A DNA stretch of 64,000 bases from Zanthoxylum bungeanum (taxonomy: Eukaryota > Streptophyta > Magnoliopsida > Sapindales > Rutaceae), in assembly GCA_019454045.1 (NCBI GenBank), contig SKCR01038870.1, positions 124,001-188,000 of the forward strand, written 5' to 3'. This document shows positions 1 through 64,000 of this stretch, piece after piece. The translations under genes and the position numbers were made by a program. Numbering within the stretch: position 1 is the stretch's first letter; the number at the start of each line of letters is the position of its first letter. The notes below the pieces were generated by a model that was not told the origin of the DNA, made no database searches, and worked only from the letters and a program-made list of their open reading frames with translations.

Positions 1-1812
1 CCTTGAAGGACCAACTGCTGTAATTATAATTTTTCAGTAATTAAATTTAGCTAATTGAAAATCGATTAGTTTAATTGAGATCTAAATGAAACGTTAGGGA
101 GTAATATCCAAAGGTGAATTTTCTATATGATGGTGGTCATTAGTGCTACTCTTCTGTGTATATTTTATATTGGTTACCTTGATCAGTTTGGTATTCACTT
201 GTAATTTGGAGACTGATGACTGATAACGAAACTACGAGTTGTCCTACAAGCTAATCAATATGCCAAATTTGGAGCGTCTGTGTTGTATAATTTTGTCTAT
301 TTGTTGATTTTTGTTTTTATTTCTTTAGGGAATGTGTGGCTTATGTAATAACTTAAATATTTAGATCACTTTTTTTTTTTTTTAAATGTTCAGGACATAA
401 ATTATCCTTGTCATTGATTATGATTATTTTTTCACATATTTGCTTTCACTTTGGTGATAAAAAAATACATTCGTAGTGTTAATTGTTAACATTAAAAGTG
501 ATCTTCATCTATAAATGCACTCATCATGTTCTCGACCCAAGTAAACTACTGAACTTGGGACCTGCATCATGTTTGCCCTTCTGTTTCTGTGCTTGATCAA
601 GAATTGTGTCTCCGGCAAAGAGTTCCCAAACACGCATGACTTCTTGTAATGAATGTTATTTTTTCATCATTTTGAAAGAAATAAAAGGTCAATAATGAAC
701 AGATTCAAACACCAACATGCTAATTAAGCTTCTGCACTTTTCCCCAGCCTTATTGTTTTCACTTTTCACCTTATCACGAAGTCTTTGGCTTCTTTTTCAG
801 CAGGGATCTTTTTTGTCATAACGTTCATCTTAATGCATGGTTATAAATACATGTTTCACAATCTTCGCCAGAGAGAGGAAGAGAGGTAAGAGTAACAAAA
901 ACACAGAGACTTGGTATCATGAATCCCCCCATATACCACCAAGCCCCCCTCCTTGTCGAAACAAACTAAAATCTTAGTGGACTTTTAACTTCTCACCTTA
1001 AGAAAGGCTTCCCCTCCAACTCCAGAACATTTAAAATAACTCCTTGCTACCAAATAGATTATCCCTTACAGGACAATGGCCTCTTCTTCATAAAAATGAA
1101 TTAAGCAAAAATCAAGTGAGAAACCTACTGTGCAACTTAACAAACTCAAAAAACTGGAATTGGTTTTCACCAAATTTTGATAGAATTGGATCCCAGTTAA
1201 GTCAGATGGCATCCACTTCAGCCCACAAAAGTTAATCAACCAAAAAAGGCTCCGTAAAATGGAAGTATCTTTTTATAATTTTAGTGTGTGTCAACTTAGG
1301 TCTTTCTAGCCAAGATAAGCACTTGGAATTTGATTTTCCTGTTATACTGCAAAATGAGCACGGCAAGTAAAGATCGACCAACCAACATAAAATGCAGCTC
1401 ATGAAACAGAAGTCAGTCCTCGAAAAACACAAATATAATGAATACTGAAAGTTTGAATGTAAGGACCATTTCCTCAATCGAACAAATTTTAACAGAATTT
1501 TAGGAAATATTTTTTAGTAATATGTTTGCTTGAAGCTGTTAAAGATTAGAATGTACAACTACTTGAAACAAGAATGTCACTAGAATATCCCCTAGAATTA
1601 TTGTATTTGAACAAGCAAAGCTCACTGGACTAAATGAAAGCACTTTGAGTGAGTAAATACGGATCAACTGGACCAACAGAACATGCAGCTCATTAAACAG
1701 AAGTCAGTCACCAGAAGACAAATGTAACCACCATCCACCATTTCCATGTAGGCAATAGATATAGAAAGTAGGGAATTGAATTGGATAATGCAGGCCTCGT
1801 ATCTGAAGTTTT
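1..1812. other. Intergenic DNA with no clear gene
   Basis: AT-rich sequence with only short open frames, none resembling a protein I know. The only exon-like stretch is listed separately at 524-642. No LTR, tandem array or RNA gene was seen. Confidence 0.6.
524..642 (-). CDS. Possible terminal exon of an unrecognised gene
   Basis: Read on the minus strand, a stretch after a possible acceptor (CAAG before 642) encodes a non-repetitive peptide of about 40 residues containing VMRVWELFAGDTILDQAQKQ, ending at a TGA at 524-526. The composition is protein-like and the start looks like a splice junction. I do not recognise the family and could not join it in phase to an upstream exon, although the frame around 780-840 (minus) also looks protein-like. 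It may be the 3' end of a minus-strand host gene or a fortuitous frame. Confidence 0.25.
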
Positions 1813-1828
1813 AAAATCATTCGCAAAG

Positions 1829-2121
1829 GCCAATGGGTGTGTAGCCCATTGGTAACCCATGTCTCTCAGACATGGGTTCGAGTCCCCACAAAAACAATGA
1901 AGACTCAAAATCTTCCTTCATAGGCTAGGGAGGGTCTGGAGGAAGATTTTCTCCTGTATAAGAGTTGATTTCCAAGCTGTGTCTTGGTTGATTGATAATA
2001 ATTGAGTTCCGAGCTACGTCTCGGTTGATTTCTGGACAGTGTCATAACTTGTATGTATCTAGAATCTCAGTTGACATCATATTGTAATATATGTAGATTG
2101 TAATAATTCAAAAAAAAAAAA
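1829..2121 (+). mobile_element. tRNA-derived SINE
   Basis: The head carries an A-box-like TAGCCCATTGG (1842-1852) and a B box GGTTCGAGTCC (1875-1885), an RNA polymerase III internal promoter. A tRNA-unrelated body follows, ending in an A-run (2110-2125). A 16-bp direct repeat with one mismatch flanks it (1813-1828 and 2122-2137), as expected for LINE-mediated target-primed insertion. The head does not fold as a full tRNA, so this is not a tRNA gene. SINE structure is clear; the family is not identified. Confidence 0.88.
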
Positions 2122-2137
2122 AAAATCATTAGCAAAG

Positions 2138-2488
2138 CAGAATAGCACACAATTATAACTGTTTAAATCATAGTTGTCTCAAGGCATTACAAACAAAATC
2201 TTCATATACATCTACTTTGATTCACAATTATCATTATCAAGGCACAGCGGTACCAGTTAAGAAGCAGTCAATACCTCCAATTCAATGAAGAATATATTCG
2301 CGCTTACGAAAATCATTTACTAGATTGAACAATTTAGTATTCCAACTACCATTTCACTCTTAAAAGCATGACAAAAGCAAAAGAAGATATCTGAAATTAG
2401 CATTCTTTATTTAGCATATTGCTTTAAAACCAAGTCCAACCAGATTTCCTCTCATTGTAGACTATAATTATCAAAACTAATAACCAAA
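2138..2488. other. Gene-free gap between SINE and copia element
   Basis: Unremarkable AT-rich DNA. I see no coding frame, repeat or promoter signal. Confidence 0.6.
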
Positions 2489-2493
2489 ACTAC

Positions 2494-3007
2494 TGTAGGA
2501 AATTCTTCATTAAGGGTAATTCTGTCTTTTGGATTGGATTGGGTGCTTGTGAGGGGTACAACCCCTTGGGGGGTTGCACCCCATCCCAAAGGGTGCCCTA
2601 TTGGCACCCTTCCATGTCTTATATAAGAAGGCTTGATATCCAAAATAGAATACAGAAAGATATCCGATTTTTGCTAAGGAAGAGACATTGTTTTCGTTTG
2701 TTTTTTTGAGAGAGTTTTACCATATTCCTAGTTCATACACTTGTTAAGGAGTGCTCCTTGAACAAGAAGATTCCAAGTAATCCTGGGAGAACGTTGGCAA
2801 AACGAATCCGTAAAGCACCCGTGACGGAGCCAATAAGTTCTTAAGGACAGAGATCATCTCGACTTGGACAATTCTGTGATCTCCATTTTCTGGTTTGTTT
2901 TAATGGTTTTCTGGTTTTAGGGTTTCATGCATCTAGATCTACTTTTGTTGTTTTGATCTGTTTGATTGCGAGTTATATTACTGTTTGATGACACATATTT
3001 TACAACA
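2494..3007 (+). repeat. 5' LTR of copia element
   Basis: 514 bp, TG...CA, nearly identical to 8319-8830. It contains a TATA-like box at 2620-2627, the likely start of U3-driven transcription, and the segment 2831-2845 that is complementary to the leader. Confidence 0.95.
2620..2627 (+). promoter_or_regulatory. TATA box in copia 5' LTR
   Basis: TATATAAG lies about 126 bp into the LTR and is conserved in the 3' LTR. It is the only good TATA motif in the LTR and probably places the transcript start about 30 bp downstream. Confidence 0.6.
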
Positions 3008-3024
3008 ATCTTAAGAACTTATTG
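3008..3024 (+). other. Putative primer-binding position with 15-nt complementarity to the LTR
   Basis: The sequence directly after the 5' LTR lacks the TGG that pairs with a tRNA CCA end. Instead CTTAAGAACTTATTG (3010-3024) is the exact reverse complement of 2831-2845 in the LTR. It could mark self-priming, an internal-tRNA primer site inside an RNA stem, or a structural leader hairpin. See findings. Confidence 0.5.
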
Positions 3025-3109
3025 CTTTAATGTTATTAGATAGTAATTCGCATGTTAGGGTTTGAATATTTTCTGGAAAATACAAACTGTGCATGAAAAA
3101 CCCGTAGGG

Positions 3110-3528
3110 CGTTCGAACGCCCGACGCACGCGAAGGCTAAATATTTGAACTTTCGTTAGAACGTTAGAACGCGTCTTCAAACACAACTCGAACGCAAGCC
3201 TTCTGCCTTAGAACGTTCGAACGCGTCCTAAACGCAACTCAAACGTAAACTCTCTGGAATCGTTCCGTTCGAACGCGTTCACGAACGCTATACGAACGTG
3301 AAATCTCTGGAATCACACCGTTCGAACGCGTTATCAAACGCTACTCGAACGTGAACTCTCTGGAAACACTTCGTTCGAACACGTTATCAAACGCTACTCG
3401 AACGTGAACTCTCTGGAAACACTTCGTTCGAACGCGTTATCAAACGCAACACGAACGCACACACACTGGACAGTCTCGTTCGAACGTAGATACGAACGTG
3501 ACACTAACGACTTTGTCCTGTAAGTATC
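3110..3528 (+). repeat. 52-53-bp tandem repeat in copia leader (about 8 units)
   Basis: Units start at about 3110, 3162, 3214, 3266, 3319, 3372, 3425 and 3477, spaced 52-53 bp. Each begins near the palindrome CGTTCGAACG and contains further CGAACG words and a CTCTCTGGAA spacer. The array lies between the LTR and the Gag start. The same unit recurs in the LTRs of the Ogre-like element (10624-10943, 17104-17533). Confidence 0.9.
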
Positions 3529-3842
3529 ATAAACTGCAAACTTTAATTAATATTAACTCGGTAGTCATATACTGTAAACACATTAATCTTGGTAGTATAG
3601 ATTCAAGTTATTATTAAGTTGTTCAATTTCACAAGCATACACATAGTGATAAAGTTGAAATTGATTGTGTGTTGCATAATGGTTGAGAATTTAAAGTGTA
3701 ATAATACACAAGTAATTCCATCCAATCTTGATTGACTTATATATCTACATTTATCATATATCATTTTGAGCAAGGTCATTCGTTGATCGTTGTGCAATTT
3801 GTCTTTCGTAGACTAATTGACCTTGTTGATTTCCAATTACAT

Positions 3843-5029
3843 ATGGCTAGCGGAAATATCACGGTAACCGGTCTCTCACGGAGAAAAACCGGAGAAATTT
3901 GGTGGGGCAAATTTCAAACAGTGGCAGAGCAAAATGCTGTTCTACCTGACAACTCTCCAGTTGGCTAAATTCCTCAAAGATCCTCCGGGTCCTGTGGAGG
4001 GTGAATCTGAATTGGCCAAGGTAGAGCGAGAACAGACTTGGATGTCTGGAGACTTCTTATGCAAGAACTACCTTTTGGGTGGTCTTGACAATACCCTGTA
4101 CAATGTGTACCAAGGCATGACTTCTGCGAAGGTTCTCTGGGAATCTCTCGAGAAGAAGTACAAAACCGAAGATGCCGGACAAAAGAAGTTTGTCGTGGGT
4201 AGGTTCCTGGACTACAAGATGGTAGATTCAAGGACGGTGATGTCTCAGTGGGTGAACTGCAATTGATCATTCATGAAATACTGGATGAGGGAATGAAACT
4301 CTGTGAGATGTTTCAAGTTGCCGCCATAATTGAAAAGTTGCCTCCATCATGGAAGGACTTCAGGAGCTATCTGAAACACAAAAAGAAGCAGATGAGCCTT
4401 GAAGACCTCAGTGTTCGATTGAGAATCGAGGAGGACAACAGGATGTCCGAGAAGGCCAGCTACAAGACTCTGGAGTCTAAGGCCCACATCATTGAAGGTG
4501 CAAAGGGTAGAAAAAAGAAAAGAACAGTGGAGCTGACTCTGGGAACAAGAAGTTCAAGGGAAAATGCTACAACTGTGGAAAGAGCGGTCATATGTCAAAG
4601 GACTGCAGGAACAAGAAGTCTCAGGACAAGGGTAAGAAAAAGAAATATGAGGCCCATGTTACTGAAGGCGAGCAGCTGACTGATGATATCTCAGAGATGG
4701 AACTATCAGCAGTGGTAACCGAAGCCAACATAGTTGGGAATCCGAGAGAATGGTGGGTGGACACTGGGGCTACTCGTCATATCTGTGCAGACAGTAAGAT
4801 GTTTTCCATGTACCAGAAGGTTGATGGCGGCGATCATCTGACAATGGGAAACTCGTCTACCTCTCAGGTGGTTGGACAAGGCACAGTGGTTCTGAAGATG
4901 ACATCCGGAAAGGAGCTAACATTGAAGAATGTACTGCACGTTCCAGATATTCATCGGAAGAACTTGGTCTCGGGCTCTCTTCTTAGTAAGGCTGGTTTAA
5001 GCTTGTATTTGTTTCTGACAAGTTTGTAA
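3843..5029 (+). pseudogene. copia gag and protease, frameshifted
   Basis: A Gag start MASGNITVTG at 3843 is followed after a frameshift by the Gag core (WQSKMLFYLTTLQLAKFL from about 3915). Further frameshifts lie near 4255 and 4530. A CCHC zinc knuckle [14 protein letters not shown] lies at about 4566-4607, then the retropepsin site [12 protein letters not shown] at about 4751-4786, Asp in DTG being catalytic. The frame ends at 5027-5029. At least three indels separate parts of what should be one polyprotein, so Gag cannot be made intact. Family assignment is secure; this copy is inactive. Confidence 0.9.
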
Positions 5030-7742
5030 TGACTAAGGAATGATATGTATGTAGGAAAAGGATACCTAACTGAGGGCCTTTTCAAGCTAAATGTAATGAC
5101 TGTTAATCGTGCTATTAATAAAGCTAGTTCGTCTGCTTATATATTGTGTCGCAGAATGTATGGCATGGGAGGTTAGGACATGTTAATTATGATACCATGC
5201 GTAAATTTATGGATACCTTATACCTACAATTGCAATTGATAGCCAACATAAGTGTGAAGCATGTGTTGAAGCCAAATGCATAGAACATCATTTCATTCTA
5301 TAGAACGCAGTTCTGAACCGCTAGAACTTGTACATACCGATGTATGTGACATGAATATTGTGCAAACAAGAGGCGGTACAAAAGTACTTTGTCACTTTTA
5401 TCGATGATAGCACAAGGTTTTGTTATGTGTACCTGTTGAGAAGCAAAGCAGAAGCTATTGAGAGCTTTGTGCATATAAGAGCGAAGTTGAAAATCAACTT
5501 GGCAAAATCAAAAGAATCAGGAGTGATAGAGGTGGTGAAATAGTTTCACCATTCGGTGAATATGTTTGTGTCACGGAATTATTCACGAAACCACTGCTCC
5601 CTATTCTCCTCAACAGAACGGAATTGCGGAGCGCAAAAACCGAACGTTGAAGGAAATGATGAATGCCATGTTGACAAGTTCGGGTCTACCCCAGAACTTG
5701 TGGGGGGAAGCCTTGCTTTCCGCGAACTACGTTCTGAACAAGCTTCCTCACAGAAGACTTGACAAGACACCATATGAATTGTGGAAAGGTTTCGTACCTT
5801 CCTACAAATACCTCAAAGTGTGGGGGTGTCTTGCCAAAGTAATGGTTCCTAAACCTAAGAAGGTTAGAATAGGACCCAAAACTGTTGACTGTGTATTCAT
5901 TGGATATGCTCACAACAGTAGTGCGTATCGATTCTTGGTACACAAGTCAGAGATTCCTGACATCAATCCAAATATGATAATTGAGTCAAGGAATGCGATA
6001 TTTTTGAAGAGACGTTTCCTTGTAAGGAAAGACAAATAACTGGGTCTCTCAAAAAAACAGTTGATACTGTCAAGGGACAGTGATCAAGTTGACCAAGAAT
6101 CAGATCAACGTGTAAATGCTGAGACAATCGAGCCTAGACGTAGCAAAAGAGCTAGAACGTCTAAGTCGTTTGGTCCGATTTTCTAACAACTTGTTAGAAA
6201 ATGAGCCTCAAAGTTATAAAGAAGCTGTGACTTCTCTGGAGGCACCTCTTTGGAAAGAGGCTATTAACAGTGAGATTGATTCAATCCTACAGAACCATAC
6301 TTGGGAGTTGGTTGATCTTCCGCCAGGTTGTAAGCCGCTGGGCTACAAATGGATATTCAAAAGGAAGATGAAAACGGATGGATCAATAGATAAGTATAAG
6401 GCAAGACTTGTCATAAAAGGTTTAGACAAAATGAAGGCCTTGATTACTTTGACACCTATTCACCTGTGACTCGCATCACATCGATAAGAATGCTCATAGC
6501 CATAGCAGCTATATTTGGTCTTGAAATACATCAAATGGATGTAAAGACGGCATTCTTGAATGGTGAATTGGATGAAGAAATTTACATGGAACAACCAGAA
6601 GGGTTTAATGTTCCTGGACAAAAACAGAAGGTGTGCAAACTTGTAAATCCTTGTACGGATTAAAACAAGCACCGAAACAATGGCATGAGAAATTTGACAA
6701 AGAAATGTTGTCAAATGGGTTTAAAACCAATGAGTGTGATAAGTGTGTGTACACCAAATCAACTCAAAAAGGATATGTCATTGTGTGTCTCTATGTAGAC
6801 GATATGCTGATAATTGGTAGTAATCATGAAATGATTAAGTTTATCAAAAACGTGTTATCCAGCAGATTTGATATGAAAGATATGGGGATAGCTGATGTGA
6901 TCCTAGGAATAAAGATTTTAGGACATCAGACGGATATATATTATCACAGACTCATTATATTGAGAAGATACTCGATAAATATATCAAAGGGGATCTAAAC
7001 GTAGCTAGAACCCCTGTAGACCTAACTCTTCATTTATCAAAGAATACTGGTTCAAGCATATCGCAACTAGAGTATTCGAGAATCATCGGAAGTCTGATGT
7101 ATCTCACAAATTGCACACGACCCGATATCGCTCAAGCTGTGAATCGGCTTAGCAGATATACGAGTAATCCAGGACACAACCACTGGAAAGCCATAGTAAG
7201 AGTTTTGAGGTATCTGAGAGAAACTTCAAAATATGGGCTACATTACGAGAGATATCCTGCTGTACTAGAGGGTTACAGCGATGCTAACTGGATATCTGAT
7301 ACGGTGGATTCCAAATCCACGAGTGGATTTATTTTCACACTTAGTTAATGCGGCCGTGTCATGGAAATCCTCGAGGCAAACATGTATTGCCCGGTCTACT
7401 ATGGAATCAGAGTTCATAGCGTTAGACAAAACAGCGGAAGAAGCAGAATGGCTTAGAAACTTCCTGGAGGATGTTCCTAGTTGGCCCAAATCGGTGCCAG
7501 CGATAAGCATACATTGTGACAGCCAATCGGCTATTGGGAGAGCCCAAAATACAATGTATAATGGTAAGTCTCGACACACATACGTCGGGGACATAATACC
7601 ATACGTCAACTGCTCTCAAGTGGCATAATAACGATCGATTATGTCAGGTCGAAGGAAACCTAGCGGATCCACTAACTAAAGGTTTACCTCGAGAGCAAGT
7701 TGAGAAGTCATCGAGGGGATGGGCTTGAAGCCTATAATCTAA
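5030..7742 (+). pseudogene. copia integrase, reverse transcriptase and RNase H, frameshifted
   Basis: Integrase core pieces include KYFVTFIDDSTRFCYVYL (about 5374-5427) and SPQQNGIAERKNRTLKEMM (about 5602-5658), which holds the catalytic Glu. RT follows with KPLGYKWIFKRKMKTDGSID, KARLVIKG, QMDVKTAFLNGELDEEIYM and the catalytic YVDDMLIIGSN (about 6793-6825). RNase H shows GYSDANW (about 7271), STSGFIF and MESEFIAL. The region is split over at least eight short frames by indels and stops. It ends near 7742 with a GLKPII tail typical of copia. Nonfunctional for autonomous transposition. Confidence 0.92.
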
Positions 7743-8307
7743 GAATTGTCACTGTGGAAACCCAACCTAGTTGACTGGAGATCCCAAGATCTAGGTTCAA
7801 AAGGGACAACAGAAACTTTGTGCAATTCAAAACAAGCACTGAAGAGTTTCGTACTCTTTCCCATTCCGATTATGACGCTGAGTGCTGTCTGTCATTGGTT
7901 AGGATAAGCTAAGGCTTTTAATGATCACTATATTAGGAGATGAGTCCTAATGGGGGTAAAGACAGATTACCTCTCATAGCAGATCACCTATTTCAAGTAA
8001 GAAGTGAGGCCGCTTCCATGGGAACATTTAAAGGTGGGTTACCCTAAAGTGCTTGATGAATCCATGACCGTTGTTCAGGGCAAAATGAACACAACCGTAG
8101 AACGGGAAAATGGTCGAATTAAAGCTGTGTGTTGGCAATTGTCTTGGTTTACACCAACGGCAGAACAGTTCAAGACTATGGGTCACTGGTTTGCCAAGTA
8201 AATCCGATTGTCACTCACTAGGAAAGGTTCAAGGCGAAAGCTACCTATTTCGATGCAGCTTTAGTTCATGGTAACTCTCTCATGTGTCTCCGTGGATATT
8301 TGAAGAA
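7743..8307 (+). other. copia 3' untranslated internal region
   Basis: Non-coding sequence between the RNase H tail and the polypurine tract. Short frames here have no recognised similarity. Confidence 0.6.
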
Positions 8308-8318
8308 TTGTGGGGGAT
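8308..8318 (+). promoter_or_regulatory. copia polypurine tract
   Basis: The G-rich stretch TTGTGGGGGAT directly precedes the 3' LTR and would prime plus-strand DNA synthesis. Confidence 0.75.
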
Positions 8319-8830
8319 TGTAGGAAATTCTTCATTAAGGGTAATTCTGTCTTTTGGATTGGATTGGGTGCTTGTGAGGGGTACAACCCTTGGGGGGTTG
8401 CACCCCATCCCAAAGGGTGCCCTATTGGCACCCTTCCATGTCTTATATAAGAAGGCTTGATATCCAAAATAGAAATACAGAAAGATATCCGATTTTTGCT
8501 AAGGAAGAGACATTGTTTTCATTTTTTTTTTAGAGAGTTTTACCATATTCCTAGTTCATACACTTGTTAAGGAGTGCTCCTTGAACAAGAAGATTCCAAG
8601 TAATCCTGGGAGAACGTTGGCAAAACGAATCCGTAAAGCACCCGTGACAGAGCCAATAAGTTCTTAAGGACAGAGATCATCTCGACTTGGACAATTCTGT
8701 GATCTCCATTTTTTGGTTTGTTTTAATGGTTTTCTGGTTTTAGGGTTTCATGCATCTAGATCTACTTTTGTTGTTTTGATCTGTTTGATTGCGAGTTATA
8801 TTACTGTTTGATGACACATATTTTACAACA
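8319..8830 (+). repeat. 3' LTR of copia element
   Basis: 512 bp, near-identical to 2494-3007. Differences include one C lost in the CCCC run near 8387 and changes in the T-run near 8520. Followed by target duplication ACTAC. Confidence 0.95.
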
Positions 8831-8977
8831 ACTACTCCAGCAAAATCATCAAAAAGAAACTACTATATGTACCAAAAAATTGCACTTAATTAAAACATGT
8901 CGAAAATTGCACTTAAAAGAACATATATAAGTGCAAGAATATAACTAACAAGAAAATCTACCATTTCAAATACTACT

Positions 8978-9905
8978 TGTTGACGGGTGATTTTCGTTAC
9001 AGGGGTAGTTTCGAGATAACTCCCCCGAGACAATCCTCCTTCAACCTTGAATTTGTTTGGTTATGGGGAGACCAAAAAAAAACTTAGCAAAAGGCAAAGC
9101 AGCCACAAAATCGACAAGATAGTTTTAACGTGGTTCGGTGGAGCAAGTCAAGCCTATTTCCACGGGCACAAAGTGGTGGGGGTTATTTTTATTACTGGAA
9201 CGAGCTCGGCCGACCTCTTTTGAAGGGTGGTCGCATGATACCGAGCTGTTTCTGTGTGGCGCTTACAAGTAGTGCTTCTTTTAGATTTCTGCTAACCAAC
9301 CTATACAAATGAATCTACCATCCCTTTATATACTACGAGAAATACACAATGTTCCCCCGCTTCTATGACATTTCCCGCGTGATCTCCGACTGATTGACGG
9401 GCTCTATGCCCCAAGACTGTCGTCGCCGAAAGCAAAACCTGTCATCTGACATCCTGTCACATCATTCTGATTCTCTTCAGCCACACGCAACATACTGGAT
9501 CCAGCCTGTAAGTGCTTCCAAATTGTGACGTATGCCTGAAGGAAAAGTCCAAACTGCCATACTCATATTTCGGTCGTCATGAGGTTGGCAAGATGATCTG
9601 CCGAACTACCCAAACTGCTCCCGTCCTGACCCTGAATGTCCGACCTATCTACCGTGATACCGAAAGTGAAACAGAACTGAGCTGAGCTGTCGGGTTACTA
9701 TGGTCGGTCTCTGCTCTGATGTGGTCGGTCTTCGAATCTGTACCATATTGTGTGTTCTGGTCGATCACACCCGGGAAACTGTGTCCGGATTCTCCCTCTG
9801 GCCGAGGAATAACCCAAACCCTCTGAACACTTGACCCTCTAAAAAGGAAAAAATCTAATCATTGTCCTGGCCGAACTATTCAAAGTACTTTTGACAAAAA
9901 AAACA
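8978..9905 (+). mobile_element. LTR-like block (solo LTR or retroposed LTR) between 17-bp direct repeats
   Basis: The block starts TGTTGACGGG and ends in an A-rich stretch ...ACAAAAAAAACA. It contains the ACGTGGTTCGG...CCACGGG arrangement also found in the Tat-element LTRs near 20580 and 45450, so it is a related LTR. No internal region or second LTR is present. A perfect 17-bp repeat flanks it (8961-8977 and 9906-9922), far longer than the 4-6 bp made by LTR integrases. Orientation is not certain. Confidence 0.6.
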
Positions 9906-10056
9906 CCATTTCAAATACTACTACTAGAACCACATCAAAAAACAAAACGAAGATACCAAAAGGCTCAAACTGCTTCAGTCATAGCAATGCATCTTACGCT
10001 GCCATGGCTGAGAACTCGAAATCTCCTCAAATACTACAAACTCAACAACCAAAACC
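9906..10056 (-). other. 3' flank / UTR of the SAM-domain gene
   Basis: Host sequence directly downstream of the original stop codon, between the LTR-like block and the interrupted gene. No other feature is seen. Confidence 0.5.
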
Positions 10057-10623
10057 TCACGAAAACCATTTCCCAAGTGTAGGACACAGAAATCGGTGAC
10101 GCTGTCCCGGGCTTGCGGCCCGGTTGGGAGTACGGAATAGCCCACAGGGGAACTAAAAATAGAGTCGCCACCCGGTGTGAACCGGGAAAATGATTTAAGG
10201 TCGCACTCACCCCTCGCAAGGGAAGACCTCAAATCGTTGGGTTCGGAATGGTCCCTTACTTATGCCACTTGTAATGAAATGATTTATGCAATAGTACGAC
10301 CAAATCTCATGCAAAACGTACCAGATAATTTAAGCAACATGCAAGTTTGCACACCCATAATCGTAAAGGAAAGAAATGAAGGCAATGTACATAATTCATG
10401 AACGTATTAAGCAATAAAGTGCAATAATGTAACTAATAACAACTATAAAGGCATTGATGATAAAAGCGAGCACACAATCTCATGAATAAATACGGAAAAT
10501 ATAAACAAACAATAATAGTAAAGGCATAAATATTGAAGGGAGCTAATTAAGCATATGATGGGGAATGGAATGACTAAATGAACAAACATGCATGAAACAT
10601 GATGAAGGAATCTGTCCAGTATG

Positions 10624-10943
10624 CACGCGTTCGTGTAGCGTTCGTAAACGCGTTCTAACGGTAAACAGAATGTAAGCATTCGAGTAGCGTTTGATAACGT
10701 GTTCGAACGATAATTAGAGTGTCCGCGTTCGTATAGCGTTTGATAACATTTTCGAACGGGATGAGACCTGATGCGTGATACAATAAAATGCATGCGCGTT
10801 CGAGTAGCGTTCGTAAACGCATTCGAACGGTAAACAGAATGCAAGCATTCGAGTAGCGTTCTGAGGCGCGTTAGAACGGAAATAAGACAGAATGTATACG
10901 TTCGTGTAGCGTTTGTAAATGCGTTCGAACGAGATTGCAAAAA
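10624..10943 (-). repeat. CGTTCGAACG repeat cluster A in 3' LTR
   Basis: About six units of roughly 50-55 bp, each with a GTTCGNGTAGCGTT...CGTTCGAACG core. Read on the minus (element sense) strand they match the copia leader repeat at 3110-3528. Confidence 0.85.
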
Positions 10944-12654
10944 TGGCATCTGAAATGACACAAACACATATATGGATAAACAAATACACAATGTAAGACC
11001 TCGTGTGCCCGATGGAACATATTTCCCATTCAATCGGGTGCACCTCGTTCGGCGCGGCAAAATATCGTGGAAAAGGTAGCCTTTAGGCATTTCCCTCGAA
11101 TAGAGGACCTTTAATCCACCCTAGTTAGCCAGTGCGCACAAGAATGCAATGCATGCGTAAATAAAGCAATGACATGCAAATGGTAAATGACATAATAAAA
11201 GGCGCGACAAAACATCGTGGTAAAGGTAGCCTTCAGGCATTTCCCTCGAATAGAGGACATTTAATCCATCCTAGTTAGCCCATGCGCATTATATTACAAT
11301 GCATATAAGATAAAGACAACAATAATATAGGACCTTGTATGCTCGATTAAACATATCTCACATTCAATCAAACATACTCGTCCGGCGCGGCAAAACATCG
11401 TGGCAAAGGTAGCCCTTGGGCTTTTATCCCTCAAAATGGAGGACCTTTAATCAAACTTGATTTGCCAATGCGCACTATATCATCATGCATAAATAAGTAA
11501 CATGCATAAGTAATGGCATAATAACGACTAAATCATGCTTAAAAATTAAATAATATACTAGCAACCCAATCATGCTCGAATACAAGGTTGGATGAAACGA
11601 AATGTGTGAATCTCTCAAGTGGTACGTGGCATTGTATCCCGAGTGCAAACCGCAATACCATCCATTCATATTCTGCTACGGAATTTACGTCCGGGTTTCC
11701 ATCCGATATACCACAAGAGAGAACATATATTTCATTCATTCAAGGACCACAACATATATCAACAAACGACTCTCATGCGAGGGAATTCTAATAAACAACA
11801 AAAAAATATGAGAATAAATAAGAAGGGTGCCCTCAGGTCTAACCTCTTAGGTCGTCTCTCGAAAGTGCGTTACACGGCCGTTGGAAGGGTTGATACTCCG
11901 CAACTCATCTGGTTCACTGGTCCACTGCTCTCGTTCGCTGCTTCGCTATTTTGATCTGTCGTTTCCTCTGTTTTGCTGCTGTTCCGCTATATTTTCTGGT
12001 CACAGTATTGGCTTACTGGTTTTCTGTAAACAAAGGACTGTTTTGCGGTGTTTGGGCTACTGTTTGATTATGTATTTTCGGTGACTGCAGTACATTTCAG
12101 GGAGTTATTCTCGGTAATAGGCAGTGCGGTTAATGTGAGGATTATGGTGGGGCAATGTGAATGTGTTTTGAGGGCTGTGTGATGCGGCAATGGATGGGTT
12201 ATTTGGTGAGTGTTTCCGTGTTGGTGGAGTATAGTAGAAGGGAAAATTATTTGCTTGCTTCTTGCTTTTTTTTTTTGCTTGGGTGTGTCTGTTAGGGGCA
12301 ACAAGGGTTGGGATTGTGTCTTTTTTTATAGGCAAAGGTTGGGGTTCCTCTTGTGTGAATAGGAAATGGAATCATGCAATCAATGGTGATATCTCCTAAT
12401 TAGTATATCACAAGGAAAATGTCTATTTAATTAGAGACATGATTGGGCTTGATTGGGAAAATGATATATTTGATTTGTTTTATTTAGGTATGTAAATTAT
12501 TTAGATTGGATTGTGATTTATTTAATTTAGGAAGGATATTATTTTATTTTGTGACATGTGTTTTAAATGCTTTAATTATTTTTGGGTGGGTTTTGGTGGG
12601 ATAATTGGGCTTGGGCGTGAGGCTAGCAACAAAACCAGAAGTACCGACACTGTT

Positions 12655-12736
12655 CGAACGCCGATTCGAACGTTACACGAAAGCCCGCAATCTGCTTGAT
12701 GTTCGAACGTGTTCATGAACGCAGCACGAACGAAAG
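12655..12736 (+). repeat. CGTTCGAACG repeat cluster B, inverted relative to cluster A (3' LTR)
   Basis: Two units read on the plus strand, opposite to cluster A in the same LTR. The partner copy in the 5' LTR is at about 19199-19280. Confidence 0.75.
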
Positions 12737-12884
12737 TAGTGAACATGTGAATTGAATCTGATGACATACTTATTCTGAATTTCCCCTTCCGATATTTGTT
12801 TCCCGCAACTTCCGCAACCTAAAAAGTAGTGCCTCCGTACGAGACTCATCATCGGGACTTATATGCAAAAATGCAGTTCCTACA

Positions 12885-12900
12885 ATCGCCCCCACTTTGA
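12885..12900 (-). promoter_or_regulatory. Polypurine tract of Ogre-like element
   Basis: On the minus strand AAAGTGGGGGCGAT directly precedes the 3' LTR, fixing the element's orientation. Confidence 0.75.
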
Positions 12901-13030
12901 TGGGACTTGTGCAGTGTGTGATAATGAAAATCCTATCAAAGTTGTGCAATGTAATTTTACTTACCTGGCTCGCCAGCTGCCACCTGACTTGCCTGCTGCT
13001 TCGAGCTGAATGGATGACGCAGTGGACCTC

Positions 13031-14390
13031 GAACTTGGGAGGCATCCCAATAACTGCAACCGACAACGGGGGTCACGACCCTGAGACGCATCCTAATACC
13101 ATTGACAATGTGGGTCACGACCCTGGGACGCATCCCCAAAACTGATGATGCAGGGGGCCAACGACCCTGGGACACATCCCGATAACTGCAACCGACAACA
13201 GAGGCCTCAACCCTGGGACGTATCCCGATAACGTTGACAATGTGGGTCACGACCCTGGGACGCATCCCCAAAACTGATGATGCAGGAGGCCAATGACCCT
13301 GTGATGCATCTCGATAACTACAACCGACAACGGGGGCCTCGATCTTGGGACGCATCCCAATATCACTGACAATGTGGGTCACGACCCTGGGACACATCCC
13401 CAAAACTGCTGATGATGTGGGTCACATCCTTGGGACTCATCCCCAAAACTGCTGATGATGTGGGTCACGACCCTGGGACTCATCCTCAAAATTGATGCTG
13501 ATGTGGGCCTCGCCCCGGGACTCATCCCCAAAACTGATGCTGATGTGGGCCTCGACCTTGGGACTCATCCCCAAACTGATACTGATGTGGGCTCGCCCCT
13601 AAACTGATATTGATATGGGCCTTGCCCCCAAACTGATACTAATGTGGGCTCGTCCCCAAACCGATACTGATATGGGCCTCGCCCCCAAACTGATACCGAT
13701 GTGGGCTCGCCCCCAAACCGATACTGATTTGGGCCTCGCCCCCAAACTGATGCGGATGTGGGCCTCGCCCCTAAACTGATGTTGATGTGGGCCTCGCCCC
13801 CAAGCTGATACTGATGTGGGCATCGCCCCCAAGCTGATACTGATGTGGGCTCGCCCCCAAACTGATATTGATATGGGCCTCGCCCTCAAACTGATACTGA
13901 TGTGGGCTCTCCCCTAAACCGATTCTGATATGGGTCTCGCCCCCAAACTGATGCGGATGTGGGCCTCGCCCCTAAACTGATGCAGATGTGGGCCTCGCCC
14001 CCAAGTTGATACTGATGTGGGCCTCGACCTTGGGACTCATCCCCAAAATTGCTGATGATATGTGTGGGCCTCGACCCTGGGATGCATCCCAAAACTGATA
14101 CTAATGTGGTCCTCGGCCCTAGGACTCATCCCCAAAACTGATACTGATGTGGGCCTCGACCCACAGAATGATACTGATGTGGGCCTCGCCCCCAAACCGA
14201 TACTGATGTGGGCTCACCCCCAAACCGATACTGATATGGTCCTCGCCCCCAAACTGATGCGGATGTGGGCCTCGCCCTTAAACTGATGCTGATGTGGGCC
14301 TCAACCCGGTGATTCATTCTTGAAACCGATACTGATTCTGATTCATTCCTGAGACTGATGTGGGCCTCAACCCCATGATTCATTCCTAAA
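13031..14390 (-). repeat. GC-rich minisatellite array
   Basis: The left part (13031-13480) has units of about 60 bp around GGGTCACGACCCTGGGACGC. The right part (13480-14390) has about 30-bp units of the form CTGATACTGATGTGGGCCTC followed by GCCCCCAAA. Because 30 is a multiple of 3, the array leaves long open frames on both strands. These are a by-product of the repeat, not genes. It lies between pol and the 3' LTR, where Ogre elements carry tandem repeats. Confidence 0.88.
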
Positions 14391-14601
14391 ACTGATGACA
14401 TTATACTGTTGTTGTTTCTGATTGGCTTACCTTTGCCGCTTTCTCTTTTTCTTCTTTGAAACCTGTGAATACAAAACAAAACAAACACAAAAAGGAATGC
14501 AAAATACGTTACGTGTATGCATGTATGCATGAATGAGTTTCCTATCCCGTTGGGTTAGGTCTTCTGTCAATTTCCTTGGTGACTGCTCGGTCTTCTTTCC
14601 C

Positions 14602-14895
14602 TCAGGTAAAATATTACTTCAATCTATCCACGTTGATCGGCTCGGTGAACTCATTCCCTTCCAAATCTGACAGTCTCACTGCCCCATTTCCCATCACTTT
14701 CTGGACTATGTAGGGTCCTTCCCAGTTGGGTCTGAACTTTCCCCTCGGTCTGTCGTCGATGGCTTTGACTGCTTAAGTACCAGATCACCCTTTCTGATCT
14801 TGGTAGGACGCACATTCTTGTTGAATGCCCTAGCCAAACTCTTCTGGTATATCTGCATGTGATGTAAGGACTTCATCCTCTTCTCATCCAGCAGT
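14602..14895 (-). pseudogene. Remnant of gypsy pol C-terminus (integrase tail)
   Basis: The minus strand reads DEKRMKSLHHMQIYQKSLAR, then after a frameshift RPRGKFRPNWEGPYIVQKV and NEFTEPINVDRLK, and ends near 14602. This is the integrase C-terminal region of Tat/Ogre-type gypsy polyproteins. It has a frameshift, an in-frame stop after DRLK, and no upstream catalytic domains. Confidence 0.75.
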
Positions 14896-15399
14896 GCTAA
14901 CTATTTCAAATCTTTGCGAGGTCCATTCTTGTTCAGGTAACTCTGTTTCTTCTAATACCCGCATGGACTGTATCTCAACTTCCACCGGCAGTACTGTTTC
15001 CATTGCCTGTCGAGCTTCTTCTTTTCTCGGACACTTCAGCTGGATGCCATTTGCTTATCTTTCTATCATTGCCGTAAGGTTTTATGTTTCTCAGTTTCCT
15101 TTTCCCCGATATCCATGTTTGCTAAACCCTTCTTGACAAACTTTTTTTTAACCCAACGGATATCTATGATGGCTTTTAAGACACATGGGTTAGCATGATG
15201 CGTGTATGCATGAGATGCATGAGATGCGTGCGATGCATGGAATATATAAGTCGACCCATTACCATTTTAAAGCATTTAATCATACTATTGCGAGGTGCAA
15301 ACTTGTCCCAGTTGATAAAGGCCCAACAAGTTTACACTTTTGCGATAACATGGCTAAACAACTTCAAATGATAAGAGGTCTAAACATAAAGTGCCCACC
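14896..15399 (-). other. Internal region without identified coding sequence
   Basis: Between the pol remnant and the 161-bp array. It includes short ATGCATG-type repeats near 15190-15245. No protein similarity recognised. Confidence 0.5.
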
Positions 15400-16043
15400 G
15401 GCATTTTAGAAACTTTTAGCCCAATTGTCATAAGATACGAACTTATCCCAGTTTAAATGGCCTAACAAGTTCGCATTTCTGACAAGTAGTCTAACTGAGT
15501 CCAAATGATGATGGTCCTAAGCATAAACATAAAGAAACAATTTCTACAGAGTGGTCCATCGGCATTTTAGAAAATTTTAGCCCAATTGTCATAAGATACG
15601 AACTTATCTCAGTTTAAATGGCCCAACAAGTTCGCATTTCTGACAAGTAGTCTAACTGAGTCCAAATGATGATGGTCCTAAGTATAAACATAAAGAAACA
15701 ATTTCTACAGAGTGACCCATCGGCATTTTAGAAAATTTTAGCCCAATTGTCATAAGATACGAACTTATCTCAGTTTAAATGGCCCAACAAGTTCGCATTT
15801 CTGACAAGTAGTCTAACTGAGTCCAAATGATGATGGTCCTAAGTATAAACATAAAGAAACAATTTCTACAGAGTGACCTATCGACATTTTAGAAACTTTT
15901 AGCCCAATTTTCATAAGATACGAACTCATCCCAGTTTAAATGGCCCAACAAGTTTGCATTTCTGACAAGAAGTCTAACTGAATCCAAATGATGATGGTCC
16001 CTAAACGCAAGCACAAGGAAATAGTTTCTATTGGTCATACAAC
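15400..16043. repeat. 161-bp tandem repeat, about four units
   Basis: Units begin near 15400, 15561, 15722 and 15883, each exactly 161 bp apart, starting around GGCATTTTAGAAA and containing TTTCTGACAAGTAGTCTAAC. The middle units are almost identical, so the array expanded recently. Confidence 0.9.
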
Positions 16044-16534
16044 CATGGTCTACGCGAGTTTATAGGGGTACAGACAAAGGCTCTCGATGACGAAGGGTTA
16101 CCCACAACTAGGTCTCTCTACTCAAGGGTTCGAGCGACCAAGTGAGCGTACTTTTTTTATACACTAAGATACGTGCCAACAAGTTATGGTGCGTGACTGA
16201 CTATCAAATGGATTTCCCGTTGTAGATTCCCCAGAGGGAGGGCAGAGTGAACTCTCTTAAAAACCCAAGCCTCTTAGGCTCTGATCGCTTGGTGACAGGA
16301 ATAAACAACGAGTTCTACAAATTAGTCCATCACAGTAGGCTACGAGTACATGATTATCTAGGTGCCTTCACAACCTTTCCTTGTAGAAAGGTAGTGAATG
16401 AAGGAAGACACCAAACCATTACCTAGTCTTAAAAAATGCCTTTGATTAAACCCTTTTCAACCCACGGTAAACACGGTTAACTAAAGCACAAACCACAATC
16501 ATTACAAGACATTATTTCGGGGCCAATTCTCTAT
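16044..16534 (-). other. Element leader next to primer site
   Basis: Non-coding sequence between the 161-bp array and the primer site. Nothing else was recognised. Confidence 0.5.
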
Positions 16535-16551
16535 CCCCAGTGGAGTCGCCA
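16535..16551 (-). promoter_or_regulatory. tRNA primer-binding site of Ogre-like element
   Basis: TGGCGACTCCACTGGGG begins three bases inside the 5' LTR on the minus strand. The TGG pairs with a tRNA CCA end. This sequence is typical of Ogre/Tat primer sites (reported as tRNA-Arg type). Confidence 0.75.
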
Positions 16552-17103
16552 GACTGTAGGACATAGAAATCGGTGACGTTGTCCCGGGCTCACGGCCCGG
16601 TTGGGAGTACGGAATAGCCCACGGGGGAACTAAACCGGAGAACTAAAAATGGAGTCGCCACCCGGTGTGAACCGGGAAAATGATTTAAGGCCGCACTCAC
16701 CCCTCGCAAGGGAAGACCTCAAACCGTTGGGTTCGGAATGGTCCCTTACTTATGCCACTTGTAATGAAATGATTTATGCAATCGTACGACCAAATCTCAT
16801 GCAACACGTACCAGATAATTTAAGCAACATGCAAGTTTGCACACCTATAATCGTAAATGAAAGAAATGAAGGCAATGTACATAATTCATGAACGTATTAA
16901 GCAATAAAGTGCAATAATGTAACTAATAACAACTATAAAGGCATTGATGATAAAAGCGAGCACACAATCTCATGAATAAATGCGGAAAATATAAACAAAC
17001 AATAACAGTAAAGGCATAAATATTGAAGGGAGCTAACTAAGCATATGATGGGGAAGAGAATGACTAAGGGAACAAACAGGCATGAAACATGATGAAGGAA
17101 TCT

Positions 17104-17533
17104 GTCCAGTGTGCGCGCGTTCGTATAGCGTTCGTAAACGCGTTCGAACGGTAAACAGAATGCAAGCGTTCGAGTAGCGTTTGATAACGCGTTCGAACGA
17201 TAAACATAGTGTCCGTGTTCGTATAGCATTTGATAACGCGTTTTAACGGGATGGGACCTGATGCATGATACAATAAAATGCATGCGCGTTCGAGTAGCGT
17301 TCGTAAACGCGTTCGAACGGTAAACATAATGCAAGCGTTTGAGTAGCGTTCTGAGGCGCGTTCGAACGGAAATAAGACATAATGCATACGTTCATGTAAC
17401 GGTCGTAAATGCGTTCGAACGGAATAAGATAGAATACATACGTTCGTGTAGTGTTTGGAAACGCGTTCAAACAGAATAAGACAGAATGCATACATTCGTG
17501 TAGCGTTTGGAAATACGTTCGAATGAGATTGCC
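17104..17533 (-). repeat. CGTTCGAACG repeat cluster A in 5' LTR
   Basis: Same array as 10624-10943 with about two more units. Positions 17167-17199 are the exact reverse complement of 3319-3351 in the copia leader, a 33-bp identity. Confidence 0.88.
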
Positions 17534-19198
17534 AAAATGACATCTGAAATGACACAAACATATATATGGATAAACAAATACACAATGTAAGACCTCGTGT
17601 GCCCGATGGAACATATTTCTCATTCAATCGGGTTCACCTCGTCCGGCGCTACAAAACTTCATGGAAAAGGTAGCCTTTAGGCATATCCCTCGAATAGAGG
17701 ACCTTTAATCCACCCTAGTTAGCCCATGCGCACAAGAATGCAATGTATGCGTAAATAAAGCAATGACATGCAAAGGGTAAATGACATAATAAAAGGCGCG
17801 GCAAAAAATCGTGGTAAAGGTAGCCTTCAGGCATTTCCCTCGAATAGAGGACCTTTAATCCACCCTAGTTAGCCCATGCACATTATATTACAATGCATAT
17901 AAAATAAAGACAACAATAATATAGGACCTCGTATGCTCGATTAAATATATCTCACATTCAATCAAACATACTCCATCCGGCGCGGCAAAACGTCGTGGCA
18001 AAGGTAGCCCTTGGGCTTTTTATCCCTCAAAATGGAGGACCTTTAATTCAAATTGATTTGCCAATGCGCACTATATCATCATGCATAAATAAGTAACATG
18101 CAGAAAGTAATGGCATACTAACGACTAAATCATGCTTAAAAAATAAATAACATACTAGCAACCCAATCATGCTCGAATACAAGGTTGGATGAAACGAAAT
18201 GTGTGAATCTCTCAAGTGGTACGTGGTATTGTATCCCGACTGCAAACCGCAATACCGTCCATTCGGATTCAGCTACGGAATTTACGTCCGGGTTTCCATC
18301 CGATATACCACAAGAGAGAACACATATTCCATTCATTCAAGGACCACAACATATATCAACAAACGACTCTCATGCGGGGGAATTCTAATAAACAACAAAA
18401 AAGATGAGAATAAATAAGAAGGGTGCCCTCAGGTCTAACCTCTTAGGTCTTCTCTCGAAAGTGCGTTACACGGCCGTCGGAAGGGTTGATGCTCCGCAAC
18501 TCCTCTGGTTCACTGGTCAACTGTTCTTGTTCACTGTTTCACTGTTTTGAGCTGTCGTTTCCTCTGTTTACTGCTATTTCCGCTGTATTTTCTAGTCACA
18601 GTATTGGCTTACTGGTTTTTGGTAAATAAGGGACTTTTTACGGTGTTTGGGCTGCTGTTTGAGTGTGTATTTTCGGTGACTGCAGTACAATTCAGGGAGT
18701 TATTCTCGGTGATAGGCAGTGCAGTTAATGTGAGGCTTATGGTGCGGCAATGTGAAGGTGTTTTGAGGGTTGTGTGATGCTGCAATGGATGGGTTATTTG
18801 GTGAGTGTTTCTGTGATGGTGGAGTATAGTAGAAGGGAAAATTATTTGCTTGCTTCTTTCTTTCTTTTTTGCTTGGGCGTGTCTGTTAGGGGCAGCAAGG
18901 GTTGGGCTTGTGTCTTTTTTTATAGGCAAAGGCTATGGTTCCTCTTGTGTGAATAGGAAATGGAATCATGCAATCAATGGTGATATCTCCTAATTAGTAT
19001 ATCACAAGGAAAATGTCTATTTAATTAGGGACATGATTGGGAAGATGATATATTTGATTTGTTTTATTTAGGTATGTGAATTATTTAGATTGGATTGTGA
19101 TTTATTTAATTTTGGAATTTTAATTATTTTTGGGTGGGTTTTGGTGGGCTAATTGGGCTTAGGCGTGAGGCTAGCAACAAAACCAGAAGTACCGACAC

Positions 19199-19280
19199 CG
19201 TTCGAACGCCGATTCGAACGCTACACGAACGCCCGCAATCTGCTTGTCGTTCGAACGTGTTCACGAACGCAGCATGAACG
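19199..19280 (+). repeat. CGTTCGAACG repeat cluster B in 5' LTR
   Basis: Copy of 12655-12736, with TTCGAACGCCGATTCGAACG at its start. It lies about 1.7 kb from the inverted cluster A. Confidence 0.75.
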
Positions 19281-20316
19281 AAAGCAGTGAACATGTGAAT
19301 TGAATCTGATGACATACTTATTCTGAATTTCCTCTTCCGACATTCGTTTCCCGCGACTTCCGTAACCTAAAGAGTAGTGCCTCCGTACGAGACTCATCAT
19401 CGGGACCTATATGCAAAAATACAATGCCTACACCAAGTTTCTGTATCGCGCAATACATCTTCCTCTTTGACCCTACGGTATTTATCCCCATATCCTTCAA
19501 ATCCTCCAATGTCAACATTGTTAACACCTCATCATCCACCTCATGTACCTCAAAAACTGGTGCATATCTCCCTAACCGTAAACTATTCAACCAAATTCTC
19601 ACCCCATCTTCACTCCCTCCACTATTCCACCTTGCATCATTATCCGATGGCCCAGATAACTCCACTACATCGTTATGGTCCCTACTTCCTCTAATGGGCC
19701 CTCTTCTACTGTAATAAAAATCATCCATTTCATTCCCATCAACAGCTAAATTGTCAAGAGAATGAACTGGGCTTTGTTATTTCAATGGACTTTCCGAATT
19801 TTCCATATTAAAGTCACGATACTCATCTTCCAAATCTTCTCCATTACTATACTTAGAGTCTCCAACATTAAAGTTGTTGTTATCGTAGTTATTAAAGTCG
19901 TCGTTTTCGTTTTCGTTATTGTTATTGTTATTTCCACAGCTTTCATTATTTTTGGATATCCAATTAGACCTAACCCTTTTAATAGATCTTATCTTCTTCG
20001 AATCATTCACTTTCCAGCTCCCAATCGCGATACTATCGAGATTCTCATCTAGGGTTTCATTCAATTCTCCTGAATTAGAGTTCATATTAGTTAAAGCTCG
20101 AACCTTTGACGACTTACTAGCTTCCGTCTTGTGGTCGACATTGGCCACGTGTTTGTGCTTGAATTGATTGGCGGCGTTGGAAGCGGCGTTGGTGACTCTC
20201 CGTACGTGTGAATCGTACGACTGGTGATGGTGTTGGTCGCCGCCAATGTCACCTAATCTGACGCTTGGCTTTCGCCGACGCTTTGATCCAACGGTGTTAG
20301 AAAGAGATACAATCAT

Positions 20317-20456
20317 CAGTGCTCCTCGGCTCGCAACGACGCCGTTTAACTTGCTTGCGAGAGAGAGATAATAAAATCTTTGTCTCTCTATAAACCCCGC
20401 TTTTATTTTAATAAAATAACTTCATAAAAAAAAAAGATAATATTGGTTCGTTCCAA
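20317..20456 (-). promoter_or_regulatory. Remaining 5' flank of the SAM-domain gene
   Basis: Only about 140 bp of host sequence separates the start codon at 20316 from the Tat element at 20457. It contains a CT/GA-rich stretch and a TATAAA-like sequence (TCTATAAACC, 20387-20396) in plus orientation only. Any promoter further upstream has been displaced about 26 kb. Confidence 0.45.
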
Positions 20457-21886
20457 TGGTGATATGAGAATTTAACCCCTCGAATAAATCTCGTCCAATC
20501 AAATGAATTTGTTTGTTTAGTTGGGAACCAAAGCAAATTTAGCAAACAAACATAAAATCACGGGGGAAAACAAGAGATTAATGTGGTTCGATGGAGAGTG
20601 ACTTCAACCTACGTCCACGGGAGTAAAGAGGGAGAATTTTATTACTTGCTCGGATAAAAATCGACCAATTTTCTCTCTCTATCACTAAATTTTTGGGTTT
20701 TTCTTTACGAGTGAGGAAATATCAAGATTGCTAACAAAAAGGCCAACCATTAGAATTGAATATTTTATTCATTTACATAGACTTCTGAATCTACTGTTCT
20801 GTCAACCTACGACGTCAGCTCACGTCATTCTGACATTTTTTCCCATGTTTTATTTCTCCAATCACTCTACAAACAGTAGCTCTAATTTCTAACTTAGTAC
20901 ATATTTGGTATAGCTTCTAATAAAAATAAAAGAGCTTTATTAATCCCAAAAGCTCTTTTCAAAATTTTTGGTGATGTTTGGTTGCATTTTAAGTAGAGCT
21001 TTTGAGAATTAAAAAAGCTATTTTGCCTATACTAGCAAAAGCTCAAAGTTTGGGCTTTTGTGAGTAGAGCTTGGAAAACTTTTTCAAATATTTAAATTGT
21101 CTATAATACCCTTATTTAATTTAACAATATTATTTCATCTATTTCATAACACAACTTAAAAAAAATTGTCTAATAAAGTAATTTTATAATATTAAATAAA
21201 AGCTCTCACTCACAACCAAACACCTAAAAATTTTCTATGAAAAATTCTACTTCTAAAATCTTTATTAATAAAAGTTCTACTTGAAGAAGCTCTATTTGAA
21301 AAATTATACCAAACAGACCCTTAATCACTCTCAGTCAGTTGAAGGCCATCATTCCAACCTTTTTCCAACTGTTACACGTTCTGCCAACGTGACAATCTGC
21401 AATCCAACAACCCCAACACTGTTCCACCTGTTAGAGTCTCTTCCCAAGGGAAATCGCTGACTTCCTCCTGTTACATCAGCCTTCTGAAGGCCCAAACTTT
21501 CATGTAGGGCATGCATCATGTGCTCTCAAGTATTGGATACCTTATGGTCTCAACTCTGCTCATTGGGTCAGTATGTCAAGGTGAATCATGCTTGGTCATC
21601 TCTTCCAACTTCCTCAACATGGTCGGGTCGGCAAGCTCAGACCTTCTCGGGTCGGCCTCTACTAGTGCTCAAGTGATTCCAAATCTATTACTTCTTAAAG
21701 TCGGGTCGGTATCCCAACTCCACTTCATCATCCGATATTACTCTTGGGAAGACTGTGGTACAATGGGCTTGGGTCCCTTATCTAACTGCGGCCTATTTGG
21801 GCCATCTTTATTCTCTTGGTCAATCACAATCCCCAACTTACCCTTCCTCCAGTTTCTATTTCCTTGGGGATGAAAAACCATCATCA
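20457..21886 (-). repeat. 3' LTR (element orientation) of Tat element, interrupted by a MITE
   Basis: Matches 45323-46328 along both sides of the inserted MITE (20897-21320). It contains the ATGTGGTTCG...CCACGGG arrangement shared with the LTR-like block at 8978. Confidence 0.88.
20897..21320. mobile_element. Tourist-like (PIF/Harbinger) MITE inside the Tat LTR
   Basis: 424 bp with terminal inverted repeats related to GGGTCTGTTTGGTATAATTT (start GTACATATTTGGTATAGCTT) and a TTA target duplication (20894-20896, 21321-21323). The paired LTR at 45323-46328 lacks it, giving a clean empty site. AT-rich, no ORF. Confidence 0.85.
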
Positions 21887-22348
21887 ACATTTGTCTCTTA
21901 GTTCTCGGTGTCAACGAGCGAGTGAGTTGATGCAGGGAACTATAATAAAGGCATACACTACGCCTATGTCCTCGGGTCATAGTTCGCAACTATTGTTACT
22001 ACCATGTACCTCGGGTCATGAAGGCACACATATCGCCAAATATTTCCTTTTTTTTAATGATTACATTTTTTTTCTTCGCCAACTAAAGAGTCTTTATAGG
22101 GTTTCTAAATCACATTTAGGAAGATGTGAAGCCTTATTGGCCTTCCTTAAATATATGTCACATCTTTCATGGCTTCTTTTTGCTTTGTCTTCCCGAGATG
22201 CTAGATATCACGCATCCGTGATTAGCGTGCCAAAACCCAAAACAGCTATGCCCAACCGAAACCGTGGCTTCAATCTGAGCCTTTCATTTGAATTCAATGG
22301 GCGAGATCTCCATCATACGTGGCGCTGATCTCATCCACGTGCCTTAAT

Positions 22349-22853
22349 TATGGGTGGCAATTTGGGTTAGGATTCGTTTATTCGTTCGATTCGATTCGCT
22401 TTAAAGCGAATACAAGTTTGAAAAAATGGATTCGTTTAATAAATGAGTCAATTCGATTCGATTCGTTTATTAAATGAATCGAATACGGATTTAAGTTCAT
22501 TGATTCGTTTATTCGTTTATGATTCATTTTATTATTTTATTTTACTAATTATTGTTATTTTTCAATTAAGATATAAAAAATTATGGCTAATTACCCTAGA
22601 AAAATAATATTGTCGATATTTGGTGAGATATTGTTAGTAAATATATTAATTACATATTTCATATGTATATATTTCGGAAGAATTAATGTAAATCAATTAT
22701 ATTAAAGTATGTTATTAAATAATATCATGACTAAATGAATATTCGTATTCGATTCATTTAATAAAAGAATCGAATATGAATCCATCACATTTTGATTAGA
22801 TTCGTTTAGGATTCGATACAATTTCGATTTTTTGATTCATTTTGCCACCCCTA
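22349..22853 (-). mobile_element. hAT-type MITE, ATTCGATTCG family, copy 1
   Basis: 505 bp, ends TATGGGTGGCA / TGCCACCCCTA, flanked by an 8-bp duplication with one mismatch (GCCTTAAT 22341-22348, GCCTCAAT 22854-22861). The interior is made of ATTCG/CGAAT words with GATTCGCTTTAAAGCGAAT. It is the same family as 57750-58303 in opposite orientation. Confidence 0.85.
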
Positions 22854-22889
22854 GCCTCAATCCAACGACCAAAACTAGCCCGAATAGCC

Positions 22890-22897
22890 TATTTAAA
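22890..22897 (+). promoter_or_regulatory. Candidate TATA box for the antisense ORF
   Basis: TATTTAAA lies about 600 bp upstream of the ATG at 23485, followed by a pyrimidine-rich leader and a GTAAGT donor-like site near 23030. It suggests the antisense ORF has its own promoter. Confidence 0.4.
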
Positions 22898-23484
22898 GGC
22901 TGTTCTCTAACAAGTTCTCCTTTTACCACATCATCTTCTCTAAAGAACTCTCAGAGCTTCTCACCAACTTCTGCAACTTCGAGACTTTAATAGCTTCACA
23001 CAGCCATTTCTACCATCTTCAAGCTCTACAAGTAAGTTCCCCACCGACTTCCTCATTCTCTGCTTATGCTTATTATTTATGACAATGGAGATGACCTATT
23101 TGTGTGTATGCCTGTGCTATTTGCCTGTTGTTCTAGGTTTTTTTGTGCGTTAATAGCAGTATGAGGGGTGGGTTTACTTTTGTGTGGATGTGTTCCTGTT
23201 TTTGTGTGTATATTTGGGTGTTTTCTTTCTAGTTTTCTTGTTAAGGATAAGAAATATATGTTTTCTAGGGTTCTATATGGTGTGTTTGCCTCTTACAAGC
23301 TTTGCATTTTCCTATTTTTCCACTTTTATGGTGCTTAGAGCCTTTTAGGGTCAGTCCCCATGGGTAGGGATGATGACACAATAAACCCTAGTTATAATGT
23401 ACTTAGCTCTACTAACCATAGAATTAGCTTTTAGAATTAAGTATTTTGAACTAACCTCCATCACCGGGTCTTGTTTTGGCAAAA

Positions 23485-25770
23485 ATGTCAGACTCAAGAT
23501 CCTCTTCTCCAACTCCCCTCAACAGTCTACCCCCCACAGTGGGATCAACACATCGGGAACAGACAGTCAACATACACAGCTCGAGATGGAATAGCCTTGA
23601 CGACTACGACACCACATCGAGTATTTCTGAAGAAGAAAATCAGTCATACCGAAGACGGATGCCCCGACCCGAGTCCAATCACCCTGAGCTCGACTTTGTA
23701 AACCTGGACATTAATAGGGCTTCATCAATAACTGATGCCGATCCATAACCACTGAGAGAAATGTTCAACATCCATGAGGCCATCACACTAAGTGTCCCAA
23801 GGGAATGAGATCAAGCAAGTCGTCCCTATAATGATCAATTGGCGTTCTACATGACCTTTTTTGACATGGGGTTGCGTTTGCCCATGCAGAAGTACTTTGT
23901 GAAGCTGCTGTTAGCAATGAATCTGGCCTCATGCCAGCTGAATATAAATGGATAGAGGGTACTGGTCAGGCTGTATGTGATCTGGAACAGAGCTGAACTG
24001 GGAGAGCCATCTGTCCCCGAGCTGAAGAGGCTGTATAGAATGAATGCAAACCCAACAGAATACAAGGGTTGGTATTACCTTTAAACCTATGTCGGGGCTC
24101 CTCAAATCATCTCAAATCTCCTGGCCACCAACAAGAATTGCAAAGACAAGTGGTTATTGTCCAGAGGGCCATGTGGAAGGTATCAGCGAGGCAACGACGA
24201 GCACATCACGGTTCCCCATATCTTATGAGTTGGAGGTAATAACCTGTCCTCCAAACTCTCTCTGACCGGACTTAACATTCTACTAACTTCTGACCTTTTT
24301 GCAGCTTGTTGGGGCGACCTACCAAAAGTCCATCATGAGACCCGAGCCAGGGTAAAGAAGGCGTTTGAATTTAGAGGCCACTACCGGGACCTCGCCAACC
24401 CTTCTGCTCTTGCCGACTCGGGTTTTACCCTGAGCACTCCACCTCCCCGGTCCAGACAAACTGGTAATTTCTAACCGACCCACTGACTGCTGCTGCTTGT
24501 TTTATTATTTTCTCATATTTGTTCCAATCACTTTGTAACTTTCTTCTACAAAATTTCTTATTTTGTTCGTAGGCATGTCTGGAATGAAAAGCCCAGTACA
24601 AACTACTCGGGAGGCCATGCCGGCTACCCGAGGCGGGTCCAGCAGTGTCTGTGCCCGAGTCATAACTCCAATCCTGCCAGAGGCAAGGCGAAAAATAATA
24701 CAAACAACCGCTCCACCCCTCGGGCCCTTAAGTGCCCCCAAACCACAAAAACACTGACCTCTACACCTCAAGCCTCAAACATTCCCTAGCCTACCCAAAC
24801 GACAATTGTTGCCTCCTGACCTTTAAAAAAACGCTTCCACCCGGTCGGGGTGAGGAGATTGAGGAGTCTGCCAAGAGGGCCCCCAAGAAGAAAACCAATA
24901 CCATGAATGGCAAAGCTCTAGCCGCCTCCCTTCAGATCAAGAGGGAACTCTATTGTTGGGGGTAGCCCATATTCTCCCCACCTTCAACTTTCTGGCCAAA
25001 CACGTGAACCTTTACCAAGCCACTGATTATGAGAGCCTCTCTCTTGAGGATGTCATCCGTAAATCTGGCTGATTCCATACAAAGGTGAAGAAATTTTCCC
25101 CTTCATAGATATGATCTTTTTCCGTCTTCTATAATACTAACCTCATCCCTGATCTTGCAGCTGACCTATCTCATCGCCACTAACATGGACGTGCTGGAAA
25201 TCACTCTTTCTGAGGGGGTTCAGGGTCAGATGCTCCAAAGACAATTGACCGAGAGAGAGATGAAGCAGTCAAAAAAGATGGACGAGGTAAAGGACGAAGT
25301 TCGGGGCCTCAAATAGTCTAACGAGGCCCTGACAAAAGAAAATGAGGAGCTCTAGGCTGAAGCTGCCTCCCTCCGCCGAGCTGTCGAGATTACCAAGAGG
25401 GAGAGGGATGAGGCCAGGGTCGAGGCTTCCCTGAAGATGACTGAATACAAGTTTCAGCAAGCCCGAGTCGTCACAGCCGAGAGCAGGCTCCAAGAGAAAA
25501 AAGATGAGCTGAAGAAGGCTTTGAACGAACTGGTTGAGGCATGGGATGAGCTGGCCAAGTCATAAGAAGAGCTAAAAACATACATGCCAAGCTGCACGAT
25601 CGCTTGGAGGACGTTAAGTTGAAGGCGAAAAAAGAAGGTTTGGAGGAATCCGTAGAGATATTTGAGATGACGCAGCACGGCCTGAATTTGGAGATGCTCC
25701 ACAAAGTCTTGAAGGTGGATAAGAGGGAGATGTCTCAAGAAAAGGCATTTGGCCTTATCCTGTAGGAACC
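23485..25770 (+). pseudogene. Spliced antisense ORF of the Tat element (Transposase_28 / 'putative gypsy type transposon' family) with coiled coil
   Basis: An ATG at 23485 (MSDSRSSSPTPLNS) opens an acidic N-terminus. The conserved block MRLP-like MGLRLPMQKYFVKLLLAMNL, then LVRLYVIWNR and YKGWYY (about 23865-24085), matches the plant Transposase_28 (PF04195-type) family. Probable introns have GT...AG borders at about 24236-24304, 24464-24572 and 25086-25160. The last part (25161-25620) is charged and heptad-like, probably a coiled coil. In-frame stops near 23746, 23806, 23956, 24082, 25316, 25352 and 25562 are mostly one C-to-T or G-to-A change from Gln, Arg or Trp codons. It runs opposite to gag-pol of its element. 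Its role is unknown. Confidence 0.7.
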
Positions 25771-26219
25771 CGAGGCCGTTCCAGACCCCATGCCCGTGTT
25801 CATGATGCCTCCCACTCAAAGGGACCCATGCCCTTCGTCATCCTCTACAGCCCCTCTCGAAGATGCACTCGGCCCCTCCACATAGTTCATGTATTTTTTT
25901 GTATGAGTAACCTCGAGGGGGGCCAATGTAAAAACTTGTAAATGAAAATTTACTTTTTGCACACTTTGTATTTTCCACACTTAAGCACGTACAAAATACT
26001 CGAACCGAGGCATCTTCCACTTTAACATGCTGGATTAATCAACCTTAATCCATATTTGGTAAATTTAACCAAAGTTTTTATAGCCATTCCCCTAAGAGAT
26101 AACACCACTAGCAATAATATTGACGTCTGAGCTCAACATAACACAATTCTATCATTATGTTTATTCACTTGGCAGATTTTGAATCCTTCAAACAGGCAGC
26201 ACTGAGTTTTCTGTCTGAC
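25771..26219 (+). other. 3' region of the antisense ORF
   Basis: Non-coding, AT-rich with several AATAAA-poor T-rich stretches that could carry a polyadenylation region. It leads into the 129-bp minisatellite. Confidence 0.4.
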
Positions 26220-26590
26220 CACCTTCAACACGCCCATGCCAACAAACAAGATAAGCTCTTGGTGGGACGTACCCAACCCCGAGCCAATAAGATCATTTGG
26301 CCACAAGGGAATGTTCCCTCGTGCCATTCAAACATAGCCATAGTGGAGAAAATCCGACCTTATGCCAACAAACACAATAAGGTCTCGGTGGGACGTACCT
26401 GACACCGAGCCGCTAAGACCGCTTGGCCAGAAGGGATGTTCCCTCATTGTGCCATTCAAAACATGACCATGGGGGAGAAACTTCGACCCCATGCCAGCAA
26501 ACACAATAAGGCCTCAGTGAGACATACCCGATCCTGAGCCACTATAATTATTTGGCCATAAGGGAATGTTCCATTGTGCCATTCAATAAA
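26220..26590. repeat. 129-bp minisatellite, left part (interrupted by Athila)
   Basis: Three degenerate units with AATAAGGTCTCGGTGGGACG, CCACAAGGGAATGTTCCCTC and GTGCCATTCAA. The array continues at 38868 on the other side of the Athila element. Confidence 0.88.
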
Positions 26591-28638
26591 TGTGATGAGC
26601 GGAAAATATATCAATATTTACCGCCATTTTTACTTAATATTTTGTTTAGTTTCTCGGGTTTGATGAACGTTTTGACGTGGTTTAATTTATTTTGCAGATA
26701 AAATAATATTGGGACGCAATGAAATCATTTAGGACGAAATGTGGGTCAAATAAGGGCAAAAAATTGGACTTGACATATTAATTTTGGAGATTGGAAACTT
26801 GAAAGGGCGTTTTAACGAAGTGCAGTTTTGGAAATTCCAATTTTGTGCATCTGTCATATTTTGGGCATAACATTTTACTCCAATATCGGATTTAGCTGAT
26901 TCAAGTTCCAGATTAAAGAAGACTCAAAGATCTACAACTTTGAAAGACAAAATAATTTCTAATTCTGAAGATTTCATGCCCGAAATTGATGAACCATCCA
27001 GAAGTGTGTTGTGTGTAATTATTAAAGTCATTTTCAAAGCAAAAAATAAATTAATAAATAAATAATAAAAATTATCAAATCACCACCAAACATGATAAGC
27101 AATTAGTGGAGCAATTAATAATGGATTTGGTGGAGCAATTAGTGGAGCAATTAATAATGGATTTGGTGGATGATTTGATGGAGGCAAAATTTTACCTATA
27201 AATACCAAGCCATTTCATTTGTAAAATTCATACTTTCTTCTAAGGAATTCCTTAAGAATAGTAAGAATATTGTATCTTGTTTGTTTATTTACAGCTTTCA
27301 GTAATTAATTTCCGCTTTCGCACTTTCCTTTCTTTACTTTTCAGTTTTCACTTTCTGTAATTTACTTTTACGCACAGTACTTTTCATTCTTTAATTTTCA
27401 GTTTTTACTTTTCAGTAATGAGGAGGTAACTTCCCCCTGCTAGGGTGAAAGATAATTCTTTTACTATTTCTATTTAGATTAATCTCCTTTTGATATAATA
27501 TATTCACTATTTAAAATTTGACTTAAAAAGGATACCGCCAGATTGGTCAGTTGGTAATTCATTTTAATCTGGTTTAAACCTGACTAATCAAGGATATCGC
27601 CAGATTGGTCGGTTGGTAATTAAATTTTCTTACCGCCTATATGGCAGGTTTATTTTGGTTCCGCCTTAATGGTTGGTTGGACTTAATTTGACTTAATCAG
27701 GATACCGCCTATATGGCTGGTTGGAAATGTTATCAGAAGTTTATATATTATATTATGGGAGATATATAAATTAGTAGTAGTAAAAGTTGATCCTTTTGCC
27801 TTAGCATTTTATTTTATTTTATTGCAATTTACTTTTCAACTTTTAATTTACCGCAATTACTTTTCAGTATTTTTACTTTATGTCTTTTAAAGCCCTAGTT
27901 ATGTGTTGTAACTAAATTAGTTATCTGGGGTTGTGATGACTTTTAATATCACCGGTTTATAAAGGGTTAGATTATAGTTTGGGTAATATAAAGATTTATT
28001 TATTGAGTCTTAATCTTAATGCTTTTTCATTAACTGGCCATTAATAAAATTGAACTGGGAAACTTAAAATGAACTAGACATAGGGATATTAAGTTTAAGA
28101 CCTTAGACTCAATAGCCCACGATCTTCCTTGAGGATATATAACCCTTTAATAGATTTCCTTACAGGATAGACATATATCTGTCGGGCGGGGGTAGCCATA
28201 ATTGGAACTTAAACTTAATGAATCCAGATAATTTGGTTGACATAGACATATGGTTCAATTGGGTTAAACTGGGTATTTGTGTCTGACCATCGACAGAGGC
28301 TTTCACATAATTTAGTGTTCCAGGTTAATAAATCAATATATTACCCAACTATAAAATAACCACTTCATCTTTAAAATGATATTGGAAGAAATCACAACCC
28401 TAGATAGTTTTTTAATATTGAATTTTCTGAAAATCTACTTTCGAACAATTGTATTTACTTGTTTTTAAATTTAGAATTGTCACCATTTCAAATCAATCAA
28501 ACAACCTGTTAGATATTAGTAATCATTTGACCTCATAAAATTAATAGCTTAGGTATTAAGTCCTTGTGGGATCGATACTTTTTATACTTCTTGAACGATA
28601 CATGCGCTTGCGTTATACGCGTGTGTAAGCACCGGTCA
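26591..28638 (+). repeat. 5' LTR of Athila element
   Basis: 2,048 bp. It contains short internal repeats (GGAGCAATTAATAATGGATT twice near 27107-27165; GATACCGCC...GGTTGGTAATT units at 27530-27730). It is very similar to 36820-38867. Confidence 0.95.
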
Positions 28639-28644
28639 AGTTTT

Positions 28645-28662
28645 TGGCACCGTTGCCGGGGA
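28645..28662 (+). promoter_or_regulatory. Primer-binding site of Athila element
   Basis: TGGCACCGTTGCCGGGGA differs at one base from the complement of the plant tRNA-Asp 3' end, the primer known for Athila elements. It lies six bases after the LTR. Confidence 0.85.
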
Positions 28663-28757
28663 CTTATTTATCTTTCACTATTAGTTTTAAGGTTAGATAC
28701 CTTTACTTGTATCTAATTTTCTTTTTTTACTTATTGTTTTTGTTTTCTTGTGTTTCA

Positions 28758-30374
28758 GGTTCTCAGAAACTTCATGAGACGAACAGAAGCTTTAAACTCC
28801 GACCGCTTGACCCGAAAATTGAAAGAACCATCAGACAGTTGAGAAAGGAAAGGCGAGAAGGCCAAGAAGCTTTAGTCAACATGGAACCTGAACCTTTGGA
28901 GGTTGCACCACCAATTCCCATTCGAGACAGAACCATTCCGGTGGTTGACAGACTCATTTCTTGTATTATACTTCCTCCCTTACCAGCAAATGCAGGTGAC
29001 ATCAAAACATGCATTCAGATGATTCAGCAGTCAGTTCAGTTTGGGGGAAATGCAACTGAAGATCCTAATGCCCACATCAGCAACTTCCTGGAAGTTTGCG
29101 GCACTTTCAATTACAACCGAGAAGCTGAAGAAGCAATGAGACTGCGTGTTTTCCCATACTCCTTGAATGACAGAGCTAAAGCTTGGCTACATTCACTACC
29201 AGCAGGTTCCATCATAACTTGGAACACTTTAGCCACCAAATTTCTTGCAAAGTACTTTCCACCAGCCAAAACTGGAAAGCTGAGGAATGACATCACATCC
29301 TTTGTGCAACAAGACTCAGAAACTCTCTACGAAGCTTGGGAAAGGTACAAAGATTTGCTCCGGAAATGTCCTCACCATGAGATTCCAAAATGGCTTCAAG
29401 TCCAAACATTCTATAATGGGCTTTATGGAATAATAAGAACCACAATCGATGCTGCTGCTGGAAAAGCCTTGATGGCAAAAGGAGAAGATCAGGCCTGGGA
29501 CCTAATTGAAGAAATGGCCAATAATAATTCCTTGTGGCCAACAGAAAAGAGCATGATCCAAAGAATTGCAGGAATTTATGAAAGTGGAGCCAATACAGCA
29601 GTCAACGCCAAGTTAGATCAGATATGCAAATTCATGGAGACTCTTACCACTGGATCCACAAGTTCACCATATGGAGGAGCACCAGAACCAAACCAACTTG
29701 AGGAAACGGTGAATTATGTCAACAATTTCAACATACAGGGGAACAATCCATATTCCAACACCTACAACCCAGGGTGGAGGAATCATCCTAATTTTTCATG
29801 GAGCAACAATTCAGGCCAACATCAGAACTATCCACCACTTAGATTCCAGCAACAGAACAAAGGCCAGGAGCAGGCAAATGAACCAGGAATAGCAGAAGTG
29901 CTGGCTCACTTAAAAAAGTACGATGCTATCTTTCAGAGCCAATCAGCTTCCATCAAAGCACTGGAGAATCAAATCGGACAACTGGCCAATGCTCAGAGTT
30001 ACAGACCGCCAGGTAATCTTCCCAGCAACACAGAATCCAATCCAAGGAACCGAGGGAAGGAGCAATGTCAAGCCATTACTTTGAAAAGCGGTACTGAAAT
30101 CAACAAAGATGTTGGAATCAAGGTGTCCCAAGAAGAAGTTCCAAAAGAAGCAGAGCAACAGATTGAGGAAAAAGAAGCAAAGGAAAAAGAACCAGAAAAA
30201 ATCATTCCACCTCCACCTTTTCCTCAACGACTTCAGAAAAACAAACTGGACAAGCAGTTTGCTCGATTCCTGGAGGTGTTCAAAAAGCTTCACATCAACA
30301 TTCCATTTGCAGAAGCCTTGGAAGAAATGCCCAGCTATGTAAAATTCATGAAAGACATTCTTTCACGAAAATAG
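28758..30374 (+). CDS. gag: Athila Gag
   Basis: One uninterrupted frame of about 500-540 codons. The conserved start LDPKIERTIRQLRKERREGQ is at about 28803-28862. It is followed by the Gag core with NAHISNFLEVCGTFNYN, FPYSLNDRAKAWLHSLPAGS, TLATKFLAKYFPPAKTGKLR and SLWERYKDLLRKCPHH-like text (about 29070-29400), all typical of Athila. A Gln/Asn-rich linker and a Lys/Glu-rich tail follow. The first in-frame ATG is at 28881. The conserved block starts upstream of it, and a splice acceptor-like TGTGTTTCAG ends at 28758, so the true start may come from a spliced leader. The first ATG at 28776 is out of frame. It ends at TAG 30372-30374, where related elements usually read on. No zinc knuckle is seen, as usual for Athila. 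Confidence 0.85.
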   Translation, partial: GSQKLHETNRSFKLRPLDPKIERTIRQLRKERREGQEALVNMEPEPLEVAPPIPIRDRTIPVVDRLISCIILPPLPANAGDIKTCIQMIQQSVQFGGNATEDPNAHISNFLEVCGTFNYNREAEEAMRLRVFPYSLNDRAKAWLHSLPAGSIITWNTLATKFLAKYFPPAKTGKLRNDITSFVQQDSETLYEAWERYKDLLRKCPHHEIPKWLQVQTFYNGLYGIIRTTIDAAAGKALMAKGEDQAWDLIEEMANNNSLWPTEKSMIQRIAGIYESGANTAVNAKLDQICKFMETLTTGSTSSPYGGAPEPNQLEETVNYVNNFNIQGNNPYSNTYNPGWRNHPNFSWSNNSGQHQNYPPLRFQQQNKGQEQANEPGIAEVLAHLKKYDAIFQSQSASIKALENQIGQLANAQSYRPPGNLPSNTESNPRNRGKEQCQAITLKSGTEINKDVGIKVSQEEVPKEAEQQIEEKEAKEKEPEKIIPPPPFPQRLQKNKLDKQFARFLEVFKKLHINIPFAEALEEMPSYVKFMKDILSRK

Positions 30375-33300
30375 AGATTGGGAGACTACGAGACAGTAGC
30401 ATTGACGGAAGAATGCAGTGCCATTATTCAGAGGAAACTTCCCCCAAAGTTGAAAGATCCTGGCAGTTTCATAGTTTCATGCACCATTGGAGAACATTAT
30501 ATCGGTAAGGCTTTATGTGATTTAGGTGCTAGTGTTAACTTGATGCCTTTTTCTATTTACAGGAAACTACAGATTGGAGAAGCAATGCCTACCTCAGTCT
30601 CGTTGCAACTTGCTGATCGAACCCTCGCATTTCCAAGAGGTGTTGTTGAAGATGTGCTGGTCAAAGTCGACAAACTCATTCTTCCATCAGATTTCATCAT
30701 CCTTGACATGGAAGAAGACAAAGAAGTACCTATCATTCTTGGGAGACCATTCTTGGCTACAGGTAAAACTGTGATTGATGTGCAAAAAGGAGAACTGACC
30801 ATGAAAGTGCAGGACTAAGAAGTTACCTTTAATGTTTTCAAAGCCATGAAATTCCCGAGCGATGAAAATGAAGAAGAATTCTTCAGAGTTGATGTTGTTG
30901 ATAGTATCGTTCAGGATACTGAGCCAAATCCCACAGATACACTCGAAGCTTGCATCACCAACATGACTGACAGCGAGCTAGATGCTGAAATCCTGGAATG
31001 TATCAACTACCTTGACAAACCATTCCGATTCAAAGCGATACCACCAGTTGAAAGCTTGGAACTGCCAAAGAAAGATCGAATCAAGCCTTCGATTGAAGAA
31101 CCACCACAGCTGGAGTTGAAGTTACTTCCGAGCCATCTCAGGTATGCATTTCTTGGAAACTCTTCTGAATTACCTGTTATTATTTCTTCTTCACTAACAT
31201 TGGAGCATGAAGAAAAATTACTGAGAGTATTACGATAGCACAAAAGAGCCATTGGCTGGACTATAGCAGACATTCGAGGTATTAGTCCATCATTTTTCAT
31301 GCACAAGATTATGATGAACGATGAGTACAAACCCACAGTGGAGCATCAACAGAGACTCAATCCAATCATGAAGGAAGTCGTAAAGAAAGAAATAATCAAA
31401 TGGTTGGATGCTGGCATCATTTACCCCATCTCAGACAGCAGTTGGGTGAGTCCTATGCAGTGTGTACCAAAGAAAGGAGGAATTACTGTGATTACCAATG
31501 AAAAGAACGAGCTAATCCCAACAAGAACAGTGACTGGATGGAGAGTATGCATGGACTACAGGAAGCTGAATAAAGCCACGAGAAAGGACCATTTTCCACT
31601 TCCATTCATTGACCAGATGTTAGACAGACTGGCGGGACATGAGTTCTATTGCTTTCTTGACGGATATTCAGGGTACAATCAGATTGCCATCGCCCCAGAA
31701 GATCAGGAGAAAACCACATTTACATGTCCCCATGGTACTTTTGCTTTCCGCAGGATGCCATTTGGATTATGTAATGCCCCCGCCACTTTTCAGCGTTGGA
31801 TGATGGCCATATTCTCAGATATGCTGGAATAGAGTATGAAGGTTTTTATGGATGACTTTTCTGTGTTTGGAGATTCTTTTGACCACTGCTTGCAAAATTT
31901 GGAACATGTGTTACAAATGTGCGAAGATACAAACTTGGTGCTCAATTAGGAGAAATGCCATTTCATGGTACATGAGGGCATTGTTCTTGGACACCGGATC
32001 TCACAAAAAGGAATCGAGGTAGACAAAGAAAAGATTGAAACAATTGAAAAACTACCTCCGCTGACATCTGTCAAAGGGATTCAGAGCTTTCTCGGACATG
32101 TAGGTTTTTACATGAGATTTATCAAAGACTTTTCCAAGATTGCTAAACCTCTATGCAATCTTCTGGAGAAGGATGTGCCTTTCAACTTCACCAAAGAATG
32201 CCAGGAAGCTTTTGGGACAACGCAAAGCAAAGATTTTCCACACCATTTACTACTCCAGCAGAACTCTGAATGAAGCTCAACTCAACTACACAACCACTGA
32301 AAAAGAGTTGCTCGCAGTTGTGTACGCTTTTGACAAATTTCGCTCCTATCTCCTGGGTCCCAAAGTGGTGGTCTACACAGATCATTCAGCAATCAAATAC
32401 TTGATCACGAAGAAAGATGCCAAACCCAGATTGATCTGTTGGATACTTCTTCTGCAAGAATTTGATGTAGAGATTCGAGACAGGAAAGGAACAGAAAACC
32501 AGGTGGCAGATCACTTATCGAGGCTCGAGAATGGAGAAACAGCTGACAAAGATCTGTCAATCAAAGAAACTTTTCCAGATGAATAGCTGTTTGCCATGAA
32601 ACACCAAGATGCCCCTTGGTATGCTGACTATGTCAATTACATTGTGTCTGGAAAATGGCTGTTGGAATGGACAACTCAGCAACGAAAGAAATTCTTCAAA
32701 GAAGTCAAGCATTATGTCTGGGATGAGCCGTACCTGTTCAAACGGTGTGCTGATCAACTATTGAGACGGTGTGTTCCACATGAGGAAGTCAACAGTGTTT
32801 TGCAGCACTGTCATTCATCACCATATGGCGGACACTTCAGCGGAAACAAAACTGTAGCCAAAGTCCTACAATCAGGTTTGTTCTGGCCCACTCTTTTTAA
32901 AGATGCTTATCTTTTTGCTCTTCAATGTGACAGGTGCCAGAAAACGGGAAATATTTCAAGGAGAAATGAAGGACCGTTGTAAAACATTCTAGAAGTGGAA
33001 ATATTCGATGTATGAGGTATTGATTTCATGGGACCCTTTGTTCCATCATTCGGAAACCTGTACATCTTGGTTGTTGTAGACTACGTCTCCAAATAGGTCG
33101 AAGTAATTGTTCTGCCATCCAATGATTCAAAAGTGGTGATCAAATTCCTGAAAAAGAACATTTTCACTCGGTTCAGAACACCTCGTGCAATCATCAGTGA
33201 TGGTGGCCCACATTTCAGCAACAGATATTTCGATGCACTCCTATCCAAATGCGGAGTTACTCACAAGGTTGCCACAGCTTATCATCCACAGTCAAATGGA

Positions 33301-33903
33301 CAGATTGAGGTTTCAAACATGGAGATCAAAAGAATCCTAGAAAGAACCGTTGGACCAACAAGGAGGGACTGGTCTACAAAATTAGATGATGCATTATGGG
33401 CCTACCGAACAGCTTACAAGACACCCATTGGTATGTCCCCATATCGATTGGTGTTTGGGAAAGCATGTCATCTGCCAGTTGAGCTTGAACACAAGGCGTA
33501 CTGGGCACTGAAGAAGTTGAATATTGATTCACAAGCTGCAGGAGAGAAAAGACTTCACCAACTCAACGAATTGGAGAAATTTCGCCTACAGGCTTATGAG
33601 AATGCCAGATTGTACAAAGAAAAGACCAAAAAATGGCATGACCGAAAAATAGTGCACAGACAGTTGGAACCAAGGCAGCAGGTGCTGTTGTACAACTCAA
33701 GATTGAAACTTTTCCCTAGAAAGTTGAAATCAAGGTGGTCAGGTCCATTTGTAATCACTCAGGTTTTTCCATATGGAGCTGTTGAGTTACTAGATCCCAA
33801 CACCAACGAAACATTCAAAGTTAACAGTCAGTGTGTCAAGCACTACTGGGGAGAATCATTTGAGCGACAAAAAGAAAGTGTCACACTTTCAGATCCAGCC
33901 TAA
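30375..33903 (+). pseudogene. pol: Athila protease-RT-RNase H-integrase with nine in-frame stops
   Basis: Protease: ALCDLGASVNLMPFSIYRKL (about 30516). RT: GWRVCMDYRKLNKATRKDHF, FCFLDGYSGYNQI-like block, FAFRRMPFGLCNAPATFQRW and the catalytic FMDDFSVFG (about 31846). RNase [21 protein letters not shown] and [13 protein letters not shown], but the N-terminal part with the first catalytic Asp is deleted at about 32213. Integrase: HHCC zinc region (about 32810-32945), then [12 protein letters not shown] and [17 protein letters not shown]. Stops lie at about 30372, 30816, 31236, 31830, 31947, 32584, 32980, 33013 and 33094. Most fit one C-to-T or G-to-A change from Gln or Trp codons. The last frame, integrase core to C-terminus (33133-33903), is open. 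Confidence 0.92.
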
Positions 33904-34041
33904 CGATCGAGAAGTAAAGTCTAGCTGACGACTTTAAACTTAGCGCTCGCAGGGAGGCAACCCATGCAATTTTTTTATATATTGTGATTTGGTGTGATTT
34001 AATTTTGTATGTTTAGTTTTTGCAGATTAAGTCATTTCAAG

Positions 34042-34590
34042 ATGGAAGAAGCTCTAGCAAATCTTCACAAGCAATTTCCTTCTCTCCCTCAAAAATCTCT
34101 GATGAAAGTTTACAAAGCTCGCTTGGAACGGATGAGGTTACTGACGATCCATGGTGTTCCTAATGATATTCGTTGGGTAATTGAAGCACGGGTCTAATTG
34201 GCAGGTGAGTCTTCTGAATCTTTTATTTCACATATGCCTGGTTTTGGAAGAAGCACCTATGCAAAGAAACTTAGAGCTAAGCAAATGAGTCTTTGTTACA
34301 AATGTGCACGCTGGAATTGCAATACTCGTTGTCGTTATTTAGGAATGGTGTCTGATAATCGCGAAGATAAAATTAAATTCATTAGGGATGGCTTGAGTAA
34401 GGAGTCTGTAGATAATATATCTTCGACTCTTGAGACGCATCCCAGTGGATATGTACACATAGACATTCGCAAATTACATACACAATTTCAAAAAGAAAGA
34501 CAACAGTTAAGTCTTGGGAATCTGACTCAAAAAGACCCTGTTTGCCAATTTATAAGAAAATTGGATGGGAAGCTTGTCCCTGACGCATAG
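34042..34590 (+). pseudogene. Unrecognised Cys-rich ORF between pol and LOG, one in-frame stop
   Basis: An ATG at 34042 follows a TTTTTGCAG acceptor-like sequence. The frame starts MEEALANLHKQFPSLPQKS, meets one TAA at 34195-34197, and continues in the same frame to TAG/TGA-type stop at 34588-34590, about 180 codons in all. The second half has a compact cysteine cluster CYKCARWNCNTRC (about 34294-34332), perhaps zinc-binding, then a charged helical stretch. I do not recognise a family. Position matches the env-like slot of Athila elements, but I see no signal peptide or membrane segment. It may be another captured host fragment or an element-specific accessory gene. The frame could be whole in sister copies, since TAA is one change from CAA. 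Confidence 0.55.
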
Positions 34591-34840
34591 ACGTCAATCA
34601 AGCCGTTACTTTTCTTGTAAATATTATATCTCTTTGTCTTTTCTTAATAATTGTAATTTGTTTTGTTATTTTCTTTTATTTTCTCCGACAGGATCCAGAC
34701 CTTTTTTACTATCACGATTTATTTTACTATTAACTAATAATTGTCATTTGGCAGGTACTAGTGCTATTATTTTACTCACCCTTTTCAGGTCTTATAAATT
34801 CAACTCATCATTGCACTTTTGAAGACATCCAGAGTAAAAC

Positions 34841-35494
34841 ATGGAAGCCATTTCAAGAAGACGAGTTGAAAACATCTGTGTGTTTTGCGGTACTAGTGTT
34901 GGTACTAAGCCACAATACGTAGAAGCAGCACATGAATTGGATCGAGTCTTAGCTGCAAGAAATATGCACTTAGTATATGGCGGAGGCAATCTTGGACTAA
35001 TGGGGATCGTTTCAAAGGCCGTACAGGAAGGAGGCAGTCACGTTTTGGGAATCATCCCAAAACCCTTGACAGAGGCAAATCTTATTGAACCATCAAACGG
35101 AGAGGAACTGATCGTGTCAGGTATGTCTGAACGATTGATAGAAATGATTAACTGTGCTGATGCTTTTATTGCTTTGCCAGGTGGCTTGGGCACATTGGAG
35201 GAAATTTTTATAGTGTTATATTGGGCGAACCTGAACATACACCAGAAACCGCTTGGACTGTACAACGTTGAAGGATTTTATGATTTTATTTGTGTGTTTC
35301 TTGATGATGCTCGGAGAAATGGGTTCGTGTCAAAACCTTTAAAAGAACTCCTCTTCACTGCCAGAACTGCTCCGGATCTAATAGACCAACTCTTAGCCTA
35401 TGAACCACAAGTTGACCCTATCCTTTCAAAGATAAATTGGTCTGAGGACGATCGTGGTAAGAGGCGTCGGATTAATCTGGATCTTAACCTTTAA
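34841..35494 (+). CDS. LOG: LONELY GUY (LOG)-like cytokinin riboside 5'-monophosphate phosphoribohydrolase, captured inside Athila element
   Basis: An intact 217-codon intronless ORF. LOG enzymes release active cytokinin bases from cytokinin riboside 5'-monophosphates in the cytosol and nucleus. The family signatures are present: ICVFCGTS at residues 11-18, GGGNLGLMG at 47-55 (usual GGGSxGLMG), MSERLIEM at 95-102 keeping the Arg, and PGGLGTLEE at 113-121 (usual PGGYGTxEE), which contribute to nucleotide binding and catalysis. Length fits the family (about 200-230). Host LOG genes have several introns; this copy has none, suggesting capture through an mRNA. Unusual points: Leu for the usual Tyr at 116, Leu for the usual Lys after Arg98, and a C-terminal GKRRRINLDLNL tail. 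A TTTTCAG acceptor-like site lies about 54 bp upstream of the ATG. It sits between pol and the 3' LTR in element orientation. Enzyme activity is inferred, not shown. Confidence 0.92.
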   Translation: MEAISRRRVENICVFCGTSVGTKPQYVEAAHELDRVLAARNMHLVYGGGNLGLMGIVSKAVQEGGSHVLGIIPKPLTEANLIEPSNGEELIVSGMSERLIEMINCADAFIALPGGLGTLEEIFIVLYWANLNIHQKPLGLYNVEGFYDFICVFLDDARRNGFVSKPLKELLFTARTAPDLIDQLLAYEPQVDPILSKINWSEDDRGKRRRINLDLNL

Positions 35495-36808
35495 TTTCCT
35501 ATAGAATTTCAGCTAACCAGGTATTATCTTCTAAACTCTTCTTCTACTGTTTAAGACATTGGGGACAATGTCTCATTTAGGTTTGGGGGAGGGGATTTGT
35601 TGATCAGTACCTTATTTTTAATCTGTGTGTTGTTTTTATTTTTAGTCCGAAATTTTTTCGAAAAATACAAAAAAAAATTTGAAAAATTTTCAAAAATTAC
35701 AAAAATATTTTGCGTTTTTATGTTTTTATTTTGACTAAAAATGTGAAATTGGTAAGAGATAGCTGAGGAAGGAGCTTCCACTCCTGAGACGTATCTCAAA
35801 CCTATTTCGGAACAAGTTAATTTTTGTTTATTTCCTTTTGAATTATTTAATTTGTGAATTCTCCATAAAACTGACTAAAATGGATCTTCATATGCCCAAT
35901 TGACAGGTATTATCAACATACATAGAAACATACAGATATGAGCTAAAATTGAAAAGTTTGTAATATTCAGTGCTCTAGTTTAATTGGAGGAAGCATCTCA
36001 AAATGCAATGGAGTCAAAAAAAAAATCTGAGATCCGAGTTATTAAGTCTGTAAGGGTGTTTTAACACCTAGTGCCCTAAAGCCAACTGGTTTGGGAGTCA
36101 CTAGCCCAAAGCTCGCTACATGGATCAAAGATGCTGCAAAAAATATATATATATGAATTCAGAGTAATTAAGTCTGTATGGGTGTCTTAACACCTGGTGC
36201 CCTAAAGCCAACTGGTTTGGGAGTCACCGACCCAACACTCGCTACATAGATGGAAGATATTGTATATAAATAAAATAAAAAATCAAAGAAAAAAATCAGA
36301 AATATCCGAAAAATTATTCCATTGCTGCAAAAAGGTGTGAATTCTGATAAAACTTTAGGACACAAATAATACTCTCTTATCAACTGCACTTATGACTGTT
36401 GTGGGCAAAAATGAGTTGTTTAATATTTTGTTGGCTGTGTATATGGAGAATGGTAAATATAATCGGAGAATTTACTTATTCAGTAATTTAGATTGAAAGA
36501 AAACAACTAGTAACTTGGAGTAGAAGTTTCACCTGATTAGTCACTAACTTCTTTATTCTCTTTTCGCTTGTCTTTTTGCTTTTGTGTGCATTAGTTTCAC
36601 TACATTTTTTACTTTTGTAAAACGTTTGTGGGTATCGTTGCCGTAAGCCCTCACGAGACTATAACTCGTCCACTAGGGACACCTAGGGGTTTAAAGGTTT
36701 GTTGCATATGCTAAATGCAACTGTGATCCCTACGAAAGTGGCTTAGTTTAATTTTAATTGTTTCTGGTATTTTATTTTGTTGTTTTGCTCGAGCACTAGC
36801 AAAATGTT
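35495..36808 (+). other. Athila 3' non-coding leader
   Basis: Begins with the GACATTGGGGACAATGTC inverted motif (35556-35573) and GGTTTGGGGGAGGGG, common after the coding region of Athila elements. It contains an AT-rich stretch and a duplicated segment of about 90 bp (near 36039-36130 and 36166-36255, CCTAAAGCCAACTGGTTTGG). No gene. Confidence 0.7.
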
Positions 36809-36819
36809 AGGTTTGGGGG
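36809..36819 (+). promoter_or_regulatory. Polypurine tract of Athila element
   Basis: AGGTTTGGGGG directly precedes the 3' LTR start TGTGATGAGCG. Confidence 0.75.
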
Positions 36820-38867
36820 TGTGATGAGCGAAAATATATCAATATTTACCGCCCTTTTTACTTAATATTTTGTTTAGTTTCTCGGGTTTGATGAACGTTT
36901 TGACGTGGTTTAGTTTATTTTGCAGATAAAATAATATTGGGATGCAATGAAATCATTTAGGACGAAATGTGGGTCAAATAAGGGCAAAAAATTGGACTTG
37001 ACATATTAATTTTGGAGATTGGAAACTTGAAAGGGCGTTTTAACGAAGTGCAGTTTTGGAAATTCCAGTTTTGTGCATCTGTCATATTTTGTGCATAACA
37101 TTTTACTCCAATATCGGATTGAGCTGATTCAAGCTCCAGATTAAAGAATACTCAAAGATCTACAACTTTGAAAGACAAAATAATTTCTAATTCTGAAGAT
37201 TTCATGCCCGAAATTGATGAACCATCCAGAAGTGTGTTTGTGTAATTATTAAAGTCATTTTCACAAAGCAAAAAATAAATTAATAAATAAAAAATAAAAA
37301 TTATCAAATCACCACCAAACATGATAAACAATTAGTGGAGCAATTAATAATGGATTTGGTGGAGCAATTAGTGGAGCAATTAATAATGGATTTGGTGGAT
37401 GATTTGATGGAGGCAAAATTTTGCCTATAAATACCAAGCCATTTCATTTATAAAATTCATACTTTCTTCTAAGGAATTCTTTAAGAATACTAAGAATATT
37501 GTATCTTGTTTGTTTATTTACAGCTTTCAGTAATTAATTTCCGCTTTCGCACTTTCCTTTCTTTACTTTTCAGTTTTCACTTTCCGTAATTTACTTTTAC
37601 GCACAGTACTTTTCTTTCTTTAATTTTCAGTTTTTACTTTTTAGTAATGAGGAGGTAACCTCCCCATGCTAGGGTGAAAGATAATTCTTTTACTATTTCT
37701 ATTTAGATTAATCTCCCTTTAATATAATATATTCACTATTTAAAAGTTGACTTAAAAAGGATACCGCCAGATTGGTCGGTTGGTAATTCATTTTAATCTG
37801 GTTTAAACCTGACTAATCAAGGATACCGCCAGATTGGTCGGTTGGTAATTAAATTTTCTTACCGCCTATATGGAAGGTTTCTTTTGGTTCCGCCTTAATG
37901 GCTGGTTGGACTTAATTTGACTTAATCAGGATACCGCCTATATGGCTGGTTGGAAATGTTATCCGAAGTTTATATATTATATTATGGGAGATATCTAAAT
38001 TAGTAGTAGTAAAAGTTGATCCTTTTGCCTTAGCATTTTATTTTATTTTATTGCAATTTACTTTTTAACTTTTACTTTACCGCAATTACTTTTCAGTATT
38101 TTTACTTTATGTCTTTTAAAGCCCTAGTTATGTGTTGTAACTAAATTAGTTATCTGGGGTTGTGATGACTTTTAATATCACCGGTTTATAAAGGGTTAGA
38201 TTATAGTTTGGGTAATATAAAGATTTATTTATTGAGTCTTAATCTTAATGTTTTTTCATTAACTGGCCATTAATAAAATTGAACTGGGAAATTTAAAATG
38301 AACTAGACATAGGGATATTAAGTTTAAGACCTTAGACTCAATAGCCCACGATCTTCTTTGAGGATAGATAACCCTTTAATAGATTTCCTTACATGATATA
38401 CATATACCTGTCGGACGGGGATAGCCATAATTGGAACTTAAACTTAATGAATCCAGATAATTTGGTTGACATAGACATATGGTTCAATTGGGTTAAACTG
38501 GGTATTTGTGTCTGACCATCGACAGAGGCTTTCACATAATTTAGTGTTCCAGGTTAATAAATCAATATATTACCCAACTATAAAATAACCACTTCATCTT
38601 TAAAATGATATTGGAAGAAATCACAACCCTAGATAGTTTTTTAATATTGAATTTTCTTAAAATCTACTTTCGAACAATTTTATTTACTTGTTTTTAAATT
38701 TAGAATTGTCACCATTTCAAATCAATCAAACAACCTATTAGATACTAGTAATCATTTGACCTCATAAAATTAATAGCTTAGGTATTAAGTCCTCATGGGA
38801 TCGATACTTTTTATACTACTTGAACGATACGTGCGCTTGCGTTATACGCGTGTGTAAGCACCGGTCA
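36820..38867 (+). repeat. 3' LTR of Athila element
   Basis: 2,048 bp, the same length as the 5' LTR, with scattered single-base differences and small indels only. Confidence 0.95.
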
Positions 38868-39420
38868 ACATGGCCATGGGGAGAAACTCCGACCCTGGGC
38901 CAGGAAACACAATAAGGTCTTAGTGGGATGCACCCAACCCCGAGGCTAAGATCACTTAGCCACAAGGGAATCTTCCCTCATTGTGCCATTCAATACATGG
39001 TCATGAGGGAGAAACTCTGACCTCATGCCATCAAACACAATAAGGTCTCGATGGGACGTACTCGATCCCGAGCCGCTAAGACCACTTGGCCACAAGGAAA
39101 TGTTCGCTCATTGTGCCATTCAATACATGACCATGGGGGAGAAACTCTGACCCCATGCTAGAAAACATAATAAAGTCTCGATGGGACGTACCCGACCCTG
39201 AGCCTTTAAGACCGCTTGACCACAAGGGAATGTTCCCTCATTGTGCCATTTAATACATGCCCATGAGAGATAAACTCTGATCCCATGCCAGCAAACACAA
39301 TAAGGTCTCAGTGGGATGTACCCGACCCCGAGCCGCTAAGACTGCTTGGCCACAAGGGAATTTTCCTTCTTATGCCACTAAAGCAACATGGCCTTGGCGA
39401 AACGAATGCAGCCTCGAGCT
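38868..39420. repeat. 129-bp minisatellite, right part
   Basis: At least four more units with AATAAGGTCT words at about 38911, 39041, 39170 and 39299, about 129 bp apart. Joining 26590 to 38868 gives a continuous array, which proves the Athila element inserted into it. Confidence 0.9.
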
Positions 39421-40379
39421 ATTAAAATTATTTTCGAGAGGTTATGAGGGGAAGATTTTCAACCTCCGGCCATCCTTACGAACATTGATAGTGGTGTCCC
39501 ACACCAAATTGCACAAAAAAATAAAATAAGACGACAAATATGATGAGGGTGACGTATCACACACTCCACACTGACCCAAAAAAAATCGAGGGAACTGAAG
39601 TAGCGTCATGCCCCACGTTACCCAAAACAATAATTTTTAATCTTACAATCCAGACGTCCCGACCGAGCTACGGACTGTAGGGGTGACCAACGCCATATGG
39701 AGAGTGTCAATATGATTGGAAAAACCATAGCCTCGCAAACACCACAGAGGCCTTCCTACCTTCCCCGTGCTATGCTTGACAGGTCCGAACTGGGATGGCC
39801 AACGCCACATGGGCATTTCCCGTCCCCGTGCTAGGCGCATCCCGAGGCTGAAAATGCCACGAAGGCCTGTGGGCCCTCCCCGTGCTATGCACTTCCATCT
39901 CTAATGAGCTGCAAACGTCATAGAGGAATTGTCCATCCCCATGCTATGCATGAACCCGAGGATACCGTAGTATCTCACATCTGTCTTCAATCCATACGTG
40001 CGATGGTTACCTTGGGGCACCAAACACAGCGTAAGTGTTCTAGCTCTTATTCCCTAAAGGTACAAGTCATTAGGGATCAACGTTCCACCCCGGGGATTTG
40101 GTAATGACATTGGGGATTGGTATGCCATGGGGGTTCACGTCTTCTCCACATGTTTTACACCTCTTGATGCGTCCTTGTCACGAGTATTTCACAAGAATAT
40201 TATACAAGTCTCTCCCATCCAAATAATGAACAGGCATGGAAGAACAAGTTTCTATTTAAAAATTGGAAAACTTTATTCATATTATTGGGATCTATTGTCA
40301 TTATTACAACTCTTTGACTTTGAGGGTCATTCTAAGAGAAACTTTACTGAAAATATCTTCTCAGCATCCCAGTATTCTA
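39421..40379 (-). other. Tat element region between minisatellite and pol
   Basis: Contains an irregular repeat around CCCCGTGCTATGC at about 39640-39950 and otherwise no coding similarity. Confidence 0.5.
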
Positions 40380-43300
40380 TGACTTTTTGAGTTGGGTACC
40401 ATCCAACTACCTCAGGCGATAGGTACCCGGCCTGATGACTTCAGCAACTTTGTATGACCCTTCTCACTTGGCTCCCAAGGAGCCCTCCTCTGGCAGGGTC
40501 ACCCATCTCAGGACCAAGTCTCTAGGGCAAAAAACTAACACTCTGACCCTCTTGTTGTAAAAACGCTCCATTCTTTGCTGATACACTATTATCTTGAGTG
40601 TTGACTTCTTCTTTTTTCCTCTATTAGGTCGAGGTGGTGTCTGATGAGTTCTTCATTTTTTCCTTCCTCAAAGTGATGTACTTGTTGGGTCGTTATCCTG
40701 ATTTCTGCTAGGATGACTGCTTCACATTCGTAAACTAAGGAAAATGGGGTTTCTCCCGTTGAGTCATTGTAGGTTTTCCGATGCGCCCATAATACCTCTG
40801 GCAGATCCTCAACTCACGGAACTTTACATGACCCGAGCCTGGCCTTCAGATTATTCTTTATGGTCTTATTTGCTGACTCTACTTTCCCGTTTGACTTTGG
40901 GTGGGCAGGTGAAGCAAATATCAAAATAATCTGGATATCCTCACAGAGTTTCCTGAAACCCGTCCTATCGAAATGTTTTCCATTGTCTGTGATGATAGCC
41001 CTGAGAATCCCGAATCGGTATACAATATGCTTTTTGACAAACTCGGTGGCATATGTGAAATAATCAATTACCACGATTGCGAACTTTGTATGACCCTGTC
41101 CCGTAGGCATAGGTTCGATAATATCTAGCCCTCACTGTGAGAATAGTCAAAGACTTGACAAAGTGGCCAGCTGCTCGGGCGGTTAGTGAGGCACATTGGC
41201 ATTCTTTTGGCACCCATCACATGCTCGGGCAACCTCGACCCGTCCTTATACATTGTTGGCCAGAAGAAACCTTGCATGAGCGCCTTATGAGCGATTGACT
41301 TACGACCGGAATGGCTTCCACAGATTCCCTCGTGGATTTCTTTGAGCACATAGTTCGCCTCATCGGGCCACAGACACCTAAGATACGACATCGTGTAACC
41401 CCTCCGGTACAACACCGCATCTATCAAGCAAAACAGTGCACTTTGGTATTTCAGTTTCCTTGCCTTTTCTTGTCTTTCGGTAAGTCCCCCGCTTCTAAGT
41501 ATCTCCTGATCAGGTCCATCCAGGTTGGTTTGGTCTCAACTTCCACCTCCACCATGCTTTTTTCTCCTACACATTTTGGTTCCAAAATTTCCAAGGGCAT
41601 ATTCCGAGGAATTGTTTACTTGATGGACGACGCAAACCCAACCAATAAATCTGCATGTTGTTCTCTCGTCCAATCTGCTCGAATGTCACAACCCTCATTC
41701 CTCCAGTGAGCTTTCTCACCTCCACGAGGTAGCCTATCATGCTAAGTTCCTTGCTTGGAACTCGTCATTCAGCTGCTAGACAGCCAACCGTGAGTCACTT
41801 TTCACCACCACATCATTTACCCCAACCGCCCCACAAAGCCTTAGACTGGCCAGAATGGCTGTGTATTTTGCCTCATTGTTGGTTGCTTCAAAGGCAGACC
41901 TCAGTGCATAGCTTAATTCTTCACCTTTAGTACTTTTGAGAATTATCCCGACGCCATACCCCTATGAGCTGACCGACCCATCAACAAATAGTTCCCATTT
42001 CCCCTAATCGAGTATCATAACCTGGGGTCCCGTGAAATCTGCTATAAAGTCTGCCAGAGCTTGCCCTTTGATTGACATCTGGGACATATAGGATATGTCA
42101 TATTCTCTTAGCTTCACAGACCACTTGACAAGACGACCTGAGGTCTCAGGCTTATGCAATATCTACTTAAGTGGGTGGTCAATATATACCATAATGGGGT
42201 GAGCTTAAAAATAGGGACGCAACTTTCTTGCTGTTGTGACCAATGATAAATCCACCAGTTCGTGGGCCGGTTATCGAGTTTCTGGATCTAGCAAGGCCTT
42301 ACTAGTGTAATATACTAGCCTCTGGATTTTTCTACTACTTGTACTAACACTGAGCTAACAGCATATTCAGAAACAACCAAGTATAAAAATAGCGTCTCAC
42401 CTGAGATTGGTTTAGCCAGAAGTGAGGGCCGGGTCAAGTATTCATTAAGCTGCTGGAACGCATCCTCGCATTCGCTCATCCAGTTGAGTTCATTCTTGCC
42501 TTTTTGATCAGCTGGAAGAAAATATGGCACCTGTCAGTGGCCTTGGAAATGAACCGGTGGAATGCTGTCACCTGACCAGTTAAGTTTTGCACCTCATTCA
42601 CCATCCTAGGAGATTTCAAATCTAGCACTACTATTATTTTCTGAGGATTCACCTCGATGCCTCTTGCACTGACCGTATACCCCAAGAATTTTCCTGAAGA
42701 CACCCCGAAGGCACACTTGTCTGGTTTCAGCCTCATATTGTACTTCCTTAAGAGCTCAAATGTTCCCCTGAGGTTACCGAGATGGTCCTCGGGCTTTACA
42801 GTCATCGTGATCATGTCATCAACATAGATATGCATTGTCTTGCCGATGAGTGGCTTGAAGACCTTGTTCACCAATCTCTTATATGTAGCCCCGACATTCT
42901 TCAATCCAAAATGCATTACTTTGCAGCAATACAGCCCTTGGTCGGTGATGAAAGTTGTTTTCACCCCATCCTCATGATGCATTCTAATCTGATTGTATCC
43001 CGAGAAGGCGTCCATAAAACTGAGAAGGCCATAGCAGGCTTTCGAATCCTCCAACTAATCCACATTCAGTATGGGAAGCTTTCTTTCGGACATGCTTTTT
43101 TCAGATCAGCGAAATCTATAAACATTCTCTACTTCCCACTGGCCTTCTTTACCAAGACCACAATCGATACTCACTCCGGGTATTTGGCCTCCCTAATAAA
43201 CTTTCATCAAATTTTCAACCTTTGCGTCGATAGCCTTGTACCGCTCTTGATTAAAAATCCTTCTCATTTGCTTCACTGATTTATGAGCACGATCAACTGT

Positions 43301-44073
43301 CAGGCGGTGACTGATGAATTAGAAGTCAATCTCAGGCATGTCCCCATGATCCTATACAAAGACATCCACGTACTCCTTCAGAAAATCTAACAAATGTTCC
43401 TTCAAACTTGACTTCAGCCCGACCCCAACCTTAATCCTCTTCCCGTGGCAAAAAAAGTTCTACCGACTCCAATTCCTCTCCTACCTCTAGCTAAGCGGGG
43501 TCCTCGGGTCGGGGATCAATTGACTCTACCTCTACCACTTCATCATCTCTTTCTTTTCTTTTCGCCCTTGCTTCTTCAATACACTGAGTTTCTTTCTAAA
43601 TGGCTACAAAACAACTCCTCGCTACCTTCTGGCTTCCACGGACTACCCCGACTCCTTCTCTGGTCGAGAATTTCAACTTCAGGTAATGACTTGACATTGC
43701 TGCCCTCAACTTCATCATGAAGAGCCTTCGCAAAATCACTTGATTCTTGCTTATACAGTCCACCATGGTGAAATCCATCATAATAATCCAGGTATAGGGG
43801 TTGTCCCAATGGTCATCGTAAGCTGCACCCGACACAGTGGAACAATAGTTTCCCCCCACCAAACCTATACAACGGAGTTGCGTCCTGAAGCAAAGTGGTG
43901 AACTTCACACCCAAGCTATCCAATGCTTCTTTGGATATAATATCTAATGTGCTCTCAGGGTCCACTAAGATCATGTCCACCTCTGTTCCGCCAATATTGA
44001 CCTTGATTAGCAATGCATCATCATGTGGATAACTAACGCCGTGAGCGTCTTCTACAATGAACATTATTGACAC
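40380..44073 (-). pseudogene. Tat-type gypsy protease-RT-RNase H-integrase, degenerate
   Basis: Minus strand. Protease-like PHDDALLIKVNIGGTEVDM and VDPESTLDI (43813-44073) has the usual Asp-Thr/Ser-Gly altered. RT has LLSFMDAFSGYNQIRMH, the catalytic YVDDMI and FLGYTVSARGIEVNP (about 42560-43054). A first RNase H follows (about 42320-42530). A second RNase H-like domain has WELFVDGSVSS and NNEAKYTAILASLRL (about 41830-42000), as in dual-RNase-H Tat elements. The integrase zinc region is at 41125-41427, its core IITDNGKHFDRTGF is in 40814-41110, and its tail ends near 40390. Stops and frameshifts throughout make it inactive. Confidence 0.85.
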
Positions 44074-44088
44074 TAGCCTCGTTTCTTG

Positions 44089-44521
44089 TGTTGGGGTAGT
44101 TGTGGAACCCCTAGGATCAGTGTAATTTTAAATAATTTAATAAAATATTATATTTCATTACGAGTGTATAGGAAAAATCTGGGGCTGAATCGAAGTCCGT
44201 AAGCTCAAGAACGAGCGAAAAAAATTCAGTGCACGCGCGCACTGTGCGCGCAATCAGCACATGTTTTTTTTATTTTCTTTCTAATCCTTCAGCTGTCTGG
44301 AGCTGAAGGAATTACGGTATTTTACCTTAATTTCTTCCACCTTCCCGAAACACTTCAAAAACACCAAAAATTAATTTTTAACATCAAAACCAACATCAAC
44401 ATGTGTTATAGAATAAAAATCAAGTTTTTCAAAATATAAAATATTTTTACAAAAACATAAATTTATTCTAAATACGTACTTGCGTAAATTTTGAATCCAA
44501 TACACAAAATTAGTGGGAACA
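44089..44521. mobile_element. Putative solo LTR inserted between gag and protease
   Basis: 433 bp from TGTTGGGGTAGTT to GTGGGAACA, flanked by TCTTG (44084-44088) and CCTTG (44522-44526), a 5-bp duplication with one mismatch. It interrupts the upstream edge of the protease. A related start, TGTTGGGGTGGTTATGGAAC, appears at 63884, supporting an LTR identity. Confidence 0.6.
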
Positions 44522-44526
44522 CCTTG

Positions 44527-45300
44527 CAGATCGCCTTTCCTACCGTTCATTGTACCTCCATCAGCAAAATAAATTTTTTAGCATGAGATTTGGGGTCTGT
44601 ATTGCATTTGTAGACATCATCATGGACATGGTGAACTTTCGTGGGAACTCTATCGCTAACACCTCATTCGTAAAAGGGGATGATGTCTATACATCTTGGT
44701 CAGCCTGAGCTTCTCCTTTCATGTTTTCTTCTCAATTTTTCATCTCTCTCCTAAACTAATTCCTCATTTGGCTCTTGGAGCTATCTTACTCTCGTCTGAA
44801 GGCTTCTTCGCGCCTCTCACTCCAAGGGTAGTACCTTCCATGGTTGGGAGCCTCATGCCTCCTCTCTGAATACCGTTTCAGGTCACTTTCCCCGAAACAC
44901 GGGCTATTATTGGATGATTTTTGAGGTTCATCTGTCGTCTTCTTCTTCCCATGGCTCCTCTACAGGTGCGGCGCTAGCCACAACTACATACCTCATTCTC
45001 TGGGCATTTCTCTTCTCAATTTCTCAATCTTCGTCCGGTTCGGCGACTCTCTTCCTTTTTCTTATCTTATATTTCCTTTTTACTGGGACCCTCTTACTTC
45101 TGTTCTCCTGCTTTCTTTTGTAATCTCTCCATTTTTTTCATCATAGCCTTCATGAAGGCTTGAGTTGCTTCCCTCTCCTTTCGAGCATTATCCATTTCCT
45201 GTCGTAGGGTTTCTCTCATCCTCTCCATCCATTCCGATGTTGAAGTCTCTGAAGCCCGGTGGTTTCCCTATCCTGCCATTATTTTAACGTGTTTGCTGAT
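44527..45300 (-). pseudogene. Degenerate gag remnant of the Tat element
   Basis: The minus strand gives broken charged frames such as MDNARKEREATQAFMKAMMK (near 45160-45200). The usual Gag core is not visible and stops are frequent. The assignment rests on position between the primer site and protease. Confidence 0.45.
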
Positions 45301-45308
45301 TTTTGTAT

Positions 45309-45321
45309 GGATTTTGTCCCA
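45309..45321 (-). promoter_or_regulatory. Candidate primer-binding site of Tat element
   Basis: On the minus strand TGGGACAAAATCC begins one base after the 5' LTR end. The TGG could pair with a tRNA CCA end; the tRNA was not identified. Confidence 0.4.
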
Positions 45322-45322
45322 A

Positions 45323-46328
45323 TGGTGATATGTGAATTCAACCCCTCGAACAAAGCTCCCTCAATCAAGTGAATTTGTTTGGTTAGTTGGGAACCAAAGC
45401 AAACATAGCAAGCAAACGAAAAATCATTGGGGAAAACAAAAGATTAATGTGGTTCGGCGTAGAATTGCTCCAACCTACGTCCACGAGAGTAAAGAGAAGA
45501 AATTTTATTACTTGATCGGGTTAAAACCAACCAACTTACTCTATCTCTATCACTAAATCTTCGGGTCTTTCTTTACAAGTGAAGAAATATCAAAATTGCT
45601 AACAAAAAATCCAATTCTTTGAATTGAGTCTTTGATTCCTTTATATAGACTTCTGAATCTACTGTTCTGTCAAGCCACGACGTCTGCCCACGTTATTCTG
45701 ACATTATTGTCCATGCTTCTTTTCCCCAACCACTCTACAAATAGTAGCTTTGATTTCTGACTCAACCACCATTTTGTCAGTTGAAGGCCATCATTCCAAC
45801 CTTTTGCCTACTGCTACACGTTCTGCCAACGTGACAGTCCGCAACCTAACAACCCCAGCATTGTTCCACCTGTCAGAGTCTCTTCCCAAGGGAAGTCACT
45901 GATTTACTCTCGTCATATCAGCCTTCTAGAGGCCCAAACTTTCATGTAGGGCATGTGTCATGTGCTCTGAAGTACTGGATATCTTGTGGTCTCAACTCTG
46001 CTCCTCGGGTCGGTGTGCTAAGGTGAATCATGATTGATCATCTCTTCCAACTTCCTCAACATGGTCGGGTCGGCAAGCTCAAACCGTCTTGGATCGGCCT
46101 CCACTAGTGCTCAAGTGATTCCAAATCTATTACTTCTTAAGGTCGATTAGGTATCCCAACTCCACTTCATCAGCCGGTATTGCTCTTGGTAAGATTGTAA
46201 TATAATGGGCTCAGGTCCCTTATCTGATTGCGGCCTCTCTGGGCCCTCATCATTCTCTTGATCAAGCACAATCCCCATTTTACCTTTCATCGGGATTCTA
46301 ATTTAATGGTGGTGAAAAACCATCATCA
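45323..46328 (-). repeat. 5' LTR (element orientation) of Tat element
   Basis: 1,006 bp, homologous to 20457-21886 without the MITE. Confidence 0.88.
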
Positions 46329-46415
46329 ATAAATAATTTCATTTCATCTCTGAATCTGAAAGAGAACAATAAAAGATAAAATAGTTTTCAGTGAGTACTG
46401 CTGTTTTGTGGACGT

Positions 46416-46503
46416 GAATAATAATAATAATAATAATAATAAATAATAATAATAATAATAATTCTTTTTAATAACAATAATGATTTTTAATAATAATAAT
46501 AAT
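46416..46503. repeat. AAT microsatellite
   Basis: (AAT)n at 46416-46463 with a shorter relic at 46490-46503. Confidence 0.95.
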
Positions 46504-46509
46504 ACTTTT

Positions 46510-46654
46510 TTAGGCTACAAAAATAAGGGCCACAACGTATCAGGGCCGGAGGTCATCCTTGTTTACCACTATTTTGATATGAAGCGCCTCATTCCCCATT
46601 GGGGCCACAAACCGATGCAAGAACTTGACCCTCTCTCTGGACAGTTCAAGGTAA
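46510..46654 (+). other. Exon-like open frame, unrecognised
   Basis: The plus strand encodes GYKNKGHNVSGPEVILVYHY and on to LDPLSGQFK, then a good donor-like GTAAGA. On the minus strand 46707-46898 also reads protein-like (KDWSSKGLFMVIDNWQND). Neither is recognised. Both may be relics of a Transposase_28-type element gene. Confidence 0.2.
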
Positions 46655-46923
46655 GAAGGAATGTATACATAGCCAGAAGCTTAAAAGGGAAAAAAGGAAA
46701 AACATGTTAGACCCTACGATTGACCAAGAAAGCGTAAACTTCAGACTCAAAAACATGAGCTAGCAAAATACATTGGTACATCGATAGTCGCAGAGGAAAG
46801 ACGACACGATCGACGATGTCATTCTGCCAGTTGTCGATCACCATGAACAGACCCTTGGAAGACCAATCCTTATCCGAGGTAGGCAACCCCGTGAACATAA
46901 TTGTTGACTTTTGGGGTGCAAAG

Positions 46924-47144
46924 TAGAGGTGGGCGTGGTTCGGTTTGGTTCGGTTTTTGCTAAAAATCGAACCAAACCATATTTTACGGTCCGGTTTTTT
47001 TACCTCTCAAACCAAACCATTAAATAACGGTTTGATTCGGATTGAAAATTTTTTAAACTAACAGTTTATGAATTGGTTCGGTTCAGTTTACAGATTATTC
47101 TACTTTAAAAAAAACGGAACCGAAATCGGTTTTGCTCACCCCTA
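46924..47144. mobile_element. hAT-like MITE (GGTTCGGTT family)
   Basis: 221 bp with ends TAGAGGTGGGC / GCTCACCCCTA and an interior of GGTTCGGTT/AACCGAACC words. No matching 8-bp duplication could be seen, so it is older or imprecise. Confidence 0.6.
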
Positions 47145-48353
47145 AAAGAAACGGTTTCATAAGAGAAGAGAGTGCGAGGGTTTGAAATTTGAAACTTTGA
47201 ACTGGTGGAGTTGACAAAAGCAGTCAAATCGGTATTCATAAGACGTGACAGTCAGGCTCCCGAGGAAACAAAGATGCGGCCCAGAAGTCCAACTGTAGAG
47301 TATTAACAATACACTTGGCCATTGAAAATTTGAATTACTCCGGAAAAGGCCGTTTGTTCCCATCATTTTTTTCAAATTAATGCAAACAAAAGGGGGAATA
47401 TTTGGGGAAAATCAAGCATATGGTGAAATGACATGTGGCTAGACGAAGAGACCTCATGACCTTCTATCAGAACCAATGTCTAGGAACTCTTATCAGAACC
47501 AATCTTCAGGACCTATCGTCAAAATATGGCAATAAAGTTGTCATCAAAGTCTGATAACAAGATCTGTCATCATAGTCTGAAGTCAAGATCTCCATCAGAG
47601 TCTGAATTCAAGGCTCACCAATAGAAAGTACATACCAGGGCTAATTCCAACAAAGGCAAGCAAAAGTCACACAAGGAATAGGCTTGAAATATCAGCTCCA
47701 TGATGACATGAATCTCCTTAACAAGGAATCAGACAACCTATTAATTACTTTATGTTCCGTTAAGATGGGCAACCGCCTAAAATAGGGTAGTTCCGAGATT
47801 CTAAGGAATGGGTCAAGTAATGAGAAACATAAATAAAATGTAATTGTTGTCAGTTTTATTTTTCTTGTAATGGAGTATTATAAATAATGAGAGAATCTCA
47901 AAATAAATTATAGACTTTTTGATAATCAAGTTATATTATAACACTTCCTGCGGATATCCGTTTTTTCATTCTTATTCAATTGTTTGTGAAGTTTACAGCG
48001 CAACAAAAAATAAGAAATATATTTGTAAATTAGTCAAAATTTTAGGTCATTTATGTAATGTTCTCTTCGTTTATCCTTCATATATATCAACAACAATAAA
48101 GCATACATTACATGCATGTCCAATAACAATGAAGCAGGAACACATGATGTCAACAAGCGAATCCTGAACCAGAAGTTTGATTTTTCCTGCAGAAAACTCA
48201 AGTCTGCAAATGTGTAAGGAGGCAAGAATACTTACACGTGTCAGCAAAACCCTTAAGCTGCCACTTTTTTTCACACTTAAACTACTGTATAGGGATGTAA
48301 GGATCTAGCATTTCACATATTTGTTCAACCAAAGTCTAGTTGCCCCAATCCAA
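47145..48353. other. Intergenic, possible old LTR fragment
   Basis: No gene. 47440-47910 has reiterated CATCAAAGTCTGA-like words and ends near TATAAATAATGAGAG, resembling an old solo LTR, but no partner or target duplication was found. Confidence 0.4.
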
Positions 48354-51300
48354 TTAAGATGGCACCGTGCAAAGTTGACCATGTCCAGGGTTGTGCTCCA
48401 ATGGGTACATAGTGGCGCCTTTCACAAATTTCTGATGGTCAACTGCAGCCTTTTTTATGCTTGCAATTGATGAAGCCTTCGTACTGACTCGCTTCTTTAT
48501 CAAAGAACAAGTATCGAGTGGGTTCGAAGACCCTGCTCCAACCATCCTAAAGAGCATAAAAAATCATTATATGCATGTCCAAGAATATCGTTCAGAATGA
48601 AAATGGGCGGAAAAGGATAATTTACCTCAACAATTTTCTTGATGCTACTCTTGCAGCTCTAATTGTATTACGATTAGGTACCCATTTCACAACACGGTTA
48701 GGGTCAGCCCGCATTGGGGAATGGATTTTGACAAGCTGCACAAGATAAATGGTAAAAGTTGAGGATAAGACCCTCGTAGATAATTAAAGAATTCCACTTG
48801 TATCACAAAGCGAGAATTAACCAAGATTTGTAACTACATGACTTGTCTAATTCTGACATTTACATTATTGATGTAAAATTCAGTAATAGATTAAAGAGTT
48901 AGAATGCATAAACTGCCCTTAGGATATACTCCCAACTGAACCCAATGATGTTGAGTTCATGTGCCAACCTATGGCATATACTGCAGGAAGAAAGCCTTCA
49001 CTCATGCCCTCTGTCACGGTCCTAGGATCAGACTAGGACGTGCAGTCACTTTACAAAGGAGCTCATGTTTCGGGACATCGGTTTAAGGTCGTTAAGGGTT
49101 ATATGTACCCTTCATATACCCTTGTACTGGTGAGTTTCCATCCGTGAAGCCTTATTCGGAAGTTTGCCTGGAGATTTAGAAATGTGCTCACTTGCCGCTA
49201 GGAGCTGGCCTAGTTGTGCAGCGTTGTGAAGGAGCCTATATTTCGGAATGCCGGATTGAGCTTACTCCAAGCCCTAAGTAACTCTTAGGGGTGGATGTAC
49301 TGGGAAGTTCTCACCCGTGGAGTCCCGTTCGGAAGTTTGGCGGGAGATTTTGAGATACGCTAGCTTGCCGCTAGTCGTTAGCCTAAATCGGTGCATTGTG
49401 AAGGAGCTAACGACCCGGGGTGTCGAATCGAGTGGGACCAAGTTCCAAAGTGAATCTTATGGTCCCTTGTACTGGGAAAATATCAGCCCCAGAGTTGGAT
49501 TCCGAGATTTGTCGGGAGATTTTGGCAGTAGGCCCACTTTTGGGTCTTTTCCGCTAAAGTGGGGGTGTTGTGGAAACCCATCAAGACGAGCTCGTTTAGA
49601 GACGAGATTTTAACCCAAAGTCGCTTATATGGTGGCTTACTGGATGCCCGGAAGAGTTCCTGAAAACTCCTCTTAAGATAGATTTTAGGGGGGGTGTGAC
49701 AACTCAAGCGCCAGGTGTGTATACTGGTGAGACATGTGCAATGTCTTTAAAACCTCCTTAGGGGGGGAAGCCTAGGTGAACCTTGGGAAGGGCCAAGGGG
49801 GCTTCGGTGGTCTTGGGGCTTTAGCCGTGAACCCTCTCGCCCTTAGACAACGTTGGGACAATGATGGATTGTCGAGATTGAGTTGGCGGGAAAATGCCAT
49901 GTTTTATATCCGTTGTGCTATTCGAGTGCCGGGTCCCGGTGTTGAATGGGCCCGCAAGAGTATGCATTGAGATAGCTTGTGAGCTTTCATAAATCAATAA
50001 AATTACGGGTCTGTTCCCTCCCCAACAATGGGAAATTAGGGACGGAGGTTCCGGGTAGGCTGACTTATGCGGGACGCGACCGTGTAAGTGCCGCACGAGC
50101 CCTTTCTAAGTTAAGGAAAAAGTTGGCCCGTGACAGTTGGTATCAGAGCCCTAGGTTGGGCAAGTGAAATGTCTACGGATGTAAGTAGATGTTATAGAGA
50201 TGTTGAGAACATCATAAGGCTAGTGTGAAGCCTCGGTAGAGAAACGGCTCGAGAGGAGGCCGGGAGAGTGCGTGTTGATGCACGTAGAGAGTGAAAATCC
50301 TCAATTGAGACGGATTGATGTGAGACGATATGAGAACACCTAAAAAGTGCTAGTTGTATACGAGGTTGGCTCGGGTGAAGCCAAAATGTTCGGGAGAGAC
50401 CCGAAATGGAGGTGAAACTTGTCTACGAGAGACAAGCAAGTGGTCTGCACGCCATGAAGGTGTAAGACATATTTGGGATGTATAAAAAAAAACATCACGA
50501 GAGTGCCGATGGGATATTGGCAAGAGTATATGCGTTCATGAGAACCCGATGTGGGATTGGTTGAAGTTTTGTGGGGTCCAAAAGAGGATGTGAGACCCTT
50601 TTCCCATGGCATTGAGTGCCAGGATGTGATAGAGAGTCGAGATGTGTAGTCCTCTTGTGTGAGGCAATGTCAAAGACCGAGTGTGAACCCGATGGTTCGT
50701 GTAAGTATTTTGGAAAGGTTTTATCGAGTAAAGCCTTCGCAAGACTATGAGAAATGAGTTGTTTGGATTCCTGTGATTAGGAATGCCATTAGCTTAAAGC
50801 TACGAGTAACGAGTTGTGTGGATTCTCTATAGTGGGAATGCCCTCAACTCAGAGCTACGAGTAACGAGTTGTGTGGATTCCCGTGAGTGGGAATGCCAAC
50901 CAAAGTGTGATGGCTTGAGATAGGCCAAAGTAAAAGTGGGGGAGTGAGCCTGAAATGAGTCAGGTATCTCCAAAGATCTTATAGAATGTGATAACCATTG
51001 TGTTGGTTATGTAATGATTGTGTGGGAGACCAAGGTTGAATTATCTTGGTAACACAACGAGTTGCTCGTAAAGGTAGAGTGCCTTACGAGTTGGAGGTGC
51101 AATGAGTTGCACAAGGGTTGCATGAAAATTACAATTGCGAGAGATGTGAGTGTGGTTCCGGAAGGCCCGAGGTGCTTGCATTTTGGAGAATGCATGTGAC
51201 ATAATGCGACTACGAGTAGTCGAAATGAGAGTGTATGTACGAGTTACACGGGTGATAGGCCAGATATGTGACTTTGGCTTTAAAGTGACTTTGAGAATGG

Positions 51301-54300
51301 TGATTACTTCAAGGAAGTGATCTTATGTCGAACAAAGTTTGGTGAAATGACCCTGTGAGTCAGGGTAGAATTGGCTAGAGTGCCAAAAGTGGGGTGGGAA
51401 CACCCAAGAAAGTAGTACGAGTTGGCTTGGTGCCTAAGAGTACTAAGGTGAGAAGACCAAGAGTGGTCGTGGGAATGATAGAAGTTGGAAACAATTCTAT
51501 CTGCGACAGTTGAGTATCGAGACAATTGAGAAGCTCATGAGAGAGCAAGTGACCCAGAGTTATGTGTGAGAACGAGATAGTTGCTAGTGATATGAGAGCA
51601 ACTACGTGTGTCCAAGAGAGGACTAGTGGGAAATTAGCTCCACCATAAGCTAATTGTGGATCGGATGTGTGTTCATCTTCGGGAAACCTGATGTGCTACG
51701 CCGAGCGCCTTGAAGAACAGGTAGGCAGGGGGCCAAGGTGAAGTGAACAACCGATCTATTCATAATCAAAATGAACAAAAACCCTTTGTTTTTATTAAAA
51801 ACCCATTCACGTTTAAGTGTATGGAGCTTTTTGTAAGAAGTTACTGAATCGGAATTGAAAACTCGCACACAAGAGCGTGTAGAAAGTAGTGACCGAAATC
51901 AGAAACACTCATGCACGAGAGTTTGTATGGAGTTGTGACTGAGACTGGAAACGAAAACAAATACACAATCACGTGTGTGGAGTTGTCCCACACGTAATGA
52001 TGGGGATTCTTAGAAGTTGTACAAATTGTGTGTTGGGTTGATAATCCAACCATGTGCGGGAACTTGTGCCTAGTGACAGAGTTGAGCCATTATGTCAAAA
52101 CAAAGACTCACGTACGGGAGTGTATATGACGTTTTGTGTTTAGATATTGTGTGCCCAATTCTTCATAAAGCTGCATGATGTTACAAACGTGGACATGTAA
52201 TTTCATTCGTTGAGATAAATGACATTGCAATGTCTTCACTGTGTGCGTTACGATGGGGATTCCAAGAAGATGTGACAATGTGTGGAATTGATAATCCTAA
52301 CATGTACGAGAATAAAAGAGTTCCCAAACATGTATGGAGATAATATCAAACCCATATTGTGGTAAGTTACAGAAGTTGGAGATTTCGTCAAAAATGGTAA
52401 ACCTGTGCCTAGTGCCGAAGTTGAGCCATTATATCAGAAACCAAGACTTATGTACGAAAAACGTATATGATGTTGTTGTGTTTGGATATTGTGTGCCCAT
52501 TTCGATATAGCATTGGATAATGTGGCTAACATAGACATGTGATTCCATTCATTGACATATGAATGTGGTTTCAATGTCTTCCTTGTGAGCCCATAACACA
52601 CAGGTCCCAGGATCAAAAGAGATTCGTGACAAATACAACTTGAGTTGCCATCGTTGAGGACGACGATGGATGAAGTGGGGGAGGATGTTACAATCCTAAC
52701 CCTCAAGTCGTGCCATCGTCGCGGACGACAATGGATGAAGTGGGGGAGGATGTTACAATCTTAACCCTCAAGTTATGCCATCGTCGAGGACGACGATGAA
52801 TGAAGTGGGGGAGAGAGTGTCACGGTCCTAGGATCAGACTAGGACGTGCAGTCACTTTACAAAGGAGCTCATGTTTCGGGACATCGGTTTAAGGTCGTTA
52901 AGGGTTATATGTACCCTTCATATACCCTTGTACTGGTGAGTTTCCATCCGTGAGCCTTATTCGGAAGTTTGCCTGGAGATTTAGAAATGTGCTCACTTGC
53001 CGCTAGGAGCTGGCCTAGTTGTGCAGCGTTGTGAAGGAGCCTATATTTCGGAATGCCGGATTGAGCTTACTCCAAGCCCTAAGTAACTCTTAGGGGTGGA
53101 TGTACTGGGAAGTTCTCACCCGTGGAGTCCCGTTCGGAAGTTTGGCGGGAGATTTTGAGATACGCTAGCTTGCCGCTAGTCGTTAGCCTAAATCGGTGCA
53201 TTGTGAAGGAGCTAACGACCCGGGGTGTCGAATCGAGTGGGACCAAGTTCCAAAGTGAATCTTATGGTCCCTTGTACTGGGAAAATATCAGCCCCAGAGT
53301 TGGATTCCGAGATTTGTCGGGAGATTTTGGCAGTAGGCCCACTTTTGGGTCTTTTCCGCTAAAGTGGGGGTGTTGTGGAAACCCATCAAGACGAGCTCGT
53401 TTAGAGACGAGATTTTAACCCAAAGTCGCTTATATGGTGGCTTACTGGATGCCCGGAAAAGCTCCTGAAAACTCCTCTTAAGATAGATTTTAGGGGGGGG
53501 TGTGACAACTTAAGCGCCAGGTGTGTATACTGGTGAGACATGTGCAATGTCTTTAAAACCTCCTTAGGGGGGGAAGCCTAGGTGAACCTTGGGAAGGGCC
53601 AATGGGGCTTCGGTGGTCTTGGGGCTTTAGCCGTGAACCCTCTCGCCCTTAGACAACGTTGGGACAATGATGGATTGTCGAGATTGAGTTGGCGGGAAAA
53701 TGCCATGTTTTATATCCGGTTGTGCTATTCGAGTGCCGGGTCCCGGTGTTGAACGGGCCCGCAAGAGTATGCATTGAGATAGCTTGTGAGCTTTCATAAA
53801 TCAATAAAATTACGGGTCTGTTCCCTCCCCAACAATGGGAAATTAGGGACGGAGGTTCCGGGTAGGCTGACTTATGCGGGACGCGACCGTGTAAGTGCCG
53901 CACGAGCCCTTTCTAAGTTAAGGAAAAAGTTGGCCCGTGACACCCTCCATGCTTTTAAGACTAATACAAAGTTTCTTTTGTGAGAGACGCAAGGAGAGCA
54001 CTTCCAGACTTACGCCTAAGCATTCCATCAACTGGTAGTAAGCCTTCCATGCAAGGGAGTATGACCCTTTCGCGATTCAGAGAAATATCTGGTCCTGAAA
54101 ATATATTATAAAACGACTCAATCAGGTAAACATATAAATTTGAGACTAAAAATTGATGCAATTAATAGTCAAAAGTAAAACAATACCATTCTTTATAGCC
54201 CGGATCCACTGTGAAACCATACATATCTACTGAATCACATATGGAAAGAGCAAATTCGAGAGCCTTGAGCCCAGTTCCCTTTGCCGCTGAACCAAAGGAC

Positions 54301-57300
54301 GCACCTAGCATGAGATATACAGGATTTTTAATTGGAATTTCCTGCATAAGACAAGCCAAATGAAAAAAAGAAAAAGGAAAAAACCACATGGGGAAGCAAA
54401 TAATTTCTCAAAACTTCCAGTGGATAATTTTCACCACAATCAACAAGACAATATTTCATGATTTCATATTTCAGCTTGGAGAGAGTTCTATATTGCAATA
54501 CTCGGAGCCCCTGTTAACTAGGCAATATCTTGATATGTTTGTATTATAACCCATACACAAGGATTCTCGGCATCTCCTTTTATTCACTACTTAAACAAAC
54601 AAAAATCTAAACTTTTGGCTATGAGATACAGTGTTTTAAAATACGTATCGAGGCGCCGCCTCGAGGCGTCGGCGCGTCGAGGCGGCCGCCTTATAAGTAA
54701 ACCACCGATGCGGCCGCCTTTCACCGATGAGGCGGGGCGCCTCATCCCGCTCTCGACGTTTTGGTGCCAAAACGTCGTCGTTTTGGTGCCAAAACGTCGT
54801 CGTTTTGGCATCGTTATTAAAAAAAAAAAGGAACACCTCTGCTTTAGGGTTTGCCTCTTCTGCATCGTCTCTCGGCCTCTTCTGCATCTTCTCTCGGACT
54901 CTTCTGCATCGTCTCTCGTCGTCGTCTCTCTCTCTCTCGGTTCCTGCTTCCGTCTCTCGGCGTCGTCGTCTCTCTCAAGTCTCAACTCGGTTCCAGCTTC
55001 GTTGTCTGCTTTGCGTCATCATCTCTCGAATTGCTTCTCTCGTTTGGATTTTACTTATTTGTTTGATCAATGCGTTTTGTGTTCTACGTTTATAGTTAGA
55101 TACGATGCTGGAAGGAGAAAATGAGGAATTTGTGTGTGCATTGTGTGGATTTTGTTGGTTAGTCTTGGGTTTGTGTAAGTGGGATTAATCATTTACGTTA
55201 TGAATTAAAAAATGGAGGTGGCTCTGAAAAAATTGAAAAGCTTAAAACCCACAGTTCAAATTTTCTATTTTTAATAATCATCCATGCTTATGTGTTTTGA
55301 ATGGTCATACACTATTTAACTAAATGAATTGTCTTAGAATGCAATCTTAACCAATTCATTCCCGTGAATCTGAATTGAAATAATTTTTTGAACATACTAT
55401 GAATTATGAAGAAAGTAATGTATTTTGGATTACTTATCAATAATTTTTTGAACATACTATGAATTATGAAGAAATGAATGTATTTTGGATTATTTTTCCG
55501 ATTTCCGGATCGAGGCGCCCGCCTCACCGCCTCGAGGAGGTCCGCCTCGCGCCTCAATGGCCGGCCGCCTCGAGGCGCCGCCCCGTATTTTTAAATATTG
55601 ATGAGATAAACCAATGACCATTGGAAAACAAGTTTGGCTACTCTCCCACTGCTCTAATGATGTGAATATGAAAACTCCTGCAGCTGTGGAAAAAAAAAAC
55701 ACACGAGAAAGAGGGAGGGAGAAAAAAGTATAATTAAAAAAGGTGAAAGTGTATTTTGAGATTCACAGTTTAGATAGATTAATTTCAGTGAAAAGTAAAA
55801 AAGCCTACTCCCTTTCAGCTTCTGAAATACAAGTTCCCCTCAATAGTCAGAGAAATCCAAGCCTAACAAAAAAGTCATCTCAGATATCTCCTTGATTGAT
55901 ACCATCATCCTGTCAGAATCCCGACGTATGTAAACTTGCAGCCAGACAGATTGTATTCTGGGATCCCCAGGATTCAAACTCAATCAATCTAATAGGTGAG
56001 AAATCAACTTAAAATGTATTAGACAAAAGAATGACAATTTAATACATGTCTTCTCCTGATTATGTCTATCAACTCCATACTTCAGCCGAGCCTAACAACA
56101 TATTCACCTTTCTGAAGCCCATTGTTCATAAAAAATTTGGAATAAAAAATTAAGATTGGAAGGCTGGTTTAAACTTTAAACGATCAAAAGGATTTGTTGA
56201 AAAATATTTCATTATTGAAGACCGCAATTTCGAAAAGATACATTGTAGTTGAGGATTCAACAGAGACTTTACATAAGAATGCCAATTAGGGAACAAAGTA
56301 CAAGGTATACATCACAAAGCTATGGAGAAATGATATGATCTACAGTGTTCAAGAAAAGGAACGGAGATACATGGTCTCACTTCTGACTGGTCTCACTTCT
56401 GACCAATAATAGCGATAAAAGCATGAGTCTCCACATTAAGAACATCATGAAGACTGAATCGTTGTGAACCAGTCCAAGAAGGAAAGGCAAATACAAAAAT
56501 AAAAGTTGGATGCAATGGACGGCAATAAGGTACATGAGCAAGCGTTTCTAACAAATCTGATTAAGAATCCTACTAAAAGAGAGAGAAAAAATATTACAAT
56601 TTACAGGAAATGTTAAAATCAGGATGTGTGTGTGTGTGTAAGATGTCAAAAGAATGCACCCAAAAACAAAAAAAGAAAAGAAAAATAATCGAAAAGGCAT
56701 GATAGTTTTGTACCTATATACATCTGTTGGCAAAAGAAGCACAAGTTTGTGAAGAAAATCAATCATAAACAAAGAAAATACATGAGAACAATGCGCATAC
56801 CCGAATCATCTTGCTCATGATGTCATGAATAGTGGTTTTAACTATCAGGACCTCCTTCCTTGTTTCTGCAGTAAATCTGATATTTAGTGTGCATCTCGTA
56901 ATATGTAATAGGTACATTAACAAGTGGATAGTGCCCATACCATCTAACTCTACAACTTTATCAAGAGCTTTGGAAGACCCCCTGTTAAGAAGACGAAATG
57001 TACTTTTCTTACCCACATATTGAGTATAATTCTGCAATAAAATAAGAAAAATAAGTAACTAAAAGAGAAATTCTCAGTGGGTAAAAAGCTGCAAAATTGC
57101 TGGCTAAATATAACAACATATTAACCTGGATTGGCGCCCCATTCTCTCTAATAACTACATCATAACCATCTATCTCCTTCCCAAACCTCGTTTTCAAGAG
57201 ATCTCCTGAGTTACCAATAACGGCACACCGATCAAACTGCCGGGGAGAATATGGCGGTATCTCTGGGAGTACTAGGGAAAGCTTCTCCATACATAAAGTT

Positions 57301-59162
57301 TTATTCTGACAGCGATTGCTGCAACAAAATGTCAATCACATCAAACTATCTGTGACTAGCTTATAAATCCCAGCTCATCAAGTAATCCACAACGAGCATC
57401 CAAATTCCAGAGAGAAGCTTTAACTTCTGAAGAACTTCTACCAGAAATCAAAAAGATAAGAGTATTCTTTTGCATGTCTTCCTAATAACTTAGTGGAGAA
57501 AATAAAATTTAAAAAGTAAATATGAGCATTTACATAGCGCTAAGAAAAATAATATTTTAATGTAGCATATCCCTAAATCGCAAACATTTTATTGAGTTGG
57601 CCTCTTTATACTTACAGAAGTACTCCTTTATTAATCAGACGCCATGCATATTCCTCCCAGCCATTCGGTAAAGCATCAATGTATTCCTTAGTGAGAATTG
57701 TTGTACTGTTCCTCACCTGAGCAACCACCTCACTGAATAACAATAAACTTAGGGGTGTCAAAACGAATCAACGAATCGAATTCATATCGAATCCTAAACG
57801 AATCGAATCAAAATGTGATGGATTCGTATTCGATTCGTTTATTAAACGAATCTTAATATCAGGATTCGTATTCGATTCGTTTACTAAACGAATCGAATAC
57901 GAATATTCGTTTATTCGTTTAGTCAATGATATTATTTAATAAAATATTTTACCACACTTGATTCACATTAATTCTTCATAAATATATACATATGAAATAT
58001 GTAATTAATATTTTACTAAAAATACTCACCAAATATTGAAAATATTACTTTTTATATGATAATTAGCTATAATTTCTCGAATCTTAATTGAAAATTAACA
58101 AGAACTATTAAATAAAAATAATAAAACGAATCCTAAACGAATAACGAATCAATGAGCTTAAATTCGTATTCGATTCGTTTAATAAACGAATCGAATCGAA
58201 TTGACCCATTTATTAAACGAATCCATTTTTTCAAACCCGTATTCGCTTTAAAGCGAATCGAATCGAACGAATAAACGAATCCTGACCCAAATTGCCACCC
58301 CTAAATAAACTGCAAAGAATGAAACAAAACCAATACAAGTACATTAAATGGGGGACAACCCTGAGTAGCAAACTCACCCGTTCCCATGCAACTACAGCCT
58401 CGCAGAGATTAAAGTCAAACGTTAAACTTTCAAGCTCTCCAGTATTAGGATCTCTCTGTTTAAATTTCAAACAAACCAGTAAGTGACAACAACGAAAAAT
58501 TCAACAACTAGATGAAAGTAATTAATAATTGGAGCTTCTTGGATATCACATGCCCACCTCACAAGGCATACATTTCCAAAAATCAATAAGAATGTGAGCA
58601 TAGAAAAACTAATAAGATAAAAATAAATAAATAACACCTACCCATTTGGGGACAGTATCCTTGGGAAAGTTAATCGTAACATAGCAATGATCTTTACCAC
58701 TGACAGCGTCTAAGCCTAATCCATTAGCACTCTGCACGATTACCAATTTCATTACACAAAACCACTATATTCAAATCAAAACAAACATGTACTCACTCCC
58801 CCAATCTTCACTAGATCCAACTTGCAATATATTTGATCATTTTATTGACTCATTAAAGTATTAAGCATATAAAACTATATATCAAATCTCTAAAGCATCA
58901 AACTAAAAGAACCAAAAAAAAAAAAAAAAAACCACTAACCACACACTTGCGGAAATCACTCTGTAGAAACTCCAATGCTTCATAATTTTCATCTGAAATA
59001 CGATTATAATCTACAAAGCAAATCATATTAAAATAAATTAATACAAATTAAAGAGAGAGAAAAATAAAGCATACTTAAATTGGAGACACCGGTGATGTAA
59101 ATGATGATGGCAGCGAATCCTGATGCTAAAGCAAGTAAAAAAACCAACTGCAGTAGCCTCAT
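48354..59162 (-). CDS. SIA1/SIA2: Plant sialyltransferase-like glycosyltransferase (GT29), 12 exons, one frameshift in exon 10
   Basis: Type II Golgi membrane protein related to the plant sialyltransferase-like proteins SIA1 (MGP2) and SIA2. Exons (high to low): 59075-59162, 58940-59010, 58642-58731, 58378-58455, 57616-57716, 57126-57318, 56941-57031, 56801-56865, 54187-54341, 54014-54094, 48626-48735, 48354-48546, all with GT...AG borders. The start [16 protein letters not shown] is a signal anchor. Sialylmotif L with [12 protein letters not shown] is in exons 6-7 and motif S with [16 protein letters not shown] in exon 9. The C-terminus has [17 protein letters not shown]. Expected length is 438 residues. 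Exon 10 is 81 bp where 82 are needed: one base is missing at about 54043-54044, which would shift the frame after HGR. This is either a real mutation or a sequence error. Introns 4, 8 and 10 hold transposons. True donor and acceptor substrates of the plant proteins are uncertain. Confidence 0.88.
49012..50135 (+). repeat. 5' LTR of the non-autonomous element
   Basis: 1,124 bp, near-identical to 52818-53942. The 98-codon frame at 49317-49613 is repeated in both LTRs but resembles no protein. Confidence 0.94.
50138..50149 (+). promoter_or_regulatory. Initiator-Met tRNA primer-binding site
   Basis: TGGTATCAGAGC, the classic plant primer site, two bases after the 5' LTR. Confidence 0.92.
50150..52617 (+). 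other. Non-coding interior of the non-autonomous element
   Basis: No gag-pol similarity on either strand. Contains a degenerate repeat around ACGAGTTGTGTGGATTC (50755-50890) and duplicated stretches (for example the GTGCCTAGTG...TTGAGCCATTAT words near 52067 and 52407). Confidence 0.7.
52618..52817 (+). repeat. Triplicated polypurine-tract unit before the 3' LTR
   Basis: Three tandem units of about 60-65 bp, each with CCATCGTCG...GACGA and GATGAAGTGGGGGAG. In the first two the purine tract is followed by GATGTTACAATC, which resembles the LTR start; in the last it is followed by the real LTR at 52818. Confidence 0.85.
52818..53942 (+). repeat. 3' LTR of the non-autonomous element
   Basis: 1,125 bp partner of 49012-50135, followed by target duplication CCCTC. 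Confidence 0.94.
54629..55600. mobile_element. hAT non-autonomous element with CGAGGCG-rich ends, in intron 8
   Basis: 972 bp. Inverted ends CAGTGTTTTAAAATACG / CGTATTTTTAAATATTG and a perfect 8-bp duplication ATGAGATA (54621-54628, 55601-55608), as for hAT. Subterminal arrays of CGCCTCGAGGCG lie at both ends. Inside are a CGTCGTTTTGGTGCCAAAA repeat (54759-54809), a CTCTCGTCTTCTGCATC-rich stretch and a 60-bp duplication (near 55378-55497). Open frames here are repeat by-products. Confidence 0.88.
55609..56800 (-). other. Rest of intron 8 of the sialyltransferase-like gene
   Basis: No coding or repeat structure beyond a short TG run (56623-56638). Confidence 0.6.
57750..58303 (+). mobile_element. 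hAT-type MITE, ATTCGATTCG family, copy 2, in intron 4
   Basis: 554 bp, ends TAGGGGTGTCA / TGCCACCCCTA, perfect 8-bp duplication AATAAACT (57742-57749, 58304-58311). Interior of CGAAT/ATTCG words, inverted relative to copy 1 at 22349-22853. Confidence 0.9.
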
Positions 59163-59937
59163 CTCATCTATTCGCAATTTCTTTTATTATTTTTATTTTT
59201 CTTTTTTCTTTTTTCTTTTTTGAAGCTGAAATTAGACAAAACTTCAAGTAATATGATTAGCTTGTAAATAGTGATCAACTACAAATTTGTGAGCTCTGGA
59301 TCTGCACAGCAACTCAGTTTCATTAGATGTCGCCCCATCTTTTTGTCCACACTCTTGAAGAGTAATGTTGGATTTGAATGAACGCTCCGTTTTGGGCTTC
59401 TTGGGCTTTCAGCCCAAGTAAAGCCCCTCCTGTGATTGGAGTTTAATGTTTATGGGCATGTCTCTTTCCCGTAGAAAAAAACTTAAATAAGGACGGTTCC
59501 TATACGATGATATGTGAAATAACACATGTCATTTATTGGTTGGATGATTCTATAGGAATAGTCTTAAATAAGTTTTTAAGTACGTTAAAGTTCCAACTCA
59601 ATCTTAAAAATTGGCTAGTAAAGAGATAAAGTCCATAAATTTATATTTTCATTTATATTATTCTATTTAACTCATGTGAGATACAGGATCATATTCCATC
59701 ATGCTTCACAACTGAAATCCTTTATGATGGCCGTCATTACCTGGTTAGGTGATTTCGTGAATCCCACTTTAGGGTAGCAGCTCTCCCTAAGTGGTCTCGT
59801 TCGCAATAATGGTCATGAAACCATACTTATATTGCTTCCATACTCGACACGGTGCGTCCTAGCCTATATTTGACATGGTGCTTGTTCTGATATCAATTGT
59901 TACAAGCTCATGAGTAGAACTCATCCTTAAAAACTGA
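59163..59937 (-). promoter_or_regulatory. 5' flank of the sialyltransferase-like gene
   Basis: Probable 5' UTR and promoter, with a T-rich tract (59179-59222) just upstream of the ATG and GGGCTT/AGCCCA elements near 59393-59425. From about 59570 it passes into repeat DNA. Confidence 0.5.
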
Positions 59938-59945
59938 CTTGTAAG

Positions 59946-60407
59946 TAGGGGTGGGCATTATCGGATTCGGATCGGATCGGACCGAATCCGAATCCGATCC
60001 GATCCGAAATGCCCATGATTATTTGATTCGATCGGATCGAATCATGTTATCAAACTCGATCCGATTTCGAATCGGATCGAATCGGATCAATTCGATCCGA
60101 AATCATCCTATTTCGGATCGGATTGGTCCGATCCGATCCGAATTCGGATCGGATTGGTCCGATCCGATCCGAATTCGGAGTGGTTTGAGTCAAAAAAATC
60201 GAGCGGATCGGATCGGATCGGATAAAATCCGATCCGAATCGAATTTTTTTTTTTTAAATATATAACGACGTCGTTTTGCATATTTAAAAAAAAAAAATTC
60301 GATCGGATCGGATAAAATCCGATCCGATCCGAAATTCGTCGAACCGGACCAACATGATTCGTTCGGATTTTCAAATCGGATCCGATCCGATCCGATGCCC
60401 ACCCCTA
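59946..60407. mobile_element. hAT-type MITE, GGATCGGATC family
   Basis: 462 bp with perfect 13-bp ends TAGGGGTGGGCAT / ATGCCCACCCCTA and a perfect 8-bp duplication CTTGTAAG (59938-59945, 60408-60415). The interior is almost wholly CGGATCGGATC/GATCCGATCCG words on both arms, so the element could fold into a long hairpin. Confidence 0.93.
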
Positions 60408-60415
60408 CTTGTAAG

Positions 60416-61480
60416 AGATAACCCATAAACTTATATCCTCATTTATATTAATGCTTATGAGATTTGAGATACTAATATCATAATTCACAATCGAACCAAA
60501 AACATTAACCGTATGACCAAATAAAATTAATAAATTAGAGGAAAATAAATTTTCCAAGTTGGAGACACGACTGTGCTAGGATTATGGGTGTAATGGAGCC
60601 GAGTAGTGCTCGGCTCGACTCGATAAATATTTATATGAGTTCAAGCTCGTATCAAGTTCGAATTGAGCTTTACATTGTCGTTCGCGAGTCAGAAATGAGT
60701 CAAGTCGAGTTTTTTTGAATCGGTCTTATTTAATAATTGAGTTATTATTTTCGAGTTCAAATGGCTCATTTATTAAATGAATCGATATTGAACCCAGTCA
60801 AATGCGAGTTGAGCTCGAACTATTCATGAACAGCTCGATTCATTTACAAAATTAGAAACAAAGGGGTATTAATCGATTTTAATTTCGTTTTCTTGGAACA
60901 GCCCATTAGGATGAGGCATAGCTATATGATAGGAATGGATGGATTGTTCAATTGGTATATGATTTATATTTATGCGAAATCTCAATTTATTAAGTCTTTA
61001 GATATAATTAAATAGATAATCCAAAATATTTAGATTCGACTAACCTATTTTATTTTTTGATTCATCACAATATTCCCGAATATAATAATAACTTTGCTAT
61101 ATATAGAGGATCAAGCCATCGGCTACACCGTCCTCTACCCAATTAGGGATGACAAGATTACTCTGTCCAAATTGGATCAATAAACAGATCCAAAAATTCG
61201 GATCCGAATCTGGATCCCATATTTGAATTTTTTTTAAAATACATATAAACGAAATCTGGATATGGATATAACAATATTGAATTTGGATATAAATTTGTTA
61301 AAAAGAATAAATGTATATTATCAGGATCCAAATATCAGATGATTCAGACTAGTTATACTCATATCCGAATCTAAATTCATATTCAAATTAATGTTGTAAT
61401 TCTTTGATCACTGAAGAGTGTTTATGAGGAAAATGAATTTTATTACTACTTAAACAAAATTTATAAGAGATTACAAACTC

Positions 61481-61483
<3 letters not shown>
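60416..61483. other. AT-rich intergenic DNA with diverged MITE-like pieces
   Basis: No gene. 60584-60850 starts TATGGGTGTAATGGAGCCGAG and is rich in GCTCGA/TCGAGC words; 61143-61390 has GGATCC/ATCCGAAT words. Both look like truncated relatives of the other MITEs, but their second ends were not found. Confidence 0.5.

Positions 61484-61520
<37 letters not shown>
61484..61520. repeat. Poly(A) run of 37 bases
   Basis: Uninterrupted A37. It is followed by an LTR-like stretch and could be an expanded homopolymer or a retroposon tail. Confidence 0.9.
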
Positions 61521-61523
<3 letters not shown>

Positions 61524-62030
61524 CACTAATTACACTCTCTATGCTCTCTTGACATTAAGCTTAATTGTTGGGGATGTCTTGGGCTCTCAAATGAACTTCC
61601 TATTTATAGCAAAACTCATGACTCAAAAATCATCAATGTACTACAATAAACAATGTCACCTAAAGTAGGTTTGAAGGTTTGCATGTAAGAAAAAACATGC
61701 AATCACATGCAAGAAGGATGTTATAGCTTCACATGCAAGGATGTTGAAGTGCAGCTGGTTTCTTTCAATTCTCCTCATTCAGTTGCATCTAAAACGATTG
61801 TCATTTAATAGCTATAATTGATATGTCTCTACACAGCTCTAGCTTGTCCCGAATGATCATATTTGTTGATATGTCGGCTATGTCTCTGCACTACACACGT
61901 CGCTGTCTTTGCACAATACTCTTCTGCTACTATTTTTATTCACTCATTTATTCTTCAATACCGTATTGCCTTCTTGGAAATTCTCTGAATCACCCTCATC
62001 CATAAGCAAAATTTATTCAGATCTCAGATA
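61521..62030 (-). other. Possible copia LTR fragment
   Basis: Reverse-strand text resembles the R/U5 part of plant copia LTRs (GCTATAAATAGGAAGTTCAT, AGAGAGCATAGAGAG-like on the minus strand). No partner found. Confidence 0.35.
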
Positions 62031-63774
62031 TCTGGTTGATGGAATCCGACCTCGCTCAGATTTTATTGTCTGAGGTCCACTGGATGGTAATTCACTAGGC
62101 GATAATAAGTATTTTCTGACTTTCATTGATGATGTTTCTCGAAAAGTATGAGTGTATTTCCTGAAGATAAATGATCAAGTTCTAGATCATTTCAAACTGT
62201 TTCACTCCATGATAGATCATGAAACAGAAAAGAAGCTGAAGTGCCTCCGAACAAATAATGGAGGCGAGTACACTTCCGAAGAGTTTGATGCATACTGTGG
62301 AAGATACGACATTCGACATGAGAGGACTATTACACACACTCCACAATATAATGGTGTAGCTGAAAGAATGAATTGCACCATTATGGAGAAAGTCAGAAGC
62401 ATGATCAATATGATTAAGCTGCCAAAGCCATTCTGAGGAGAAACTATTCGTGCCGTCTGCTACCTGATCAATAAATCAGCATGTGTATCGTTGAATTTTG
62501 AGATTCCGGAGAAAATATGGTCTATTAGTAATCCATATCATTCTTACCTTATAGTATTCGACTGTTTAGCTTTTGCATATATATCCAAGGAGCTCAGGTA
62601 GAAGCTCGATGCAAGAATTACTCCATGTTTCTTCATAGGTTATGAAGATGAAGAATTTGGATATATGTTATGAGATCCGAAGGAAAAGAAGGTCATCAGA
62701 AGCAGAGATGCAATGTTTCTTGAATACCAAACAATAAAAGATTTTGGAAACCTTCCAATTCCAATACGGACAGAAATCCAGACCCAACACCAGCAAAATT
62801 TTCCACATATAGGGTGCACGATGAAATTTCAGAAGCAGAATTGTATGAGTTAGAAAGCTTATAGGGTTGTTTATCCTTGGCACAATTGGCCACTGATAAG
62901 GCTCTATCGGGATAGAGTTAGGAAGCTTATAGGGTTGTCTCAATCCATATACATAGATAAAGTATTATAAAGGTACGATTTTACCAACTGCAAGGCAGTA
63001 ACTGTACATTTCTGATACGTCATACATCTTTCAAAGAAAATGACACCTCATACCGAGGAAGAGGGAGTTAGAATGTCTAACTTGATATATGCTTCTTGTA
63101 TTGGAAGAATTATGTATGTTATGCTATGTACGAGACCTGACATCAGTTTCGGTGTCAGTGTGACAAACCGATATCAATCTGATCAGGGTAATGATCATTG
63201 GATAGCCGTGAAACATATCCTGAAATATCTTAAGGGTACTAAGGATAAGTTTCTCATATATGGAGAAATGAGCTACAAGTTAAGGGTTATACAGACTCCG
63301 ACTTCTAGGGATATCCAGATGATCGAAAGTCTACATCCGGATACATATTTACCCTTAATGGCGCTGCGGTTAGTTTGCGATGTTCAAAGCAAGGCTCAAC
63401 GGCTGATTATATCACTGAAGCATAATTCATATCGGCTTCAGAAGCTGTTAAAGAAGCTGTTTGGATTAGAAATTTCATCACGGAACTTGGCATTATGCCT
63501 AGTATTGCGGATTGAATTATATTGTACTGTGATAATAGCGGAGCCATTCTGTAGGCTAGGGAGTCGATAGCGCATTCCAAGTCTAAACACGGAAAGAAAA
63601 TATCGTGTGATTAGATAGATTATTGAACGAAAAGACATAGTGGTCTTTAAGGTTTAAATAATAGACAACATAGCAAACCCGCTTACAAATGCCTTACCTC
63701 ATAAGTTATTCGATAACATGTGGATGAGATGGGACTACGGTACCATTCGGATTGGCACTAAGCAAGTGAGAGTT
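62031..63774 (+). pseudogene. Decayed copia integrase and RNase H with RT deleted
   Basis: Integrase: NKYFLTFIDDVSRKV (about 62108), KLKCLRTNNGGEYTSEEFDA, THTPQYNGVAERMNCTIMEK (about 62335-62394) and DARITPCFFIGYE. The RT domain between about 62750 and 63030 is almost entirely missing. RNase H resumes with CTRPDISFGVSVTNRYQSDQ and HWIAVKHILKYLKGTKDKFL (about 63130-63250), then drifts out of frame. Many stops. A different family from the copia element at 2494. Confidence 0.88.
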
Positions 63775-63883
63775 TGTTAGAGTTGGTGCTTGGAGCTCCA
63801 ATCCGAGTAATGTATTGTATATTTTACTATTTATTAATAAAATAACTACATTTTTCATTTCAAATGTTATTAATAATAATGTC
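63775..63883 (+). repeat. Start of the 3' LTR of the decayed copia element
   Basis: TGTTAGAGTTGGTGCTTGG follows a purine-rich AAGTGAGAGTT, as at a polypurine tract / LTR junction. It is soon interrupted by another LTR-like start at 63884. Confidence 0.5.
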
Positions 63884-64000
63884 TGTTGGGGTGGTTATGG
63901 AACCTCAAGGGTCAGATCGGTGCCCCGCGCAGTGAAAGTGGATCTAACCCAAGAATATTAGGGATATGTGTATTTTAAAATATTTTAATGAAAACTATAT
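63884..64000 (+). repeat. LTR start running off the window
   Basis: TGTTGGGGTGGTTATGGAAC matches the start of the solo LTR at 44089 at most positions, and both share a TATTTTAAAATATTT-like stretch downstream. Truncated by the window end. Confidence 0.5.

Follow-up and report, generated by a model that had tools for sequence, protein, structure and literature searches.

The window (the whole stretch of 64,000 nucleotides analysed here) contains a 12.3-kb long terminal repeat (LTR) retrotransposon of the Ty3/gypsy type at positions 26593 to 38867, embedded in a tandem array. Between its pol region and its 3' LTR lie two accessory open reading frames (ORFs), one NABP-like and one of the LOG family. 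A sequence-only reading had placed the LOG ORF in sense orientation between pol and the 3' LTR, and the ORF coordinates, the order of Pfam domains and the LTR positions confirm this. The features are as follows.

26233..26586, no strand: tandem array left of the element, unit of ~129 bp (TRF; ~82% like the right array)
26593..28638, forward: 5' LTR, TG...CA (LTR ends read)
28644..30374, forward: gag-containing ORF (Retrotrans_gag), terminating at an in-frame stop (ORF list, Pfam)
28645..28662, forward: primer binding site candidate, TGGCACCGTTGCCGGGGA (sequence position)
30378..33903, forward: pol, comprising pieces of reverse transcriptase (RT), RNase H and integrase and broken by in-frame stops and a single frame change (ORF list, Pfam)
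34042..34590, forward: NABP-like accessory gene (Carla_C4/Viral_NABP), 182 codons, stop at 34195 (Pfam, alignment)
34841..35494, forward: LOG ORF, 217 aa, ATG to TAA (ORF list, Pfam, NCBIfam, structure match, homologues)
35123..35137, forward: codons 95-99, MSERL (host-type MHxRK), R98 kept, H96 and K99 replaced (alignment)
35177..35203, forward: codons 113-121, PGGLGTLEE motif, kept (alignment)
35210..35212, forward: codon 124, Ile for the host-type pocket Glu (alignment)
35459..35491, forward: basic cluster and LxLxL tail, KRRRINLDLNL, predicted disordered (sequence, AlphaFold model)
35557..35570, forward: landmark CATTGGGGACAATG, common to the window and the LOG-less relative L001 (at 2576) (alignment)
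36807..36821, forward: polypurine-tract-like sequence before the 3' LTR (read by eye)
36822..38867, forward: 3' LTR, TG...CA (LTR ends read)
38868..39377, no strand: tandem array right of the element, 130-bp unit (TRF)

The element and its setting

By their TG...CA ends the LTRs measure 2,046 bp each; the earlier claim of two LTRs stands, with its length of 2,048 bp corrected. Comparison of 2049-base cuts, which reach one or two bases beyond each LTR end, gave 48 differences over 2047 aligned positions (K2P 0.0239, ~0.024). The five-base flanks of the element, AAATG and ACATG, agree at four of five positions, a near-match for a target-site duplication. The 18-mer at 28645 resembles the 3' end of tRNA-Asp, apparently with one mismatch, and would thus match a non-Met tRNA, a trait considered for the Athila lineage; the listed start of the gag ORF coincides with this site, and the true start lies further in.

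Pfam identified gag, RT, RNase H and integrase, in that order, in five of nine scanned ORFs, together with the LOG and NABP-like ORFs. Two of the nine had no Pfam match, and the integrase core piece scored below the Pfam cut-off. This domain order and the two LTRs are Gypsy features. The sequence-only reading had described an Athila element with LOG in the third-gene slot; a Gypsy element with an uninterrupted LOG-derived ORF in its accessory slot is borne out, while the name Athila is that reading's own, given from motifs, and is kept here as an assumption. Neither a chromodomain nor a second (archaeal) RNase H was detected by Pfam in the nine scanned ORFs, in which pol is fragmented, and the absence of both is given as an Athila lineage feature in a section of PMC6317226. 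The Athila ORF-1 domain PF03078 was also absent from the nine ORFs by Pfam, and the same paper reports it as optional, in 16% of Athila elements.

That the LOG ORF owes its place to an assembly misjoin, or is a host LOG gene adjoining the element, is hardly credible. LOG begins 250 bp after the NABP-like gene, the LTRs around it match, a single tandem array encloses them, and the presence of LTR and array on both sides makes a misjoin at LOG unlikely; in addition, the slot is recognisable in L001 and the C-terminal tail of the protein is common to close relatives. We rejected a misjoin on these grounds.

Several other repeats occur in the window. Two 1.1-kb direct repeats (49012-50135 and 52818-53942; 99.3% identical, 3.8 kb apart) have the appearance of a short, young LTR element or of a recent duplication. 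Direct repeats of ~515 bp (2494-3008 and 8319-8831; 98.6%) surround ORFs (4248-6039) that by eye resemble those of copia elements and may belong to a young Copia element. Segments at 10078-12884 are repeated in order at 16555-19432 (92-94%, ~6.5 kb apart), with complex tandem arrays of 29-57-bp and 161-bp units between them.

The LOG-derived protein

The LOG ORF (217 codons, no internal stops) matches Pfam PF03641 (1e-33) and NCBIfam TIGR00730 (9.5e-47), and its best solved structure is AtLOG3 2a33 (1.3e-56), to which an AlphaFold model (mean pLDDT 86) aligns with a TM score of 0.92-0.94 (by target length). The uninterrupted LOG ORF announced by the sequence-only reading is thus real. Against the cytokinin-LOG equivalog NF058542 the window protein itself scores 107 bits (cut-off, 300).

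Of 8000 candidates scored in a homologue search, 7747 fell within E 0.001; the best 120 were examined, a cap that favours full-length rows. These are 48-87% identical to the window LOG and include proteins from metagenome contigs (76-87% identical) and, per source names, plant proteins from Populus, Paulownia (4 rows), Reevesia (5 rows), Diplodiscus and Xanthoceras, the Paulownia and Reevesia rows being on different sequences. Exactly 217 aa were found in 69 of the 120. Host-type LOGs were collected by searching with AtLOG3 and AtLOG8, and those sampled are of LOG1/3 and LOG8 type; again the best 120 were examined. A tree was built from hand-picked rows (the window, 39 of the best 120 relatives and 24 of the best 120 host-type hits), and all 40 non-host-type rows fell on one side of a branch (support, 100/100). 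On this sampling of sequences the window LOG is in one clade, apart from the LOG1/3- and LOG8-type host LOGs, and the P. trichocarpa protein P0039 is in the same clade.

The sequence-only reading had proposed a capture of host LOG mRNA and suggested alignment with host LOG paralogues. That alignment, done for the sampled LOG1/3 and LOG8 types, sets the ORF apart, and the best 120 relatives and the tree do not support a fresh capture; the separate clade and the 48-87% identical relatives led us to reject recent capture from a host gene of either type. Five of the 39 relatives in the tree retain the old pocket, and among these P0044 alone has the tail. The old-pocket proteins P0035-P0037 and Xanthoceras P0074/P0120 may be host genes, perhaps nearer to the host parent. 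Three further Xanthoceras proteins (P0009, P0019 and P0032) are predictions with two LOG-like parts per gene model and an old-type pocket. Element context comes from sequence for the window and L001, from a section of PMC9289625 for Populus and Citrus, and from multiple copies for Paulownia and Reevesia.

The nucleotide pocket was compared with that of Corynebacterium glutamicum LOG (CgLOG), for which a passage of PMC4979012 proposes Arg99 and Glu122 as catalytic residues, Met96, Lys100 and Glu121 as the adenine site, and Met96, His97, Lys100, Glu125 and Trp129 as the putative prenyl site. At CgLOG Arg99, Glu122, Met96, Lys100, Glu121, His97, Glu125 and Trp129 the alignment places window residues Arg98, Glu121, Met95, Leu99, Glu120, Ser96, Ile124 and Trp128, respectively. 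The PGGxGTxxE motif, catalytic Arg98 and Glu121, Met95 and Trp128 are retained; His is replaced by Ser96, Lys by Leu99 and Glu by Ile124. His 96, Lys 99, Glu 124 and Tyr116 are each present in 120/120 of the best host-type LOGs. Among the best 120 relatives Lys and Glu survive in nine each (the same rows), His in 25 and Tyr116 in one, and Lys and Glu are jointly absent from the other 111; Arg98 is present in 108 and Glu121 in 117. The kept Arg and Glu and the replaced His, Lys and Glu indicate, at the level of sequence, a site rebuilt on its base/prenyl side and largely preserved on its phosphate/ribose and catalytic side. The relatives without Arg98 (12/120, including P0008, P0010, P0011 and P0014) have Gln in ten cases, Cys in one and Lys in one.

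The sequence-only reading took the protein for a cytokinin-activating enzyme, but three pocket residues invariant in the best host-type LOGs are replaced, even though Arg98 and Glu121 remain, and ordinary cytokinin activation by the window LOG is doubtful. A working enzyme that raises active cytokinin wherever the element is expressed is therefore unlikely in our judgment. It would be in keeping with the conserved motif, the two catalytic residues and the AtLOG3-like fold. Pocket residues are also an incomplete predictor of LOG activity, because the prenyl site of the M. marinum LOG is also divergent (PMC4979012) and wheat LOGs with identical critical residues yield different products (a section of PMC11593424). 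Set against this are the joint loss of the pocket Lys and Glu in 111 of the best 120 relatives, the absence of Arg98 from some of them, the score under the NF058542 cut-off, and mutants of CgLOG: alanine changes at AMP-binding and catalytic residues, S19A excepted, nearly abolish activity, and the Lys matching the lost one is AMP-binding in CgLOG, in a passage of PMC4979012 that does not include the list of mutants.

The protein ends in LDLNL (residues 213-217). An LxLxL pattern lies within the last 16 residues of 88/120 best relatives, versus 0/120 best host-type LOGs. Of the 32 relatives lacking it, eight have retained Lys99; among the other 24 (out of the 111 relatives without Lys99) several are truncated, others carry near-motifs, and P0073 has no Leu repeat. 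From the best 120 relatives, 93 were at least 200 aa long and without Lys99, and 28 rows below 80% identity were chosen from these; their three tail Leu are conserved at 93, 93 and 89%, while the intervening residues vary (commonest, 32 and 29%). LxLxL is a form of the EAR repression motif, so the tail may have an EAR-like, corepressor-recruiting function.

Trees of 53 hand-picked rows (40 of the best 120 relatives, the window and 12 host-type LOGs) were also computed. With tail and pocket columns removed, 36 rows labelled as tailed form one side of a branch (100/99), six of them (P0002, P0008, P0011, P0020, P0067 and P0073) lacking a strict LxLxL; in the same tree the 35 rows that lost Lys have support of 93/81 and are not starred. 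P0044, with the tail and the old pocket, is the first branch within the tail group, which suggests that in this sample the tail was gained before the pocket changed, an order that P0044 alone sets.

The element copy in the window is itself decaying, which the sequence-only reading had passed over. Stops interrupt gag-pol at 30372, 30816, 31236, 31830, 31947, 32584, 32980, 33013 and 33094, with a frame change between 31833 and 32139 (i.e., before 32140), which precedes the stop at 32584; the stop at 34195 interrupts the NABP-like ORF. These 10 stops over ~5.7 kb of gag-pol and NABP predict 1.14 for the LOG frame, and the Poisson probability of no stop there is ~0.32, a rough estimate (gag start by eye, 33901 taken as the natural end, 31947 possibly past the frame change). 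The open LOG frame in this copy thus proves little, and we rejected it as proof of function or special preservation. In addition, of the 69 columns in which conservation among the best 120 relatives reaches at least 90%, the window LOG deviates in 7, S127Y and G34D being two of the changes; nine other relatives gave 0 to 6 departures by the same check. Both results would suit a captured coding sequence that does nothing for the element, its frame open here by chance. As an account of the family this is decidedly unlikely: many relatives keep the 217-aa frame, and the patterned tail recurs across the 28 representatives, which argues against drift, since drift should break both.

The accessory slot

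Directly upstream of LOG, and unmentioned in the sequence-only reading, lies the NABP-like ORF. The window piece scores 23.9 against Carla_C4 (cut-off, 20.9) and 21.2 against Viral_NABP (cut-off, 23), and each model is matched by 26 of 29 aligned family members. Among 304 candidates, 301 are relatives; of the 120 listed many are 182 aa, so that open 182-aa frames exist, and they come from Populus, Xanthoceras, Acer, Rhamnella, Parasponia, Orobanche and metagenomes. The family is a plant-genome family, and one of its metagenome clusters, P0143, comprises 566 sequences. The gene at 34042-34590 is a candidate link between element and virus, in either direction of transfer. Its structure model (mean pLDDT 60) was too weak for comparison. 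By eye, acceptor-like TTTTTGCAG precedes NABP and CCCTTTTCAG precedes LOG.

When genome contigs were scanned with the NABP alignment, 37 stretches matched and one of them, L001, was confirmed. L001 runs from an integrase ORF to NABP, with no LOG in the remaining 983 bp to the contig end. The landmark AAGCCGTTAC begins 10 bases after the end of NABP in both the window and L001, and the spacing from it to CATTG(A/G)GGACAATG is 957 bp in the window versus 219 bp in L001. The LOG flanks score 118.5 (shuffle maximum, 75.5) and 77 (maximum, 61) against L001, above all 300 shuffles, in AT-rich sequence whose fine alignment is unsure. L001 may represent an older LOG-less state or a loss of LOG. The contig (1-3330) is filed in a Candidatus Nomurabacteria MAG; with its plant-type Gypsy integrase and NABP, it is probably plant contamination of the bin. 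Among viral contigs, 19 stretches matched LOG and 68 matched NABP, none of them confirmed, and phage records gave no match to NABP.

TIR-derived ribosyl nucleotides are an example of a host nucleotide signal. The LOG fold could act on such a signal as a sponge or hydrolase and form, with the NABP-like protein, a two-gene counter-defence module. The kept phosphate/ribose site and changed base pocket would fit, as would the neighbour, which is related to carlavirus cysteine-rich proteins (CRPs) reported to be silencing suppressors (a section of PMC12172455). Yet among the sequences analysed LOG and NABP were seen together in the window element only; P0101 (LOG) and P0141 (NABP), both from jgi and both on 4511-base contigs, hint at one shared contig and do not prove it. 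We consider this account quite improbable.

Proposed function and known systems

The reading we favour, and hold to be about evenly poised between right and wrong, is an Athila-type Gypsy element with a LOG-derived nuclear accessory protein that has another nucleotide specificity and an EAR-like corepressor tail. We infer a maintained accessory protein, probably nuclear, with changed nucleotide specificity. Under this reading, an Athila-type Ty3/gypsy element would have captured a plant LOG coding sequence once, long ago, and placed it after pol and an NABP-like gene that is also found in a relative without LOG in the slot. The LOG fold and the phosphate-binding motif would have been retained, in most cases together with the catalytic Arg and Glu; the protein would have gained the basic and LxLxL tail, and then lost the Lys and Glu (often also the His) of the adenine/prenyl pocket. 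Expressed from a spliced or downstream LTR-driven message, the nuclear protein may bind or split some nucleotide outside the usual cytokinin set; its EAR-like tail may recruit a TOPLESS-type corepressor and so help the element to cope with host control. A bolder form, tentative and on the unlikely side, is that retroelements domesticated LOG by adding a nuclear corepressor tail and then a new nucleotide specificity, and that it now regulates host silencing or immunity in a nucleotide-gated way, forming with NABP a two-gene counter-defence module in Gypsy elements of several eudicots.

The sequence-only reading knew of no description of this combination, but YgdH (the LOG domain) has been published in Gypsy consensuses of Citrus sinensis and C. 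clementina and, with the copy filter off, of Populus trichocarpa, in a section of PMC9289625 that cites Steinbauerova et al. 2011. Among the papers listed by searches of the open-licence PMC literature, titles and abstract starts yielded neither the pocket change nor the LOG and NABP pair. The clade, the changed pocket, the tail, the NABP neighbour and the LOG-less relative come from the present analysis. What had been a one-line note in the literature can now be described as a defined, testable protein family, namely a LOG lineage whose pocket has changed and whose tail is new, and which an element carries at least in the window. Some Populus 'LOGL10' annotations are perhaps element genes and not host cytokinin genes. 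Should the tail prove to bind a corepressor, or the pocket a nucleotide that is not a cytokinin one, plant retrotransposons would have an accessory factor dedicated to manipulating the host.

The closest known systems are the Citrus and Populus YgdH elements, likewise Gypsy LTR elements with an extra LOG-family domain, and P. trichocarpa P0039, known from its protein alone, belongs to the window LOG clade; the section of PMC9289625 concerned is silent on pocket, tail, partner gene, phylogeny and element lineage. In Athila and Calypso elements, too, pol is followed by an accessory ORF in sense before the 3' LTR (a section of PMC7264820), but theirs is env-like, whereas an NABP-like gene and LOG fill the slot in the window. 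A Phalaenopsis Gypsy element with an AlkB-like RNA demethylase (PMC9289625, in part) also has a host-type enzyme as accessory gene; the enzyme is a different one, and its activity was demonstrated, whereas the window LOG is known from sequence. The cysteine-rich NABP/CRP of carlaviruses resembles the neighbour ORF in matching Carla_C4 and Viral_NABP, but the neighbour belongs to a plant-genome family, often of 182 aa. Plant type-I LOGs (AtLOG3 and AtLOG8) share the fold, PGGxGTxxE and the proposed catalytic Arg and Glu with the window LOG, which differs from them in the replaced His, Lys and Glu of the adenine/prenyl pocket and in its LxLxL tail.
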